64,000 nt of DNA. It comes from Chrysogorgia sp. JL179-B06. Its lineage: Eukaryota; Cnidaria; Anthozoa; Scleralcyonacea; Chrysogorgiidae. The stretch lies in contig JAYKKM010000428.1 of the NCBI GenBank assembly GCA_035772405.1, positions 3,902,001 through 3,966,000 of the forward strand, written 5' to 3'. This document shows positions 1 through 64,000 of the stretch, piece after piece. Numbering within the stretch: the first letter of the stretch is position 1; the number at the start of each line of letters is the position of its first letter. Both the position numbers and the translations under genes were made by a program. The notes under the pieces were generated by a model that was not told the DNA's origin, ran no database searches, and saw only the letters and a list, made by a program, of their open reading frames with translations.

Positions 1-2
1 CC

Positions 3-1397
3 GTAACCATTAACGACGATCTTGATGAGCACAAGATCGCAGAGCTTCGACGAATAACTCAGGAATATGTTGATGTTATCCAGACAACCCCAGGTCGAAC
101 TAACACTTGTACTCATAGAATAATCACAACCGAGGTTCAACCAATCCGCCAACGACAGTACCGGATCCCACAGTCACAAATGCAGACAATGGAAAAAGAA
201 TTAAAGAAAATGCAAGAGATGGACATCATCGAACCGTCTCGAAGTGAATGGGCAGCACCAGTCGTCCTCGTTCCCAAACGAGATGGCACAGTACGTTTTT
301 GTGTCGATTATCGTCGCTTAAACGCAGTATCGCGTTTTGATGCTTACCCAATGCCTCGGACGGAAGACATCATTGATAAGCTGGGAAAAGCGAAGTACAT
401 CTCTACAATCGACTTGACAAGGGGATATTGGCAAATACCAGTGGAAGAATCATCGAAAGAGAAGACCGCATTTGTGACCCCATTTGGCTTGTACCAGTTC
501 AAAACTATGCCATTTGGCCTACATGGAGCTCCTGCCACATTCCAAAGGATGATGGATACCATCCTTCATGGTACCGAAGAGTTCTGTGATGCTCTCCTGG
601 ATGACATTCTCATATTCACAAACACCTGGAACGAGCACTTATCCCACCTCCGAGAAATATTGGAACGACTCCGCCAAGCAGGACTGACTGCTAATCCAAA
701 GAAATGCAGTTTTGCCATGTCACACGTGAATTTTCTGGGACATACAGTCGGTGGAGGAACAGTGGAACCACAGACAAATAAAACCGCAGCAGTTCAACAA
801 TTTCCCAGACCGACAACAAAAACAGCAGTCCGATCCTTCCTAGGTTTGACAGGATATTACCGGAAATTCATCCCTGCGTATGCCACCATCGCCGCTCCTC
901 TATCTGACTTGACCAAGAAGAGCAACCGAACATTTTGTTGGAGTGACGAATGTGAATTAGCTTTCAGTCGTCTCAAAGAAAGCCTCACTTCTTCACCAGT
1001 TCTCCACAACCCTGATTTTGATAAATAATTTCTGCTCCAGACCGACGCATCCCTACGAGGACTCGGTGCTGTGTTAATGCAAGTAGATGACGATGGTAAT
1101 GAGCATCCCGTTGTCTATCTCAGTCGCAAGTTACTTCCAAGGGAACAACGATACTCCGCAACAGAAAAGGAGTGCCTCGCAATTGTGTGGGCTATCGAAT
1201 CCCTGCGCGTTTACCGCATGTATGGCCGACATTTCAAAGTCGTCACTGACCATAAAGCCCTTCAGTGGCTGGACCGAATGCAAAATACAAACAACCGCTT
1301 AACCAACTGGTGTTTAAAGCTACAGCAATACAGCTTCACCGTCACTCATCGTAGTGGGAAAGATAACACTAACGCTGACTCTTTATCCCGAATATAG
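3..1397 (+). pseudogene. Ty3/gypsy-type pol fragment: reverse transcriptase + RNase H
   Basis: The reading frame is open from the window edge to 1025, stops at a TAA (1026-1028), then continues in the same frame to 1397, so one nonsense codon breaks it. The RT part shows the VPKRDGTVRFCVDYRRLN block, DLTRGYWQIPV, TPFGLYQFKTMPFGL and the catalytic box as LLDD rather than the usual Y-x-D-D. The RNase H part shows QTDAS, TEKECLAIVWAIE and VTDHKAL, with the expected acidic residues, and ends in the NADSLSRI motif common at Ty3/gypsy RNase H ends. No integrase follows; a polypurine tract and LTR begin about 115 bp later. The family assignment is firm. The element is probably inactive. Confidence 0.93.
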
Positions 1398-1510
1398 AAG
1401 AGCTGTAACCTTCTATCGAATTTTGAACATTCACGTTGATAATTTGGTTTCTTGTTTGGTTCGAACGCTTGTTAAGTTAGAATAAAATTTATACAAATTT
1501 TATTTCGTCG

Positions 1511-1523
1511 AAGGAGGGGGAAG
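1511..1523 (+). promoter_or_regulatory. polypurine tract for plus-strand priming
   Basis: The 13-base purine run AAGGAGGGGGAAG directly abuts the TGTGATA start of the 3' LTR, the normal position of the plus-strand primer of an LTR retrotransposon. Confidence 0.85.
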
Positions 1524-1688
1524 TGTGATAGAGTTAGTTAACTATTATTACTATACTCTTGTCTGATTGGACAAGAGCACGATTGACAGAGAACATAGAG
1601 AGAGAAGGCTTGCTCGTGGTAGCTTGCACGTTAATAAATATAACAAAATCAATTGTTTGTTAACCCTTTTATTATCAACTTTATCACA
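1524..1688 (+). repeat. short 3' LTR of the Ty3/gypsy element
   Basis: The 165-bp segment starts TGTGATA and ends TATCACA, a perfect 7-bp terminal inversion beginning TG and ending CA as LTRs do. It follows the polypurine tract and contains AT-rich sequence near its 3' end. The 5' LTR would lie outside the window, so LTR age cannot be judged. Confidence 0.85.
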
Positions 1689-3543
1689 GTAGACTACTGT
1701 AACTGCAGTTGGATTTGAAGTGTCCTTCGGTTCGAAGACTTTGTCGGCGATCAGGGACAACTATGCTTCGAGAACCCATTTGTTTTTGAAGAAACCTGTC
1801 TTCCTGTCAACAAGAATGTTCGGGCCTTTAAAAAGGTTTACGTTCATGCTGCTGTCGACTACAGCCGCCGCTTTTAAGTCTGAATGCCGTACTTATTGGC
1901 TTTTTTACTTTCTTTGTGAATCGTCGAGTACTGTCCAGTTATTAAACATATATTTTATGTCTGGTTGAGAAAAGTTTTGTTCTGTTCTTAACTTGTAATA
2001 CTGCAGTGTGCATTCTCAACAAAATCTTCGAAATTTAATAGATTGTTTAAAATGTATACAAGTTATTAAAGTAGGTCAAAAATTTTAAACGAAAATAAGA
2101 TTCGTAAGTGCTTTTAATAATTCATTATTTATACGATAAATATTACTATAAGTTATAGAGTGATCGGGTGGCGCAGCGGATTAGTCGCGGAACATTAGGT
2201 TAACAAGACGCCCGCTAGGCGTTAACTCGGGCTACTTGAGGTTGTGGCTTGTTGAAAGACATTGTAGGCAAATTCAATATACACAAATCTATAGTTGTAG
2301 GTACAATGGTACATGTAATGATACAGCTGTCAGTGCAGGGGTGGTTAAATTTTCCATCATTGAAAACCCATAACATAGTGTTGGCCAACGGCTTTGATTA
2401 TATGAAGGTGAGTTGGCTCAGTATCCAAGCTGGCTTACTGAGAAGTCTGCCCCACCAAATGAGCATCCTGTTTACTGACCTAATCCAGTTCTAGTCAACA
2501 GGGTCAGCCTGGCAAGCGAGCCGGCCTACAGGCTCATGTAATAACAATTCATACTGTATGGTCAGTCCGGCAAACAGGTTCCGTTTGAGCAAGCATTAAA
2601 TCAGTTAATCTTTTTCTCAGTGTATAAGGCACGGCAGTAAATCAAACCATTTAGCTGGCAGTAGCAAGGTCAAACAACAACAAACTCTTTACTCCTTGAT
2701 CTTGATAGTTGGTATGGGTGTCAGAGATTTATATACTGTGTGTTCATTTGTAAGCATTTGTGTATAATAATACATGTATGAACAATCGATACAAACTTTT
2801 AAGCCCCATTTAAGCTTACAGGTAAAATATCAAGTGAAACAGGGTTAGCAACATTGCATACTTTAATAATAGTATTAGTACTTGGTATATAACTATATAT
2901 GAAACAATAAACTGTAGCATCGACTTTATTTTGTATAATTACATAACAATAAACAATACAGGCAACAAAGCTTATAAAAATATTACAGTTACCTCAGAAC
3001 AGTTAACATATTTCCATACAGCATTCATATGTTGAGTCTCATATTAAATCATTAAACATTAATAGTGGACAAAAAGCGTATGGAAACATATAATTTGATC
3101 GAGTACAGGTTCTCGAAATGGTAGACCAACCCGTTTCGAAAGCGATCTGGATTGTGAGCGTATATAAGATCAAGATACTTGCCAGCCACATCAAAGATTT
3201 TCAGTGAAGAGCACTCGAAGAAAGGTATCAGATCAGATGAGTAAATAAATCACAAATATGGATGACACATATATGCAGTGTTTGGTGAAAAGCCTGGGTA
3301 CGAGGTTGATCGGGATGATGCAATAATTAGCCTCCCTAAAAACGACTGCAGGGGGCAAAAAAATTTTTGGGATCACTTCACTGCGCATGTGTAGTAATCC
3401 CACATTCATAGTCTCGCTCACTAGTCTACTAATTTAGTCAAAATGATCCAAAAACGGGAGTTAATTTTACTCCACAAAACGGATTATTTTGAACCTTTTT
3501 TTTGGATCCGAATTTTGGAGTTAAAATAACTCCCTGAAAATAA
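1689..3543. other. gene-free repeat-rich DNA
   Basis: I see no coding region. At about 2165-2190 there is a tRNA-like A-box segment (GGTGGCGCAGCGGATTAGT). The next 33 bases (about 2197-2229, CGCCCGCTAGGCGTTAACTC and onward) recur near 18079-18111, so this is a dispersed repeat. The rest is AT-rich and unremarkable. Confidence 0.5.
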
Positions 3544-4295
3544 CAGTGCAATGACGCTCTTAAACGAAGCAACTTCGAAACAAACCTAACGTACGAACCA
3601 ACTCAAGAAAACGAAAATATTAACAGAAACAATTCACAAACACAAAATAGGCGACGAAACGTAATATGGTACAACCCACTTTACAGTAAAAACGTCAGAA
3701 CGAACGTAGAACGAGACTTTCTAAAACTCATTGACAAACACTTTACACCCTCAAACAAACTACATAAAATATTCAACCGCCACACAGTACGGATCAGCTA
3801 TAGCTGCATGGATAACATGAAAAGCTTTATCCGCAAACACAACAACCGAACCCTGACTAAAAACGCTAAACAAAACCACACAGCAAACAACGAATCCCGT
3901 ATCATGTGCAACTGCCGACAAACCAATGAATGCCCAATCGCTGGAAATTGCCTAACAAAGAGCGTAGTTTACCAAGCCGAAGTAACGACAAACGACAACG
4001 GAGACACAATGAACAAAAATACCGCAATCACACGAAGTCTTTCCGAAACGCGAGATACTCAAACGACACCGAACTATCAAAACACATTTGGAAATTGAAG
4101 ACGGAAAAAAGAGACTTTAACATCAAATGGTCTATAATTAAGCGAGTAGCGGCATATAAAGCACAATCAAAACGATGCAATTTATGCCTAGAAGACAAAA
4201 TGTTATTGATGAAAGCAAAGAAGAAACACTTTTTAAATAAACGATCCGAACTCTTTTCGAAGTGCCGACATGTAAAGAAACACCAACTCAATTAA
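3544..4295 (+). pseudogene. Penelope-like element, RT C-terminus and GIY-YIG linker region
   Basis: One frame runs from 3544 to about 4010 and contains RRRNVIWYNPLYSKNV, LHKIFNRHTVRISYSCM and the cysteine cluster CNCRQTNECPIAGNCL. These are the connector motifs between the RT and the GIY-YIG endonuclease in Penelope-like elements. A frameshift near 4010 moves the rest to another frame (3930-4295), which reads ELSKHIWKLK and KRCNLCLEDKMLL, the end of the endonuclease. The Y-x-G core of the endonuclease falls in the damaged stretch. It is 5' truncated and broken. The family call is based on motif memory and I regard it as secure. Confidence 0.8.
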
Positions 4296-4477
4296 TTATA
4301 TAGTGACATTAACTACACAAATGTAATTATACCTTAAGAATAGTAGAACCAGCGTGAAACTCAGAGTAGCAACAGCATTCGACCTAAATTATATTATTCC
4401 GCTCTACCTACAATGGTATTGAACGCTCTTAAACCTTACGCCGACTTTGTGATTTTACTGTCACATACTATTTTTGG

Positions 4478-4480
<3 letters not shown>

Positions 4481-4511
<31 letters not shown>

Positions 4512-4534
4512 TATATATAGATATAGATAGATAA
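4481..4534. repeat. (TA)n/(GA)n microsatellite
   Basis: TATATA runs surround a GAGAGA run, followed by ATAGATAG steps. Simple sequence only. Confidence 0.9.
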
Positions 4535-4638
4535 GTGTCAGATTCAAAATCATATCAGGTAGAGTGCTCAATACCTAAGTAGAGCAGAATAGTAAGAACA
4601 AAAGAGACGAACTTTGGTTACTTCATTTAAACTTTATT

Positions 4639-4696
4639 TCACTACAGATCTGTTTCGTATGAAAAGCTATATTAGCTTACCACACTCATCAGGTGA
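4639..4696 (-). ncRNA. hammerhead ribozyme motif of a Penelope-like element
   Basis: Read on the minus strand, the 58-nt segment has all the conserved core pieces in order. UCAC (stem I) is followed by CUGAUGA, a stem II of GUGUG/CAUAC extended by AAGCUA/UAGCUU, then GAAA, a short stem III ACAG/CUGU with a 2-nt loop, the cleavage-site A, and GUGA closing stem I. It lies downstream, on the same strand, of the Penelope-like coding fragment at 5045-5345, where Penelope-like terminal repeats are known to carry such ribozymes. Activity is inferred, not shown. Confidence 0.83.
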
Positions 4697-5044
4697 GTAT
4701 TGCGACTGGTGTTACAAAGCGGAAACTTGATATTGTATTGATCTACAAGACGGATTAATTATGTATGACGTTATGTGAAGTTGCGGTGCATATTCATTAG
4801 CTAATAGTTGCACAGTAAATGTTTTTTTATATGCCTGCAAGTTGATATAAGTTCGTTTCTGCTGTTGAGTGAACATAATTCGAGGTGACAAATATAAATT
4901 TTTCATAAAGGCATAAGTTACAACGTTTTGTTAAATTAGAGTAGGGTTTGCATCGCTTGATTATGTTCCATTTTATTGAGTATTGAGTATTTAATTATTT
5001 TAAAGTCCAGATGTGCTTGCATGCTTACACTGTAGTTCAGTGGC

Positions 5045-5345
5045 AGATTTACGTTTTGAATTTCTGAAAGAGCTTGTATGGTTTAAGTATCTGGTTTTAA
5101 AAGTGCCTTCAGTTAGGCCTACATAAGTTTCTTCTTTTTTGTTTTCTTCTGTGGTGACTGTAGCTTGGTAGACTATTCCTTCGGTTAGGTATTTACCAGA
5201 AAGCGGGCAGTTGTTTTGTTGGCGGCAATTGCATTCCTTGGTGCATGGTGGGGATAATGGTTGGGTTATTTTGGGTTTCTTTGACTTTGTTGAGTTCGAA
5301 TTTATTGTGGGATGAAATTATGTTGTATAGGCATGCAGCTGTAGC
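5045..5345 (-). pseudogene. Penelope-like element fragment with GIY-YIG endonuclease start
   Basis: On the minus strand one open frame reads ECNCRQQNNCPLSGKYLTEG, then VYQATVTT and YVGLTEGTFKTRY. This is the cysteine cluster of Penelope-like elements followed by the GIY-YIG core (Y-V-G, then a conserved Arg). It loses similarity after about 5050 and is open at both ends, so it is a truncated copy. It is better preserved in the endonuclease core than the plus-strand copy at 3544-4295. The hammerhead motif at 4639-4696 lies about 350 bp further in its 3' direction. Confidence 0.78.
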
Positions 5346-5692
5346 TTAATTTTAGGGTATTTCTATTGAATATTTTCCGCAAAGGATGGCTGGCGGGGAA
5401 GCATTCGTTGATCGTACGCAAGAATATGTGGCCGATGTTTGTGGCGACGTTGGCACTGTAAGGTGGATTAAACCATGTGGTGTTTCTGTATCTCGGGCGT
5501 TTCGGCTGTATATATATATATATATATATTTGAAGTTGTTGTAGGTGTCCTTTAGCGATAATGCAACGCCCACTACCGTTGTGGTAGTTTGAGCACTCTG
5601 GCCCTATACCGCTTCACGCTCTCTAGATGCGCGCATGACCGCTGTTTATCCCACAAGCGGTTGTCACTGGCAATCGTTTGTAGTATAATTAG

Positions 5693-5977
<285 letters not shown>

Positions 5978-6207
5978 CATATATATACTGATAATATATA
6001 TATATAATAATATATATTTAAAAAACTCATTAATAATTCATGAGGAAAACACAAAGGAAAATCACCACCGTGTCGTATCTTTATATGTGATAAAGATTCA
6101 TCGCAATTTACATAAACTTTAGCTTTGATTTTCTCGGCTTAGACAACGTTATTTTTCAAAATTACTACGCCAACGAACTTACCAAATGCTGGTCGTTTTT
6201 TAAGCCA

Positions 6208-6302
6208 TTTAAAGCACTTGTAGGAGTGTTTTATCAGATATAAAACACTCGGCTGCGCCTCGTGTTTTATATCTGATAAAACACTCCTACGCGTGCTTTA
6301 AA
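6208..6302. repeat. long near-perfect palindrome
   Basis: Arms of about 42 bp (TTTAAAGCAC...AACACTCG and its reverse complement) flank a 9-bp loop. The sequence can form a cruciform or hairpin; no coding content. Confidence 0.85.
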
Positions 6303-6315
6303 TAGTACATAGATA

Positions 6316-6540
<225 letters not shown>

Positions 6541-6729
6541 TGTAAAACCCAATTGACCATTTTTTTATGGGTTGTTTCAAATTTATTGGTTGAAACAACC
6601 AATCTAAGGTCATTTTAACCAAGATATTTGGTTAATTCAACCATTCAAATTGGTTGTTTCAACCAATCTGTATTTACAGTGTATGTATACCACCCTATGT
6701 ACAGAACTCGTGACTAGGCTCTCGGCAAC

Positions 6730-6890
6730 GGCTTCCGTAGCTCAGTGGTCAGAGCACTGCACTAGCATCGCAGGGTCGCGGGTTCAATCCAGCCGGAAGG
6801 CCTTGAAGTTGCATTTTTCACAACTGGTCCCGGTTTGGTCTTAAAATATATGTATTCCAACACTCGAAATTTTCCTTCACCATAAATCCA
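6730..6890 (+). repeat. SINE with tRNA-Ala-like head
   Basis: The head at 6730-6802 resembles tRNA-Ala. It has the A box TAGCTCAGTGGTCAGAGCA, an anticodon loop CTAGCAT with AGC, the B box GGTTCAATCC, and acceptor-like ends GGCTTCCG/CGGAAGGCC with one extra base. A tail of about 88 bp (TTGAAGTTGCATTTTTC, GGTCCCGGTTTGGTCTTAAA) follows. The same head and tail recur at 18965-19122 and an inverted tail at 18815-18911, so this is a dispersed SINE family, not a functional tRNA gene. Confidence 0.8.
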
Positions 6891-7637
6891 TCACCATAAA
6901 ATTTTCCTTCACATTATAGATATATAATAGATGTAATAGATTTAATAGATATCGAGTGGAGGCAAGTGACATGTAAGGCCAAGCTTTCCGCCAAAAAACA
7001 ATGCTTATGTCTTGTTTTTCGAAATAATTTTGAACATAAGTTAGCTTCGACTATAAAATGAGATTATTCGCTTTCAATTGATATGGGACGATATGGGGCT
7101 TCAGTCAGGGTTCATGAAAATTTGTTGTCCTTTTATAGTTGTCAAAAAGGATACAAGTAAGAGAGATAAAATCATACAAACTTGCCTACATCTTTTTTTC
7201 TTTACAAGTAAACAACTACGCTTGGCTTAATTGGCACTTGGAAAAGTTTTTGCGCGCTTTTTCGCAAGTATTTCCTGATTGGCTCTTACTTTCCTGTCCG
7301 GCCCAGTCAAAATGGGTCGCGTATAAGACTGATGAAGTCGTGAATTGAAAAACACGGCACACAGTAACGCAAGATTAAAAATAGGTACGCAATGCGTACA
7401 TGCGTCTACGTTTTGGATGGGACGTAATTACCATCGTGATTCGTTGCACAGATATACAATAGTAAAGCAAATAATATTGCTATTTACATTTGTTGGAAGT
7501 GATTGCTATAGTGATTTCAGATGAAGGAAAATCATACTTTACACATGACTTGGTGGACTGGTGCAGATATATTAACCACTAAAAACTGAACAAACATATT
7601 TCTTGTGGTAAAACTATACACCATTATACACGCATTA

Positions 7638-8404
7638 GTGAGTTTGGCAAACGCGACATCAAAGACAACGGCGACGTCTACGACCAAGGTAGAGACTGGT
7701 ACTAGCATAATTATCACCTTTGTTGACGTTGTCAAACTCGTTGGCGTCCCCTTGAACAACGCCAACTTCAAGCTTGTTTCGTGAAGAAGCTGATTGAATA
7801 TTATAGCTGCATCCAGGCAACAAACGTAAGTATGATTATTAATCATGCAATTTATTTAATAACGATTAGCTTACTGTTTTTGATCAACTGCTTTTCTCAT
7901 GGTTTGTATAGTGTGCATATTTTGTAATATTTTGATTGTTAAGCATGTCGCCATGGTAACTGTATATTACTTTTAGCTTATTTTTTTTTGTTTTTCTTTC
8001 TTGCTAAAGTAAAGCTATGAAATGGACACACGAGCATGACTTGGAATTAGCAAAATAAATGTTAGCCGAGAGACTATTTGAGCATGCAAAATGCACGCGG
8101 CAATAAGCAATTGGAATCGTATGGCAAACGATTGTCGACAACTTATATGGAAAATTTGATTGTTTGTGTTGAACACCACTTTAATAAATTATCATGTAAA
8201 TGTAAGAAATCCTCATCTGAGATGAAATCATTGTCAAAAGACAAGAGCAAAGTGTCGATTGTGTCATCCATTTTGGAAACACAAAATTTTGAATTTACCG
8301 CCGGCGCCGAAAGAATTTTGCCAAACTCATTTTTTTACTACGGCTACTGGCGCTTAGGACGTAGACGTCGCCGTTGTCTTTGACGTCGCGTTTGCAAAAC
8401 TCAC
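7638..8404. mobile_element. non-autonomous DNA transposon (MITE) with TA target duplication
   Basis: Imperfect inverted repeats of about 45 bp begin GTGAGTTTGGCAAACGCGAC at 7638 and end at 8404, flanked by TA on both sides (7636-7637 and 8405-8406) as for Tc1/mariner-type insertions. No transposase is encoded. Confidence 0.7.
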
Positions 8405-8406
8405 TA

Positions 8407-9849
8407 TTGACTGCACAGGTGGGCACGGTGCTGCACTACCGATGGGCATGGTAGTTTTTTAGCACTTGGTGTTGGGTTATTAGACTACTTGCATTTTGAG
8501 TAAGAAATACAGGAACATGTTTTATTGAACAATGTCAATCATAAACTTTAATATTATTTTGCTGTATGGTAGAGTGCAGTTATATATTATACCTATTAAA
8601 CAGTTAAATAGCTCAAGAAAATAAAGGATTTTGCACTGGATAGTGATATTTAGTACTTACTGTTGCACAGGTATATTAGTGTCTATACTGTATAGTGTCT
8701 ACACTGAAGGTTTCCAATGTAGTTGAGAAAACATGGGACCCTGGTCTATGGATTGCCTAAATAGACTAAATAATTATTCATACCCCAGTTTTCACATACC
8801 ACAAAAACATCAACAATATCAACTCAAAATCATTTGGGTCCAAGTGGAGCACTTTTTAACTAACATACAACTTCATGCATGTATATGTTGTGGGGCAAAT
8901 TTATTTGAACTGGGGCAATATTTTTGATCTGGTACAATTTTTTTAAACCAGTTTAATTTTCCAAACCAATTTTTTTAAACCAGTTCAATTATAAATAATG
9001 TATAGCAATTAGATTTTTCATATCAGTTCAAATTTTCTAAACAAGAACTTCTTGTGTTAAATCTCAATTTTAATTTTAAAGTTTAAAATTGTCTGCGCTT
9101 AGTATTGAAGTTAGCATTAGGGTTGGTATTTGGATTAGTTTTAGCATCCAATATTATTTTTCCTAGAGTATGAATACCCATGCAATCATACAGTATGTAG
9201 TAATAATCCCATATACATCTTACATTGCAATTTTTGACATATATTGTCCAGAATAAAATATTTTTAAATTTACAGTATATTATCAACAGAGCTTTTACAA
9301 AATTACTTTGATAGATTATTGCACTAAGAGAAGTATTAAAGTAAAATACATTATTGCATAATTAACTGCATAGCTTTCCATCTTCATCAAATGTTTAAAT
9401 ATGTTTCTGTATACCTTCAACATCAATTAATACAGATTTTCCACATGGATCTGGCATGCCATTTATCTCTTGAATGTGAATCAAAAATCTTAAATTTTAC
9501 TACTGCGTTACAGTCAACAAACAATGTTGATAATTCAATTCAGAGTGGGAAAATATTTTATTTTAGAGCACTTGTCAGTGATGAAAAATGGTTAATTGCC
9601 TGTTATCATGAATATGTCACCAGCAAGGGTTTTACTACATCCCGGCGTTCTTTGTCAGAACCTGCAAGCAATCGTCTTCTATTAGATCTTTTTAGGTGAG
9701 ACAAAATGAGAGATTGAACTGTATGATAAAATACATCATAAAACTGCTAACCGCAAAACAACTAACCCTGCCTCGGTGGGGTTTTCTAATACTAACCTTA
9801 ATACTAATACTAATAAAAGTATCGTCCAGAAGACAATTGCTTGTGGGCG
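8407..9849. other. no recognisable gene
   Basis: AT-rich DNA. A short open frame at 9391-9699 (+) matches no family I know. A run of near-repeats of TTAAACCAGTT lies at about 8940-9000. Confidence 0.4.
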
Positions 9850-10243
9850 CTGACAAAGAACACCCGAGATGTAGTAAAACTCCACCAGCAAAGGAGTCAC
9901 TATATTGTAAATAATAAACTTTATGATCAATTGAAATAAATTCTGGCATGCCAGTTAATAGCAAAAAATATCTTGTAATGGAATTACCTATGCAAGTATA
10001 AAGGTTATACTTATAAAGATTTCCAACACATAATATGGTATTTAAAAATCGTGAATCCCAAGTTGTAATATCTTTTACTTGAGTATATATTATTGCAGTC
10101 AGTAACATAGCTACACATTGTTTATCAGCATTTTGTCCAAATTTTCTTGAATTGCCATGACTAAAATCTGCACAAATTGTATCACTTGGATAAATCATAT
10201 GCAGTAGGTCTTGAGTAGTGATAACCCCCCATCGGGAGTACAA
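9850..10243 (-). pseudogene. OTU-like / peptidase C76-type cysteine protease fragment
   Basis: On the minus strand an open frame begins MYSRWGVITTQDLLHMIYPS and continues ICADFSHGNSRKFGQ, then NADKQCVAMLLTAI, TWDSRFLNTILCVGNLY and SITRYFLLLTGMPEFI, and ends near YSDSFAGGV. The layout of an FSHG-x4-FG block, a QC with the candidate nucleophile, a W-x6-L block and a final SF-G block resembles OTU/C76-type proteases that ride on animal transposons. It has no upstream or downstream partner, and reading past about 9850 runs into unrelated sequence. I treat it as an exon-sized relic; the family call rests on pattern memory. Confidence 0.38.
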
Positions 10244-10439
10244 AGGGATGCCGCCTTATTAAATATTCAACTTATTATTTATGCATACGTTATCGTTCTC
10301 AGGCTCCTTTCGGACCTCCTAACCCTAATATTTATTCAGGATCCCTAACCCTAGCTCGTGTACCTATAGGACCCAAACCATAATCAGTATTCATTTTATA
10401 ACGCCTTACTATTATGCATATCAGTCTTCAACCTCGTAC

Positions 10440-11510
10440 CCAGGGTCTTCTCAGTGCCCGGGGAGGGAGTGGAGCGAGGGAAGAGAAGACCCTGGTAAAG
10501 GCTGGCACGTCACTCCATGGATATTGGATTATTTTGTAACCTGGCTTATTCTCGCTTATATCATCCGGGGGGCCGGATCGCTGTGAAAACATACCACAAA
10601 CTTCTAAAATTGAAAGTATAAACAGTATATGGATAATTTAAAAATATTACAATTTATTGGAAAGACAGTACGGACTGCAGACAGAAGTTGAAAGATGGTG
10701 GATTACTTCGAAAAATGCGTTGATTTCCGGACATTTGTTGCTGTCATAAGATAAACATTAGGGACTTTAAGATCTACGACGGCAACCTAGGACGGGGACG
10801 TCGTTCAAACAAAAGAATCTTCATGCGAAACAATAAGAATGAATAATTTTTGTTCCCAAGAGTAATTTCAACGCCGTTCTCGTTCTGTTTACAACGCCAA
10901 TGAGAGCATTTTCACGTCTTTAGGACGACGGTAACTCGCGGAGAGACGAGAGATGTAACTTAAGACTGACTTAAACACAGACACTATAATCGTTTTAGAA
11001 ATATTGAAGCGTTTTGGAGATCATTAAACAAGCTTGGAGTGTCAAATACGCTAGTCAATCGACCGTGGTTTCATTCAAATGCTAAAATTTGTATTGCTTT
11101 TACTGCCGTCGCCGTCCTAAGTTGCCGTCGTAGATCTTAAAGTCCCTATGATCAACGCCAGAACAGTTCGAATTTACAATTTTAATACAGTCAGACTATG
11201 ACTATTATTTTAAATACTAATCATGTTTATCTTATGACAGCAACAAATGTCCAGTAAATCAACGTATTTTTCGAAGTAATCACCATCTTTCAAGGCTTTC
11301 AACTTGTCTGCAGTCCGTACTGTCTTTCCAATAAATTGTAATCTTTTTAAATTATCCATATACATTATAGAAGTTTGTGGTATGTTTTCACAGCGATCCG
11401 GCCCCCCGGATGATATAAGCGAGAATAAGCCAGGTTACAAAATAATCCAATATCCATGGAGTCACGTGACCAGCCTTTACCAGGGTCTCTTCCCTCGCTC
11501 CAGTAGGCAA
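10440..11510. mobile_element. large fold-back element with nested MITE
   Basis: Sequence from about 10440 to 10758 (CCAGGGTCTTCTC ... GATAAACAT) is repeated inverted at about 11221-11500. The arms differ by small gaps and substitutions. The middle holds another inverted-repeat element at 10761-11146. No protein is encoded. Confidence 0.75.
10761..11146. mobile_element. nested MITE with TA target duplication
   Basis: Inverted ends GGGACTTTAAGATCTACGAC lie at 10761 and 11146, flanked by TA (10759-10760 and 11147-11148). It is nested inside the larger fold-back, so it inserted later. Confidence 0.75.
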
Positions 11511-11715
11511 ACCCGAGCGCAACGCATGCGCCCTGGATATGATATGGGATGAACTAAAGAGAGTAATGAAGAAGCATCTTAAACCTTCAAAATAACTGGT
11601 GACACGATCAACAGAGATTTATACGATAGCCTTTCGATCAATTTAGATCTTCGACAGTTCTACGAAGATATGAGCCAACAGAGATTTATACGATTGCCTC
11701 GTTGAAAAACCGGTT

Positions 11716-12716
11716 AGATAAGATAAGATAAGATAAATACTTTATTTAAGGAGGGTAACACATTACATCAAGAGATGATAAACTTGTGGCCCTCAATAAC
11801 AATAGGATAATTAATACATATAAACAGTACACAATAAACTATCGGAATAATATAAAAATATAAAGACATTATAAATGATTAAAAATCTAGTATGCTATAA
11901 TGGTTAAGAAGTAGTCATGTTGTTTATAGCAGATTTAAAAAGTGATGATTTAAAAAGTTTATGCGATGAAAGTTTGCGCAATGATAACGGCAGTTTGTTC
12001 CAAGTTTCTGCTACTGACACAGAAAATGATCGCCCACCTTCTTTCTTCCTTTTAATTCTTGGTTGACAGATTGTGAGTTCGCTGTAGCGGGTTTGTCTTT
12101 CGTGATGTTCTGTGTTTGTTGGTAATAAATCAGTTATATAGGACGGACAACTACCATAAAGGCGATTATGGCAAATCATAGTTTTCCGAATCTCTACTTC
12201 GTCGATGAATGGTATCCAACCAAGTTTTGTGAAAAGGGGAATACTACGTTCTCGGGTTGAGACACCTAAAATAGTTCTTGCTGCTCTCTTTTGCAATTTT
12301 GATATACGGTCAAGATTCTGTTTTGTTGTATTTGACCAAACAATACTCCCATACATCATGACGGATTTCACCGTGGCATTATAATAAGCAATACGTTCTT
12401 TTAATGGGAGGTAAGGCCTTAATTTTTTGAGTAGCGCGATACGTTGAGCCAATTTGCAACTTAATTTATCTATATGTTTCGTAAATGACACTTCATCGTC
12501 GATAATAATACCTAATATTTTCTGGGAGGAAACTTGCTCTATTTGTTTGTCATTTAAGTATATATTTATGGGCTTATCTTCATTATTTAGTTTCTTTCCT
12601 TGTCTTTTTCCAGTTACTAGCATTGTTTTCGTTTTGGTGTGACTAAGGACCATCGAATTCTCATTAGACCAGGTGTTTAAGTTAGAGACATCTAGACATT
12701 CGATAGATCTACGCAA
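11716..12716 (-). pseudogene. 5'-truncated non-LTR retrotransposon, RT C-terminal region
   Basis: The 270-residue minus-strand frame (12716 to 11904) reads NTWSNENSMVLSHTKTK, KILGIIIDDEVSFTKHID, YYNATVKSVMMYGSIVW, KLQKRAARTILG and AETWNKLPLSLR. This is the characteristic thumb and C-terminal region of CR1/L2/Rex-type LINE reverse transcriptases. The catalytic FADD part is missing. About 170 bp past the stop the element ends in a short pentanucleotide array (11716-11737, GATAA units on the plus strand), typical of the 3' tails of such elements. It is 5' truncated as usual for LINE copies, but the remaining frame is intact, suggesting a fairly recent insertion. Confidence 0.85.
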
Positions 12717-12723
12717 AACGAAG

Positions 12724-13330
12724 GTTATGGTGGCGAGTATATTTTAAAAATCACGGAGTCGAACGAATCATAACGGCTTTTCGAATGTACCGGACTTTAC
12801 GGCTTTACGAAGTTCATCAGGTCTCTAGTGTATAAAGTAGCGATTCCTTAGATGATCAAACCACTCGAGAAGCCGTACGAAGAACGAATTCAAACGTATT
12901 GATTTGCCAAAGTGAAATCAAACTTTACTATGCATTTATAGACGTTGGTATATATTATAATAGCTATTAGATTATTCAAGAGATTGACTTGTCAAACGAA
13001 GCGAAGGCTGAATGCACACGTACAATAGCGCGTGGGTCGTTAAGAGTCATTAGTGGTGCAACTCACAAATATTTGCATGTCTTGGGAATATTTAATTGCT
13101 TTGAGGGTACACACTAGGATTTTATGGGTAAACATTAGTCAATATGGGATAATGAGGAATTAGCGTTAAGAACGCCCCACATCCCTTGTAGACTCCTAAC
13201 CCTATTTCACCTTCATAACCCTAAATTTAATTATATTTGGAAATCACAGATTTCAATTCCGACTCCTTGACTCTCACCGGGAGTTGTGCGATCGCCTAAG
13301 CGTTCGACTGAACCTATGGATTCAGCGTTC
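12724..13330. other. no recognisable gene
   Basis: Mixed sequence with no open frame of note. The stretch 12770-12840 has a Penelope-terminal-repeat look (CGAAAAGC ... CATCAGG) but does not form a convincing ribozyme. Confidence 0.35.
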
Positions 13331-14380
13331 GATTGAACCTGTGTTTTCATGGCATCTACAAAGATATCAACCCTAATAATTTTAGCCGTATTATGGCTTA
13401 TCTCGCTTTAGTATGCACAATTCCTATGAGGAAGAAACACTTCGGGAAACAGTGCGAAGAACTGTTCAAGATCTCAAACATATTGAATTGGAAAAAATAT
13501 AAATTTAAACGACATTATGTTTACAGCGTTTTGCTATGCCAAATGCTTATACTGTTGCATGTTGCAACATTTCACCTGAGAGATGAACCCTAAACATTTT
13601 GACCGAATTATCGCTTATCAGGCGTTAGGGTACGGGATTCCTATGAGGAAGAAACATTTCGGGAAGTTGTACGAAGAACAGCCGAAAATCTCAAGCATAT
13701 TGACCTAGAAAAATATAAAGTTAAACCTTTTTGGTTAAACTGCACGACTCGGTTATTTTATGACGCCGTTGTCATGATGTATATTCACGCTGTTAAGGTT
13801 AAGATTTGCATAAGCCTACATGAACCTATAGCCATTTTGGCCGAATTATCGCTAATTATCTCGCGTTAGTGTACGGGATTCCAATGGGGGAAGAAACCCT
13901 TTGGGAAACAGTGTGAAGAACTGTTCAAGGTCTCAAACGCAGCGACATAGAAAAATAATAAATCGTTACTTAGTTTTGGCGTAAAGTATTCTGAAGAAAC
14001 CATTCGCAAAATTATCAGGAATTACAAAATAAGGTTTCCTGGCAGAAAAAGTAATATATCTAAGAGTTTTAAATTGGTTGAACGGCTTTACTTCATAGAG
14101 AACGACCGAGTGAAGAGTTAGAACGAGGATATAAAGCAGACTTGAATAAATTTGTCCACCTTATCTTCGATAAAAGCGTGGGAGCCATTAAGCGTAATTA
14201 AAGGATTACATGTTTGATAGCATAAGCGTTCAAATCGGAAGAAATAACTTGCCGAGCAGTCATTTCGGGAGAATTATCACTTATCTAACCTTCGTTTATC
14301 GATTAAGCGATTCCTGTGTCGAAGAAACACTTTGGGAAGCAGTGTGAACAACTGTTAAGTATTTAAAACGTGTGGAAGGA
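13330..14380. repeat. four diverged copies of a coding-like segment
   Basis: A module around CCTATGAGGAAGAAACACTT followed by GGGAA...CGAAGAACTGTTCAAG recurs near 13423, 13639, 13885 and 14311 with 75-90% similarity by eye. Read in one frame the better copies give SYEEET-x-RE-x-VRRT-x4-LKHI-x-LEKYK. Frameshifts and stops break every copy. I do not recognise the parent protein; it may be an old tandemly duplicated gene or transposon fragment. Confidence 0.45.
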
Positions 14381-14469
14381 ATTGCTTTCAAAACCTTGCT
14401 AGGCCAACTTATCCTACGGCCGATATTTGCATATTTGCCTGAAAGCATGTGTAGAAACAAGGGCACTTA

Positions 14470-14997
14470 GGCCACATAAAAAAAAATAGTTGGTTAGCGT
14501 CCTCGCCCGCCCACAAAAAAGGGCCCGCTCAGGATTTTTTTTAATTTTTTATTTAAAAAAACCCAACTTTTATCGACCATAAAAACAGTAGAAAACCATG
14601 AATTTTCGCGACTTTCGTGTGAATATTAAAATCTGTTGATTTTCTTCAAGTTTTATTAAATATATGCAAATAAAATTTATGAAATGCCATTTGTGGTAGC
14701 CACAATAACTCGAGAGGGTTGTAGCACGTCGGTGAAAGAGTGGTATGGTTGCTCTGTGGAGAATGATGTTTCTTTAGCAGACTTTTACGACGAATTTTTT
14801 AATGGAACGTTCGACAATGAGCCAGTGTTTGACGACGCTCGTCAAAGTGTTATATATCTGTTCTGCGCAAGTAAATCCAGTTTCGGACCTAAAACCAAGG
14901 CGTTAAAAATAGTATAAATTTTTAAAAAAAACCGCCCGCCCGCCCACTTTTTGGCAAAAGCTAAGGACGCTAACCAACCATTTTTTTTTATGTGGCC
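14470..14997. mobile_element. non-autonomous DNA transposon with TTA target duplication
   Basis: The ends GGCCACATAAAAAAAAATRG at 14470 and their inverse at 14997 are flanked by TTA (14467-14469 and 14998-15000), the duplication made by PIF/Harbinger-type transposases. Inverted similarity continues through GTTAGCGTCCT and CCCGCCCAC. The 528-bp unit carries a 77-codon open frame at 14684-14917 (+) of unknown nature, which I do not call as a gene. Confidence 0.75.
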
Positions 14998-15159
14998 TTA
15001 TGGAGATATATAAAACCTTATTAATACGCGACACAAATATAGAGTTTGTGAGGGACGGAAATAATTATCTAAGCCTCTTTCACCTTTACGATCCCTAACC
15101 CTAGTCTCGTGTACCTTTGGGGCCTCCAGCGTATACTTAGACTGCGCTCTGTGTGTGTA

Positions 15160-15250
15160 TTAGGCCCGTTTAGGCCCTATCTGGCCTTCTTTGGCCCGAT
15201 AAGGCCTTTTGGCCCGTTCGTAGGAAGGAGCTTATACGGTCATCACGCTC
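15160..15250. repeat. GGCC-rich short repeat, also at 16256-16310
   Basis: TATTAGGCCCGTTTAGGCCC and the following 35 bases occur at about 15160 and again, same orientation, at about 16256. The second copy lacks the last part. Function unknown. Confidence 0.7.
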
Positions 15251-15773
15251 CCTTCACGCTATTCAGCGTTCAATTGAACCTGTGTTTTCACCGCAGGAAA
15301 AACGTGGGGTGGCACGAATACGAAATCGTACTGATTTTTAGATTTAAACATAGAAACGAGGCAGGGTGAAACGGAGCGAGAAATCTAATTAAAATTCAAA
15401 CTACGACAAACCATTCGCATAAATTATCGAGCATGCATGGCGTTTTGTTATAGCTTTAAGGCGAGTTTAAACGAATTCCCTTCGTTTATCTACACTCTTG
15501 TTTTGTAATATGTTAGGAATAAAGACATACAAACACTTTATAGAAGGTGCAAACGGTTTATTTTTTCTAGCTATAGGAAATTACATGTGCGGATATTAAC
15601 AGCTAATTACACAATCGTTTTAGACAAATTGTCCGGATCTTACAGTGTCCTCTAGTTTGGAGCGTTTAAATTTAACACGCTGACGTCCTCCGTTAACAAC
15701 AAGTTGCGTTTCTTTCCTTTGTGCTCGATGGATTTTACATTGAGAACTTTGCACGAAGCGTTGTATTTACAAA

Positions 15774-16167
15774 TTAGCATCGCAGCCACTTCTTAGAGAT
15801 ACCGATTCTTTTTCCACTGTCCAAGATGTGTTCGCTCTTTGACTTTGTATGGGATTTAGATTTCCCCCGCTTTTGTTGTTTATTAATAACAGTTTCTCCA
15901 TGCCGTAATCTTGCAGCTTTTAAATAATTATTAAAGTTTGTTTCCATTTCCTCTTGCCGCTTTATAAGATTTTCCAAAAGTTTTCTCCAGATTTAATTCT
16001 TTACTATCTGCGGTAGTCTGTTCATGACTCTGTCGAGGTACACACATTCCAATTTTACTCCATTTTAACCACCTAGAGCGTTCTTCGATATCCATCTGAT
16101 GTATCTGATCGAGATGGTTTGCCAATCTAACAAGATTAGTGCTTCCACAACCCCAAAGACAGGACAA
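15774..16167 (-). pseudogene. zinc-finger-like domesticated or transposon protein, frameshifted
   Basis: The frame from 16167 reads MSCLWGCGSTNLVRLANHLD then QIHQMDIEERSRWLKW and MCVP, with a C-x3-C and H-x4-H pair that could bind zinc. The continuation (RQEEMETNFNNYLKAARLRH and a basic KRGKSKSHTKSKSEH tail) lies in a different frame ending at 15774, so a frameshift near 15985 splits the gene. I do not recognise a named family. The size and Lys/Ser-rich tail suggest a small DNA-binding protein. Confidence 0.45.
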
Positions 16168-16572
16168 TTTCTACGTGTACGACCAATTATCTCGAACTGT
16201 TTACACCTCCAATGACTCACACGATATGCCGTGCTCTTCTATGAGCATTGCTTTTTATTAGGCCCGTTTAGGCCCTATTTGGCCTTCTTTGGCCCGATAA
16301 GGCCTTTTCATGAAAACATTGGCCCGAAAGTAATGGCAATTGTTCAGTTTGACATTTTCGAATAAGAAAATGAATTCGCTTATGCCTATGCAGTATATCT
16401 ATACCAAATGTGAAGCAAAGTAATTACAATCTCGTTTTTTGTGAGGGATTGTTTATCATGTGTCATCGAGCAACTCTACATTTTGAATGGGGAGACTTCT
16501 ACAAACAAAAAGATAAAACTTTATCTGAAAATTTGGAACAATGTTAGAAAGGTTGTTTATGGTTGATACTAA

Positions 16573-16679
16573 AACAATTAGACAACTCGCCCTCGTTGTC
16601 TATGGGCAGATAGTCAACTCGGGCTTCGTCCTCGTTGACTATCTGCTCATAGACAACTCGTTCTCGTTGTCTAATTGTT
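16573..16679. repeat. nested palindrome
   Basis: AACAATTAGACAACTCG ... and its inverse frame a second inversion (CAGATAGTCAACTCG / CGTTGACTATCTG). About 107 bp can fold into one hairpin of some 50 bp. Confidence 0.8.
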
Positions 16680-16734
16680 AAATAGTCCTTTAGTCCGCCG
16701 CGTTTACGTTGCTAAACAACCTAGACGCAAAATT

Positions 16735-16905
16735 TCAGAAAATGTATGCGCAACAGTTACCTGTATGGTTATTTCCAGAGATATCAATATAACAAAGAGG
16801 TGGTTTAATTTTGGATGTTTTTCAGCTGGACAGGAAAGAGTTAAGTTATTCTCTTGTGTGCCATTGGTTATATTTTCACACATGAATGAGCTTACGCGGT
16901 TTTGA
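16735..16905. repeat. dispersed repeat, inverted copy at 63690-63830
   Basis: The block GTTATTTCCAGAGATATCAA with flanks GAAAATGTAT and GGACAGGAAAGAGTTAA is found reverse-complemented near 63690-63825, about 80-85% alike by eye. No coding function is apparent. Confidence 0.7.
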
Positions 16906-17091
16906 TTGGATGTATCGGCACATGTGAAAATAGAGATTTTATAACCAGGCTTTACGCAACAAAATTCTTGTGATAAAAAATAAAAAAATAAAAAACTATT
17001 GATATATAAAACTATATATCAATAGTTTTTTTATTTTACTGATATATAAAAAACTATTAATCCTCTATATCATGCTTCCAGTTACTATTAC

Positions 17092-17364
17092 CTTGCAGTT
17101 AATCTGACATATTCCAACATGTGATTCCATAAGAATGGTGCATCTTCCGGTTTGTCTCCATATCGCAATTTGACAGTATCTCCCCAGATAACCACTTCTC
17201 TCCTTAAGTATGCAAACGAGCCAGGTGCAACATAATCAGTCAGACCATTAGCGTCCATGATCCAGCCAGGATGCGCGGCTACATACTTGCCATGCTCTGT
17301 ATACATCATAGATTCTTTAAACTCATCGAAGTCGTCGTCATTCGCCATCAAATCAATGAAATAT
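17092..17364 (-). CDS. AGL: AGL exon (fifth visible), glucanotransferase domain
   Basis: The 273-nt exon reads on the minus strand from an acceptor (TTTTTGAAG|A) to a donor (GCAAG|GTAATAG). Its translation has GKYVAAHPGWIMDANGLTDY, FAYLRREVVIWGDTVKLRYG and KPEDAPFLWNHMLEY. These match the debranching enzyme segment (AHNGWVMG..., YLRRELICWGDSVKLRYG in vertebrates) within the 4-alpha-glucanotransferase half. The first base completes the codon left open by exon 42231-42446 and restores the conserved S-R-Y-F. The exon ends with two bases of a split codon. The next exon is not visible in the window's left 17 kb. Cytosolic glycogen breakdown is the known role of this family. Confidence 0.93.
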
Positions 17365-17515
17365 CTTCAAAAATAAACAAGGGGTGAGCGATGCAGCCAG
17401 CGGCGTCGCTACTGGGTATGTGTATGTGTGTGTGTGGGGGGGGGGAGGGGAGAGGAGGGTGAAACCTTTCAAAAATTTAAAAACCATATAAAAACATTAT
17501 TATGCGGGTTAAACG

Positions 17516-17943
17516 GACAGTTACGGTCGGCGTTAGATCATATTGAGCTAATATACAGGCCGCGTCTTTAGGACGATGTTTTTAGTATAACCTTCAAATA
17601 GGGGAGTGGATGCGTGGGGACTAGGAATGGGGAAAATATACAGCCAAAGGGTTAGGAAGACACTTAAGGCGGGGGGTTAGGGTTAAAAAACTCATAAGGC
17701 GGGGGGGTAGGCTTAGAAAACTCGTTCGGCGGGGGTTAGGGTTAGGATCAAGTTGTTTTGGGGTTAATGGTTATTTGCATGGTTAAGTGACAAAATTCTG
17801 ACGATTATATAGCTCGCTCAAAAGAATAAGCCGAATACTAACCGTACTAGTAACCGTAAAACTAACCGTAATATAAAAAAACATCGTCCCAAAGACGTCA
17901 CTGTACGTTAGCTCAATATGATCTAACGCTGACCGACAGTTAC
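17516..17943. mobile_element. MITE-like inverted-repeat element
   Basis: ACAGTTACGGTCGGCGTTAG at about 17517 is matched inverted at about 17943, and inner blocks (CATATTGAGCTAA; ACATCGTCC) pair too. The interior has GGGTTAGGG-type telomere-like runs. No protein. Confidence 0.6.
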
Positions 17944-18715
17944 TTAGGCCGGGCGTGCGTACAAAGGAGTAAACATTGACGTTTGGTTGTTGAAAGATAG
18001 AACCTATATACCAAGATTTCTAGCTGTGACGTCTGAATGCACGCAAAATAAGACTTGGTCAATTTTATAAAGAAATACGACGCCCGCTAGGCGTTAACTC
18101 GGGCTACTTGCGCTTAATTGTGTCCTGTAAAACACACAATAGAACACACACAAATCAATATTCTCTTTGCAAATTCCGCGATTATTAACCCTAAGTAAGG
18201 TACAGCTAACCGCGATCGGCGTGTACGATTGTAAGCATTGTGAGCGTGTTATAAAAGAAAGCCACCGAAACCTAGACTCGGCTACCACAGGTAGCCTAAG
18301 TAATATAATATTTGGGCGAATTTACCTTTACACCCCCAATCAAAGTGAGTTCGCAACGCCCCCTGAATTCAACGCAGGTGCTTATAGAGCGTTCTCACTC
18401 AATCCCCTGATACTGGAATGTGTGGCGGCCATAAAGAAACGAATCAAAAATCTATTTTTGAGGTAGACTAACATATAGCGGCTATGATGTCAAATGAAAA
18501 CGCTCTATATGAATACAGATACACTATCTTAAGCCCGTTTCAAACGTTGCACAATCGTCGAATTAATCACACGAATTTATTATAATTGAAATCAACTAAG
18601 GGCCTGTTATATGATCCCGGTAAACGGGCTGGCCTGCTTAGCGAGATCTCGCCTCACACTTACTTCCCATTGAAATTTAGATCAAACGTATAATCAACGC
18701 TTCCCGTTTTTTCCC

Positions 18716-18717
<2 letters not shown>

Positions 18718-18782
<65 letters not shown>
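18718..18782. repeat. (AT)n microsatellite
   Basis: About 65 bp of pure AT dinucleotides. Confidence 0.95.
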
Positions 18783-18785
<3 letters not shown>

Positions 18786-18814
18786 CGCTTTACACGATCA
18801 TCAGTTGCCTGATG

Positions 18815-18911
18815 GATTTATGGTGAAGGAAAATTTCGAGTGTTGCAAATACATACATTTTAAGACCAAACCGGGACCAGTTGCGAAAAATGCAACTTCA
18901 AGGCCTTCCGT
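18815..18911 (-). repeat. SINE tail, inverted partial copy
   Basis: The reverse complement of this stretch matches the tail of the SINE at 6803-6890 (GGTCCCGGTTTGGTCTTAAA and flanks). The tRNA-like head is missing apart from its last bases. Confidence 0.8.
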
Positions 18912-18964
18912 CTAGTCTCGTGACTAGGCTTATGGAAAGTACAAGGACATTTCATTTCGGCAAC

Positions 18965-19122
18965 GGCTTCCGTAGCTCAGTGGTCAGAGCACTGCACTAG
19001 CATCGCAGGGTCGCGGTTCAATTCCAGCCGGAAGGCCTTGAAGTTGCATTTTTCGCAACTGGTCCCGGTTTGGTCTTAAAATGTATGTATTGCAACACTC
19101 GAAATTTTCCTTCACCATGAAC
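18965..19122 (+). repeat. SINE with tRNA-Ala-like head (second copy)
   Basis: The head at 18965-19037 is almost identical to that at 6730-6802, with A box, AGC anticodon loop and a slightly damaged B box (GCGGTTCAATTCC). It has the same tail. With the inverted tail at 18815-18911 it makes a head-to-head pair. Confidence 0.8.
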
Positions 19123-21249
19123 CTTTATATATATATATATATATATACTTCTAAGATACTGACACCAGACAGTATGGAAAGAAGAGAGAGGGAAAGCCAG
19201 AAATTAGTTAAAAAATCCCGTTTATTTTATCTATAATAAGGTTAGGGTGATGAATTGGACAATTCCTGGACAAAATTAAAGTAAACGGGATTTTTTAAAG
19301 AACGAGGCAGTTCGATACAGTGCTAAATTTCTGTGTCTGGTACACGAAGTAAGAGCCGCTAGGTTAGTAGAAACACATTACCAGTAACGCTTACTATTAA
19401 ATGGTCATTAAACCGTGTCAAATTGTTGAAAATTGTCATAATAGCATTCATGCTTCGTTCTTTAAAACTACATTACTCTAGGTTTAGCTAAAAGTAATTA
19501 ATAACTACGATTTCACATTCTTTATTTATGTCATTAAATTTAAATAAAAAAGTTGACGGATTTTCTATAATCGCCCCTTCACTGGGCTATCAGTTGGTGG
19601 CTGGCCATAGCATTTGGTCATGCTATGCTAAATTATAATCATCCTGCATATTTTGAAAACAATATATTTCCATATTGTTGGAAATATATTGTTGTTCCAT
19701 ATTGTTGGAAATATCATTTCAATATATTTACATATCACGACCAGTTGTTATGGCCTGCTTCGCCACTGATCAGTATTACAAGGACTACTTAACAGTGAAC
19801 CAATGTACAAAATAGTGAAAGCTCGGAAAAAACCTTGTTATCGTGTGGTGTATATACGTCTGGTTCAATGCTAAACATATTGAAAATTCAACATACTGTA
19901 CGCTGATCTTATCATTGCATAATGTCGACCTTATCATAACGCTGACCTTATCGTTTGGCCCGGACGCAGACACGGACGCGGACGCCGAGGGTATAAAGTA
20001 CATAAACCGTTTTTACGAAGGGTATGTACATTATCGTAATATAACAGACAAGTATGTAATGTATTTAGACTCGGTAATTCCAAAACTGTTTTCAGAATTG
20101 AAATCGAGAAAATATTGGCCGAGATAACGTTCAAAATATACGTACGACGAACCGGCTTTTTAGGATTTGTTATCGACAGACGCGGTGTGGGCACTAGGGA
20201 CCATGGATGGGGAAAAGAAACTCTAGGGGTGGGGTTATATCGTTATATTTCGCGCATCAATTAAAGGCGGGGGTTAGGGTTAGGGTTAGGAAAACACTTA
20301 AGGCGGGAGGGTTAGGGTTAGAATTAAGGGTTGGATTAGGATTAGGGTGTCTATTTTAATCCCCTCGCCCGGCGCGAAGCGCCGGCCGAAGGCCGAAGGC
20401 CTGAGGGCGAGGGTGCTAATATCGACCGGCGTTTAGTCCCTTACACGTGAGATCCAAGCCGTTCCTAGATCTAGGATCAGTTTATATAATTATATATATT
20501 GAAGATCAACGGCCCATGCGCGGCATCGGAAAATTTGGCCCTGGTAACTAGATAATATGGTAAATATCTGCATTTGGATTATAAATATTTAAATTGACCG
20601 TAAAAGAAAAGTAGGTGTTTTGTCGGGTTATACGCTGAATGAAGATTTGAGCTCAAAAATATCGTGAAAAGGCTGTGAAAATGCAATATAGCGTCGTCGG
20701 AAGATGTCAAGTTCGTAAATCAAGTTTTATACGTGGCGTCAAAACTAAAGGTAAACCCGTTTTCGGTTTTTTAAATCTGTTAATTAGTTACAAAGATAGT
20801 TTTGCAAACATATCCGAGTATGTTATTGAGTTATTCAGGCTTTTATTTGATGTATAGCATGATTTTCTAGAGTTAGTAGTTCAAAAGATATCGTCGTCTG
20901 AATTATCTAAAATATTTAGTCGGAGTTTGTCACATCCAATCCAAGCGTCGTCGCTTGTTTCAAACTGTTAGCTATCAGTTACAAAAATATTTTTGTAGGT
21001 ATGTCAGAGGCTGTTAATGAAGCTTTCATTAGATATGTAGAATGAGTTCTTAGAGTTAGTACTTCAAAAGATATTGTGGTCGGAACATTTCACTTTTGGT
21101 ATGTCGTCATGGCAACCGAAATTTAAAATTATTATAACATCAAACCAAGTCAGTTTTAGGGTTAGGATTTGGATTAGGATTAGCGATTATTTGAATTTCG
21201 GTTTGTTGATATATCGAGAAAGCGCCAATCAGACATCACGAAATCACTC
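19123..21249. other. gene-free DNA with telomere-like and GC-rich tracts
   Basis: No gene seen. 20270-20350 holds GGGTTAGGGTTAGGGTTAGG and degenerate versions. 20360-20420 is a GC-rich pair of small palindromes (GGCGCGAAGCGCC, GGCCGAAGGCCGAAGGCC) ending in GAGGGCGAGGG. 19660-19730 repeats CATATTGTTGGAAATAT three times. Confidence 0.5.
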
Positions 21250-21955
21250 TTTGAAGGGCTTTCGCTCGAAATTGAATAGTCCTTACATAAGATATACCAA
21301 TAAATTATGTGCTTTATTATAATATTGCAGAATAACAAATGTTAATACACATTTTGAATGGCAGATTTTATACTTTTATTTAAATTATCCATCACCATTG
21401 TTTCACTCGGTCACTTTGCAACCTCATCCACAATGGAATAATTGCAATACTTGATAATCAGCCTATATAGTGAGTACCAGTACTGGTGGTAAGGATGTAA
21501 AAAAGTACAGATTATAGCTGTATTTATACTGCAAGTCTATAGGATTAACCAGGACCAACCTGGCTGGATGCCACCTTGGGCCTGGCTTACATTTTACTCA
21601 CTTTAATAGTCTAAACATGCACCACACTGGTTATAACAATCAGTGTTTATACGCTCATCTGATGGCATGCTGGTCTAGCCAATGGCTTAGTGTGTTTGTG
21701 TGAACACCTTTGTCCTGTATTAGGCCTAGACAATGCCAGTCCTAGGCTTGCAATTTATATATTTACACAGCTTTTGAAATCTTCTCGAAAGCTTCTCGAA
21801 ATTGAATAGTCCTTACATACCGTAAGATATACCAATAAACTTTAATAGTGTAAACATACACCATACTGGTTATAACAATCAGTATTTATACGCTCATCTG
21901 ATATTATGGCATATGACCTTCTGGCCAATGGCTTAGTGTGTCTGTTTAAATTCAC
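21250..21955. repeat. two tandem copies of a host repeat; insertion target of the Polinton
   Basis: The block from TCGAAATTGAATAGTCCTTA through CTTTAATAGT, ACAATCAGT and GGCTTAGTGTG to CCTTTGT occurs at about 21259-21716 and, shortened, at about 21795-21961. The downstream sequence of the first copy (TCCTGTATTAGGCCT...) reappears after the Polinton at 41264. The first copy therefore shows what the empty insertion site looked like. Confidence 0.8.
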
Positions 21956-21961
21956 CTTTGT
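21956..21961. other. target site duplication, left (CTTTGT)
   Basis: CTTTGT immediately precedes the AGTAGT terminus and is repeated exactly at 41258-41263. Six bases is the standard Polinton/Maverick duplication length. Confidence 0.95.
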
Positions 21962-22130
21962 AGTAGTATAGCAAGTGGGGCTGCGAGCCCAATCGACCTC
22001 AACCGTGAATATAAATACCAAAACATCACCAAATTTGGCCAAGTCACGACTCGACAAATTTGGTGATGTTTTGGTATTTATATTCACGGTTGAGGTTGAA
22101 TAAGCCCACAGCCCCACTTGCTATACTACT
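21962..22130. repeat. terminal palindrome (hairpin) of left TIR
   Basis: Within the TIR, AGTAGTATAGCAAGTGGGGC at the very end is matched inverted at 22130. The arms (about 75 bp each) pair almost fully, except for an internal mismatch zone around CGAGCCCAATCG versus GAATAAGCCCAC, around a loop of about 18 bp. Either end of the element could fold on itself. The right TIR has the same structure in the same loop orientation. Confidence 0.93.
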
Positions 22131-22475
22131 ACAGCGATCGTTAGTCAATCTAAACACCCCTCCCACGTTTTCTACTAAATTGATGCCAAACACACGCGAG
22201 ACTCACGAGACAACACCAAATCACTATTTTAACGAAATACGACACGTTTCGTCAAAATTTAGAGAAAGTTTTGTGTCGTTATTTTCACATTTGTGTTTGA
22301 CAAACTATGACTGACGCGCTCTACCATTGTTTCAATTCATGCGCGAAAAAAAAGCCACTAGATTATGATTCTAGTGACGATGTTTAATAAATTTCAGCGA
22401 GAGAGCCACTAGAGTCTAGTGTTAAATAGATTTCATATGCGATACCTGCTATACGAATCGAGGTCACCTGTCGAT

Positions 22476-22638
22476 GTTGCTAACAACAACATTCCATTGC
22501 GAATAGCAACTACGATTTTTTAAAAAAATATTTTCACTTTGAAAAAATATTTTCACTTTGAAAAAATATTTTCATTTTAAAATATTTTTTTCAAAAAGTT
22601 GTGGTTGCTATTCGCAATGGAATGTTGTTGTTAGCAAC
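22476..22638. repeat. perfect 35-bp fold-back inside left TIR
   Basis: A 35-bp arm at 22476-22510 (GTTGCTAACAACAACATTCC...) is exactly inverted at 22604-22638. The 93-bp AT-rich spacer holds repeats of AAATATTTTCACTTTG. Between 22350 and 22425 lie two smaller palindromes built on CACTAGA/TCTAGTG. Conserved in the right TIR at 40580-40742. Confidence 0.93.
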
Positions 22639-22831
22639 ACACCACGTACAACCACCTGCTGTCGCGCTGACTATGAGAGAAGAGTCGCAGTGTTTGAAGA
22701 AGGACCACCATGCTAAGACTGTCTAACTTTGAGCGCACTCGTTAAATCGTACACTATAAATATCGTGAATAAAAAACCGTTGTGTGAATGGGCTCGTGCG
22801 GTTGTTATGAGACCACCTGCTAACATGCAAA

Positions 22832-23347
22832 TTAGTCCGCCCGCTCGCTATTTTCAGTGTTTGTCGTCGCACTTCTGAAATGGTGGTCGTACACGTATTT
22901 AGACGTTGTGATTCCTCCCGACAACAATCCCAAGAAAGGCACGTACGGCGTCACAATCGCGACAATGCTCTCAACGTCTTTCTTTAATAACGGATCTTTT
23001 TGTAGTTCGTCATTTAGTTCGTCAGGATTTTCGATAGCGTTCAACCCATCCAGTAAGCTAGCGAATTTGCTGATTAGCAAGTCGGTGAGAAAGGCGTTTG
23101 CGATTTCCATTCTCTTCAACTCGTATTGGTGCCATATCTTATCAATAACTTTTGCGGACGCTTTTTTAATGTACGCTTCGGACTGACTTACCACACCGTC
23201 ACCGGACAGTCTAATAAGTTCGGATCTCCTAACGTCAATGTTGTCTTCCACAGTCGAAGTACCATCAGCGGTCTCCTCAACTAATTCCTCAATCGTGGGA
23301 TTTTCTTCACTTTTGCGTTTTACCATCACACTATTACTTATACCCAT
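22832..23347 (-). CDS. unknown Polinton protein with C-terminal hydrophobic segment
   Basis: 171 residues. The N-terminal third is acidic (EENPTIEELVEETADG), the middle is helical and charged, and a hydrophobic stretch (about residues 126-152, IVAIVTPYVPFLGLLSGG) could be a membrane segment. Its C-terminal half lies inside the left TIR, and a diverged, deleted copy of that half is present in the right TIR (40124-40385). The start codon is 3 bp from the end of the ATPase gene, so the two are likely co-transcribed. I do not recognise a family. A minor virion component is possible from position only. Confidence 0.7.
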   Translation of the reverse strand: MGISNSVMVKRKSEENPTIEELVEETADGTSTVEDNIDVRRSELIRLSGDGVVSQSEAYIKKASAKVIDKIWHQYELKRMEIANAFLTDLLISKFASLLDGLNAIENPDELNDELQKDPLLKKDVESIVAIVTPYVPFLGLLSGGITTSKYVYDHHFRSATTNTENSERAD

Positions 23348-23350
23348 ATT

Positions 23351-23950
23351 TTATTGCGGAATAACAACTTCGTGACTGTATGGATAGCGCAGTGAGATTT
23401 CGAGTCTAGCGTACTTATTATTTTTTAACGCGATCACAATCGCCGACGATTTTTCTCTGCTAATGTTTCCAAGGTAATCGTCGATAACGACCTTCATATC
23501 ACTCCTACTTGGGCAGTAGAAGCAAACGAGCTTACTAATATTTTCTCTGTACGGTTTTGCGATCGACGTCAGTTGTTGTGTGATGACAATAACGCTCAAC
23601 ATAAAATGTCGCGCACTAAAAGCCAAGTTGACCAATTGACTAGTCCTATTCTTAACATCTTGAGAGCTCGCACAGTCGTCCAACACAATCAGAGTGTTAG
23701 TGCCTTTAAAAACATTTGTTACACACTTGAGAACAGCGTCGACACTGTCTTGCGCGCAGTCTATCGCTAACACGTCGGGGTCGCGCACATATTTCCAATC
23801 TTGATACGCTTTGTTCCACTCGAAAGTAGGACAAATCAACACAATGTAGTCAAACTTACTAAAGTACTCAGATTCCAATGTTTCCAGCAAATAATGCGTC
23901 TTACCACAAGCTGTCATACCAACAATTAGCATATTAAACGGAGTCTCCAT
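23351..23950 (-). CDS. viral DNA-packaging ATPase (A32/FtsK-HerA-type)
   Basis: 199 residues, a usual size for Polinton ATPases. Walker A is GMTACGKT at residues 11-18. Walker B is LIVLDD at 87-92, with the double acidic end typical of the A32 group. The polar sensor ITQQ lies at 123-126. Such ATPases drive DNA into preformed capsids of PRD1/adenovirus-lineage viruses. It lies directly downstream of the probable capsid gene (15 bp gap) and upstream of the 171-residue gene, all on the minus strand, as a virion-assembly block. Start at 23950 is the first ATG of the open frame and gives the short N-terminus before the P-loop expected of this family. Confidence 0.9.
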   Translation of the reverse strand: METPFNMLIVGMTACGKTHYLLETLESEYFSKFDYIVLICPTFEWNKAYQDWKYVRDPDVLAIDCAQDSVDAVLKCVTNVFKGTNTLIVLDDCASSQDVKNRTSQLVNLAFSARHFMLSVIVITQQLTSIAKPYRENISKLVCFYCPSRSDMKVVIDDYLGNISREKSSAIVIALKNNKYARLEISLRYPYSHEVVIPQ

Positions 23951-23965
23951 TAACTCACGTTTGAT

Positions 23966-25204
23966 TTAATACTGAATTGACTGCAACCCATTGTTCATAA
24001 AGTTGACCAACCCATCACTTATCACAAACACCCTACACATGACATTTGCGGTCGTCGCTTTCTTTGTGATTTCAAGAAGCACGCCGGATTGTGTGTTCAC
24101 AATGTTCTTGCCAGTGGCGACGTTGTAATTATCTTGAACGCTCCTCAAGTCGATGACCAACGCGAAGCCATCTTTATAGAACTTCTGTATGGTCATGAAC
24201 TGAGCGTGTTCTTCACCCAACCCAAACAATCGTTTCGCTTCTGCATAGAACTTCGACTTTGGGATGCCTTGTGAGTACACACTATTTGGCACACCTTCAA
24301 TTGTGACTCTAACACTATCAATATTTGGGTAAAGAAACTCCTCGCTGTCTGTTCGCACCTTATTCGTGAATAGCAACACAATCGCCTTCATGCTTTTTCT
24401 TGGAAGATTAATGTTTTCATTCACAATGGTCGTGCCTTTGTCCCATTCGGTGGTTTTCATCAACGTGATGTGTTCGTATGACAAACTACGACCACTTGCA
24501 TAGCCCGACGCTATCTCATCAGCAAGCTCCTGATTATCGATCGTTTCGTACTCAAGCTCGAGGTTCTCCAGAGTGTATCCACCCACAGCGCTACCAGATT
24601 GCGCCACCATGATGTCTGTGGCCTTCGGAAGTGTGATGACATACTGCAAGTTGTTGTTCATGCTAAAAGGAGCGTACAACCCGTGGTCATTCATGATTTT
24701 GCCAAGTTTTATTCGCTGCTTTGTTCCAATCACACCAAACATCAACGCGTCGTTAACTTTAGCGACGTTCCCACTCGTCGCACCACTGTCATCCTTAGAA
24801 ACTAGCTTTCTCAAGTTCTCACCACCAATACCATAGTCAATCATTTGGTCTCGCGCAGTAACACTTTCCCAAAGGTCGCGATAAACACCAGTGTAATTTT
24901 CCCCATTGTTGTCATACACAGTTTCCCCAGCTAGTCTCACAACAAGTTTCTCAACCAACAACTTGCTAACATTATTCAAGAACCAGCTTTTGGCGTTCGC
25001 ATTCTTAAAGTCGAACACTAAACCCAACGATCCAGGCACCAAACAGCTACTAACCTTGAGCTTTGGTATGTCAACGTAAAGTTCTTCACCAGGACTGACT
25101 TTATTAGGGTTCAACGTGATCACATGCTGTGTTCTCACCCCTTTTATGCCACCCATGGTCGCTCGTCTAAAACCAGGGCTCAACTCTGCCGACGTGACGT
25201 TCAT
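23966..25204 (-). CDS. probable major capsid protein (hexon-like, double jelly roll)
   Basis: 412 residues, rich in beta-strand-like alternating sequence and without membrane segments. The pattern ENLELEYETIDNQELAD, then a conserved middle (KAIVLLFTNKVRTDSEEFLY, NIDSVRVTIEGVPNSVYSQG), then FALVIDLRSVQDN, GVLLEI and a final VFVISDGLVNFMNNGLQSI is the one I associate with capsid proteins of animal Polintons/adintoviruses. The gene lies between the ATPase and the membrane proteins, which fits. It is shorter than many Polinton capsid proteins. The double-jelly-roll fold is an inference that structure prediction could test. Confidence 0.75.
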   Translation of the reverse strand: MNVTSAELSPGFRRATMGGIKGVRTQHVITLNPNKVSPGEELYVDIPKLKVSSCLVPGSLGLVFDFKNANAKSWFLNNVSKLLVEKLVVRLAGETVYDNNGENYTGVYRDLWESVTARDQMIDYGIGGENLRKLVSKDDSGATSGNVAKVNDALMFGVIGTKQRIKLGKIMNDHGLYAPFSMNNNLQYVITLPKATDIMVAQSGSAVGGYTLENLELEYETIDNQELADEIASGYASGRSLSYEHITLMKTTEWDKGTTIVNENINLPRKSMKAIVLLFTNKVRTDSEEFLYPNIDSVRVTIEGVPNSVYSQGIPKSKFYAEAKRLFGLGEEHAQFMTIQKFYKDGFALVIDLRSVQDNYNVATGKNIVNTQSGVLLEITKKATTANVMCRVFVISDGLVNFMNNGLQSIQY

Positions 25205-25226
25205 ATACTTTGCATATGTTTTGTTA

Positions 25227-26657
25227 CTACCGTTTTAGTTTATAGTAATCATAAGCAAACCACGCAAGTACCACCGCGAGTACCCACAGATTTTGAGCCA
25301 ACCAGGCGAGACCCTTCGCACCCAACGTCAACGCATTGTAAACTAAATTAGCCAACCCAACAGCCCATGGACCCATTTTCGTTATCGCGTTCTTAACAGC
25401 CTGTGCGAATGACTTTGTAGCCATAACGCCCCTCATAACAGCAGATCTCCCAGCGATAATAATAGTTGTTATAATCCCAGCCACTGAAATTGCTACAGCG
25501 CTCAACCCGACTACATTTTCTTTAGCCCATTCCTTAAATCTCTGAAACCTGTCAATGTCGACTTCCTGCTGCTCTCTAACCTCTTCTATTTGTCGCTGCT
25601 CAATAGTTCTGTCTCTGGCTTGCTTGAGTCCTGACTCTCTTTCAAACAAACCAGCGCGCTCTCGCCCTTCGTCAGGCGTGAGACCAGTTTGGTTTGTTTT
25701 TTTATCAAGCTTTGCCAATCTCCCACTCGTCTCATCTATCGTCTCTTGAAAGTGGTCTACCTGCGCTTGCAACGCACCATCATCACCCGTTCTTGACTCA
25801 GGCACCACACTATCGCTTGGATTAACCACACCACTCAGATCACGGTTCTCGTCTGGTGTTAGCCCAGGTATGTCAACATAGACCACCTTTGTCTCAATTA
25901 CTGGGAAGCTATCTGGGACTACTTCTGTTGTGACAGCTGTTGTCTCTGTACTCTCAGGGATTTGACTAACTAACTGTTTGAACTGCTCAATCGCGTTTTT
26001 ACTACCCACATCTTTACTATAGACCAAGCCTTTTTTCCCAGGTATTAGAATTCGTTTGGGTACTCCATATTTACCATCTTTGTTTATCGGTTTGAAAAGA
26101 ATAGCCCCTGTGTCCGTAACCTGCGACCTGTTGACTATTTTCCTTGACGCGTCGTCTTGGCCGAGTGCCTTTTTGCTCAATTTACGTATTCTCTTGTTTA
26201 ATACCTTGATTCTTTTTACGTCGTCTTCTGTTGGCTTTTTGTTGAACGCTTTTAGCTCGCCCAGTCTTCTCTCAATTTCCTCCTCCTCTTTAAAAGCTAT
26301 ACTGAAACTTACGTCATTGACGTCACCATACAACTTCTGTTCAACAAACTCTACTGTTGGGACTTCTGTGTTAGTCCCCCTTATTGTCACCGTCTTACCA
26401 TCATCAGTGTCAGTGAACGACGTCTCTTTTTCTTGAGACCTTCTATCCAGTTCGCCCTGCAATCTATTCACTCTCTCACTCAATTTCTCATACTCGACAC
26501 GTTCGATGGGGGGTATATTGTCGTCGGTGTATAGTTTATCGATTGAATTTATACGTTTAGCGAGTTCTTCAAGTTCGACGTTTATTTGATCATCAGTGTA
26601 AGCTCTACCAAGGTTCTCCATTTCAATCTCATCAAAAACTTCCCCACCTTCAGCCAT
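25227..26657 (-). CDS. large membrane-anchored coiled-coil protein, paralogue A
   Basis: 476 residues. It starts MAEGGEVFDEIEMENLGRAY, has long charged helical segments likely to form coiled coils (about residues 25-85 and 290-375), and ends in two or three hydrophobic segments (about 385-410 and 430-470). The last 190 residues are strongly similar to the neighbouring 349-residue protein (26717-27766), including VDIPGLTP-E-NR, the EVREQQEVDIDR block and KNAITKMGPWAVGLANLVY. The two arose by tandem duplication. No known family. A virion membrane or scaffold role is only a guess from its place next to the capsid gene. Confidence 0.8.
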   Translation of the reverse strand: MAEGGEVFDEIEMENLGRAYTDDQINVELEELAKRINSIDKLYTDDNIPPIERVEYEKLSERVNRLQGELDRRSQEKETSFTDTDDGKTVTIRGTNTEVPTVEFVEQKLYGDVNDVSFSIAFKEEEEIERRLGELKAFNKKPTEDDVKRIKVLNKRIRKLSKKALGQDDASRKIVNRSQVTDTGAILFKPINKDGKYGVPKRILIPGKKGLVYSKDVGSKNAIEQFKQLVSQIPESTETTAVTTEVVPDSFPVIETKVVYVDIPGLTPDENRDLSGVVNPSDSVVPESRTGDDGALQAQVDHFQETIDETSGRLAKLDKKTNQTGLTPDEGRERAGLFERESGLKQARDRTIEQRQIEEVREQQEVDIDRFQRFKEWAKENVVGLSAVAISVAGIITTIIIAGRSAVMRGVMATKSFAQAVKNAITKMGPWAVGLANLVYNALTLGAKGLAWLAQNLWVLAVVLAWFAYDYYKLKR

Positions 26658-26663
26658 ATTACA

Positions 26664-26716
26664 TTAGCTCACATTTTGAATATCGCTCTCTGACTCCCAC
26701 GAATCACATTTTCTCT
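26664..26716 (-). pseudogene. remnant of the integrase 3' end between the duplicated genes
   Basis: Minus-strand codons preceding the 476-residue gene read DSWESESDIQNVS then stop, almost the same as the integrase end (NSWIPESDIQNVS, stop). The following bases up to the next ATG are also alike. This is the footprint of the tandem duplication: the copied unit began inside the integrase gene. Confidence 0.85.
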
Positions 26717-27766
26717 CTAGTTTAGATAATTGTACGCAAGCCACGCGAGTGTCACCGCAAACACCCACAGATTTTGAGCTAACCAAGCGAGGCCCTTTGC
26801 GCCTGTCACCAGCGCGTCATAAACTAAGTTCGCCAATCCAACAGCCCATGGACCCATCTTCGTTATCGCATTTTTAACAGCCTGTGCAAACGACCTCGTG
26901 ACCATAGCGCCTCTCATAACATTAGACCTCCCAGCGATAATAATAGTTGTTATAATTGCAGCTATTGCAATCGCTAAAGCGCTAGACCCAACCATATTTT
27001 CTCTAACCCATTTCTTGAACTTCTGCAACCTGTCAATGTCGACTTCCTGCTGCTCTCTAACTTCCTCCATCTCTCGCTGTTCAATAACCACGTCTCTAGC
27101 CTGTCTAAGTCCAACCATTCTTTCAGCTAGATCGATGAACTCCTCATTCTCTGCGATTGTGGGGTCTCTTCTTCCCTCAAGCTCCACTACTCTTTCGTTC
27201 GTTTTATTTATTTCGTCTCGATAGTGATCCGCTTTTATTTGCAACGCACCAGTGTCACCTATTCTCGACTCACGCAACACATTCTCGCTTGGATTGAGCG
27301 CGCTATCCAACTCACGGTTCTCGATTGGTGTTAGTCCAGGTATGTCGACGTACTCCGCGTGTGTGGTGTCTAACAATGGTACACTCCTCACGACGTCTTC
27401 ACGATCTTTTGCGTTGCCAATAGTCTGCGTTGCGAGATCACTAAAAACCCTCTCCACACGTTGAGGCGCTCCCCCACCACTCCTCGCGGCGTCTTCACGA
27501 TCTTTTGCGTAGTCTTTAATCCGCGTTACGAGATCGCTTGTAGTCTCCCCCATGTGTTGACGAAATCTTACATCACGTTCACGCCTCAGTCCACTCTCCA
27601 CTCTAATTAGTCTAATTTTCTCATCGACTGTGACGTTTGGGTCGTTCCGAGATAGTTTGCGATCTTGAGTGGCTTTTTCGAGACTATACTTTAGTTCGTC
27701 GTCAGTGACATCTTTGTATTCGTCAGATCTCTCCATCTCAAAGTCGTCGAAGCCACCTTCAGCCAT
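26717..27766 (-). CDS. membrane-anchored coiled-coil protein, paralogue B
   Basis: 349 residues, start MAEGGFDDFEMERSDEYKDV. Same plan as its neighbour at 25227-26657 but with a shorter, diverged middle. It has charged helices, the shared VDIPGLTPIENRELDSALNP block, the EVREQQEVDIDR helix, then hydrophobic segments (about residues 255-280 and 305-347) ending WLAYNYLN. It lies 6 bp downstream of the integrase stop. The hydrophobic tail is the best conserved part, which argues that membrane contact is the key function. Family unknown to me. Confidence 0.8.
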   Translation of the reverse strand: MAEGGFDDFEMERSDEYKDVTDDELKYSLEKATQDRKLSRNDPNVTVDEKIRLIRVESGLRRERDVRFRQHMGETTSDLVTRIKDYAKDREDAARSGGGAPQRVERVFSDLATQTIGNAKDREDVVRSVPLLDTTHAEYVDIPGLTPIENRELDSALNPSENVLRESRIGDTGALQIKADHYRDEINKTNERVVELEGRRDPTIAENEEFIDLAERMVGLRQARDVVIEQREMEEVREQQEVDIDRLQKFKKWVRENMVGSSALAIAIAAIITTIIIAGRSNVMRGAMVTRSFAQAVKNAITKMGPWAVGLANLVYDALVTGAKGLAWLAQNLWVFAVTLAWLAYNYLN

Positions 27767-27772
27767 ATTACA

Positions 27773-28885
27773 CTAGCTCACATTTTGAATATCGCTTTCT
27801 GGTATCCACGAATTATGTTTGCTCTCATAACCCAACCATTTAACCAGCGCCATCTTCTCCCCTCTGACTTTCTTTCTTTTCAACACCTTTTCAACTCTGT
27901 ACACATCATCACCAGGTTTCTTATTAACCAGCGATAATTCCTGTTCGTAAAATTTACCAATAATCTGTTCACCACTTATGTCCTCAATTTCATACACATT
28001 CGGATCACCACGAATAACTTTCACCACTTTAAACAGCTCCTCAGTGAAGTTGGCTTCATAGCCTTTTGTGAACACACTCTTGTACTTACTAATTCTCACT
28101 GACTCACCAACTCTAAACTTTGGCAATGGGTTGTCTGCAAATTGGTGACCAAACAAAGTGGTCCACACTTCACCCTCATTTGACTTATCGACATCCTTTG
28201 GCTTCATCATAATACTACGGTTCACATTGCTATTGTAATTGCTCACAAACTGGTCGAGAACGTCAATCCATTTGTACGTTCCACGAGTATAAAAATACTT
28301 CCACATAATACTCTTGAGACTTCTATTAAAACGCTCGACAACAGCGGCCTTTTTATCACTCTTAGTGCTGAAATATTCAACACCATGTTTTCTCAGCAAA
28401 CTTTTCACACCAACGTTGTAGAATTCAAGTCCATCGTCAAATTGCGCTAACTTAGGTGTGGCTCCAAACCGATCTTTAAAGTCAACCAACAATTTTCCAA
28501 CAGTCTTAGTCATGTTCTTAGTGTCTTTTCTATAAACTGCAATGCCGAAAGCATATCTACTCAATATTTCAATGCCTGTCAGTATCCAATAATACCCCTT
28601 GTTCTGTTTTGAGTACTTACTCATGTCCACTAGATCCATTTGGAGCTCTTCACCAAGAAATCCAACAAAAGTCGCACGGAACTTGTGCCTTCTCACAATA
28701 GGTTTGTACCTAGTGTAGGTGTCCTGCGCTGTCAACCATTCTTTCACTGTTTTTCTAGTTACTTTCAATCCATCTCCCAATGCACTTTGATACAATTTCT
28801 CTACACCACTGTACCCTGTCTTAGGATTATAATAGATGTCTCTCAACCCTTGCTCTGTCTCCACACCAAGCTCCATATAATTCAC
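27773..28885 (-). CDS. retroviral-type DDE integrase with C-terminal chromodomain
   Basis: 370 residues. The rve core has D84 (LQMDLVDM), D150/D151 (AQFDDGLEF) and E184 (AAVVERFNRSLK) with the expected spacing of about 33 between the last two, followed by SIMWKYF and the NYNSNVNRSI block common to Polinton integrases. Residues about 325-368 (YRVEKVLKRKKVRGEKMALVKWLGY then NSWIPESDI) form a chromodomain, which in other elements reads histone marks to steer integration. No HHCC zinc domain is evident at the N-terminus. The enzyme would join the element's ends to host DNA with a 6-bp stagger. It overlaps the next gene by 4 bp. The start ATG at 28885 fits that coupling. Confidence 0.93.
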   Translation of the reverse strand: MNYMELGVETEQGLRDIYYNPKTGYSGVEKLYQSALGDGLKVTRKTVKEWLTAQDTYTRYKPIVRRHKFRATFVGFLGEELQMDLVDMSKYSKQNKGYYWILTGIEILSRYAFGIAVYRKDTKNMTKTVGKLLVDFKDRFGATPKLAQFDDGLEFYNVGVKSLLRKHGVEYFSTKSDKKAAVVERFNRSLKSIMWKYFYTRGTYKWIDVLDQFVSNYNSNVNRSIMMKPKDVDKSNEGEVWTTLFGHQFADNPLPKFRVGESVRISKYKSVFTKGYEANFTEELFKVVKVIRGDPNVYEIEDISGEQIIGKFYEQELSLVNKKPGDDVYRVEKVLKRKKVRGEKMALVKWLGYESKHNSWIPESDIQNVS

Positions 28886-29592
28886 ACAATATACAGTTCC
28901 AATAACACCGCGCCAATTTTGAGATCGTCGTTATTTGGTTTGACGCGAAACGTCATACTTGAGTAAACACCTTTTTTAATGCCCACCTTTGACTCAATGT
29001 CTACATGGCGTTGCACTGACCCTTTCAATGACTGTTCGGTAGGTATTGGCAACGTTGTGATCACATCGCTACGCTTCCCATCAATACCCACGTCGCTCTC
29101 CGTCTCAACAACGTCACACGAAACTTCTATGTACTTCAGACCTCTGTACATATCGACCTCGTTTGGGCTAGTGTGCCACTGTGAGTCATTCTGAATCACC
29201 TCACCCTTCGCGAAACCAAGTAGAGGCCCAAGGGTGTCTAACACAGCTGAACTACTAACCTTGACCCTACATTTGCCTGTGGGCACTAGTTTCTCTATCT
29301 CAAGATCCACCTTAAGCTCGCTAGACTCGTGTTTCAAGACTTTGACCAATGCGTCGAAGCTAAAGTACCCTTCACCCACTTTAATCTTTTTAAAAGAGCC
29401 AACCCTAGAGTTATCCAGCGTGAAGACCTGAATGCTGTCGTCGTTTGTTGTGTTATGGTAGTCCCAAAACACAGTGGCTGTCTTGACCACAATGTACGGG
29501 TTATCGTGTATGACCATCATCGCGTTGTCAAAGGACACAACTTTTTCCGCACCTTCAATGAGTACTGTCAACTTTCGCGTCATGTATAACAT
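28882..29592 (-). CDS. probable minor capsid (penton) protein, single jelly roll
   Basis: 236 residues, no membrane segment, alternating polar/hydrophobic beta pattern throughout, ending DDLKIGAVLLELYIV. Length and position between the capsid block and the integrase suit the penton protein of Polintons. I see no catalytic motif. A second ATG nine bases in (MTRKLTVLIEG) is an alternative start. The first ATG is only 12 bp from the divergent gene at 29605. The assignment rests on context, length and style of sequence, not on a motif. Confidence 0.6.
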   Translation of the reverse strand: MLYMTRKLTVLIEGAEKVVSFDNAMMVIHDNPYIVVKTATVFWDYHNTTNDDSIQVFTLDNSRVGSFKKIKVGEGYFSFDALVKVLKHESSELKVDLEIEKLVPTGKCRVKVSSSAVLDTLGPLLGFAKGEVIQNDSQWHTSPNEVDMYRGLKYIEVSCDVVETESDVGIDGKRSDVITTLPIPTEQSLKGSVQRHVDIESKVGIKKGVYSSMTFRVKPNNDDLKIGAVLLELYIV

Positions 29593-29604
29593 ACAGTATA
29601 TTAT

Positions 29605-31089
29605 ATGCAGAAAGCCCTTCGTGAGTACTATGGAGAGTACTACAAACGCGCGATGGCTAACACATCAAAGGCTACACACAACGCAAAGGCAGACCTCATC
29701 AAAAAGTACCCTCACGCCACTTTAAGCAAATTTGAGTTCTATCCAAATATTTTGCAAGATGGTAAGATCATGAGTGTCGACATATATTTCAGAAACAACG
29801 ACATCCTCAGCACGGACATAACCAGCACAACCTTCAAAAATGATAAAAGCATGTGGAAGTGGCTACACAATAGTAAGTTCCCAATAATATGGCAAGGTGG
29901 TGGAACTATCCAACCACTACCAAAAGGTCATAAAAACCTTTGGGGACTTTGGGACGGTTATCCAACAGAAAACGTGTTAAATTATCCAGTGAATAACTTT
30001 AAAGTTTTTGTTAACCAGAGTAGCTACTTCATGTCAAAGCTACCAGTCTTGCGAGTCACCACGTCAAAGACAAAATCAGAGTGGGATGACAGCGAATCTT
30101 ACTACCGTGTTGTGTTCGCGACGTATTGTGCGAGTTTCTGTTGTGGGGTGTCATTGCAACATTTATCAGTGTCACAAGAAGTCCACCCTGTGGTCACAAG
30201 TGTGATGAGATTTCATGTGTACTTCACCATTAGAAGACTTCTCAGAAGAATGGAAGGTGGTGAGACCATGAAATCAATAAGTAGAGAGTTCAACGCTTCC
30301 GAATTGTATGGCAAGATTTCCAAGATTCCCAGAAGGCACTACTACCAGAATAAAGTCCTGAGCGATGGCACTTTAGGCGAATCCAGAGTCTTCACACTCA
30401 ACGACGTTCAGAACGATTACAAACGATACGTCGCGCGATTGTCAGACGGCTTTACCAACATTGGACTGCAATATCTAAATCAGAGCATAGAGTCCTTTGT
30501 GTACTCCACACTTGGTGCACAAGCGAGAACACGTGTATCAGTCGTTGGTGGCTCTGCAGGAAGTCTAGAGACCCAACAAGAGTTCCGCAAGTTGTTTTCT
30601 GACAGCGTTATACAGTATGACGTATCAACATGGATTCTCAACATGAATAAATCGATTAGAGACACCAACGTTGTCCAAAATCTTGCAGTGTCGCCAAGTA
30701 CATGGTTGATGCCAAGTAATGTGGTGATTCTCAAGAATAAAATCGCTGGGTACAACAACTTATTAAAGATTGCCACAGAGTCCATGAGATTTGGAGTGAA
30801 CACCAGCTTGAATGCAACAACACCGACGACCGCGGCTAAAAAAGCCCACCAAGAAAATGTGGTGACTAACTTAGTAGCGCCACCCGTGAAGAAAACAGTG
30901 GCTAAAAAAGTCCACCAAGAAAACGTGGTGGCTAACTTGGGAGTAGCACCACCCGTGAAGAGAACAGCGACCAACCAAATTGCGCAGACTACCACCTCAA
31001 GTGAGTCAGACACCACGACAACGCTGGCGATAGTCTTAGGGTTCTCAGCAGTCTCTGGTTATCTGTTAACCAAATACACCTTGAAGTAG
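29605..31089 (+). CDS. unknown 494-residue protein with C-terminal membrane anchor
   Basis: Long globular N-terminal part (residues 1-390) with aromatic-rich beta-like sequence. Then comes a Thr/Ala/Lys-rich linker with two imperfect repeats (KKAHQENVVTNLVAPPVKKT and KKVHQENVVANLGVAPPVKR). It ends in a single transmembrane segment at about residues 470-490 (TLAIVLGFSAVSGYLL) and a short basic end. This is a tail-anchored layout. It starts the plus-strand block divergently from the penton-like gene and ends 2 bp before the fibre-like gene. Not recognised. A virion surface or internal membrane protein is plausible from architecture alone. Confidence 0.8.
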   Translation: MQKALREYYGEYYKRAMANTSKATHNAKADLIKKYPHATLSKFEFYPNILQDGKIMSVDIYFRNNDILSTDITSTTFKNDKSMWKWLHNSKFPIIWQGGGTIQPLPKGHKNLWGLWDGYPTENVLNYPVNNFKVFVNQSSYFMSKLPVLRVTTSKTKSEWDDSESYYRVVFATYCASFCCGVSLQHLSVSQEVHPVVTSVMRFHVYFTIRRLLRRMEGGETMKSISREFNASELYGKISKIPRRHYYQNKVLSDGTLGESRVFTLNDVQNDYKRYVARLSDGFTNIGLQYLNQSIESFVYSTLGAQARTRVSVVGGSAGSLETQQEFRKLFSDSVIQYDVSTWILNMNKSIRDTNVVQNLAVSPSTWLMPSNVVILKNKIAGYNNLLKIATESMRFGVNTSLNATTPTTAAKKAHQENVVTNLVAPPVKKTVAKKVHQENVVANLGVAPPVKRTATNQIAQTTTSSESDTTTTLAIVLGFSAVSGYLLTKYTLK

Positions 31090-31091
31090 TA

Positions 31092-32042
31092 ATGAGTCTA
31101 AACTATGGGTATGAGTCTGACGACCCTCACGATAAAATACTAAAGAGAACGAAAAGGCATCTGGATGAAGATCCTAAATTAAGCGCGACCGGTGGAAGGA
31201 TGTCTGGAATAATAGACATGCAAGGCTCAGCGATAAAAAACGTGGCAGACCCAGTCGATGACTCAGATGCTACCAATAAAAGAACTCTAGAGCAATTGCT
31301 ATCAAGCTACCTCAAGAGTCAGTCCTACAACATTGTGCTCGACTTCAACGTTAGCACACACGCCTTGAAAAACGTGGAATTTCACACCAATGGTTCAAAC
31401 AAAGTGAAAGCCATTGGTGAAACAAGTAAATTAGTGCAAAACAACCCGGCTTATGGTCCTATTGTCGGCATCAGCGGTGTGAGTCAAAGTTTTCTATCAC
31501 CTGTGTTAACACCAATCCCACTTGAGTCAGGTCTCCATTTTAACTGCCCCAGTATGCAATGGTGTGATCTTTCCATTTTTGTCGTAGTGAGGTTACCTAC
31601 TCGCACCGCTGGATCAAATTGGGAGACAATTATATCAAACGACGACGGTCAGTGGGATAAGTTCATAGGGTACAAGACTGGCGTGACTAATGGACTCGCG
31701 TATGGTGGTAGCATCCCAGCGATGGAGAGCATATGCACTATTCCGAGTGGTGTTGACATAAGTAAAATGCATATGATATCAATACACTGGCAAATGTACA
31801 ATTCACATGTCAGGGTCAATAACGTTAAGTCAACCGACTCAGACTTCGTAGCGAATATGGGAAAGATAGGCGCACCCTATGGAACAATTTTTGGAATACA
31901 TCGACCAAGAATACCACTCGCACCTTATGCATACCCATCGTTGATAGAATTCTACGGCGTGAAAATTGTGAGTGGCTACATGACGAATCGAGACATCATA
32001 ATCATGGGTGGAGAAATGATGAAGGAATATGGTGTAAAGTAA
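31092..32042 (+). CDS. fibre/spike-like protein: tail-fibre-type N-terminus + lectin-like domain
   Basis: 316 residues. Residues about 35-70 read SGIIDMQGSAIKNVADPVDD followed by SDATNKRTLEQLL. This is the same pattern as the repeat that precedes the shaft in many phage and NCLDV fibres (G-x-I-x-M-x-G-x-x-I-x-N-v-x-D-P-x3-xDA-x-NK). The C-terminal 200 residues are beta-rich (WCDLSIFVVVRLPTR, WETIISND, MHMISIHWQMYNSHVRVNN, IEFYGVKIV), the pattern of a concanavalin/LamG-type jelly-roll. A trimeric host-binding spike is the natural reading, but unproven. It is packed head to tail between the 494-residue gene and a small gene. Confidence 0.72.
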   Translation: MSLNYGYESDDPHDKILKRTKRHLDEDPKLSATGGRMSGIIDMQGSAIKNVADPVDDSDATNKRTLEQLLSSYLKSQSYNIVLDFNVSTHALKNVEFHTNGSNKVKAIGETSKLVQNNPAYGPIVGISGVSQSFLSPVLTPIPLESGLHFNCPSMQWCDLSIFVVVRLPTRTAGSNWETIISNDDGQWDKFIGYKTGVTNGLAYGGSIPAMESICTIPSGVDISKMHMISIHWQMYNSHVRVNNVKSTDSDFVANMGKIGAPYGTIFGIHRPRIPLAPYAYPSLIEFYGVKIVSGYMTNRDIIIMGGEMMKEYGVK

Positions 32043-32249
32043 ATGGGAGCATGTTTTTCGAGACCTCATGAAATATATAAAATAAATAAGACGACTGATC
32101 ACATGTTCAAAGCTGGTGGGTCATTTGGTCGCGGTGACATAACTCTCGAGCTCCACGCTGAGATTGGTATGAGGTCTAAAAAGACTTACGGCAAACCTAT
32201 TACGTTGCCAGAATCAGACAAAGTAGGAGTGGTAGGAGACGTGACTTAA
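32043..32249 (+). CDS. small unknown protein (68 aa), possibly N-myristoylated
   Basis: Starts on the base after the fibre-like gene's stop. The N-terminus MGACFSRPHE has Gly at position 2 and Ser at 6, fitting an N-myristoylation signal, with a Cys beside it that could be palmitoylated. The rest is polar. Membrane association is inferred from this motif only. Confidence 0.6.
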   Translation: MGACFSRPHEIYKINKTTDHMFKAGGSFGRGDITLELHAEIGMRSKKTYGKPITLPESDKVGVVGDVT

Positions 32250-32257
32250 GTTATGTG

Positions 32258-32398
32258 ATGGGTTGGCTTAGAAAACTGGCTCGCAACATTAGAAACTTTT
32301 TCAGACGACGTAGAAAACTGAAGACTAATAAAACGTATTCGCTGCACTGGTACACAACAAACCAGATCTATAAAAAACCTGACGCCTATGTCGAGTAG
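32258..32398 (+). CDS. small Arg-rich peptide (46 aa)
   Basis: Starts MGWLRKLARN, continues IRNFFRRRRKLK and ends in a Tyr/Lys-containing tail. The N-terminal half is an amphipathic, strongly basic helix. It lies 8 bp after the previous gene and overlaps the start of the BRO-type frame by 11 bp, fitting the tight packing here. It could be a DNA-condensing or membrane-active virion peptide. No family is recognised. Confidence 0.5.
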   Translation: MGWLRKLARNIRNFFRRRRKLKTNKTYSLHWYTTNQIYKKPDAYVE

Positions 32399-33182
32399 TT
32401 TTTTTTGCGAGGCTATAGTAATGGCAACCAACTCAGTGCAATTATTCGATGGTCACCAAATCACGACGGTTAATCACAACGGTGAAATATGGTTCAAAGC
32501 GAAAGAAGTCGCGAGCGCTCTAGGTTATGCTCGACCAAAAGATGCGGTTAACGACCACGTCGAACCTGACTGTAAAATGAAGATGGAACAGGCCTCGTTT
32601 ATCAACGAACTTGGGGTCTACTCATTGACGTTCTCGAGTAAAATGGAGCGTGCGAAACACTTCGGAAGGTGGGTGCACTCAGAAGTCTTACCAAGCGTTA
32701 AAAAAAGTTTAGCTGACGTCGGTCTCAAACACAATCAGTTTAAAATGATCACTGAGTTCGACCTTCATACGAAAGTTGTTGGTTTTCTTAGGAAATATTA
32801 TCCAGAAGCTATTTTGATAGCCGCTTGTGGTGAAAATCAAGACACTTCGAGTAAAAGAATAAATTCGTGGAAAAAAGGTTACCAACGTGGAACGCCTGAC
32901 TTGATTATTGCCAATACAAACCGACAGCACAGCGGGCTCGTGATTGAGTTCAAGAACCCAGGTGGCACAGGTAAGACGTCCAAAGAGCAGGAGTCTCTGC
33001 TACTCAGATATAAATCCGCTGGTTATCTAACATTATTGTGCGACTCATACGACGACGCTATTACCACAGTGATAAAATATCTCTTTGACGTTGGGTTTCA
33101 GTGCTCTCAGTGTTTTCGTAAATTTAAAAATAAATCAGCGTTGAGTAACCATGAGAGACGCTATTGTAAAGAGACTTTTTAG
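32388..33182 (+). CDS. BRO-N / VRR-NUC nuclease / C2H2 zinc-finger fusion protein
   Basis: 264 residues from the first ATG; the ATG at 32421 (MATNSVQLFDGHQI) is the likelier start and would remove the overlap. Residues 12-105 form a BRO-N domain (GEIWFKAKEVASALGYARPK, LGVYSLTFSSKMERAKHFGRW then VHSEVLPSV). Residues about 118-225 carry the VRR-NUC type PD-(D/E)xK nuclease signature GTPDLII...LVIEFKNPGG with a following Gln/Lys helix. Residues about 238-260 are a C2H2 finger (C-x2-C ... H-x3-HRRYC). BRO-N binds DNA in baculoviruses and NCLDVs; VRR-NUC cuts branched DNA. The three-part fusion suggests a DNA repair or replication endonuclease. Confidence 0.85.
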   Translation: MSSSFFCEAIVMATNSVQLFDGHQITTVNHNGEIWFKAKEVASALGYARPKDAVNDHVEPDCKMKMEQASFINELGVYSLTFSSKMERAKHFGRWVHSEVLPSVKKSLADVGLKHNQFKMITEFDLHTKVVGFLRKYYPEAILIAACGENQDTSSKRINSWKKGYQRGTPDLIIANTNRQHSGLVIEFKNPGGTGKTSKEQESLLLRYKSAGYLTLLCDSYDDAITTVIKYLFDVGFQCSQCFRKFKNKSALSNHERRYCKETF

Positions 33183-33417
33183 ACAGCGAGTAATGAGTCG
33201 AGTTAGCACTCGTTCTCGTTGTCGAGACGACGTTTGAGGTGACAACTGCTCTAGCATTTTTAAAGACGTTTTTAACTTGGTAAAAGGTGTCTGCGAAACT
33301 TTCTCTCTTTATTTCACAAACCTTCTGACCACTGTGTGAAAAAATGTTTCTATGAGACATTGGACGCTTCATGTGACCAATGTCTAAATTTAAAAAGCGG
33401 GGTATCCGAGAACACCC
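33183..33417. other. intergenic gap between convergent genes
   Basis: Includes a small inverted repeat (GTCTCGACAACGAGAACGAG region near 33205-33230). A minus-strand frame (33372 to 33124, starting MKRPMSHRNIFSHSGQKVCE) spans most of it and overlaps the BRO-type gene by 59 bp. I cannot support it as a gene beyond its being open. Confidence 0.35.
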
Positions 33418-33990
33418 TTAATTTTGTGTGGAAGGATGATGACGTCTGCACACTGCGCGATATTGCTCAGCACCACCAACGAATGATGGTCCTGGGTTGT
33501 ATCTCCAATTGAATGGCGCATCAACAGTTGTTCCGTAAGTGTCGCGACAAACGGCGCAATACGCTTTTAGAAATGTGATGTCGTCTGCTACTGGGAACAG
33601 TGTGTCGAGCTCACCAAGTTTTTTTAAGTGCTCCGTTGTTATGAGACCACAAATAATGACGTGAATGCCGGCTTTAATGTATTCGCGAATAACTGGGAGT
33701 AGATCAGAGTACCAATGGCCTTCATCAATGCTGATGACGTCATAGTCAGCTATCTCGGAAGAACTTGGGAGGTTGGTGATTAACTTCGCAGGTAAACTGT
33801 CTGATCCAACAACAATGGTCTGACGATGTGTGGAGAACGTGTGGTCAGTTCGTCTGGTGTCGCCTGCGTTGTTCATGTAAAGGACTTTGAGCCCTGATCT
33901 ACTTAACGTGACTAACCTGCGGAGAGTCTCGGTTGTTTTTCCTGCAAACATGGGACCAATCACGATTTCTAGTTTACCGACTTTCTTCAT
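33418..33990 (-). CDS. thymidine kinase (type II, TK1-like)
   Basis: 190 residues, normal for the short TK1-like group. P-loop GPMFAGKTT at 12-20, Walker B DVISIDEG with catalytic Glu90, and lasso zinc ligands C145, C148 (AYCAVC), C181 and H184 (AVCRRHH). The YRAVCRRHH end is typical of the family. It phosphorylates thymidine to dTMP, raising nucleotide supply for element replication. The gene overlaps the preceding 256-residue gene by 17 bp and is transcribed opposite to the flanking BRO and polymerase blocks. Large DNA viruses often carry TK; in Polintons it is an accessory gene. Confidence 0.95.
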   Translation of the reverse strand: MKKVGKLEIVIGPMFAGKTTETLRRLVTLSRSGLKVLYMNNAGDTRRTDHTFSTHRQTIVVGSDSLPAKLITNLPSSSEIADYDVISIDEGHWYSDLLPVIREYIKAGIHVIICGLITTEHLKKLGELDTLFPVADDITFLKAYCAVCRDTYGTTVDAPFNWRYNPGPSFVGGAEQYRAVCRRHHPSTQN

Positions 33991-34744
33991 GATTACTATA
34001 CCTCCAGAGAAATGCTCTCTCCTGTTGCGGCAACTGTTGCTCGTTGTTAAATATCCGCTGAAGCTCTAAGTTTTTAAGATGAGACCTTGAGCTCTCGTGT
34101 CTTGAGCGATGCATTGGGTTGTTGGTAACCACACCACATGGGTAACAATTGTACGACGCGCCGCCGTGCGCAAAATCCAGGTGAGTGTGTGAGAGTATGT
34201 GACTCATGATATCGCCCGCACTCAGTATTTCGTTACACCCCACCCTACAAACGTTGACGTCACAGTTTGCGGCGAGCTCTAGCCACGCTTTGGCTTTGGT
34301 TGAGCATGGTTTCCATAGAAGGGTCGCCAAGAACACTTCGAGGTAGTTACCGAGTAGTGTAGCGGCGGACTCGCAAGGGTTGCTCAAGTAGTGGCTACTC
34401 ACTAGCGTAAGACGTTTGAATGGTGAGTAGCACCACACAGGGATCATCTTGGCTAGTTCGTTAACCATCTTGTTGGCTCTAACTTCATCAAGCTCGACCC
34501 AAGCCTCATGAGCGAACTTTGTATAGAGAATCTGGGCGCCAAATTGTCTTGACACCTCTTCGTTTTTACGATCGGGGTCGCACAATTTGAAGACTTGTGA
34601 GTACCCTTTTAAGACGTTGGGTCCAGAGGCGCCTTGTGGGGTAGACGCATCGACAAAGGACATTCTCCGCATTGCGTCGATCTCCTCTTCTTGGCGGGTT
34701 TGGTCTCGAGTCATCTCTTCTGCGATGTCTTGGACTTGAGTCAT
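33974..34744 (-). CDS. unknown 256-residue protein, possible zinc-binding middle
   Basis: No membrane segment. The N-terminus is a charged helix (AEEMTRDQTRQEEEIDAM). The C-terminal part contains a Cys/His-rich run (CDVNVCRVGC, HILSHTHLDFAHGG, NCYPCG) that could hold a metal. The end overlaps the start of thymidine kinase by 17 bp, so the two probably share a transcript. I could not match it to a family. I looked for an adenain-type His-Asp/Glu-Cys protease pattern here and did not find it convincingly. Confidence 0.75.
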   Translation of the reverse strand: MTQVQDIAEEMTRDQTRQEEEIDAMRRMSFVDASTPQGASGPNVLKGYSQVFKLCDPDRKNEEVSRQFGAQILYTKFAHEAWVELDEVRANKMVNELAKMIPVWCYSPFKRLTLVSSHYLSNPCESAATLLGNYLEVFLATLLWKPCSTKAKAWLELAANCDVNVCRVGCNEILSAGDIMSHILSHTHLDFAHGGASYNCYPCGVVTNNPMHRSRHESSRSHLKNLELQRIFNNEQQLPQQERAFLWRYSNHEESR

Positions 34745-34874
34745 TATGTTATACCCCCAGAAAAAATCCTAATTTTTAGTGCGTTTGGTCTGGGACTGTG
34801 AGATACCTGTGAGGTCAACTGTGAGATACCTGTGAGGTCATCTGTGAGTAAGATAACACGTGATAGTGTATTAG
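34745..34874. promoter_or_regulatory. divergent intergenic region with 23-bp tandem repeats
   Basis: The only spacer over 100 bp between divergent genes inside the element. It contains CTGTGAGATACCTGTGAGGT-type 23-bp units at 34796-34818 and 34819-34841, plus a 7-bp partial third. Tandem sites in a two-way promoter are candidates for transcription-factor binding. Confidence 0.5.
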
Positions 34875-35219
34875 ATGGTTGAAGACCCACAGACGGCTGT
34901 TGAGGCGAAGATTACGGCTGATGTGAAAAGTGTTAAGGTGAAGGACCCAAAACGCGTCGCCGCTGGTAAAAAGTTGGCTGAGATATCGAAAGCTGCGAAA
35001 GAAAAAAAAATGCGTGAAATGATAGTCAACGAAGAACAGGGTGGTGAGTGGGGTTATGGATATGTTGTCGGAACACTTGGTGTAATCATCGCTGGTGCTT
35101 CGTTATGGTACACAATTAGCAGTGAAAAAGAGACACGACTAGAGCCTGTGAGTACTGCACCAGCTGTGTCAGAAAGTTGTAGAACTCGTCGTCCAACACT
35201 TGACACATTTGATTCTTGA
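34875..35219 (+). CDS. small single-pass membrane protein (114 aa)
   Basis: The N-terminal 50 residues are highly basic and Lys-rich (KVKDPKRVAAGKKLAEISKA). One transmembrane segment lies at about residues 58-78 (YGYVVGTLGVIIAGASLWYT), followed by a polar tail. First gene of the rightward block. The next frame starts within 25 bp of its end. Family unknown. Confidence 0.65.
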   Translation: MVEDPQTAVEAKITADVKSVKVKDPKRVAAGKKLAEISKAAKEKKMREMIVNEEQGGEWGYGYVVGTLGVIIAGASLWYTISSEKETRLEPVSTAPAVSESCRTRRPTLDTFDS

Positions 35220-35242
35220 ACAAAACACACGACAATGTATAT

Positions 35243-35479
35243 ATGACTGCGATCGATCGAAAAGAACTTATGAACGAATTGTACGACGCACTACTTGTTA
35301 CGACTGGTGCTGTGGCAGTGAGTATGATTTCTAAAAAGGCTTTGGGAGAACCATTGGGAACACCAGAGACAGTTAAAGGCATAGTGAAACTTGCTGCAGC
35401 TGTTGGTGCAGGAACGCTGTTAGTAAAATGGATGCAATCAAAAAAGTGGATACCGACAGATCCATTCAAATCAACGTAA
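35243..35479 (+). CDS. small membrane protein (78 aa), two hydrophobic segments
   Basis: I start at the ATG at 35243; the frame is open from an upstream TTG at 35216, which is an unlikely start. Hydrophobic stretches at about residues 17-33 (ALLVTTGAVAVSMI) and 48-63 (IVKLAAAVGAGTLLV) suggest a hairpin in the membrane. It ends 4 bp before the next gene. Holin-like or virion-membrane roles are guesses. Confidence 0.6.
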   Translation: MTAIDRKELMNELYDALLVTTGAVAVSMISKKALGEPLGTPETVKGIVKLAAAVGAGTLLVKWMQSKKWIPTDPFKST

Positions 35480-35483
35480 GTTA

Positions 35484-35903
35484 ATGGTGAGCGTTGTGGC
35501 TGGAGGGATATTTAATGCAGTGGCTTTCGCAGGCGCTGGCTTTATGTTTTCAAAGTTTAACCACACAGGCTATGAAGCTGAGATGAAAAGACACAACCAT
35601 GCGTTGGAACAGTTAGCCAGTGCGAAAGAAGTGTGGTATGAGAATGAAATCGCCAAGAAAGATAAGATCCAGCGTTTACGACAACGGCTCTCTGACGCTA
35701 ATGCTGACATCAATGACACAAACCACGCGTTGGAAGAACTTAGAAGCGTAATGACCATACAGTACAGCGGACGAGTGTTCACTGACCTCCCGAGGGTTGC
35801 GGATTACTACCAACCAAGTGCGGAAATGAAGGAATACCAATTATTGTTTGTTAGCGCGCTAGGCTTGGGTAGTGGAATAGTAGTGTGGGTGCTAGTTCGG
35901 TGA
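35484..35903 (+). CDS. membrane protein with central coiled coil (139 aa)
   Basis: A hydrophobic N-terminus (VVAGGIFNAVAFAGAGFMF), a long charged helix with heptad-like spacing (about residues 28-90, rich in Glu, Lys, Leu), and a C-terminal transmembrane segment (LLFVSALGLGSGIVVWVLV). Both ends could be membrane-embedded with the coiled coil between. Third in a row of small membrane proteins. The order suggests a membrane-related module; nothing more can be said. Confidence 0.65.
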   Translation: MVSVVAGGIFNAVAFAGAGFMFSKFNHTGYEAEMKRHNHALEQLASAKEVWYENEIAKKDKIQRLRQRLSDANADINDTNHALEELRSVMTIQYSGRVFTDLPRVADYYQPSAEMKEYQLLFVSALGLGSGIVVWVLVR

Positions 35904-35932
35904 AAAAAATATGTTGGAGTAGTATAAGAGTG

Positions 35933-36496
35933 ATGGACAAACTTATGAGGCAGATGAGCTACGGTTACACAATTGACGAAATCGCGAGTGAGACGCAAAC
36001 TGAGTGTGGAGACACCTTCAGAATTCACCACTGCTCGGATTGTGACGTTGTGAAAAACATCACTGACTGTGGTGGGTACGCATGTCCAAAGTGTGGCGAC
36101 ACCGAATGGGGTTACACTCAGAGTTACAGCGACATGAGACTCACGCGACTAAAAAGCGTTCACAAACGGTCTTGGTGGATGGGGAGGAGACTACGGAATG
36201 TTGTGAAGGGTGAGCACCTTGAGTTGATAAAAGAGGACTTCCTGAAAGTTGTCAATGCGTTGTACTCATGCAATTTGGTAAAGGGTAGAAATGTCAGCAG
36301 ATATGGATACTACATTATTAGGTTGTGTCATAGAAGACGAGTCGAGACACTCAAGAAGGTGTCAGACCTCAAAGACGGGAAGGTGAAAGACTTGTTTGAC
36401 AACAATTTGTTTGGGGTGGTGTACCCAAAGCTGGGATGGTGTGAAAGTGGTGATCGTTATTACAACGAGTGGGTTAAGAAAAAAAGTGTAGTGTAA
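35933..36496 (+). CDS. zinc-ribbon protein (187 aa)
   Basis: The ATG at 35933 avoids the 19-bp overlap of the GTG-initiated longer frame (35885). Residues about 28-55 carry HHCSDCDVVKNITDCGGYAC followed by PKCGD, a C-x2-C...C-x2-C zinc ribbon like those in transcription factors (TFIIB/TFIIS-type) and some viral proteins. The remainder is basic and helical. It lies just before the DNA polymerase gene, so a role in replication or late transcription is possible. Confidence 0.65.
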   Translation: MDKLMRQMSYGYTIDEIASETQTECGDTFRIHHCSDCDVVKNITDCGGYACPKCGDTEWGYTQSYSDMRLTRLKSVHKRSWWMGRRLRNVVKGEHLELIKEDFLKVVNALYSCNLVKGRNVSRYGYYIIRLCHRRRVETLKKVSDLKDGKVKDLFDNNLFGVVYPKLGWCESGDRYYNEWVKKKSVV

Positions 36497-36506
36497 GTAT
36501 AAGCCA

Positions 36507-38036
36507 ATGAGTCGGACTGTGAAAAACCCGCTGAAAAAAAGACGGGCGCATAAGACGAGTGCAGCCGTTGTCGATTCACTAACAGATGAAGCGACCAACG
36601 TTCACGGCTTCTTTAGAGATCAGGAGGGACAACGTCTAGTCGAAGACCTCGCACCGTCAACGCATCTGTTGGATCGAGCACTGAGAGGGTTCACAAGGTC
36701 CTATGGAGTCGAAGTGATTGATGACAGAGACATTAATCAGGTAAATGGTAGTAGAAGTGCTGTCACCAACCTTTTGAGACGTGAATTAGGTGAGACCAAC
36801 GGAATGAAAGTGGTGGAGACAGTTAAGGTCACTTTTGAGAAAGTTTTAGAACTCAATAAGACCACATACAAAACTGCCTACTTTAACAGCGAAACGTTTG
36901 TCGTCATTAACGAGCATGACATCGAGGGTGTCGCCAATCGTGGGTCGGAGCAGATTTTGACGCGGATAGCTGGGTGGTTATCTGAGGGGTCTGGATGGGC
37001 TATCGACAAAATAGATGCACACTACGTTAACGTCGCTATTTACAGACCTTTGCATGGGAGTAGCTACATTGCGTTGCCAAAGGAGCTGCGCAACAGTATG
37101 AAGGGTCTGATAAATGTAAATAACGATGATGACAACGAGTGCTTTAGATGGTGTCACCTTGCGCATAAGTTTCCTGTTGGAAAACACTCCGATAGAACGT
37201 CGAAGTACGCTAGGCATGTCGGTGAGCTGAATTATGACGGAGTTGACTTCCCAGTCACACTCAAAGACTACAACAAGATCGAAAAGGCTAACGAAATTAG
37301 CATTAATGTTTTTGGGTATGAAAATAAGCAGCCATTCCCTGTGTACGTTTCTAAGGAGGCGTGTCCTGACCATATGGACCTATTGTTGATAACTAATGAC
37401 GTGGGTAACAAGCATTATGTGTACATTCGCGATTTTAACAAGTTCATGTACCGCCAAACAGAGCATAAGGCGAGAAAGCACTTTTGCAGGTATTGTTTGC
37501 AATGTTTCACCCGTGCGGACGTGCTTGAACGCCATGTGGAAGTGTGTTTGGTCATTAATGGGAAGCAAGCTATTAAAATGCCACAAAAAGGCGCGAAAGT
37601 AAAATATGAGAATTTTAGCAGACAATTAAATGTACCATTTGTGGTGTATGCAGACTTCGAGGCTATCACACAGAAGGTGCACACAGCGACGCCATCAAGC
37701 GAGTGTAGCTACACAAATGCTTACCAGAGGCATGTTGACTGTGGTTATGGGTATAAATTGGTTTGTTGCTATGACAATGCGTATAGTAAGCCAGTGAAGG
37801 TGTATCGCGGTGAAAATGCAGTCAACAAGTTCATTGGGGAGATGTTAGAAATTGTCGAATATTGTAAAGAGACATCTGAGAGTCACTTTAACAAAGAAAT
37901 GATACTGACTGACGCCGATAAGAAGAACTTTGACGAGGCTAAAAGTTGTCATATTTGCAGTGTTGAGTACACTGGTGCTGACGTTAGAGTGAGAGACCAC
38001 TGTCATGTCTCAGGTAAGTACACATCGTCAGTGTAA
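36507..38036 (+). pseudogene. B-family DNA polymerase, N-terminal part (frame-broken)
   Basis: 509 codons. Residues about 320-345 form a C2H2 finger (HFCRYCLQCFTRADVLERH). ExoI is YADFEAI near nt 37645-37665. A Cys/His cluster CHIC...VRDHCHVSGKY near the end is characteristic of Polinton-type polymerases. The frame then closes at 38034-38036. The next 2.0 kb continue the same protein in the +1 frame, so a short indel around 38005-38030 separates them. The enzyme replicates the element, in this family by protein priming. Programmed frameshifting is not excluded, but I see no standard slippery site. Confidence 0.9.
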
Positions 38037-40086
38037 CGTGAACTTTAGATTGACTGATAAAATTCCTGTGATCTTTCATAACTTACGTGGCTACGATAGC
38101 CATTTCATCATGCAGGAGATTGGTAAGTTTGGTCAAGACATAAATGTGATACCGAACAACATGGAGAAGTACATGGCGTTCATGCTTGGAAAAAACTTGG
38201 TATTTTTGGACAGCTTTCAGTTCATGAGTAGCGGTCTAGACAACTTGGTGAAGAACCTACCAAGGGACGCTTTCAAGTACACGTCAGAAGTGTTTCGCGA
38301 CGAGGGGTTGGCACTCATGACAAGAAAGGGAGTCTATCCCTACGATTATATGGACTCCTTTAATAAATTCGACGAAAGCGAGCTGCCCTCCAAAAAAGAT
38401 TTCTACAGCGTTCTGAACGATGAGCACATCACGGAAGAAATGCACGAGCGCGCCATCGATGTGTGGGACTACTTCGACGTTGAAAGTATGGGTGGGTATC
38501 ACGACCTGTATTTGAAAAGCGACGTGCTCTTGCTTGCCGACGTTTTTGAGAACTTTAGAAAGACATGCCATCGCGAGTATAAATTAGACCCGTGTCACTA
38601 TTTCACGTCGCCTGGATTGGCTTGGGATGCCATGTTAAAGATGACTGGAGTAGAACTCGAGTTATTGTCCGACATCGACATGTTCCAGTTCGTAGAATTA
38701 GGTATGCGTGGTGGTGTGAGCTACATATGCAACAGACATGGCGTGGCGAACAATAAATATATGAAGGGGTACGATAAAGCGCAAGAGTCGAAGTATTTGA
38801 TGTACCTTGACGCCAACAATTTATATGGGTGGGCAATGAGTCGAAGTCTACCTACGGGTGGCTTCAAGTGGTTGACTGAGAGAGAGATAGAAAAGGTTAA
38901 TCTATGCGACTATCACAACAATAGTAAAAAGGGCTCACTGCTTGAAGTCGACTTGGAGTATCCAGCCCATTTGCATGACCTACATAACGACTACCCGCTG
39001 GCTCCTGAGAAGATGGAAATAACTGTTGACATGTTGTCGGAGTACTGCACAAAAATCAAAAATAAGTTTAACGTGAGTGTTGGTGGTGTGAAAAAGCTGG
39101 TGACTAATTTGATGGACAAAAAAAAGTATGTGTGTCACTATAGAAATCTGCAGTTGTACACAGGTCTTGGACTAAAAATCAAAAAGGTGCATAGGGTCCT
39201 ACAGTTTGACCAGTCCAAGTGGTTGGGCAAGTACATTGACTTTAACACAGTCAAGAGAACCGCGGCTAAGAACACTTTCGAGAAGGATTTCTTCAAGTTG
39301 ATGAACAACAGTGTGTTTGGAAAAACAATGGAGAACTTGAGGAAGCGTGTGGACGTAAGATTAGTGACCACCGAGAAAACGTTAGAAAAGCTTGTCTCAA
39401 AGCCTACGTTTGTGTCTTGCAAGATATTTAGCGAGAACTTAGTTGCTGTCCACAAAGTCAAAGAGACGCTGACATTAAATAGACCCGCATACGTGGGTAT
39501 GTGCATACTAGACTTGAGTAAAACGCTGATGTATGATTTTCACTATAATTATATCATGAAAAAGTACTCTAGCGACACCTGTAGATTGCACTTCACTGAC
39601 ACTGACAGTCTGTTGTACTCAATCAAAACTGGCGACGTTTATTCCGACTTCATGGAGGAGCGCGAAAAGTTTGACAATAGCGATTACCCTGCAGACAACC
39701 CGTTCGCTTTCAAAGAGAATAAGAAAGTTATTGGCAAGATGAAAGACGAGTGCGCTGGAACACCAATTATTGAGTTCGTTGGGTTGCGCAGTAAAATGTA
39801 CAGCTATTTGAAAGAGGATGGGGGTGGTGGGAAAACCGCTAAAGGCATTAGAAAGAATATAATTAAAAAAGTGATCAAGCACGAAGATTATAAAAGTGTG
39901 TTACTTGAGCAGAAACAATTGCGACACACAATGAAGACCATTAGAAGTGTCAAACATCAGCTAGGTAGTTATGAAATTAATAAGGTGTCGTTATCCTGTT
40001 TTGACGATAAACGATACCTTTTAGAAAATGGTATTGACTCCTACGCGTATGGTCACAAAAACATTGTAGTGAGAGACATACCTTAA
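38005..40086 (+). pseudogene. B-family DNA polymerase, exonuclease II to C-terminus (continuation)
   Basis: Real homology starts just inside this frame (CNVNFRL, then VIFHNLRGYDSHFIMQEIG, ExoII). ExoIII-like YLKSDVLLLADVFENFR follows. Polymerase motif A is DANNLYGWAMS near 38812-38840, motif B FKLMNNSVFGKTMEN near 39289-39330, motif C FTDTDSLLYS near 39592-39615, and the KxY-like block LRSKMYSYL follows. All catalytic residues are present and the C-terminus is complete, so the gene lacks only frame continuity with the 36507-38036 part. The ATG at 38005 is not a credible natural start. Confidence 0.92.
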
Positions 40087-40579
40087 ACACTGCGACGTGA
40101 TTCCCATAAGGTCACTCTCTCCACGCGTGCGAGATTGCAAACGCTTTTCTCACCGACTTGTTAATCAGCAAATTCGCTAGCTTACTAAACAGGTCGAACG
40201 CTATTGAAAATCCTGACGAACTAAACGACGAGTTGTAAAGACGTCGAAAGCATTGTCGCGATTGTGACGCCGTACGTGCCTTTCTTGGGATTGTTGTCGG
40301 GAGGAATCACAACGTCTAAATACGTGTACGACCACCATTTCAGAAGTGCGACGACAAACACTGAAAATAGCGAGCGGGCGGACTAATTTGCATGTTAGCA
40401 GGTGGTCTCATAACAACCGCACGAGCCCATTCACACAACGGTTTTTTATTCACGATATTTATAGTGTACGATTTAACGAGTGCGCTCAAAGTTAGACAGT
40501 CTTAGCATGGTGGTCCTTCTTCAAACACTGCGACTCTTCTCTCATAGTCAGCGCGACAGCAGGTGGTTGTACGTGGTGT

Positions 40580-40742
40580 GTTGCTAACAACAACATTCCA
40601 TTGCGAATAGCAACCACAACTTTTTGAAAAAAATATTTTAAAATGAAAATATTTTTTCAAAGTGAAAATATTTTTTCAAAGTGAAAATATTTTTTTAAAA
40701 AATCGTAGTTGCTATTCGCAATGGAATGTTGTTGTTAGCAAC
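40580..40742. repeat. perfect 35-bp fold-back inside right TIR
   Basis: Arms at 40580-40614 and 40708-40742, the counterpart of 22476-22638. Confidence 0.93.
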
Positions 40743-41088
40743 ATCGACAGGTGACCTCGATTCGTATAGCAGGTATCGCATATGAAATCTATTTAACACT
40801 AGACTCTAGTGGCTCTCTCGCTGAAATTTATTAAACATCGTCACTAGAATCATAATCTAGTGGCTTTTTTTTCGCGCATGAATTGAAACAATGGTAGAGC
40901 GCGTCAGTCATAGTTTGTCAAACACAAATGTGAAAATAACGACACAAAACTTTCTCTAAATTTTGACGAAACGTGTCGTATTTCGTTTAAAATAGTGATT
41001 TGGTGTTGTCTCGTGAGTCTCGCGTGTGTTTGGCATCAATTTAGTAGAAAACGTGGGAGGGGTGTTTAGATTGACTAACGATCGCTGT

Positions 41089-41257
41089 AGTAGTATAGCA
41101 AGTGGGGCTGTGGGCTTATTCAACCTCAACCGTGAATATAAATACCAAAACATCACCAAATTTGTCGAGTCGTGACTTGGCCAAATTTGGTGATGTTTTG
41201 GTATTTATATTCACGGTTGAGGTCGATTGGGCTCGCAGCCCCACTTGCTATACTACT
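41089..41257. repeat. terminal palindrome (hairpin) of right TIR
   Basis: Counterpart of 21962-22130. AGTAGTATAGC starts at 41089 and its inverse closes the element at 41257. Confidence 0.93.
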
Positions 41258-41263
41258 CTTTGT
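41258..41263. other. target site duplication, right (CTTTGT)
   Basis: Exact copy of 21956-21961. The host repeat interrupted by the insertion resumes immediately after (TCCTGGATAGTAGGCCT). Confidence 0.95.
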
Positions 41264-42230
41264 CCTGGATAGTAGGCCTGGACAGTGCCAGTCCTAGGCT
41301 TTCAATGTATATTTTTACACAGCTTTTGAAGGATAAATACTGTATAATGTATAATTGGGTAGGTTAACACTCGCTGTGTCAGGGGAACATGTTAGGATTA
41401 AACAAGTGGTATCACCCCACTGACAAGAAGCAGCTGAAAGGAATTTCATCCTGAATTAATATATATATATATATTGGTGAAATAATTAGATTAAGCAATA
41501 TCGTTCTTTGTTGTATATTATGGGCTTTTGTCATTTCAATTTTTGAAATTGTGTTACCGGTACTTGAATATACTTGTGAATACAATTGTACTTTGAGTAA
41601 AATTATGAGTATGTCACTGTTACTGTAAACATGCATGTTGAAATTTATTATTAAAACCATAACTGACATAATTAACTTTAATTATGTAATATATAATTAA
41701 TAAAATTATTATTTAAATTAATAATTATTAAAATTAATTATTAATTTCAATAATCAATAGTTACACAATTGGTTTCCAACCCTGCCTGCGAGACAATTGT
41801 GTTGGCAGACTTTCCCACTTGGGTTCTGTTCAGTACACTACCCACAAATTGCACCCAAAACATAAGCAGTTTGAAAATCTGTTCAGTTTGGCAATATTAA
41901 AACCTCAAACAGTAAGCGGGCGAGGGGTTGTTGCGTACACGTATTTCTAGTATAACATGAAGTTTTACAATTCGTGTGCGAAATATGACGATAGAACCAG
42001 GGGTGGGGTGCGGGTTTGTGGTAGAAAAGGCGAGCGAGGGGATTATTGCGGATTCCTATTTCTAGTTACGCATTCGAGGTGTCTATAGGGCTTTCAAACT
42101 ACTACAATAGGTTGTTTGAAAACAATATTAACCAATTTTTTGCCGGTTGCGTTTTTTTACATACTATAGAATGAAACACTCTTTCTCGTGTTTGACATAT
42201 CGCATAATGAAAACAAACGTTTTTTTTTAC
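41264..42230. other. AGL intron, no gene seen
   Basis: The remainder of the host repeat at 41264-41340, a short TA run at 41459-41474 and very AT-rich DNA at 41670-41760. Confidence 0.5.
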
Positions 42231-42446
42231 CTTGAAACAAGTGGATATTCTTTAGTTAAATATCCATGCCGAGGTCCCTTCTCGTCAATTCTCTCATAAC
42301 GCACCGTGGATACTATACTGTGTGTTATGGCTCGAATATGGTCAGGAATGTCTTCATGAAGAATCTTGTTATTTAAACTTTCGAGAATAACCCGCAATGA
42401 GCAGCAACAATTGTTGATCCATTCCATTTCACTCAAGGAAGGGTCC
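42231..42446 (-). CDS. AGL: AGL exon (fourth visible)
   Basis: 216 nt, from acceptor TTATTCCAG|G to donor TTTCAAG|GTAAAA on the minus strand. It encodes DPSLSEMEWINNCCCSLRVI, LESLNNKILHEDIPDHIR, HSIVSTVRYERIDEKGPRHG and LTKEYPLVSR. The GP-x-x-G-x-x-T-x-x-x-PLV-x-R string is a hallmark of the debranching enzyme's glucanotransferase half. Phase agrees with both neighbours: its first base completes a Trp codon begun by 44728-44949, and its last two bases begin the Arg finished by 17092-17364. The 24.9-kb intron that follows contains the whole Polinton. Confidence 0.93.
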
Positions 42447-43049
42447 CTGGAATAATTATTTAAATTAATTGTTAATTATTTAAACAATTATATTATATGG
42501 CTTGGCTTGGCTCGTGACAGGCTTAACGCAACTTTTCTGCAATCTGATTGGTTCCTGAGCGGTCTTTACAAATCGACCGGTGAGAAATTGAAAAGAGCCA
42601 TTTAATAAAAACCTTATTCAATATCCTGTCCGAGCTTGGTTTTTTTCGCATAGCTGACCTCGCCCCTTCGTCGCTTGGTATGCACTGAAAGACCGCCTCA
42701 GTCAATAAAACTTTAAAAATAACCCTACAATACTCAATAGAAAAGAAAAGGGAAATTATAAGAACATTGCGGACATAAAATGTTTTAGAACATTTTACTA
42801 AGTGGTGTTTACTGAAGGCGATGGGTACCGCATTTTCATCTCGGATTTACACGAGAAGGGCAAGCCCTCCCACCCCAAGATGACTCGCTTAGCATAGTCT
42901 AAATACGTTTATTTTGCAACGAATCCCCACTTTTGTAGGCAGTTGTCAATTTATAACGTACACTACTACACATAAGGAATAAAGAAAAAGCGCAAAATGA
43001 TACCTCGTGGGGAACTTCTGAAGGCGTTAATGGACGTAGAGTAAATCGT

Positions 43050-44365
43050 TCTAAGTACGATGATATAAATAAGCGTATAGACACGTTTTTGGAGGTGGTT
43101 AATAGTCATGCACCTTTGAGAACACGACGGATTAGAAATAAATCTTCTCCGCGGCTTGCTCCAATGATTAAGAAGTTCGCTTACCGGAGAGAATATTTAG
43201 ACCCCGTTCACACGATGCCGGTACGGCATCAAATCATCACGGTATCAAACTGTTCACACGGTACCGGTATGATTTCGAGTTTTTGATTATTGCTGACCGT
43301 TTTGATCGCAGTCACTATTCAATGAGTCACTATTATATTCGATATATTCCTCTTAATGTTCTTCCACCAAGAAGAAGTTCGTCTAGGTCTAGTCCAGAAT
43401 CGTCGTTGTCGTTTTTTCTTTTTTCGTTTGTGTTTGTTGGTACCTAGCTGTTATAAAATGGTTAATAAAATGCGTCTTTTCTTTTTACTGTCCGTCAAAC
43501 GTTGTTGTAATAAACTTAAGTTCAGTTGTAATGTGCTACACAAGCCTGTTAGGATCGCCAACGTATTTTTAGCAGAAAAAAAGTTTCGTAAAACCGTGAC
43601 AATGAAATCATTACGGTTCGGTGCATATCGTTCCGGTTAGCATTGTGGTTTCATGTCATTTCATGCCGGTAACGCAAGGCCTAACCGTAACGATTTCCGC
43701 ATCGTGTGATCAGAACGGGGTCTTAAAAAGGCAAGCAGTGATTCTTGTACTATCTTAATTTGAGGCTTATAAATCCGCCTAAACAAAGTCAATATTGCCA
43801 TTAAAAAGCGAAGTTAGCTCTGTAGAGGTAACTAATGGTAATAGTAAAAAAGTACCACCTTTTCACCACCTTTTCACTTTGATATTTGGCCGAAAATATA
43901 AAGTAACGCGTATATCTGCACTAAAATTAAATGAAACAGTTTACACGGTTTCGATTAGTATTTCAAATGGTCTAAATGAACATTTTACTACCATTGGCTA
44001 TAAAGTTGGTGAAGCTGTCCACCAACGTTTATGTCACCTGAATCCTAACTTGAACACTGTCAATCCCAGTGGCCTTGATAATATATCTCCTAGGCTCATT
44101 AAAAATGCTGCAACAGTCATATCTATATACTAGACCTATATTTAATGAATCTTTAAAATCGGGTATATTTCCAAATAGTTGGAAAACTGCTGAAGTTTTC
44201 CCTATCTATAAAGGCGAACCAAAGTTACAAAATTTACAACCTTTAGAAGCAAATTACAAAAATTACAACATAGAGCTGCAAGAATTATTTCTCGGGTTGA
44301 TTTCAAGGTCATATCAACTACAATTTTGTCTCAACTCGGTGCTGTGTTATGGAACAGTTTTCTAA
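43050..44365 (+). pseudogene. decayed non-LTR retrotransposon (linker and RT N-terminus), interrupted by a MITE
   Basis: FLEVVNSHAPLRTRRIRNKS and MIKKFAYRREYL (about 43080-43199) are the endonuclease-RT linker of CR1/Jockey-like LINEs. After the MITE at 43200-43722 the similarity resumes. SGLDNISPRLIKNAATVISI (about 44070-44130) and PIFNESLKSGIFPNSWKTAE then VFPIYKGE (about 44138-44220) are the start of the RT domain. Several frameshifts and stops break it, and it fades after about 44280. Confidence 0.75.
43200..43722. mobile_element. MITE with TTA target duplication, nested in the LINE relic
   Basis: 523 bp, ends GACCCCGTTCACACGATGC and inverse (one end reads ATCGTGTGATCAGAACGGGG), flanked by TTA (43197-43199 and 43723-43725), as in PIF/Harbinger-type insertions. 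The interior repeats ACGGTACCGGTATG-like palindromes. Removing it joins the two LINE pieces in frame. Confidence 0.78.
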
Positions 44366-44509
44366 ATTTAGTGAGAAATTTGAAAGTGTTAGAAACTCAA
44401 TTTGTAATTATAGTTTTTAAATGTTTGTAAATATCATATATTATAATCTAGAATAGTATAATTTTAGTTTTGTAAATTGAAAATACTACCTTATTCAAAT
44501 AATTTGTCT

Positions 44510-44602
44510 CTCTCTCTCTCCCTCCACCTCTACTTTTCCCTCCACCTTCAACATTCCCTCCACCTTTCCCTCCATCTTTCTCTCCACCTCCTCTATCTCC
44601 TC
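44510..44602. repeat. pyrimidine-rich CCTCCACCTTT repeats
   Basis: Irregular CTCTCTCTCC and TTCCCTCCACCTTT units. On the opposite strand these resemble the GGTGGAAGGAAAA unit of the minisatellite at 52148-53745. Confidence 0.6.
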
Positions 44603-44727
44603 AAAAAGGGTAGCAAAGGTGAAATCTTAACCTCCATATCTCATATCCTCCTCCCCGTGATTCAGTGGGCCAGCCACATAACAATGAAAAAACGAGACTT
44701 GCTCATAATTACTTTGTAAATAAATAC

Positions 44728-44949
44728 CAGTCAACAGTTTTCTTTAAGTCGATAGTGTTTCCTAACCGTTTATAATCGGGATCTTGTACAATCAGAACTT
44801 CAGGAGAGACATTCGTTGGATGAATCGTAGTCTGTGAATTCTTCACAGAATTCATTTTCTGGAATAAAGCGTTCTTGAAATCTTCAACCACTTTATTCAC
44901 ATGAACACCAAAAAATTGCCATAAATTTAATGCAGGTAAAATTTGCTCA
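44728..44949 (-). CDS. AGL: AGL exon (third visible)
   Basis: 222 nt, acceptor TTTTTGCACAG|T and donor GACTG|GTATTT on the minus strand. It encodes EQILPALNLWQFFGVHVNKV followed by VEDFKNALF and VLIVQDPDYKRLGNTIDL, matching the debranching enzyme segment LWEFFQ-x-DVNKAVEQF...IIQDPEYRRFG. The first base completes a Ser codon begun by exon 48098-48670. The donor is non-consensus at +4/+5, but the phase with 42231-42446 is right, which supports it over the alternatives nearby. Confidence 0.9.
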
Positions 44950-45082
44950 CTGTGCAAAAAGAAATCAAGAATAATTATTATAAATCAAGACAATTAATAG
45001 TAAAAAAGTAGAGTGCTGCGTAGGCAGAGTTTTGGATATAAAGTGAAAAGGTGGTAAACTGCCGAGATTTTTAGTAACGAAA

Positions 45083-45117
45083 TACTGACGTTTCGAGCGG
45101 AGCTCTTCATCAGAGTA
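45083..45117 (-). ncRNA. hammerhead-ribozyme-like motif (Penelope terminal-repeat type)
   Basis: Minus strand reads UACU, CUGAUGA, an extra A, GAGC-UCC-GCUC (stem II), GAAA, C-G-U-C, AGUA. Stem I is UACU/AGUA, stem III is a minimal AC/GU without a loop, and the cleavage base is C. Tiny stem III helices are known for Penelope-like ribozymes, which act as dimers. The extra A before stem II departs from consensus. The surrounding CGTTTCGAGC...CTTCATCAG sequence is typical of Penelope-like terminal repeats. It lies on the sense strand of an AGL intron. Confidence 0.5.
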
Positions 45118-46560
45118 AAACCAAAAAATTAGTAACCCAGTAGGCAGTAATAACTATAAGTTTGGGAAATGAAGTCAAAATATCATGAAACAATCTTTTC
45201 AGGTTACCCTGAGAATGATTCTACGAAAGTTTCAAGATAGCCACAAGCGTCGTAGTGGCATGACTCCCATGGAAGAATTAAAAAAAAATAGTCGGAGTGA
45301 TGGCCAGTGGACTAGGATAAAAAAATTTTAAATTTAGATTGACAAATCGAAAATTAACAAATTAATGCGGTATAATCCCAGAATAAGTACATATTGATAA
45401 TCTGATCCAACCAATCAAAGTCTGCCACAATTTAACATACGATGTATTTACAATCCAATTACAGTGACGTGTAAACTGTATAATCAGAATATCTTGATCA
45501 GTACAGTACGTGAAAACTCCCTATACATCAGTTTCAGTAAATGGTAGCCAAAAATCGAAAACCCTACTCAATTAATTGAACAATGCTTGTGAATAATGCG
45601 CATTTCTCAAATTATTTTATACATTAATAAAATACTTATTTTAAAATGTAATATTTTTAAAGCATGGAAAACATTTGACATTAGTATTCCAATTATCAGG
45701 TGGACCCGTAGATCAGGCTCCACAGGAGCTTGTCACGACTTTTACTCGATTGCTGATAACTGATGGACAATAATGGTTAATGACTTAATGGTCTTATTAA
45801 CAGACACAACAGACGTGTTGGCCGAGTCGAAAGTATGTCAAAGACGCCGCAGGCTGCCACCATACGACCCATGTCTGACCACGGAGCACAGCTAAGATCA
45901 AAGTGTTGAATTTTATTGAGGGAGGAAAACCGGAGAACCCGGAGGAAAACCCTCAAAGCATGGGAGACATCAACTAATAACTAATAACTCTACTCACACG
46001 TGTCCCAAGCTCGCGAATCAACACGAGATTATTCCCAGATGGTCACCTATCCAAATACTAACCCCGTCCGACCGGGCTTAACTTAACGGTGAGTGGCAGC
46101 GCCCTAACAGCACACGCCACCCATGCTTTTGGTATTGTCCACCGGTAAATCCCAAAAAGCGATGGACAATAATTTGCTAGTCAAAGTTGTTCATGTAAGA
46201 CGTTACGCTACGTTATGGCGGCTGCTAAACAATGAAACGCAAATTTACAGATCAAACGCTTTGACAGGACTTGAAAAGTAAGGTTTATTACCAATTCATC
46301 GCATGTTTATTACGAATTTTCAGTTTTATTTTTCCATTGAAAGGTCGAAAAATAGCATTCATCTATTTTATGTTTAGTATCGAGTCAGTGGGTTAGAGTT
46401 TATATATAGTAAATGTTGGAGTAAACAGACGATGCATCGACGATCGTCAAGCTCGAATCCTCACGATATGTTGCTGAGCTCCGGACAGCGATCAAACCTG
46501 TAACCTTAATAATATTTATTCAGGATACCCATGACGTCACCGAAGTGTTTTTAAGTGGGG
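45118..46560. other. AGL intron, no gene seen
   Basis: AT-rich with one moderately GC segment (45890-46130) that looks like a diverged repeat (GGAGGAAAACC twice, at 45922 and 45943). Confidence 0.4.
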
Positions 46561-46589
46561 AACGTGACGTGACATTACGCAATGAATAC

Positions 46590-46660
46590 CATTCATACAT
46601 ATAATACAATACAACATTACACAATACAATACAATACCATATAATACAATACAATTGGAC
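46590..46660. repeat. (AATAC/ACAAT)n microsatellite
   Basis: Imperfect ATACAATACA units over about 70 bp. Confidence 0.85.
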
Positions 46661-46754
46661 TCCTCCTAAAAGAGCGGAAGACCAAACACAAAGATTGCCG
46701 ATGACACGCTATAACCACTGAGCTATTCAGTAGAGTTTCACCGAATTTAGTATC

Positions 46755-47845
46755 CGGGCGGATAGTGGATAATCTCACTATCCGATATCCCGCCGGATGT
46801 TTTCTATTATCCGGCCGGATACCAGATAATTTGTTTTTGACAGTTTTCCAAGGCGTATTAAATTTGTGCTAATTCAAATATAATAAAAATAGACATCAAT
46901 ACAACAAAACAGCAATATTGAGCTTATTTACTGTTCCAGTATTGTTGGTTATGGTTAACTATCTTCTTAAACAGACAAAAGATATCAACTTGCAAAAAAA
47001 TAAGTTCAGTAATGAAATTTAGTAACAATATAGCTCACACACAAAGTCACTTATAGCAGTTAACACTTAAAGGTGCCGTCAAGTCCGTTCTGCGAATGTC
47101 CGCGTTTCTGTTTACATCGTTTGTTTACATTGCATTATATAAACATTGAACATGAAGTATTGCGGATTTTTTTCACACGCTTGAGCTTTTCCCCCTAAAA
47201 AGCGTGTTATAAGAAGCTGTTTGGTTCCTAAATGTTGTTAATATATCAAACTACAACTCATGCCTTCGCTGCACCTTTAACGAATACTCGCTTTCGAACT
47301 GTCGCAAATCTATTCCGTTAAAGTTTGTTTACATGTGGGGTCCCCAACGTTTGAAATATCACACATGCGCAGAACGGACTGGACTGCACCTTTAACATTA
47401 ACTTAACACGTTTCCATAATGCCGCTTCAGTTTGTTTAACGTTTATAATATCTATTAATCTATTTCATATGAAACTTAATAAATTATAATTTCATATATA
47501 TCTTTTAATCTTTTACATGCAATTTTTCATGGTTTAATACTATTTATACTTGCAAACTACAGTACTATTTGAGACTGCAGTTATAACATTGTTATTGGTA
47601 TAACTGCAAGCCTGAATTGAAGAAGCATGGATTAGTGATTTTCAATCCATCTAATCAAATTTCGGCCACAATGCAGGTTATAGCTCAGAAACTACTCAAA
47701 ATATGGCAATTGAACTATTCTACCTGAAAAGAAGGACTGAGCCTTGTATACATGAAAATATCCGGTATCCGGCCGGATATTTTTCAACTATCCGGCAAAT
47801 CCGGTATCCGGCCGGATAGTAAAAACCACTAACCGGCGCATCCCT
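46755..47845. mobile_element. inverted-repeat element with CCGGCCGGAT motifs
   Basis: ATCCGGGCGGATAGTGGATA and TATCCGGCCGGATACCAG near 46755-46830 are matched inverted near 47760-47845. The interior lacks a transposase. The right end (GGCGCATCCCTA) resembles hAT-type termini. Boundaries are approximate. A second MITE (47071-47391) sits inside. Confidence 0.55.
47071..47391. mobile_element. MITE with TTAA target site (piggyBac-like)
   Basis: 321 bp with ends AGGTGCMGTCMAGTCCGTTC and inverse, flanked by TTAA on both sides (47067-47070, 47392-47395). No transposase. Confidence 0.8.
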
Positions 47846-48097
47846 ACTAAAGTACACCATTGTAACTTTCGCTCTCGGGCGATTTTGCGATATATGCAAT
47901 GCTTATACCGTAGTCAGTGAGTATACATGGTAACAAATGCGTGAGTTTATATACTGTATATGAATGATGGAGCTTGGAGTAGAGAGACTATACATGCCAT
48001 GGATAGAGTGAGTATCGTTAGAGTTTGTTTGTTTACTGTTCAGTATACAAATATAAGAAAACCTGTTTAAAAATATGACAAAAATATTTCTCCTTAC

Positions 48098-48670
48098 CTT
48101 AGAATTCTGTGTATGACACCAAGTTGTCCCTCATGGTTAATATTGACAGGAATGCCATGGCACTCATAATCACCTTTTTCTATTTCACAAGAGAATTTCC
48201 GTATAGCTTCATCCACAACATAGGCAGGCTTGAAGTGTGGATAATTGTGAAGGTTGTAAGTAGAATTTGAATGATCCTTCAACCATGGTGTAGAATTAGC
48301 AGTGTGATTGAGAACTATATCGCAGATAAAAAACATTTTCCATTCCTTATGAAGTGTTTCAACGAGGGTTTTTAAATCATCAAAATTGTACTTTTTCATG
48401 TTTTGTTCATCGAAGGAACTGTTTAGCTTAAGTTGATCATACAGTGAATAACAAGACTGAGATCCACCCAGTTCTTGTACAGGAGTTAAATGAATCATGT
48501 TGTAACCAGCTTCGTGGGCTACACGCAGTCGTCCTTTCCATTCTGAGAGCGGTCCTAAACATTTCGCCAAATATGTCTGCAAGGCAACCCAATCTAGTGG
48601 TAAATGTTCTCCACCATCTAAACTCAATGTTGGATCCACTACAAAATATCCTGAAACTTGTTTATTCTCC
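48098..48670 (-). CDS. AGL: AGL exon (second visible), start of glucanotransferase domain
   Basis: 573 nt, acceptor TTTGCTATAG|G, donor CTAAG|GTAAGG on the minus strand. It encodes VSGYFVVDPTLSLDGGEHLP, KCLGPLSEWKGRLRVAHEAG, YNMIHLTPVQELGGSQSCYS, FICDIVLNHTANSTPWL and VVDEAIRKFSCEIEKGDYEC. The D-x-V-x-NHT motif is GH13 conserved region I of the 4-alpha-glucanotransferase domain; the GYNMIH-TP string is diagnostic of AGL. Begins with one base completing a Lys codon from 63277-63527, ends with two bases completed by 44728-44949. Intact. Confidence 0.96.
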
Positions 48671-48818
48671 CTATAGCAAATACAAAATACATAAAGTTAT
48701 AACTAACAGACACTCCAGCAGTAGTACCTTATTTTCCAGGATTTCAACCAAACCAACAACTATTGCCAGATTTCATATGGTGACTGTGGTGAAACCGGAC
48801 ACCGGTGGACACGCTTAA

Positions 48819-49271
48819 AGGGATACTCCAGCTAAAATACAAATGTAGTTCGTATGAAAGATCTTACTGACTATTAGTCCAATTTCGAGGCCATATTTGT
48901 TTCTCAAAGATGACGTCATTGAGTGATTCTATCTCGTATTATGCCTAAGAAGCTCCTCTACTTTCCTGCATGAGGAACTAAATAGTTTATTTCGACTACT
49001 TTTCATCAGAAGAACATTCACAACAGCTATTACTATGTGATGGCAATCAAAACAACTCCACTGGCAACTGCCGATGAATAATCACTCAATTACGTCAAAT
49101 AATCACTCAATTACATCAAAACCAATATGGCGTCAAAATCCTCAAATTTTCAACTTCAACTAGCCATATCTTCTTAACTAAATTGATAGGAATGCTGAAA
49201 CTTTGGAAATAAACTAAAGTCAGTAAGATCTTTCATATGAACTACATTTGTATTTTGGCTGGAGCATCCCT
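48819..49271. mobile_element. MITE with TTAA target site (piggyBac-like)
   Basis: 453 bp. AGGGATACTCCAGC at the left and GCTGGAGCATCCCT at the right, with a further ~40 bp of inverted match, flanked by TTAA (48815-48818, 49272-49275). Confidence 0.8.
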
Positions 49272-49332
49272 TTAAACTAAAAATTGTGTTTGTGTATAGC
49301 TGTACAATATTGCGGAGCTCAACAAATTAACT

Positions 49333-49435
49333 GAATGAATGAATGAATGAATGAATAACTTTATTGAAGTGTCAATGTATTTAGCTCTATTACAGCTAAT
49401 TGGGGACACTATTTATATAATGAAACAAAAATTGA
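49333..49435 (-). repeat. 3' tail of a LINE-like element (minus orientation)
   Basis: A (TGAA)n array at about 49333-49360 followed by TAACTTTATTGAAGTGTCAA. Tetranucleotide tails next to an AATAAAG-like signal on the minus strand are usual for short CR1/L2-type fragments. Confidence 0.5.
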
Positions 49436-50155
49436 GGTGACTTTTTTTATTGATTTATTTGAGAGAACTCCTCAAACGATAAAGAATGGCGTTTGTAGTT
49501 CTTTAATATCTTATCTCGTTCTCGAGTTATTCAAGATTGTGTAATATGACCCACCATTATGATGAATCAGAAAATGAAGCATATCTTCAAAAATATTGAG
49601 CAACATTGTTTGAAACTTTACACAAGTATACAGGTCACTAAATTGAATATCCCCACGTCAACTTTATCGTTACCATAGCAATATATATTAGTTCTGAGAC
49701 CTTTCATCCTGCAGCAAAAATTTTCTATTTTCCACCATGCCCTACAAAGATTTTGACTCGAAGTTCAAGATCTGTTTTGTTGGCAATATTATTGAAAATA
49801 TACCTCACTGATCAACAGTTAAATATTGGTTTAGAAAAGGCAGAATATAAACAAGTTTATGAGAGGAATAAAGGAGTCTGGGAACTAATCTGTTACCATG
49901 GCAACGATAAAGTTTACGTGGGTTATTCAATTTAGTGACCTGTATACTTGTGCAAAGTTTCAAGGAATTTTGTTCAAGATATGATTCATCTTCTGATTCG
50001 TCATAATGGTGGGTACAACTAGTGACGTCGTAGGTCATATTACACAATCTTGAATAACTCGAGAACGAGATAAGGTATGGAAGAACTACAAACGCCATTC
50101 TTTATCGTTTGAGGAGCTCTTTCAAATAAATCAATAAAAAAAGTCATCTCAATTT
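49436..50155. mobile_element. fold-back element, about 720 bp
   Basis: About 260 bp starting AGGTGACTTTTTTTATTGAT at 49436 recurs inverted ending near 50155, with a unique middle of about 200 bp. No coding content. Confidence 0.75.
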
Positions 50156-50324
50156 TCGTGTCATAAACACTTTAAGTTTTTTAATTAAAATATAATTTAA
50201 GATAGATATATAATTTAAGATAGATTTACAATAATTTACCTATCAAATTCTACTAGATCAAAATTTATCTACATTAAGTTACCTATAAATAGATCAATAA
50301 ATAGAATAACAATAAAAAATTAAG

Positions 50325-50329
50325 TTGAA
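50325..50329. other. target site duplication of element 2, left (TTGAA)
   Basis: TTGAA precedes AGTAGTCATC and is repeated directly after ACTACT at 61739-61743. Confidence 0.7.
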
Positions 50330-51060
50330 AGTAGTCATCCTTTTTTATTATTATTTTTCATGTGTAAGGGACTGGCACTAGCTCTCAACCAATCAGATTT
50401 GAGTATTAATTTGAATTGACCAATCACAGAGCAGTGGATATATTCATTTCCAGGAGGGTGTCCTAAAGTTTCCCCCCCTGGAATATTTTTTGAAAGTGGG
50501 TTTGGTCAATGATAGTCTATTCAAATCAATACTTCCCCCATCCAATCGGATTTGGTTGTTGGTAGAGCCAGTGCCAGTCCCTTACATATGATGATGACGA
50601 TGAAGAAGAAGGAGGTTGTTGTTTGTCTTTTTACTTCTTGTTGTCGTTGCGCGAAGCAAATATGTCCGCTATCGCTGCCGGCTCTCTTTCTTTCATTTTT
50701 TTTTCGTGGTTGGTTGTTGTTTGATCGAAGATAAATAGTGATGGTGGGTGATGAGGATGAGAGAAAAAAAATTTTTTGAGAATAGAAAAAAAATGTGTTG
50801 ATGAAGATGATAAAATTTTTGAAAAAGAGCAGTGGCGAATTGTATTTTGTAAAAAAAAATGATTTGTGAAAAGTATTTAAAAAATAAAAATGAGAGAGAG
50901 AGCGTTTGCAACGCCTACGACGGAGATGTTCACCCAACGACAGCCAGAGGTAGAATGAATTTGTATCGTGATTCCGGAAGTAAAAGTGTATTTTTTTTGT
51001 GTAAAGATTTTTTAGTAAAAAGGAAAATCCCCTGCTGCATGCGAGTAGAGATACGTTTCA
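50330..51060. repeat. left terminal inverted repeat of element 2
   Basis: Matches 61005-61738 inverted, about 90% alike by eye. Open frames inside it are not conserved between the two copies and are not called. Confidence 0.9.
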
Positions 51061-52125
51061 TATTTTTTCGATGTTATATTTTATGTTTTAAAATTATAAG
51101 TAGTATTTTTTTTTTCTTTATAGGGAGCTGGGAATTGTCCTAGTGTGTGGAATTGGGAAGAATAAACCATTCTTCCCAATTGTATTACTAGAGGGCTGTT
51201 ATGTGTGTGTTTATTTTTTTTTATTTTAAATATTGTATTTATTTTTTAAATATATATATACGAAATATGCTTTTTTAGATGGTGATAAGCAGCGCTTTCG
51301 TATAAATTTTGTAAAAAAAAAAATTACTCCTGTAAAACTATGTTTTTACTTTAGCTAGCTCTTTCACCACATGCTAACATCCAAAAGCCCTGGCGGTGAG
51401 CTAAATGTCTCTATGGACTAGTCTCACCTGACATCAACCCCTTTTTAGAGAGGAAGACCAGACAATAAAGTCTAAACCAGTCGCGATTTACAAGAGTACT
51501 AGGGTTGAATGCGCACCAATGCTGGTTAGTAATAATACACAGCTCATTGGAGGGATCAAGCGCTTCGCACTTTTTAATAGTACGACTTTCAAGCGAGCAT
51601 ACACAGTATACAGCAGGTGTAAAAACAAATATATATATAAAATTTTGTTTTAGAAAAACTAAAAACAATTGGTTGCTATTTTTAAAAATAAAAATGTAAA
51701 AAGTTACTTGTCAAAAAGTATTTTATAAAAAAAAAATCAAAGATAGAAGAGAGAGAGAGAGAGCAAGAGAGAGAGAGAGATGTGTCCTGAACGAAGACCA
51801 GAACCGAAGTGAGGTGGGTGTTGTTATTTCGGACGTAAAATAGGATTTTTTAAGGGTTTTTTATTTGATCAAATAAATAAAAACGGAAGTAAATGGGTTG
51901 CGATGTATATATATAAGAAGATCGCGACAGAGGAAGGGTAGATTTAAGGGTGGATTGTTTTAAAGACGGTGAATATCAATAGAATCTTGTGTAAATATTC
52001 CTAAGGTAGAGTATGATTTTATATGTTTTTTTGTATTTATTAAGGCTTTTATGTGCTTATTCGAGTATATTTCTAAAAGTTATTTTCTGAATATTATTGA
52101 TATGATATTTTTTATTTGATTTTAG
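51061..52125. other. element 2, left interior, no confirmed gene
   Basis: AT-rich. 51400-51620 is of different composition and has a minus-strand frame (CSLESRTIKKCEALDPSNEL and NQHWCAFNPSTLVNRDWF) that reads like a repeat-derived exon. It may be another insertion. A (GA)n run lies at 51748-51780. Confidence 0.35.
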
Positions 52126-52147
52126 ATGGAAACTCAACTTTTTGTTG

Positions 52148-53745
52148 TAGGTAAGGTGGAAGGAAAAGGTGGAAGGAAAAGTGGAAGGAAAAGGTGGAAG
52201 GAAAAGGTGGAAGGAAAAGGTGGAAGGAAAAGGTGGAAGGAAAAGGTGGAAGGAAAATGTGGAAGGAAAATGTGGAAGGAAAAGGTGGAAGGTAAAGGTG
52301 GAAGGAAAAGGTGGAAGGAAAAGGTGGAAGGAAAAGGTGGAAGGAAAAGGTGGAAGGAAAAGGTGGAAGGAAAAGGTGGAAGGAAAAGGTGGAAGGAAAA
52401 GGTGGAAGGAAAAGGTGGAAGGAAAAGGTGGAAGGAAAAGGTGGAAGGAAAAGGTGGAAGGAAAAGGTGGAAGGAAAAGGTGGAAGGAAAAGGTGGAAGG
52501 AAAAGGTGGAAGGAAAAGGTGGAAGGAAAAGGTGGAAGGAAAAGGTGGAAGGAAAAGGTGGAAGGAAAAGGTGGAAGGAAAAGGTGGAAGGAAAAGGTGG
52601 AAGGAAAAGGTGGAAGGAAAAGGTGGAAGGAAAAGGTGGAAGGAAAAGGTGGAAGGAAAAGGTGGAAGGAAAAGGTGGAAGGAAAAGGTGGAAGGAAAAG
52701 GTGGAAGGAAAAGGTGGAAGGAAAAGGTGGAAGGAAAAGGTGGAAGGAAAAGGTGGAAGGAAAAGGTGGAAGGAAAAGGTGGAAGGAAAAGGTGGAAGGA
52801 AAAGGTGGAAGGAAAAGGTGGAAGGAAAAGGTGGTAGGAAAAGGTGGAAGGAAAAGGTGGAAGGAAAAGGTGGAAGGAAAAGGTGGAAGGAAAAGGTGGA
52901 AGGAAAAGGTGGAAGGAAAAGGTGGAAGGAAAAGGTGGAAGGAAAAGGTGGAAGGAAAAGGTGGAAGGAAAAGGTGGAAGGAAAAGGTGGAAGGAAAAGG
53001 TGGAAGGAAAAGGTGGAAGGAAAAGGTGGAAGGAAAAGGTGGAAGGAAAAGGTGGAAGGAAAAGGTGGAAGGAAAAGGTGGAAGGAAAAGGTGGAAGGAA
53101 AAGGTGGAAGGAAAAGGTGGAAGGAAAAGGTGGAAGGAAAAGGTGGAAGGAAAAGGTGGAAGGAAAAGGTGGAAGGAAAAGGTGGAAGGAAAAGGTGGAA
53201 GGAAAAGGTGGAAGGAAAAGGTGGAAGGAAAAGGTGGAAGGAAAAGGTGGAAGGAAAAGGTGGAAGGAAAAGGTGGAAGGAAAAGGTGGAAGGAAAAGGT
53301 GGAAGGAAAAGGTGGAAGGAAAAGGTGGAAGGAAAAGGTGGAAGGAAAAGGTGGAAGGAAAAGGTGGAAGGAAAAGGTGGAAGGAAAAGGTGGAAGGAAA
53401 AGGTGGAAGGAAAAGGTGGAAGGAAAAGGTGGAAGGAAAAGGTGGAAGGAAAAGGTGGAAGGAAAAGGTGGAAGGAAAAGGTGGAAGGAAAAGGTGGAAG
53501 GAAAAGGTGGAAGGAAAAGGTGGAAGGAAAAGGTGGAAGGAAAAGGTGGAAGGAAAAGGTGGAAGGAAAAGGTGGAAGGAAAAGGTGGAAGGAAAAGGTG
53601 GAAGGAAAAGGTGGAAGGAAAAGGTGGAAGGAAAAGGTGGTAGGAAAAGGTGGAAGGAAAAGGTGGAAGGAAAAGGTGGAAGGAAAAGGTGGAAGGAAAA
53701 GGTGGAAGGAAAAGGTGGAAGGAAAAGGTGGAAGGAAAAGGTGGA
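52148..53745. repeat. minisatellite, 13-bp unit GGTGGAAGGAAAA, about 123 copies
   Basis: An almost perfect 1.6-kb array. Variant units occur mainly near the left end (GGTGGAAGGAAAATGT, GGTAAAG) and at about 52833 and 53640 (GGTGGTAGG). Because 13 is not a multiple of 3 and the unit has no stop in any phase, all plus frames and one minus frame stay open for hundreds of codons; these are not genes. Two inverted units follow at 53757-53788, so the right end can fold back. Confidence 0.97.
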
Positions 53746-53974
53746 GAAAAGTTATTTCCTTCCACCTTTTCCTTCCACCTTTTCCTTATTATTTCCTTAT
53801 TCTTTTTATAGTATTACTTTTACATTGAAGTACATTCCGTATACTTTGTGATTTATGAACAACAAGTGAGTTATTACGTCTAGGTGTTTTTATTCTAACC
53901 ATAATTAAATATTGTTTTAATTCCAAGATTAGTTTATATTGTTTTGTTTAATAAATTTTATCATACATTCAATT

Positions 53975-54222
53975 TTATATATAATAGATAATGATAATTG
54001 ATATATATTTTTTTAAATGTTCTAATCTTTCTTGTATTATTAAATAATTAATATAAATGATTTTCTCATCATCTTCTGTAAAATTTAATAGACATTCGCG
54101 AAATATTTCTGGAGAAAATAAAACACAAGCATCATAATGTAAAACTTCATAGGCTACATAAGGTTTATATCTTTTAAATAAATTTCTGTTTGGAACAGCA
54201 AAACGACTTACTGCAACAGTTC
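53975..54222 (-). pseudogene. unknown element-2 gene fragment, cut by the LINE insertion
   Basis: A minus-strand frame reads ISKGTVAVSRFAVPNRNLFK, RYKPYVAYEVLHYDACVLFS and LNFTEDDEKIIYINYLIIQE. Its 5' end meets the LINE insertion, so the start is lost. The sequence looks protein-like, but I do not recognise it. Confidence 0.4.
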
Positions 54223-55075
54223 CTTTGGAAATTTTTATTGATGGTAAATTAATAAATTTTGCCAAAGGTTACAAGTATCTCGGGACTTGGCTTGACCCGT
54301 GTATTAATATGAACGAATACTTGGAAAAGGTTTTTAAGAAAGCCAGCTCCCGATTAAGATTACTGTCCAGAATGAGAAGATCATTGACCAAAGCGGCTGC
54401 AGAAACTATCTATAAAGCAATCATCTTACCAACTATCTTATATTGTTCAAATTCGGTTTTGAAAGTATCTGATACTATTGAGAGCAGACTCGAACACTTG
54501 CAGGAGAGGGCAATAAGAACGATTTACAAAAAGACTGATATGAGTAATAAGGAATGTGATCTGATGTCAATCACTAACAGGAAGAAGCTAAAGGCAGCCT
54601 GTCTAATTTTTCAATGTCTTCAGGGAACATCCATTACGGTTTTTAATAATTATATTAATCAGATGAACCATAGATATCAGACAAGGAACAACAACATTTC
54701 ATTACGATTGCCTCGGGTAAAAACTGAAGCAGCCAGAAAATCTTTCTGGTTCCAAGGACCTTTCTGCTTCAATGAACTCCCACTTGAAATTCGCCAGTCG
54801 AAAACTTTCCTTTTATTTAAGTCAAGACTGAAAGTACATTTTTTTAAATAAGTAAACTTTTCTAATTTTATTATTTATTTTTAACATTATAGTAGTAATT
54901 TATGTAATTTTAGGTTTATACTCATATAGTTTTTAGTATGTAGTTTGTAATTTTTAGCTTGTAATTGTAGTTTGTAGAAGTACACAGGGCCCTTATTGAT
55001 AATAGCATGAATATTTGCTGACAAGGTTACCCTGTATAAATATGTATTTTATTATTATTATTATTATTATTATTG
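54222..55075 (+). mobile_element. 5'-truncated non-LTR retrotransposon with (ATT)n tail
   Basis: The open frame 54225-54851 encodes KLINFAKGYKYLGTWLDPCI, FKKASSRLRLLSRMRRSLTK, IYKAIILPTILYCSN, LEHLQERAIRTIYKKTDM and FNELPLEIRQSKTFLLFKSR, the RT C-terminal region of a CR1/Rex-type LINE. The 3' UTR contains ACACAGGGCCCTTATTGATAA and ends in about nine ATT units at 55050-55073. It is inserted within element 2. Confidence 0.87.
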
Positions 55076-55077
55076 TG

Positions 55078-57570
55078 TACGAAAAATTTCTTAATGTACA
55101 AGGTGTTGATTTGGTAGTGTATTCAGATCTCGATTTTGATAATATCATTTACGATTCACGTACAGATTCGGAAGGAAATCTTATTAGATTAACCAATAAT
55201 ATAGTATGTTTATGGTTAAATAATAAACTTTACGATGTTGTTTTAAATATGAAAGAATTTTCTAAAATACAACCCGATAATTTTTGTATTAAATGTATGA
55301 GTTATTTTTCACATGGTGAATTTATCGATTCACATGTGTGTCGAACTAATTTGACCTGTCATAAATGTTATAAAAATAATTTATGTCCAAAAGATACAAC
55401 GATTAAATGTTCAAATTGTAATATATTATTTTATAATCAAACATGTTATCTCAATCATTTAACCCATAAAATTTTTAAACCTTCTCAAAAAATCATTCAC
55501 GTTTAACTCCTTGTCAATATATGTTTTTTGTGAAACATGTTATAAAATATGTTCTAGATTTTCTTTTATTCAAAAAGATAAAAGTGTAAAACATGATTGT
55601 TCTTAAAGATTTTGTTATCATTGTAATAGTTATCAGAAAAAGACGCATTATTGTTTTATGAAAACACTATCTATTCCTAAAATTAAAAATAAACAACAAC
55701 CAACATTATTTTTTTTTGATTTTGAAACAAAAGTAGATGAAAATAATATGTTAGTTCCTTTTTATTGTATAGTACAAAAAGTATGCATGCAATGTCAAGA
55801 TATTCCGTTTAAAAAACAACAAATTCCCATAATAAAACAATCATGTTTTATTGATGAAAATATTGAACCTGTTAGTTGTTGCAGGTATAGACAATTTCTT
55901 TTTGATAATAATAATAGCGAAGTTGTTGAAGATTTATGTAGTTTTATTTTGGAACAAGAGGGGTCTGTTTGGATTGCACATAATGGAGGGAGATTTGATA
56001 CAATTTTTATTTTTAAATATTTATTAGAAAAATTAAAAATTATTCCAGAAACTATTATGAATGGTACTAAAATAATGAGTTTAAAAATATGTGAGAGGAA
56101 TATTCGATTTTTAGATAGTTATTTTTTTAAACTATGCCCTTATCAGCTATTCCAAAATGTATGGGTCTTCTCGAAGATGAAAAAGGCTTTCACCCCTATA
56201 AATTTACTGATTTAAACTATAAAGGAGATATGATTGATAGGGAATATTTTGATATAGATAATATAAGTGATAAGAGTAAATTTGAAAAATGGTATAATGA
56301 AAAAAATATATATATATATATTTTTCGAGATGAAATATATTATTATTGTTGTGAGGATGTAAATATTTTAAGAAAGGGTAGTGTAAAATTATCATCTATG
56401 ATATATTTTATTGCTCATGTAGCTCCTTTTTATAACACAAAATGTATTACTATTGCAGGCTTAGCATCAACAATATTTCGGCAAAACTTTTTAAAAAAGA
56501 ATTGTATAGGGATAATTCCTGCTGGAGGTTATCGATGTAATGTAAATCAAAGTTTAATTCCTCTTTGTTGGTTGTATGAAATTTATAAACATTTATCAGG
56601 ACGATTAGAATATAAATGTTCCTCTCAAGGAGAAAAAAAATTATTAGGACGGTTTGTAGATGGTTTTTATGATAATACAGTTTATCAATTTCATGGTTGT
56701 TTTTTTCATGGGTGTCCTCGTTGTTTTGAAAAATATGAACTAAATACTTTAGTTAATAAAAAATTTGGAACATTATATGCGAAAACTCAACGTTTTACAA
56801 ATGAATTGTTAAATGCAGGATATAATGTTGTTGAAAAATGGGAATGTGAATGTTTAGATGAAAAAAATATAGTTGTAGTGATATGATTTAATTGAAACAA
56901 AAAAATTTCACATATACATCATTAAAACCCCGTGACGGTTTATATGGAGATCGAACTTCTTCTATATGTTTATTTAGAGAGATAAAACAAAATGAACAAA
57001 TTAAATTTGTAGACTTTACATCTCTATATCCTAGTGTTGGGCATCCTGAAATTTTCATCAATGAAGAGTGTGAAAATATAAATATAAAATATATTTTCGG
57101 TTTGATTAAATGTAGTATATTATCCTCGCAAGATATTTTTTTGGTGTTTTACCTGTCAGAGTAGGTGGAAAATTATTATTCCCTTATGTAATCAATGTGC
57201 TATCGATAAATGTGATAAATGTATACATAATGAAAACGAACGCTGTTCACAGGGTACATGGAGCAGTGTTGAAATTAATAAAGCTATTGATAAGAGATAT
57301 AAAATAATTCAAATCTATGAAATATATCATTATGTTCGACAAGAAAAAATCTTTGTTGATTATGTAAACGATTTTTTAAAACTAAAACAAGAAGCGAAGG
57401 GTTTACCCTCTGAATGTTTCAATAGTGATGGAAGTAAAAATGAAATTAAAATTAACAAGTATTGTGAAGATTATTTGATTAATACATTACAAAATGATCC
57501 CAGCATTGAACTTGCATGCAACAGTACGAGCAAAACATCTTGCTTATACCGCAACAAGAATAACAAAAAT
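55078..57570 (+). pseudogene. B-family DNA polymerase relic of element 2 (different subtype)
   Basis: Pieces in several frames follow the order of one polymerase. First come a Cys-rich N-terminal zinc region (CIKCMSYF, CHKCYKNN, CSNCNILF; then CETCYKIC, CYHCNSYQ), ExoI FFFDFETKVD near 55710, and ExoII WIAHNGGRFDTIFIFKYLL near 55970. An IAGLASTIFRQNFLKKNCIG segment, the FHGCFFHGCPRCF endonuclease-like insert near 56690, and motif A FVDFTSLYPSV near 57010 follow. The linker GTWSSVEINKAID...FKL-KQEA comes last, and similarity ends near 57560 before motifs B and C. At least four frameshifts or stops break it. The GCF-x-HGCP insert and DFTSLYP motif differ from the intact Polinton's enzyme, so the two elements belong to separate lineages. 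Confidence 0.88.
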
Positions 57571-57636
57571 ATATATATGTTTGTTCATGTTATGGAATAA
57601 GTCAAATATTGTTGGTTTTTTCTTCTTGTTCTTCTT

Positions 57637-58158
57637 TCACACACCCAAAGAAATGTTTTTCTTTTTAAGTTTGTCTTTTCTTCTCCATTCTCTTTTATAT
57701 TTGGCTAATTTACTAGATCTTTCCCTATCCCATACTTTCCCCATTTTCCCCCGACGTATTCCGTATTGAATAAGTGTGGATGCATCATAAGTTCTACCCT
57801 TACGATGATAGAAATCTTCAGAATATGATCGAATAATCTCACCGCAGGGTTGCGGGCTCGTGTTCCCACTAATTTCTCGTTCTGGAATAATATCATCCCA
57901 AACACTTTTCTTTGCTTCTTTAAGTATAACAGCCCCCTGAAGATATCCATGATCGTTACTTTCATTTCCAGTTTCACGACTGCATTCAAAATACGTAATA
58001 TTATTCAAATTAAATTTACAAAGAGGTGTACCAATTTTTTTCGCTTCCTCAAACAATTTATCGGCGTTTTCTTTACCCCGACAAAGAAATGACCAAGTCT
58101 TTCTCTTAGACATCGCATACTGCATCTTGTAGTAGTATTCGATCCAAAATGATTTCAC
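57637..58158 (-). CDS. CRESS-type HUH Rep-like protein without helicase
   Basis: 173 residues; MSKRKTWSF (residue 16) is an alternative start. Residues 20-25 (KTWSFL) match Rep motif I in position, 61-77 (RETGNESNDHGYLQGAV) match the E-x-GNE...HLQG motif II region, and Y117-x-x-K120 (YHRK) followed by GRTYD...QYG fits motif III with the catalytic Tyr. In motif II the usual H-L-Q-G reads Y-L-Q-G with a His two positions earlier. The P-loop helicase domain of full Reps is absent; instead there is a very basic tail (KYKREWRRKDKLKKK). Such proteins nick and rejoin DNA in rolling-circle or hairpin replication. The frame is intact although the nearby polymerase is ruined. Confidence 0.58.
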   Translation of the reverse strand: MKSFWIEYYYKMQYAMSKRKTWSFLCRGKENADKLFEEAKKIGTPLCKFNLNNITYFECSRETGNESNDHGYLQGAVILKEAKKSVWDDIIPEREISGNTSPQPCGEIIRSYSEDFYHRKGRTYDASTLIQYGIRRGKMGKVWDRERSSKLAKYKREWRRKDKLKKKNISLGV

Positions 58159-58201
58159 ACACCTAGTTGGTTCTTTTTATATTCTTGGTTCACAAAAACA
58201 T

Positions 58202-58525
58202 TTATTTTTTTAATAAATTTATATCTTTAACTATCTGATATGCAAGTACACCTGTAACAAATTTTTCAATATTCCCCGATTGATCAATTTCCGAATAGAT
58301 ATATACATATTGACGACCATTAGGTAAATCACATAGGAATAATAGTTTAAAAAGGTGAGAAAAAAGATAATTATTAAAACCTAATGTAGGAACTTTTTCA
58401 CATTTTACCAACACAAGTTGAACACGGCCTAAAGTTCCTATAAAATCTTCATTTGTACAAAACAAAGGATTGTCTTTATTCTTCGGTGCTGGTTTTCTTT
58501 TAAAAAAATATGTTCCATCTTCCAT
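58202..58525 (-). CDS. small unknown protein A, copy 1 (107 aa)
   Basis: Begins MEDGTYFFKRKPAPKNKDNP. Core VQLVLVKCEKVPTL and KLLFLCDLPNGRQYVYIYSE is shared with protein B (58631-58966), so A and B are paralogues. No known domain. 42 bp past the Rep-like stop on the same strand. The copy at 59551-59850 is identical up to the duplication junction. Confidence 0.6.
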   Translation of the reverse strand: MEDGTYFFKRKPAPKNKDNPLFCTNEDFIGTLGRVQLVLVKCEKVPTLGFNNYLFSHLFKLLFLCDLPNGRQYVYIYSEIDQSGNIEKFVTGVLAYQIVKDINLLKK

Positions 58526-58630
58526 AAAAAAAACATATGATCCATCATTTTAATTATATATATAACAACATCTTGTAGTATATTGTCCAAAATGAATTCA
58601 CACTTAGTTGATCTTTTTTATAACCTGACT

Positions 58631-58966
58631 TCAATTATATATATAACACTCAATTATACTTTTAACAAGTTTTTCAATATTCTCCGATTGATCTATATGC
58701 GAATAGGTATATATATACTGACGACCAAGCACCGGTAAATCACATAGGAATAATAGTTTATAAAATTGAAACTTGGGAAGATAATTAGGACGTAACATAG
58801 GAACTTTTTCACATTTTACCAGCACAATTTCAACATGTTCTAAAACTGTAATAAAATCATCATTTAGACAATACAGCGCTTCATCTTGATTCGGTAATGG
58901 TTTTCTTTTTATAAAATATGTTTTATCCTCCATAAATGTAAAAATGTGATCCTTCATTTTTCTCAA
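58631..58966 (-). CDS. small unknown protein B, copy 1 (111 aa)
   Basis: Starts MRKMKDHIFTFMEDKTYFIK (an inner ATG at MEDKTYF aligns with protein A's start). Shares with A the VEIVLVKCEKVPML and KLLFLCDLP-x4-RQYIYTYSHIDQ blocks and a similar C-terminus. Upstream gene spacing is short, same strand as Rep. Unknown function. Confidence 0.6.
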   Translation of the reverse strand: MRKMKDHIFTFMEDKTYFIKRKPLPNQDEALYCLNDDFITVLEHVEIVLVKCEKVPMLRPNYLPKFQFYKLLFLCDLPVLGRQYIYTYSHIDQSENIEKLVKSIIECYIYN

Positions 58967-59029
58967 CTCTTGTCTTTACATAAAATCTGTTTTAGAATCT
59001 AACACTCTTACCAACCAAGTCTAACATCT

Positions 59030-59260
59030 TCTTATATAATCATCCAAAACCAATTTACTTCCGGAACCACAATCATAACTAATCCCCGCTTCTTGCAGTT
59101 CATCTTGATGTCGGTAACAAATCAGCAACATATTATTTTTTTCTCCAGCTGAGTGTACAATCACATGGCCTATTTATTTATTCGATTTTTTAAATCGAAT
59201 TACTTCACAAATCACAGGTTGTCGTCGTCGTCGTGTGAAAACATCTCTCTCTGGCATATA
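59030..59260 (-). pseudogene. protein C-like relic, copy 1
   Basis: Minus-strand codons read ICEVIRFKKSN, a stop, then IGHVIVHSAGEKNNMLLICY RHQDE, similar to protein C (FCEVIRFKKSNNEIGRLIVC TAEEKNNMLQIWYQHRDD). The in-frame stop and missing start mark it as dead. Same relic in the second unit at about 60355-60585. Confidence 0.65.
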
Positions 59261-59300
59261 TATTTTTATTCTGTAAATCTTGAGATTTATGAAAATGCTT

Positions 59301-59603
59301 TCATTTTTTAATTTGAAAAATTATTCCATCACTAATCCAGGGTAACCAATCTTTATTAAGAGCTGTATCTTGTGTATCATCTCGATGTTGGTACCAAATC
59401 TGCAACATATTATTTTTTTCTTCAGCTGTGCATACAATCAAACGACCAATTTCATTATTCGATTTTTTAAATCGAATTACTTCACAAAAAATCTCATCAT
59501 TTTCTTCAAAATTAATCAAAGAAAGCTTTTCGAATAACACGTTAACATGTTCAGCTTTTATCACAAATATATTTACAGCACCCGTTTTTTTTGCTCCTGC
59601 CAT
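59301..59603 (-). CDS. small unknown protein C, copy 1 (100 aa)
   Basis: Start chosen at MAGAKKTGAVNIFVIKAEHV, which is common to both copies; longer frames run through duplication or flanking sequence. Soluble-looking, acidic/hydrophobic mix (NFEENDEIFCEVIRFKKSNN, AEEKNNMLQIWYQHRDD). A diverged relative lies next to it, so C is itself a small gene family. Function unknown. Confidence 0.6.
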   Translation of the reverse strand: MAGAKKTGAVNIFVIKAEHVNVLFEKLSLINFEENDEIFCEVIRFKKSNNEIGRLIVCTAEEKNNMLQIWYQHRDDTQDTALNKDWLPWISDGIIFQIKK

Positions 59604-59850
59604 TTTTATCAATTTCCGAATAGATATATACATATTGACGACCATTAGGTAAATCACATAGGAATAATAGTTTAAAAAGGTGAGAAAAAAGATAATTATT
59701 AAAACCTAATGTAGGAACTTTTTCACATTTTACCAACACAAGTTGAACACGGCCTAAAGTTCCTATAAAATCTTCATTTGTACAAAACAAAGGATTGTCT
59801 TTATTCTTCGGTGCTGGTTTTCTTTTAAAAAAATATGTTCCATCTTCCAT
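59551..59850 (-). pseudogene. protein A, copy 2, C-terminally altered by the duplication junction
   Basis: Identical to 58202-58525 through YVYIYSEID, then reads across the junction into the antisense of protein C's start (KNGRSKKNGC) and stops. The natural C-terminus (about 30 residues) is lost. Confidence 0.75.
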
Positions 59851-59955
59851 AAAAAAAACATATGATCCATCATTTTAATTATATATATAACAACATCTTG
59901 TAGTATATTGTCCAAAATGAATTCACACTTAGTTGATCTTTTTTATAACCTGACT

Positions 59956-60291
59956 TCAATTATATATATAACACTCAATTATACTTTTAACAAGTTTTTC
60001 AATATTCTCCGATTGATCTATATGCGAATAGGTATATATATACTGACGACCAAGCACCGGTAAATCACATAGGAATAATAGTTTATAAAATTGAAACTTG
60101 GGAAGATAATTAGGACGTAACATAGGAACTTTTTCACATTTTACCAGCACAATTTCAACATGTTCTAAAACTGTAATAAAATCATCATTTAGACAATACA
60201 GCGCTTCATCTTGATTCGGTAATGGTTTTCTTTTTATAAAATATGTTTTATCCTCCATAAATGTAAAAATGTGATCCTTCATTTTTCTCAA
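59956..60291 (-). CDS. small unknown protein B, copy 2 (111 aa)
   Basis: Same predicted protein as 58631-58966, in the second duplication unit. Confidence 0.6.
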   Translation of the reverse strand: MRKMKDHIFTFMEDKTYFIKRKPLPNQDEALYCLNDDFITVLEHVEIVLVKCEKVPMLRPNYLPKFQFYKLLFLCDLPVLGRQYIYTYSHIDQSENIEKLVKSIIECYIYN

Positions 60292-60354
60292 CTCTTGTCT
60301 TTACATAAAATCTGTTTTAGAATCTAACACTCTTACCAACCAAGTCTAACATCT

Positions 60355-60585
60355 TCTTATATAATCATCCAAAACCAATTTACTTCCGGAACCACAATCA
60401 TAACTAATCCCCGCTTCTTGCAGTTCATCTTGATGTCGGTAACAAATCAGCAACATATTATTTTTTTCTCCAGCTGAGTGTACAATCACATGGCCTATTT
60501 ATTTATTCGATTTTTTAAATCGAATTACTTCACAAATCACAGGTTGTCGTCGTCGTCGTGTGAAAACATCTCTCTCTGGCATATA
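60355..60585 (-). pseudogene. protein C-like relic, copy 2
   Basis: Second-unit copy of 59030-59260 with the same stop. Confidence 0.65.
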
Positions 60586-60625
60586 TATTTTTATTCTGTA
60601 AATCTTGAGATTTATGAAAATGCTT

Positions 60626-60928
60626 TCATTTTTTAATTTGAAAAATTATTCCATCACTAATCCAGGGTAACCAATCTTTATTAAGAGCTGTATCTTGTGT
60701 ATCATCTCGATGTTGGTACCAAATCTGCAACATATTATTTTTTTCTTCAGCTGTGCATACAATCAAACGACCAATTTCATTATTCGATTTTTTAAATCGA
60801 ATTACTTCACAAAAAATCTCATCATTTTCTTCAAAATTAATCAAAGAAAGCTTTTCGAATAACACGTTAACATGTTCAGCTTTTATCACAAATATATTTA
60901 CAGCACCCGTTTTTTTTGCTCCTGCCAT
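60626..60928 (-). CDS. small unknown protein C, copy 2 (100 aa)
   Basis: Same protein as 59301-59603. Here the upstream sequence is probably original: an ATG six codons earlier (MAGAIKMAGAKK) lies just inside the right TIR boundary at 61005, so transcription may start in the TIR. Confidence 0.6.
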   Translation of the reverse strand: MAGAKKTGAVNIFVIKAEHVNVLFEKLSLINFEENDEIFCEVIRFKKSNNEIGRLIVCTAEEKNNMLQIWYQHRDDTQDTALNKDWLPWISDGIIFQIKK

Positions 60929-61004
60929 TTTTATTGCTCCTGCCATTATTTCTCTAAAAAACATTTTGTATCGATATTCTTATATACCCTCCTTCCCTTT
61001 AATC

Positions 61005-61738
61005 TGAAACGTATTTCTACTCGCACGCAGCAGGGGATTTTCCTTTTTAATAAAAAATCTTTACACAAAAAAAAATACACTTTTACTTCCGGAATCACGA
61101 TACAAATTCATTCTACCTATGGCTGTCGTTGGGTGAACATCTCCGTCGTAGTCGCTGCAAACGTCATTTCTTTTTTTTTTAAATACTTTTCACATATCAC
61201 AAATCATTTTTTTTACAAAATACAATTCACCACTACTCTTTTTCAAAAAATTTATCATCTTCATCAACACATTTTGTTTCTATTCTCAAAAAAATATTTT
61301 TCTCTCATCCTCATCACCCACCATCACCATTTATCTTCGATCAAACAACAACCAACCATGAAAAAAATGAAAGAAAGAGAGCCGGCAGCGATGGCGGACA
61401 TATTTGCTTCGCGCAACGACAACAAGAAGTAAAAAGACAAACAACAACCTTCTTCTTCATCATCGTCATCATCATATTTAAGGGACTGGCACTGGCTCTA
61501 CCAACAACCAAATCAGATTGGACGGGGGAAGTATTGATTTGAATTGACTATCATTGACTAAACCCACTTTCAAAAAATATTCCAGGGGTCGGGGGCAACT
61601 TTGGGACACCCTCCTGGAAATGAATATATCCACTGCTCTGTGATTGGTCAATTCAAATCAATACTCAAATCTGATTGGTTGAGAGCTAGTGCTAGTCCCT
61701 TACACATGAAAAATAATAATAAAAAAACGATGACTACT
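61005..61738. repeat. right terminal inverted repeat of element 2
   Basis: Inverse of 50330-51060, ending GATGACTACT, with scattered substitutions and short homopolymer differences. Confidence 0.9.
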
Positions 61739-61743
61739 TTGAA
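61739..61743. other. target site duplication of element 2, right (TTGAA)
   Basis: Direct repeat of 50325-50329. The sixth base differs (GTTGAA versus TTGAAC), so the duplication is five bases or has decayed from six. Confidence 0.7.
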
Positions 61744-62340
61744 CTTAAAATACAATTTCTACAGTTATTATCAAGTATACTTTCTAAATCCTGTTTTCTA
61801 ATATTCCTTTTAAAAGATTCTAAACTAACCCTAACCTTAACCCTAACCCTAACCCTATTAAAAATAAAAAAAAGTAAAGTAAAAATTAAAAATGGAAAAA
61901 TCCTACTCACCCAACAGTCCAACCCTGACGTCACAAGCAAAAATCAATGACACTGACCACTCAGGCTACTCAGCTATGCAAGCGAACTTGAAATATTTGG
62001 TTGATAATCAATATTTGTGTAATCCCATTGTAAGTGAACCATATACATAATAAAAAGATGCTACCGACCACTAAAGATGCTACCGACCGTCTACGGATTC
62101 CAAATTATCTGCGCCTGCCACACTGCATCGAATGATCGACAGTCGAGTCTTAATTTTTCCTGAAAAATATTTCCCCCCCAAACATAACTGGTCAGGTACG
62201 CCTACGGTGACTACATATATTGAATGATAAGGCTTTCGCTTCATAGCAATGTTGTCGTAAGCTGCGATTACAAGAGGCGAGTTTAAACGAGGTTTCCACA
62301 TTCGCAACATAGTATGCATATTAAAACATCATTTACATTA
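61744..62340. other. AGL intron, no gene seen
   Basis: Contains a telomere-like (CCCTAA)n run at about 61828-61858 and the duplicated phrase AAGATGCTACCGACC near 62055-62085. Confidence 0.4.
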
Positions 62341-62429
62341 AAATTTGTTTTTAAAAACCAGCTTTACATCGTTTTTCCTCCACGGATTTCATATCGTGGA
62401 AGGGACAGTGGCGAAACCGGACAACATTG

Positions 62430-62638
62430 CAAACGATTGCATTTTCTCAGTCAATTTTATTAATGATTACAAACTACGAAATGCAGATTTTAACATACCA
62501 CGATACAGTACAGTAAAATACGGAAAACATTCTCTTAGATATTATGGCCCCTATATATGGTCTAAACTAACCAAAGAAGATAAAGATAAACCTAGGGTTA
62601 GTTTTAGGGTTTGGTTTAGAATGTTATCAAAAAAATAG
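62430..62638 (+). pseudogene. LINE RT C-terminal fragment
   Basis: Codons read RNADFNIPRYSTVKYGKHSL followed by RYYGPYIWSKLTKEDKDKP, the usual last conserved block of CR1-like LINE reverse transcriptases in cnidarians and other invertebrates. Short and truncated on both sides. Confidence 0.6.
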
Positions 62639-62852
62639 TCGCGCGTAAAAAAGTCCCAAGATGCTACCGTCCGTCCACGGATTCCAAATGCGCGCAGGCG
62701 CAACTTCAAAGCGGTTTCCTCACCAAAATAGGGGAGTAATTCATCTATAGTATGTGATATAGCAGTTAGTATAATTTTAAACCGGGCAACTGCAAAACAA
62801 CTATAATATATTATGTTAATGTTAAAACATGTTACTTTAATATTTAATATGT

Positions 62853-63145
62853 GCCAGTGGTGTGATCTAGTGGTTACCACACATGTCTAAGAGCTGGGAG
62901 ACACAGGTTCAAATCCTGGGTCGGACCTCCACTCAGTGTCTTAAAAATAATTGAGGAGAACGTGCTGCCTTTGCAATAATACCAGCAAATGGTAAGACTT
63001 TCGGGTCTTCTCGGATAACGACCTTATATCGTAGGCCCTCGGAACCCCTATAAATTGGGCTTCTAGCCTGTTGGGGTATTCCGTTCACCTAAAAGAGTCC
63101 GTCACCTTCTAGCCTGTTGGGGTATTCCGTTCACCTAAAATTGCC
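62853..63145 (+). repeat. tRNA-derived SINE with duplicated tail
   Basis: Pol III boxes TGATCTAGTGGTTA (A) and GGTTCAAATCC (B) are spaced as in a tRNA. The tail contains a 32-bp phrase (TTCTAGCCTGTTGGGGTATT...) twice, near 63061 and 63108. A different SINE family from that at 6730. Confidence 0.65.
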
Positions 63146-63276
63146 ACAAATTCCTATAACCTTTACAAACGCATGCTTTGTCTGTAAGCTGTTGATTCAA
63201 GATTATGACACCCAAAGGGACTTTTAGCAAACACCACATACTGTATGACTTGAGATGCAAATGTGTCACTACTTAC

Positions 63277-63527
63277 TTTCCTTCATCGTCCAAATATTGG
63301 AAATAGAAATGAAACGATCCTGAAATATGAGTTTCCAGCTCAGCATAACGATCCCCGTCATCACACTTGCATTTTGAAGATGTCTGCCATTTTAGTTCCT
63401 GGTACTTTGTTCGTTTAAACAATTTTCCTCGATCAGGATGGTTACAGAATAACTTTCCTTGGTAAGGCTGTAGTAATGGGCTCAATGTGAACTTCAGTTT
63501 TATACCTTGACAATCATAGAATGAATA
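63277..63527 (-). CDS. AGL: AGL exon (first visible), N-terminal domain
   Basis: 251 nt, acceptor AAATTTTAG|T and donor GGAAA|GTAAGT on the minus strand. It encodes YDCQGIKLKFTLSPLLQPYQ, GKLFCNHPDRGKLFKR and LETHISGSFHFYFQYLDDEG, aligning with the debranching enzyme N-terminus (GYELQFRLGPTLQG, QSGSFQYYF). Its last two bases plus the first base of 48098-48670 give a Lys codon in phase. The initiating exon lies beyond the window. The acceptor lacks a strong pyrimidine tract, so the 5' border is slightly less certain. Confidence 0.85.
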
Positions 63528-63689
63528 CTAAAATTTAGAATAGAATTTTATACACGATTCAACCTTTTACAGTTTTTTATTCGAATTAAAAACAATGTGG
63601 CTCAACAGACTCTCAAAGTATTCACATTATACATTACGGCAACATATTGTAAAGTCAAATCTGTATTAAACGGGCACTAAATTATTCAT

Positions 63690-63830
63690 CACAAAGGTGG
63701 TTGCTTAACTCTTTCCTGTCCGGCTGAAAAAACATCCAAAATTGAACTACCTCTTTGTTCTAATTGATATCTCTGGAAATAACCATAACTGTTGCGAAAG
63801 CTATACATTTTCTGAAAGCCCAATAAACCG
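63690..63830. repeat. dispersed repeat, inverted relative of 16735-16870
   Basis: TTGATATCTCTGGAAATAAC and flanks are the reverse complement of the block in 16735-16870. No gene. Confidence 0.7.
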
Positions 63831-64000
63831 GCTTTTACCAATGATTTTAAATTTCCCGAACAAGACTACATTATGTTAATATAAATTAGCAATAATTATT
63901 ATAAATTAGGTTGAAAAACTTTCATTTTTCCAGAAAAGCCCACCTTCATGCCCACGTGGCATCATAAAAATTCAAAATGCCACCAATCGCAGAATTTTTA

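What the first reader, a model, noticed from the sequence alone, without database searches (positions are those of the whole stretch)
50330..61738. Inverted-repeat element combining a Polinton-type DNA polymerase with an HUH Rep-like gene
Inside one pair of 730-bp TIRs lie a B-family polymerase relic and an open CRESS-type Rep-like frame with small novel genes, and none of the usual Polinton capsid, ATPase or integrase genes. Protein-primed and HUH-nicking replication are normally separate strategies. Bidnaviruses are the known precedent for mixing PolB with a parvovirus-like lineage, but I know no described element with this exact set.
Basis: partly seen in the sequence, partly recalled or inferred. 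Interest (0 to 1): 0.87.

Follow-up and report, generated by a model that had tools for sequence, protein, structure and literature searches.

The report
Deleted Polinton with Rep-like accessory gene
This is an old, internally deleted copy of a virus-like transposon (a Polinton) that is common in this genome; the supposed replication-nickase gene is a conserved accessory gene of the full-length Polintons, and nothing yet shows that it is a nickase.

Summary
In full-length relatives in the same genome (31,284 and 30,768 bp) PolB and the Rep-like gene lie ~16.5 kb apart, with Polinton core genes between them: A32-type ATPase, adenovirus-type protease, capsid-position ORFs, rve integrase. The window copy lacks ~15.4 kb here, so the missing genes reflect an internal deletion, not a new element type. 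The Rep-like gene is no stray insertion: 46 of 65 near-subfamily PolB matches have it at the expected place and orientation (0.19 expected by chance), a second subfamily has it too, and it evolves mostly under purifying selection. HUH membership is not supported: no significant Pfam, PHROG or PDB-sequence match, and the motif-II histidine position is Tyr, Phe or Val in 20 of 21 sequences; Gln-Gly and Tyr-x-x-Arg are invariant. Both structure models failed (pLDDT 38 and 41.5). Verdict: a deletion derivative of a Polinton family with a Rep-resembling accessory protein that I did not find described.

The parts
50325..50329 (.). left target-site duplication TTGAA
   Evidence: read directly; equals 61739-61743
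50330..51064 (+). left terminal inverted repeat, end motif AGTAGT
52153..53745 (+). 13-bp minisatellite, about 123 units, where the full-length relative C96 has about 6.3 kb including a second Rep-like gene
54190..55070 (+). stretch without a DNA match in C96 (which has about 1.06 kb there); holds a 208-aa ORF (54225-54851) that looks by eye like the 3' end of a LINE reverse transcriptase (recalled; no Pfam support)
55072..57478 (+). relic of DNA polymerase B, broken into several frames, its 3' part missing
   Evidence: 89% DNA identity to C96:4141430-4143857
57479..57668 (.). junction of the internal gap: C96 has about 15.4 kb between the flanking homologies (4143857 and 4159272)
57637..58158 (-). 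open frame of the Rep-like accessory protein, 173 aa
58202..58525 (-). small accessory ORF, 107 aa, aligned in A5
58631..58966 (-). small accessory ORF, 111 aa, paralog aligned in A5
59301..59657 (-). small accessory ORF, 118 aa, duplicate of 60626-60964 in its main part
58283..59609 (.). first copy of an exact 1327-bp tandem duplication (period 1325)
59608..60934 (.). second copy of the exact tandem duplication; covers most of ORFs 59551-59850, 59956-60291, 60626-60964 (-)
61001..61738 (-). right terminal inverted repeat, end motif ACTACT
61739..61743 (.). right target-site duplication TTGAA

Best explanation
The element is a non-autonomous, internally deleted and decayed copy of a Polinton/Maverick (endogenous polintovirus) subfamily. 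The parent type is about 31 kb: long TIRs, a left accessory region, PolB and ATPase on one strand, then protease, capsid-position ORFs and integrase on the other strand, and a right accessory region of many small genes, among them the Rep-like gene. Mechanism: full-length relatives would copy themselves by protein-primed PolB from the TIR ends and insert by the rve integrase with a 5-bp target duplication (ends, TIRs, duplications and genes shown; the activity inferred from the family). This copy cannot make PolB, ATPase or integrase; whether it lost them before or after insertion is open. The Rep-like protein is most likely a DNA-binding or host-interacting accessory factor kept by selection. 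If it does descend from a Rep nuclease domain, it has lost the motif-II histidine and so is probably not a nicking enzyme (inferred).
For: Full-length relatives: C96 with 1,490-bp TIRs at 98.1% and ends and duplication read, C159 with ends and duplication read; core genes found by Pfam in ORFs of C378 and C96. Alignment of the window copy to C96 shows the gaps. PolB-Rep pairing in 46 of 65 near-subfamily rows at a median 16.5 kb and in 16 of 85 far-subfamily rows (all lists capped at 150), 0.19 expected for the first. (AGT)2/(ACT)2 ends as in vertebrate Mavericks (PMC8097293 section 7). Purifying selection on the Rep-like protein: omega of the window frame against 14 relatives 0.27-0.50, median 0.44 over 100 pairs. 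No stop inside 133 of 150 rows (hand count; a best-150 list, so biased to good copies). Motif-II His position: Tyr 17, Phe 2, Val 1, His 1 of 21.
Against: The target duplication is 5 bp in 3 of 3 elements whose both ends were read, not the 6 bp reported for vertebrate Mavericks (PMC8097293). Capsid genes are assigned by position only: two capsid-position ORFs gave no Pfam match better than 0.04 and no PDB match better than 0.09. The protease match is below its curated cut-off. 19 of 65 near-subfamily PolB rows lack a listed Rep-like partner at the expected place (the Rep list holds 150 of 1044 candidates; 5 of the 19 have one elsewhere within 40 kb). About 67 of 150 rows (hand count) have a stop inside. 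Among close relatives omega is higher (L003 against six near-subfamily members 0.38-0.97; the maximum over 100 pairs is 1.14). Function of the Rep-like protein rests on inference.
Confidence: 0.88

Rival explanations
1. The Rep-like protein is a true descendant of a CRESS/parvovirus Rep nuclease domain (HUH fold) captured by an ancestral Polinton and turned into a TIR- or origin-binding protein without nicking activity.
For: Order and spacing resemble the Rep nuclease domain (recalled): a W-S-F strand, then about 46 residues to an invariant Q-G in G-x-(I/L)-Q-G, then an invariant Tyr with Arg three residues on. The two poor models begin strand-helix-strand-strand and have a helix at or next to the Tyr. 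Capture of a Rep gene by a PolB virus has precedent: fowl adenovirus ORF12 is said to appear to be a captured parvovirus NS1 Rep (PMC11071296, passages).
Against: No significant profile match to any Rep family; the motif-II His is absent in 20 of 21; no helicase part; models with pLDDT 38.2 and 41.5 cannot be used for fold comparison, and the first makes the Q-G stretch a helix.
Confidence: 0.22
2. The Rep-like protein is an active HUH nickase and these Polintons use rolling-circle or hairpin initiation beside protein priming.
For: Co-conservation with PolB, an invariant Tyr and purifying selection.
Against: Motif-II His missing in 20 of 21; no excess of NANTATTAC-type nonamers (window element 4 found against 5.7 expected; five C96 pieces 14 against about 16.6); no significant profile match.
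Confidence: 0.03
3. A compact, separately replicating PolB plus Rep element type, with the window copy as a representative and the 31-kb elements as derivatives.
For: The window copy has both genes and both TIRs.
Against: Among the 46 paired near-subfamily places only the window has a spacing under 11 kb (1,506 bp; the rest 11.8-20.7 kb); its PolB homology stops where a ~15.4-kb block follows in C96 and the gene is broken into several frames.
Confidence: 0.03

Closest known systems
Polinton/Maverick elements (Eupolintoviridae, formerly Adintoviridae; PMC12451622, passages)
   Same: PolB, A32-type ATPase, adenovirus-type protease, rve integrase, two opposed core modules flanked by accessory regions, long TIRs, (AGT)2/(ACT)2 ends
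   Different: 5-bp rather than 6-bp target duplications; about 31 kb rather than the 12.7-24.6 kb reported for intact vertebrate elements; one or two Rep-like accessory genes and a Fic-domain gene; the window copy lacks most of the core modules
Fowl adenovirus ORF12 (said to be a captured parvovirus Rep) and parvoviruses with an auxiliary CressRep (PMC11071296, passages)
   Same: a Rep-derived gene beside another replication system
   Different: ORF12 is described as NS1-derived; here no homology to any Rep could be shown and the protein is one small domain
Bidnaviridae
   Same: Polinton-derived PolB and TIRs
   Different: bidnaviruses lost the nicking domain and keep an SF3 helicase and a parvovirus capsid (PMC4061559, passages); neither turned up among the 20 ORFs scanned
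Mriyaviruses (PMC11253617, passages)
   Same: dsDNA viruses with double jelly-roll capsids and an HUH gene
   Different: their HUH motifs are intact and they lack DNA polymerase

Membership tests
[quoted passage not shown]
   PF03175 E 2.6e-11 on the relic; open PolB frames of up to 1391 aa in relatives. Protein priming itself was not tested
Polinton/Maverick | rve integrase | tested here: met
   met in a full-length relative (C96), PF00665 E 7.5e-9; not found in the window copy
Polinton/Maverick | A32/FtsK-type packaging ATPase and adenovirus-type protease | tested here: met
   C378: PF04665 E 1.1e-8; PF00770 E 0.0016, 18.6 bits, below its 21.3-bit cut-off; not found in the window copy
Polinton/Maverick | double jelly-roll major and single jelly-roll minor capsid proteins | tested here: inconclusive
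   ORFs of 409 aa (C378) and 304 aa (C96) at the expected places and order, no profile match
Polinton/Maverick | long TIRs with (AGT)2//(ACT)2 ends | tested here: met
   against PMC8097293 section 7
Polinton/Maverick | 6-bp target-site duplication | tested here: not met
   5 bp in 3 of 3 elements whose both ends were read: TTGAA, CCTTG, GACAT. The 6-bp figure is from vertebrate elements; I take it as a variable detail and file by gene set, order and ends
HUH endonuclease | motif II with metal-binding histidine(s) | tested here: not met
   His at the position two before the Gln in 1 of 21 distinct sequences; the position is named from recall
HUH endonuclease | motif III catalytic Tyr (Yx2-3K, PMC11253617) | tested here: inconclusive
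   Tyr in 21 of 21 but followed by x-x-Arg
HUH endonuclease | sequence-profile relationship to a known Rep | tested here: not met
   with HMMER; a profile-profile (HHpred-type) test could not be done
HUH endonuclease | HUH fold | tested here: inconclusive
   AlphaFold2 pLDDT 38.2 and 41.5; fold search never ran
CRESS/parvovirus Rep | C-terminal superfamily 3 helicase in the same protein | tested here: not met
   frames of about 150-175 aa as a rule, no helicase match
Bidnavirus | parvovirus-like SF3 helicase and capsid with PolB | tested here: inconclusive
   none among the 20 ORFs scanned; other ORFs were not scanned

The most novel reading that the evidence does not exclude
A Polinton lineage that is abundant in this genome keeps one or two copies of a captured Rep nuclease domain that has lost its metal-site histidine, as a dedicated TIR- or origin-binding partner of protein-primed PolB: a Rep fold reused inside the other replication strategy.
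Probability: 0.18. Interest if true: 0.65.

Novelty: new member of a known kind. Interest (0 to 1): 0.34.

Why it matters
It removes a claimed hybrid replicon: the gene set of the window copy is what an internal deletion left of a Polinton architecture. What remains of interest is a conserved accessory protein family that I did not find described, present in at least two Polinton subfamilies of this genome with one relative in the protein database, whose resemblance to Rep nuclease domains could be settled by one good structure. If it were a dead Rep, it would show how Rep domains are reused by PolB-encoding viruses.

Tried and rejected
Separate insertion of the Rep-like gene: rejected by the repeated pairing. 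The Rep-like family as a paralog of the small-ORF family A5: profile-profile comparison found no relation (probability 0.1%). The small-ORF family against PDB: best E 0.014, not convincing. Relatives of the Rep-like protein in viral contigs: 59 stretches matched a pattern, none confirmed. In the protein database: none for the single protein, one (P0001, 155 aa, source tag 'lgn', 1,005-bp contig) with the alignments. CRESS-type Rep with PF02407 in the own genome: none, but the control rang nowhere, so this says little. A degenerate motif pattern in viral contigs, to obtain Rep sequences for a profile-profile test, gave 3 loci; no Rep-like ORF of the minimum lengths asked (80-120 aa) lay over the match sites, so that test could not be done. 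Rep-type origin nonamers: no excess. Structure prediction: single sequence pLDDT 38.2, two sequences 41.5; fold search never accepted. A tree of the Rep-like sequences separates the left paralogs, the far and the near subfamily; it was not used further. Literature searches; in the listings and passages seen I met no Polinton with an HUH or Rep gene, but the library is open-access only and a main review (PMC11426020) is not held.

Own slips: one PolB row (C313, 73%) was left out; one search includes it (46 of 65 instead of 45 of 64). One search gave a wrong extent of the duplication from an index error; one search is right. One search included a 10-base stretch by mistake (L055).
Full report
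WHAT IS THERE. The element spans 50330-61738 (11,409 bp). Its arms pair between 50341-51064 and 61001-61726; aligned with a few neighbouring bases the two sides agree in 707 of 776 ungapped columns. The ends read AGTAGTC...GACTACT and are flanked by TTGAA on both sides. Inside, on the + strand, lies a PolB relic in several frames (PF03175 E 2.6e-11 for 56134-56886). On the - strand lie the 173-aa Rep-like frame (57637-58158) and small ORFs, most of them doubled by an exact 1327-bp tandem duplication. A 13-bp minisatellite of about 123 units fills 52153-53745.

RELATIVES IN THE SAME GENOME. A search with the Rep-like protein gave 150 scored matches, itself included, out of 1044 candidates; one with a 250-aa PolB piece gave 150 out of 1781. 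Both lists are capped. The PolB rows fall into a near subfamily (69-100% identity, 65 rows) and a far one (59-61%, 85 rows). In 46 of the 65 near rows a Rep-like match lies on the opposite strand, downstream, within 30 kb, at a median of 16,514 bp; 0.19 would be expected under uniform placement. In the far subfamily 16 of 85 rows pair with a match, a search with a far Rep-like protein (two capped lists); 14 of these lie at 15.9-16.4 kb, two at 8.7 and 26.4 kb. One far element that did not appear there (C196) was read directly and also has the gene (L064, 84% to the far Rep-like query, 47% to the window). The pairing is therefore a property of the elements. Of the 19 near rows without the expected partner, 5 have a Rep-like match elsewhere within 40 kb.

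FULL-LENGTH ELEMENTS. C96:4131665-4162948 (31,284 bp) has 1,490-bp TIRs at 98.1% identity and a CCTTG duplication. C159:5204442-5235209 (30,768 bp) has a GACAT duplication. Ten ORFs of C96 and of a third copy, C378, were scanned with Pfam. Between PolB and the Rep-like gene they give an A32-type ATPase on the PolB strand (C378) and, on the other strand, an adenovirus-type protease (C378; below its cut-off), ORFs of 409 aa (C378) and 304 aa (C96) in the major and minor capsid positions without a match, and an rve integrase (C96); beyond the integrase lie a Fic-domain gene (C96) and small ORFs. The ATPase frame is interrupted in C96 but open in C378; C159 has ORFs with the same beginnings for ATPase and protease, while no open integrase frame of 130 aa or more with that beginning was listed for it. 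The order PolB-ATPase facing integrase-mCP-PW-MCP-protease (here with extra ORFs between), the flanking accessory regions and the (AGT)2/(ACT)2 ends are those described for vertebrate Mavericks (PMC8097293, section 7 read; passages). The left accessory region of three copies carries a second Rep-like paralog (L036, L037, L038; 46-47% to the window).

WHAT HAPPENED TO THE WINDOW COPY. Aligned to C96, the window runs along PolB up to 57478 (C96 4143857) and resumes at 57669 (C96 4159272): about 15.4 kb with ATPase, protease, capsid-position ORFs and integrase are missing. A second gap of about 6.3 kb, where the minisatellite stands, holds the left Rep-like paralog in C96; 54190-55070 has no DNA match in C96, which has about 1.06 kb there. 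Among the 46 paired near-subfamily places the window alone has a spacing below 11 kb. It is also divergent: its PolB piece is at most 84% and its Rep-like protein at most 75% identical to the other listed copies.

THE REP-LIKE PROTEIN. It is conserved (19-member alignment A1, mean column identity 58%) and mostly under purifying selection: omega of the window frame against 14 relatives 0.27-0.50, median 0.44 over 100 usable pairs of 105; among close relatives it is higher (L003 against six near members 0.38-0.97; maximum of all 1.14). No stop lies inside 133 of 150 rows, but about 67 of 150 rows have one (hand counts), as expected of a mix of younger and older copies. It has no significant match: Pfam (best 0.2 in 1 of 19 members), PHROGs (best 0.015, a zinc-finger family, 2 of 11 members), PDB sequences by single protein and by profile (best 0.043, SIR4). 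Its resemblance to a Rep nuclease domain is one of order and spacing as I recall it: a W-S-F strand, an invariant Q-G in G-x-(I/L)-Q-G, and an invariant Tyr with Arg three residues on. In CRESS Reps the residue two before the Gln is, as I recall, the metal-binding His; here it is Tyr 17, Phe 2, Val 1, His 1 of 21 distinct sequences. So a feature that defines HUH nucleases was tested and not met, while descent from one is neither shown nor excluded. The two AlphaFold2 models (pLDDT 38.2; 41.5) are too poor to compare.

HOW IT MOST LIKELY WORKS. Shown: a Polinton family with TIRs, 5-bp duplications, PolB, ATPase, protease-like gene, integrase and a conserved accessory gene. Inferred from the family: protein-primed replication from the TIR ends, packaging, and integration. 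Inferred only: the accessory protein binds DNA or a host factor; it is probably not a nickase. The window copy is a fossil that could move only with proteins supplied from elsewhere, if at all.

AGAINST THE LITERATURE. Bidnaviruses have a Polinton PolB instead of the nicking domain (PMC4061559, abstract and passages), so they are no precedent for both in one genome. Capture of Rep genes by PolB viruses has been proposed: fowl adenovirus ORF12 is said to appear to be a captured parvovirus NS1 (PMC11071296, passages). Mriyaviruses have intact HUH genes without DNA polymerase (PMC11253617, passages). In the listings I saw no Polinton with a Rep-like gene; this is a limited search.

VERDICT. Ordinary in its main point (a deletion derivative of a Polinton), with an accessory protein family, not found described, as the remaining lead.

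Noticed in passing
window 22835-40083: A second, different Polinton-like element or remnant: A32 ATPase (23354-23965 -, E 1.8e-17), chromodomain protein with a weak rve match (27776-28930 -, 1.5e-10 and 9.1e-6, the latter below cut-off), Bro-N plus VRR-NUC protein (32322-33179 +), thymidine kinase (33421-34065 -, E 1.5e-28); 36492-40083 + looks like PolB by eye but had no Pfam match at 0.01.
   Followed up: partly
L030:4139-4801 (C96 element): A Fic/DOC-domain protein (E 4.8e-10) encoded beyond the integrase of the full-length Polinton.
   Followed up: no
window 58283-60934: Exact 1327-bp tandem duplication without a mismatch inside an otherwise decayed element whose TIRs differ by about 9%: very recent, gene conversion, or an assembly artefact.
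   Followed up: partly
L036:783-1163, L037:1415-1795, L038:4316-4699: A second, diverged Rep-like paralog in the left accessory region of three full-length-type elements.
   Followed up: partly
window 60626-60964: Small accessory ORF with a weak match to the Rpn13 Pru domain (E 0.0029, below cut-off); probably chance.
   Followed up: no
L007:1468-2517, L053: Two Rep-like genes side by side in some elements.
   Followed up: no
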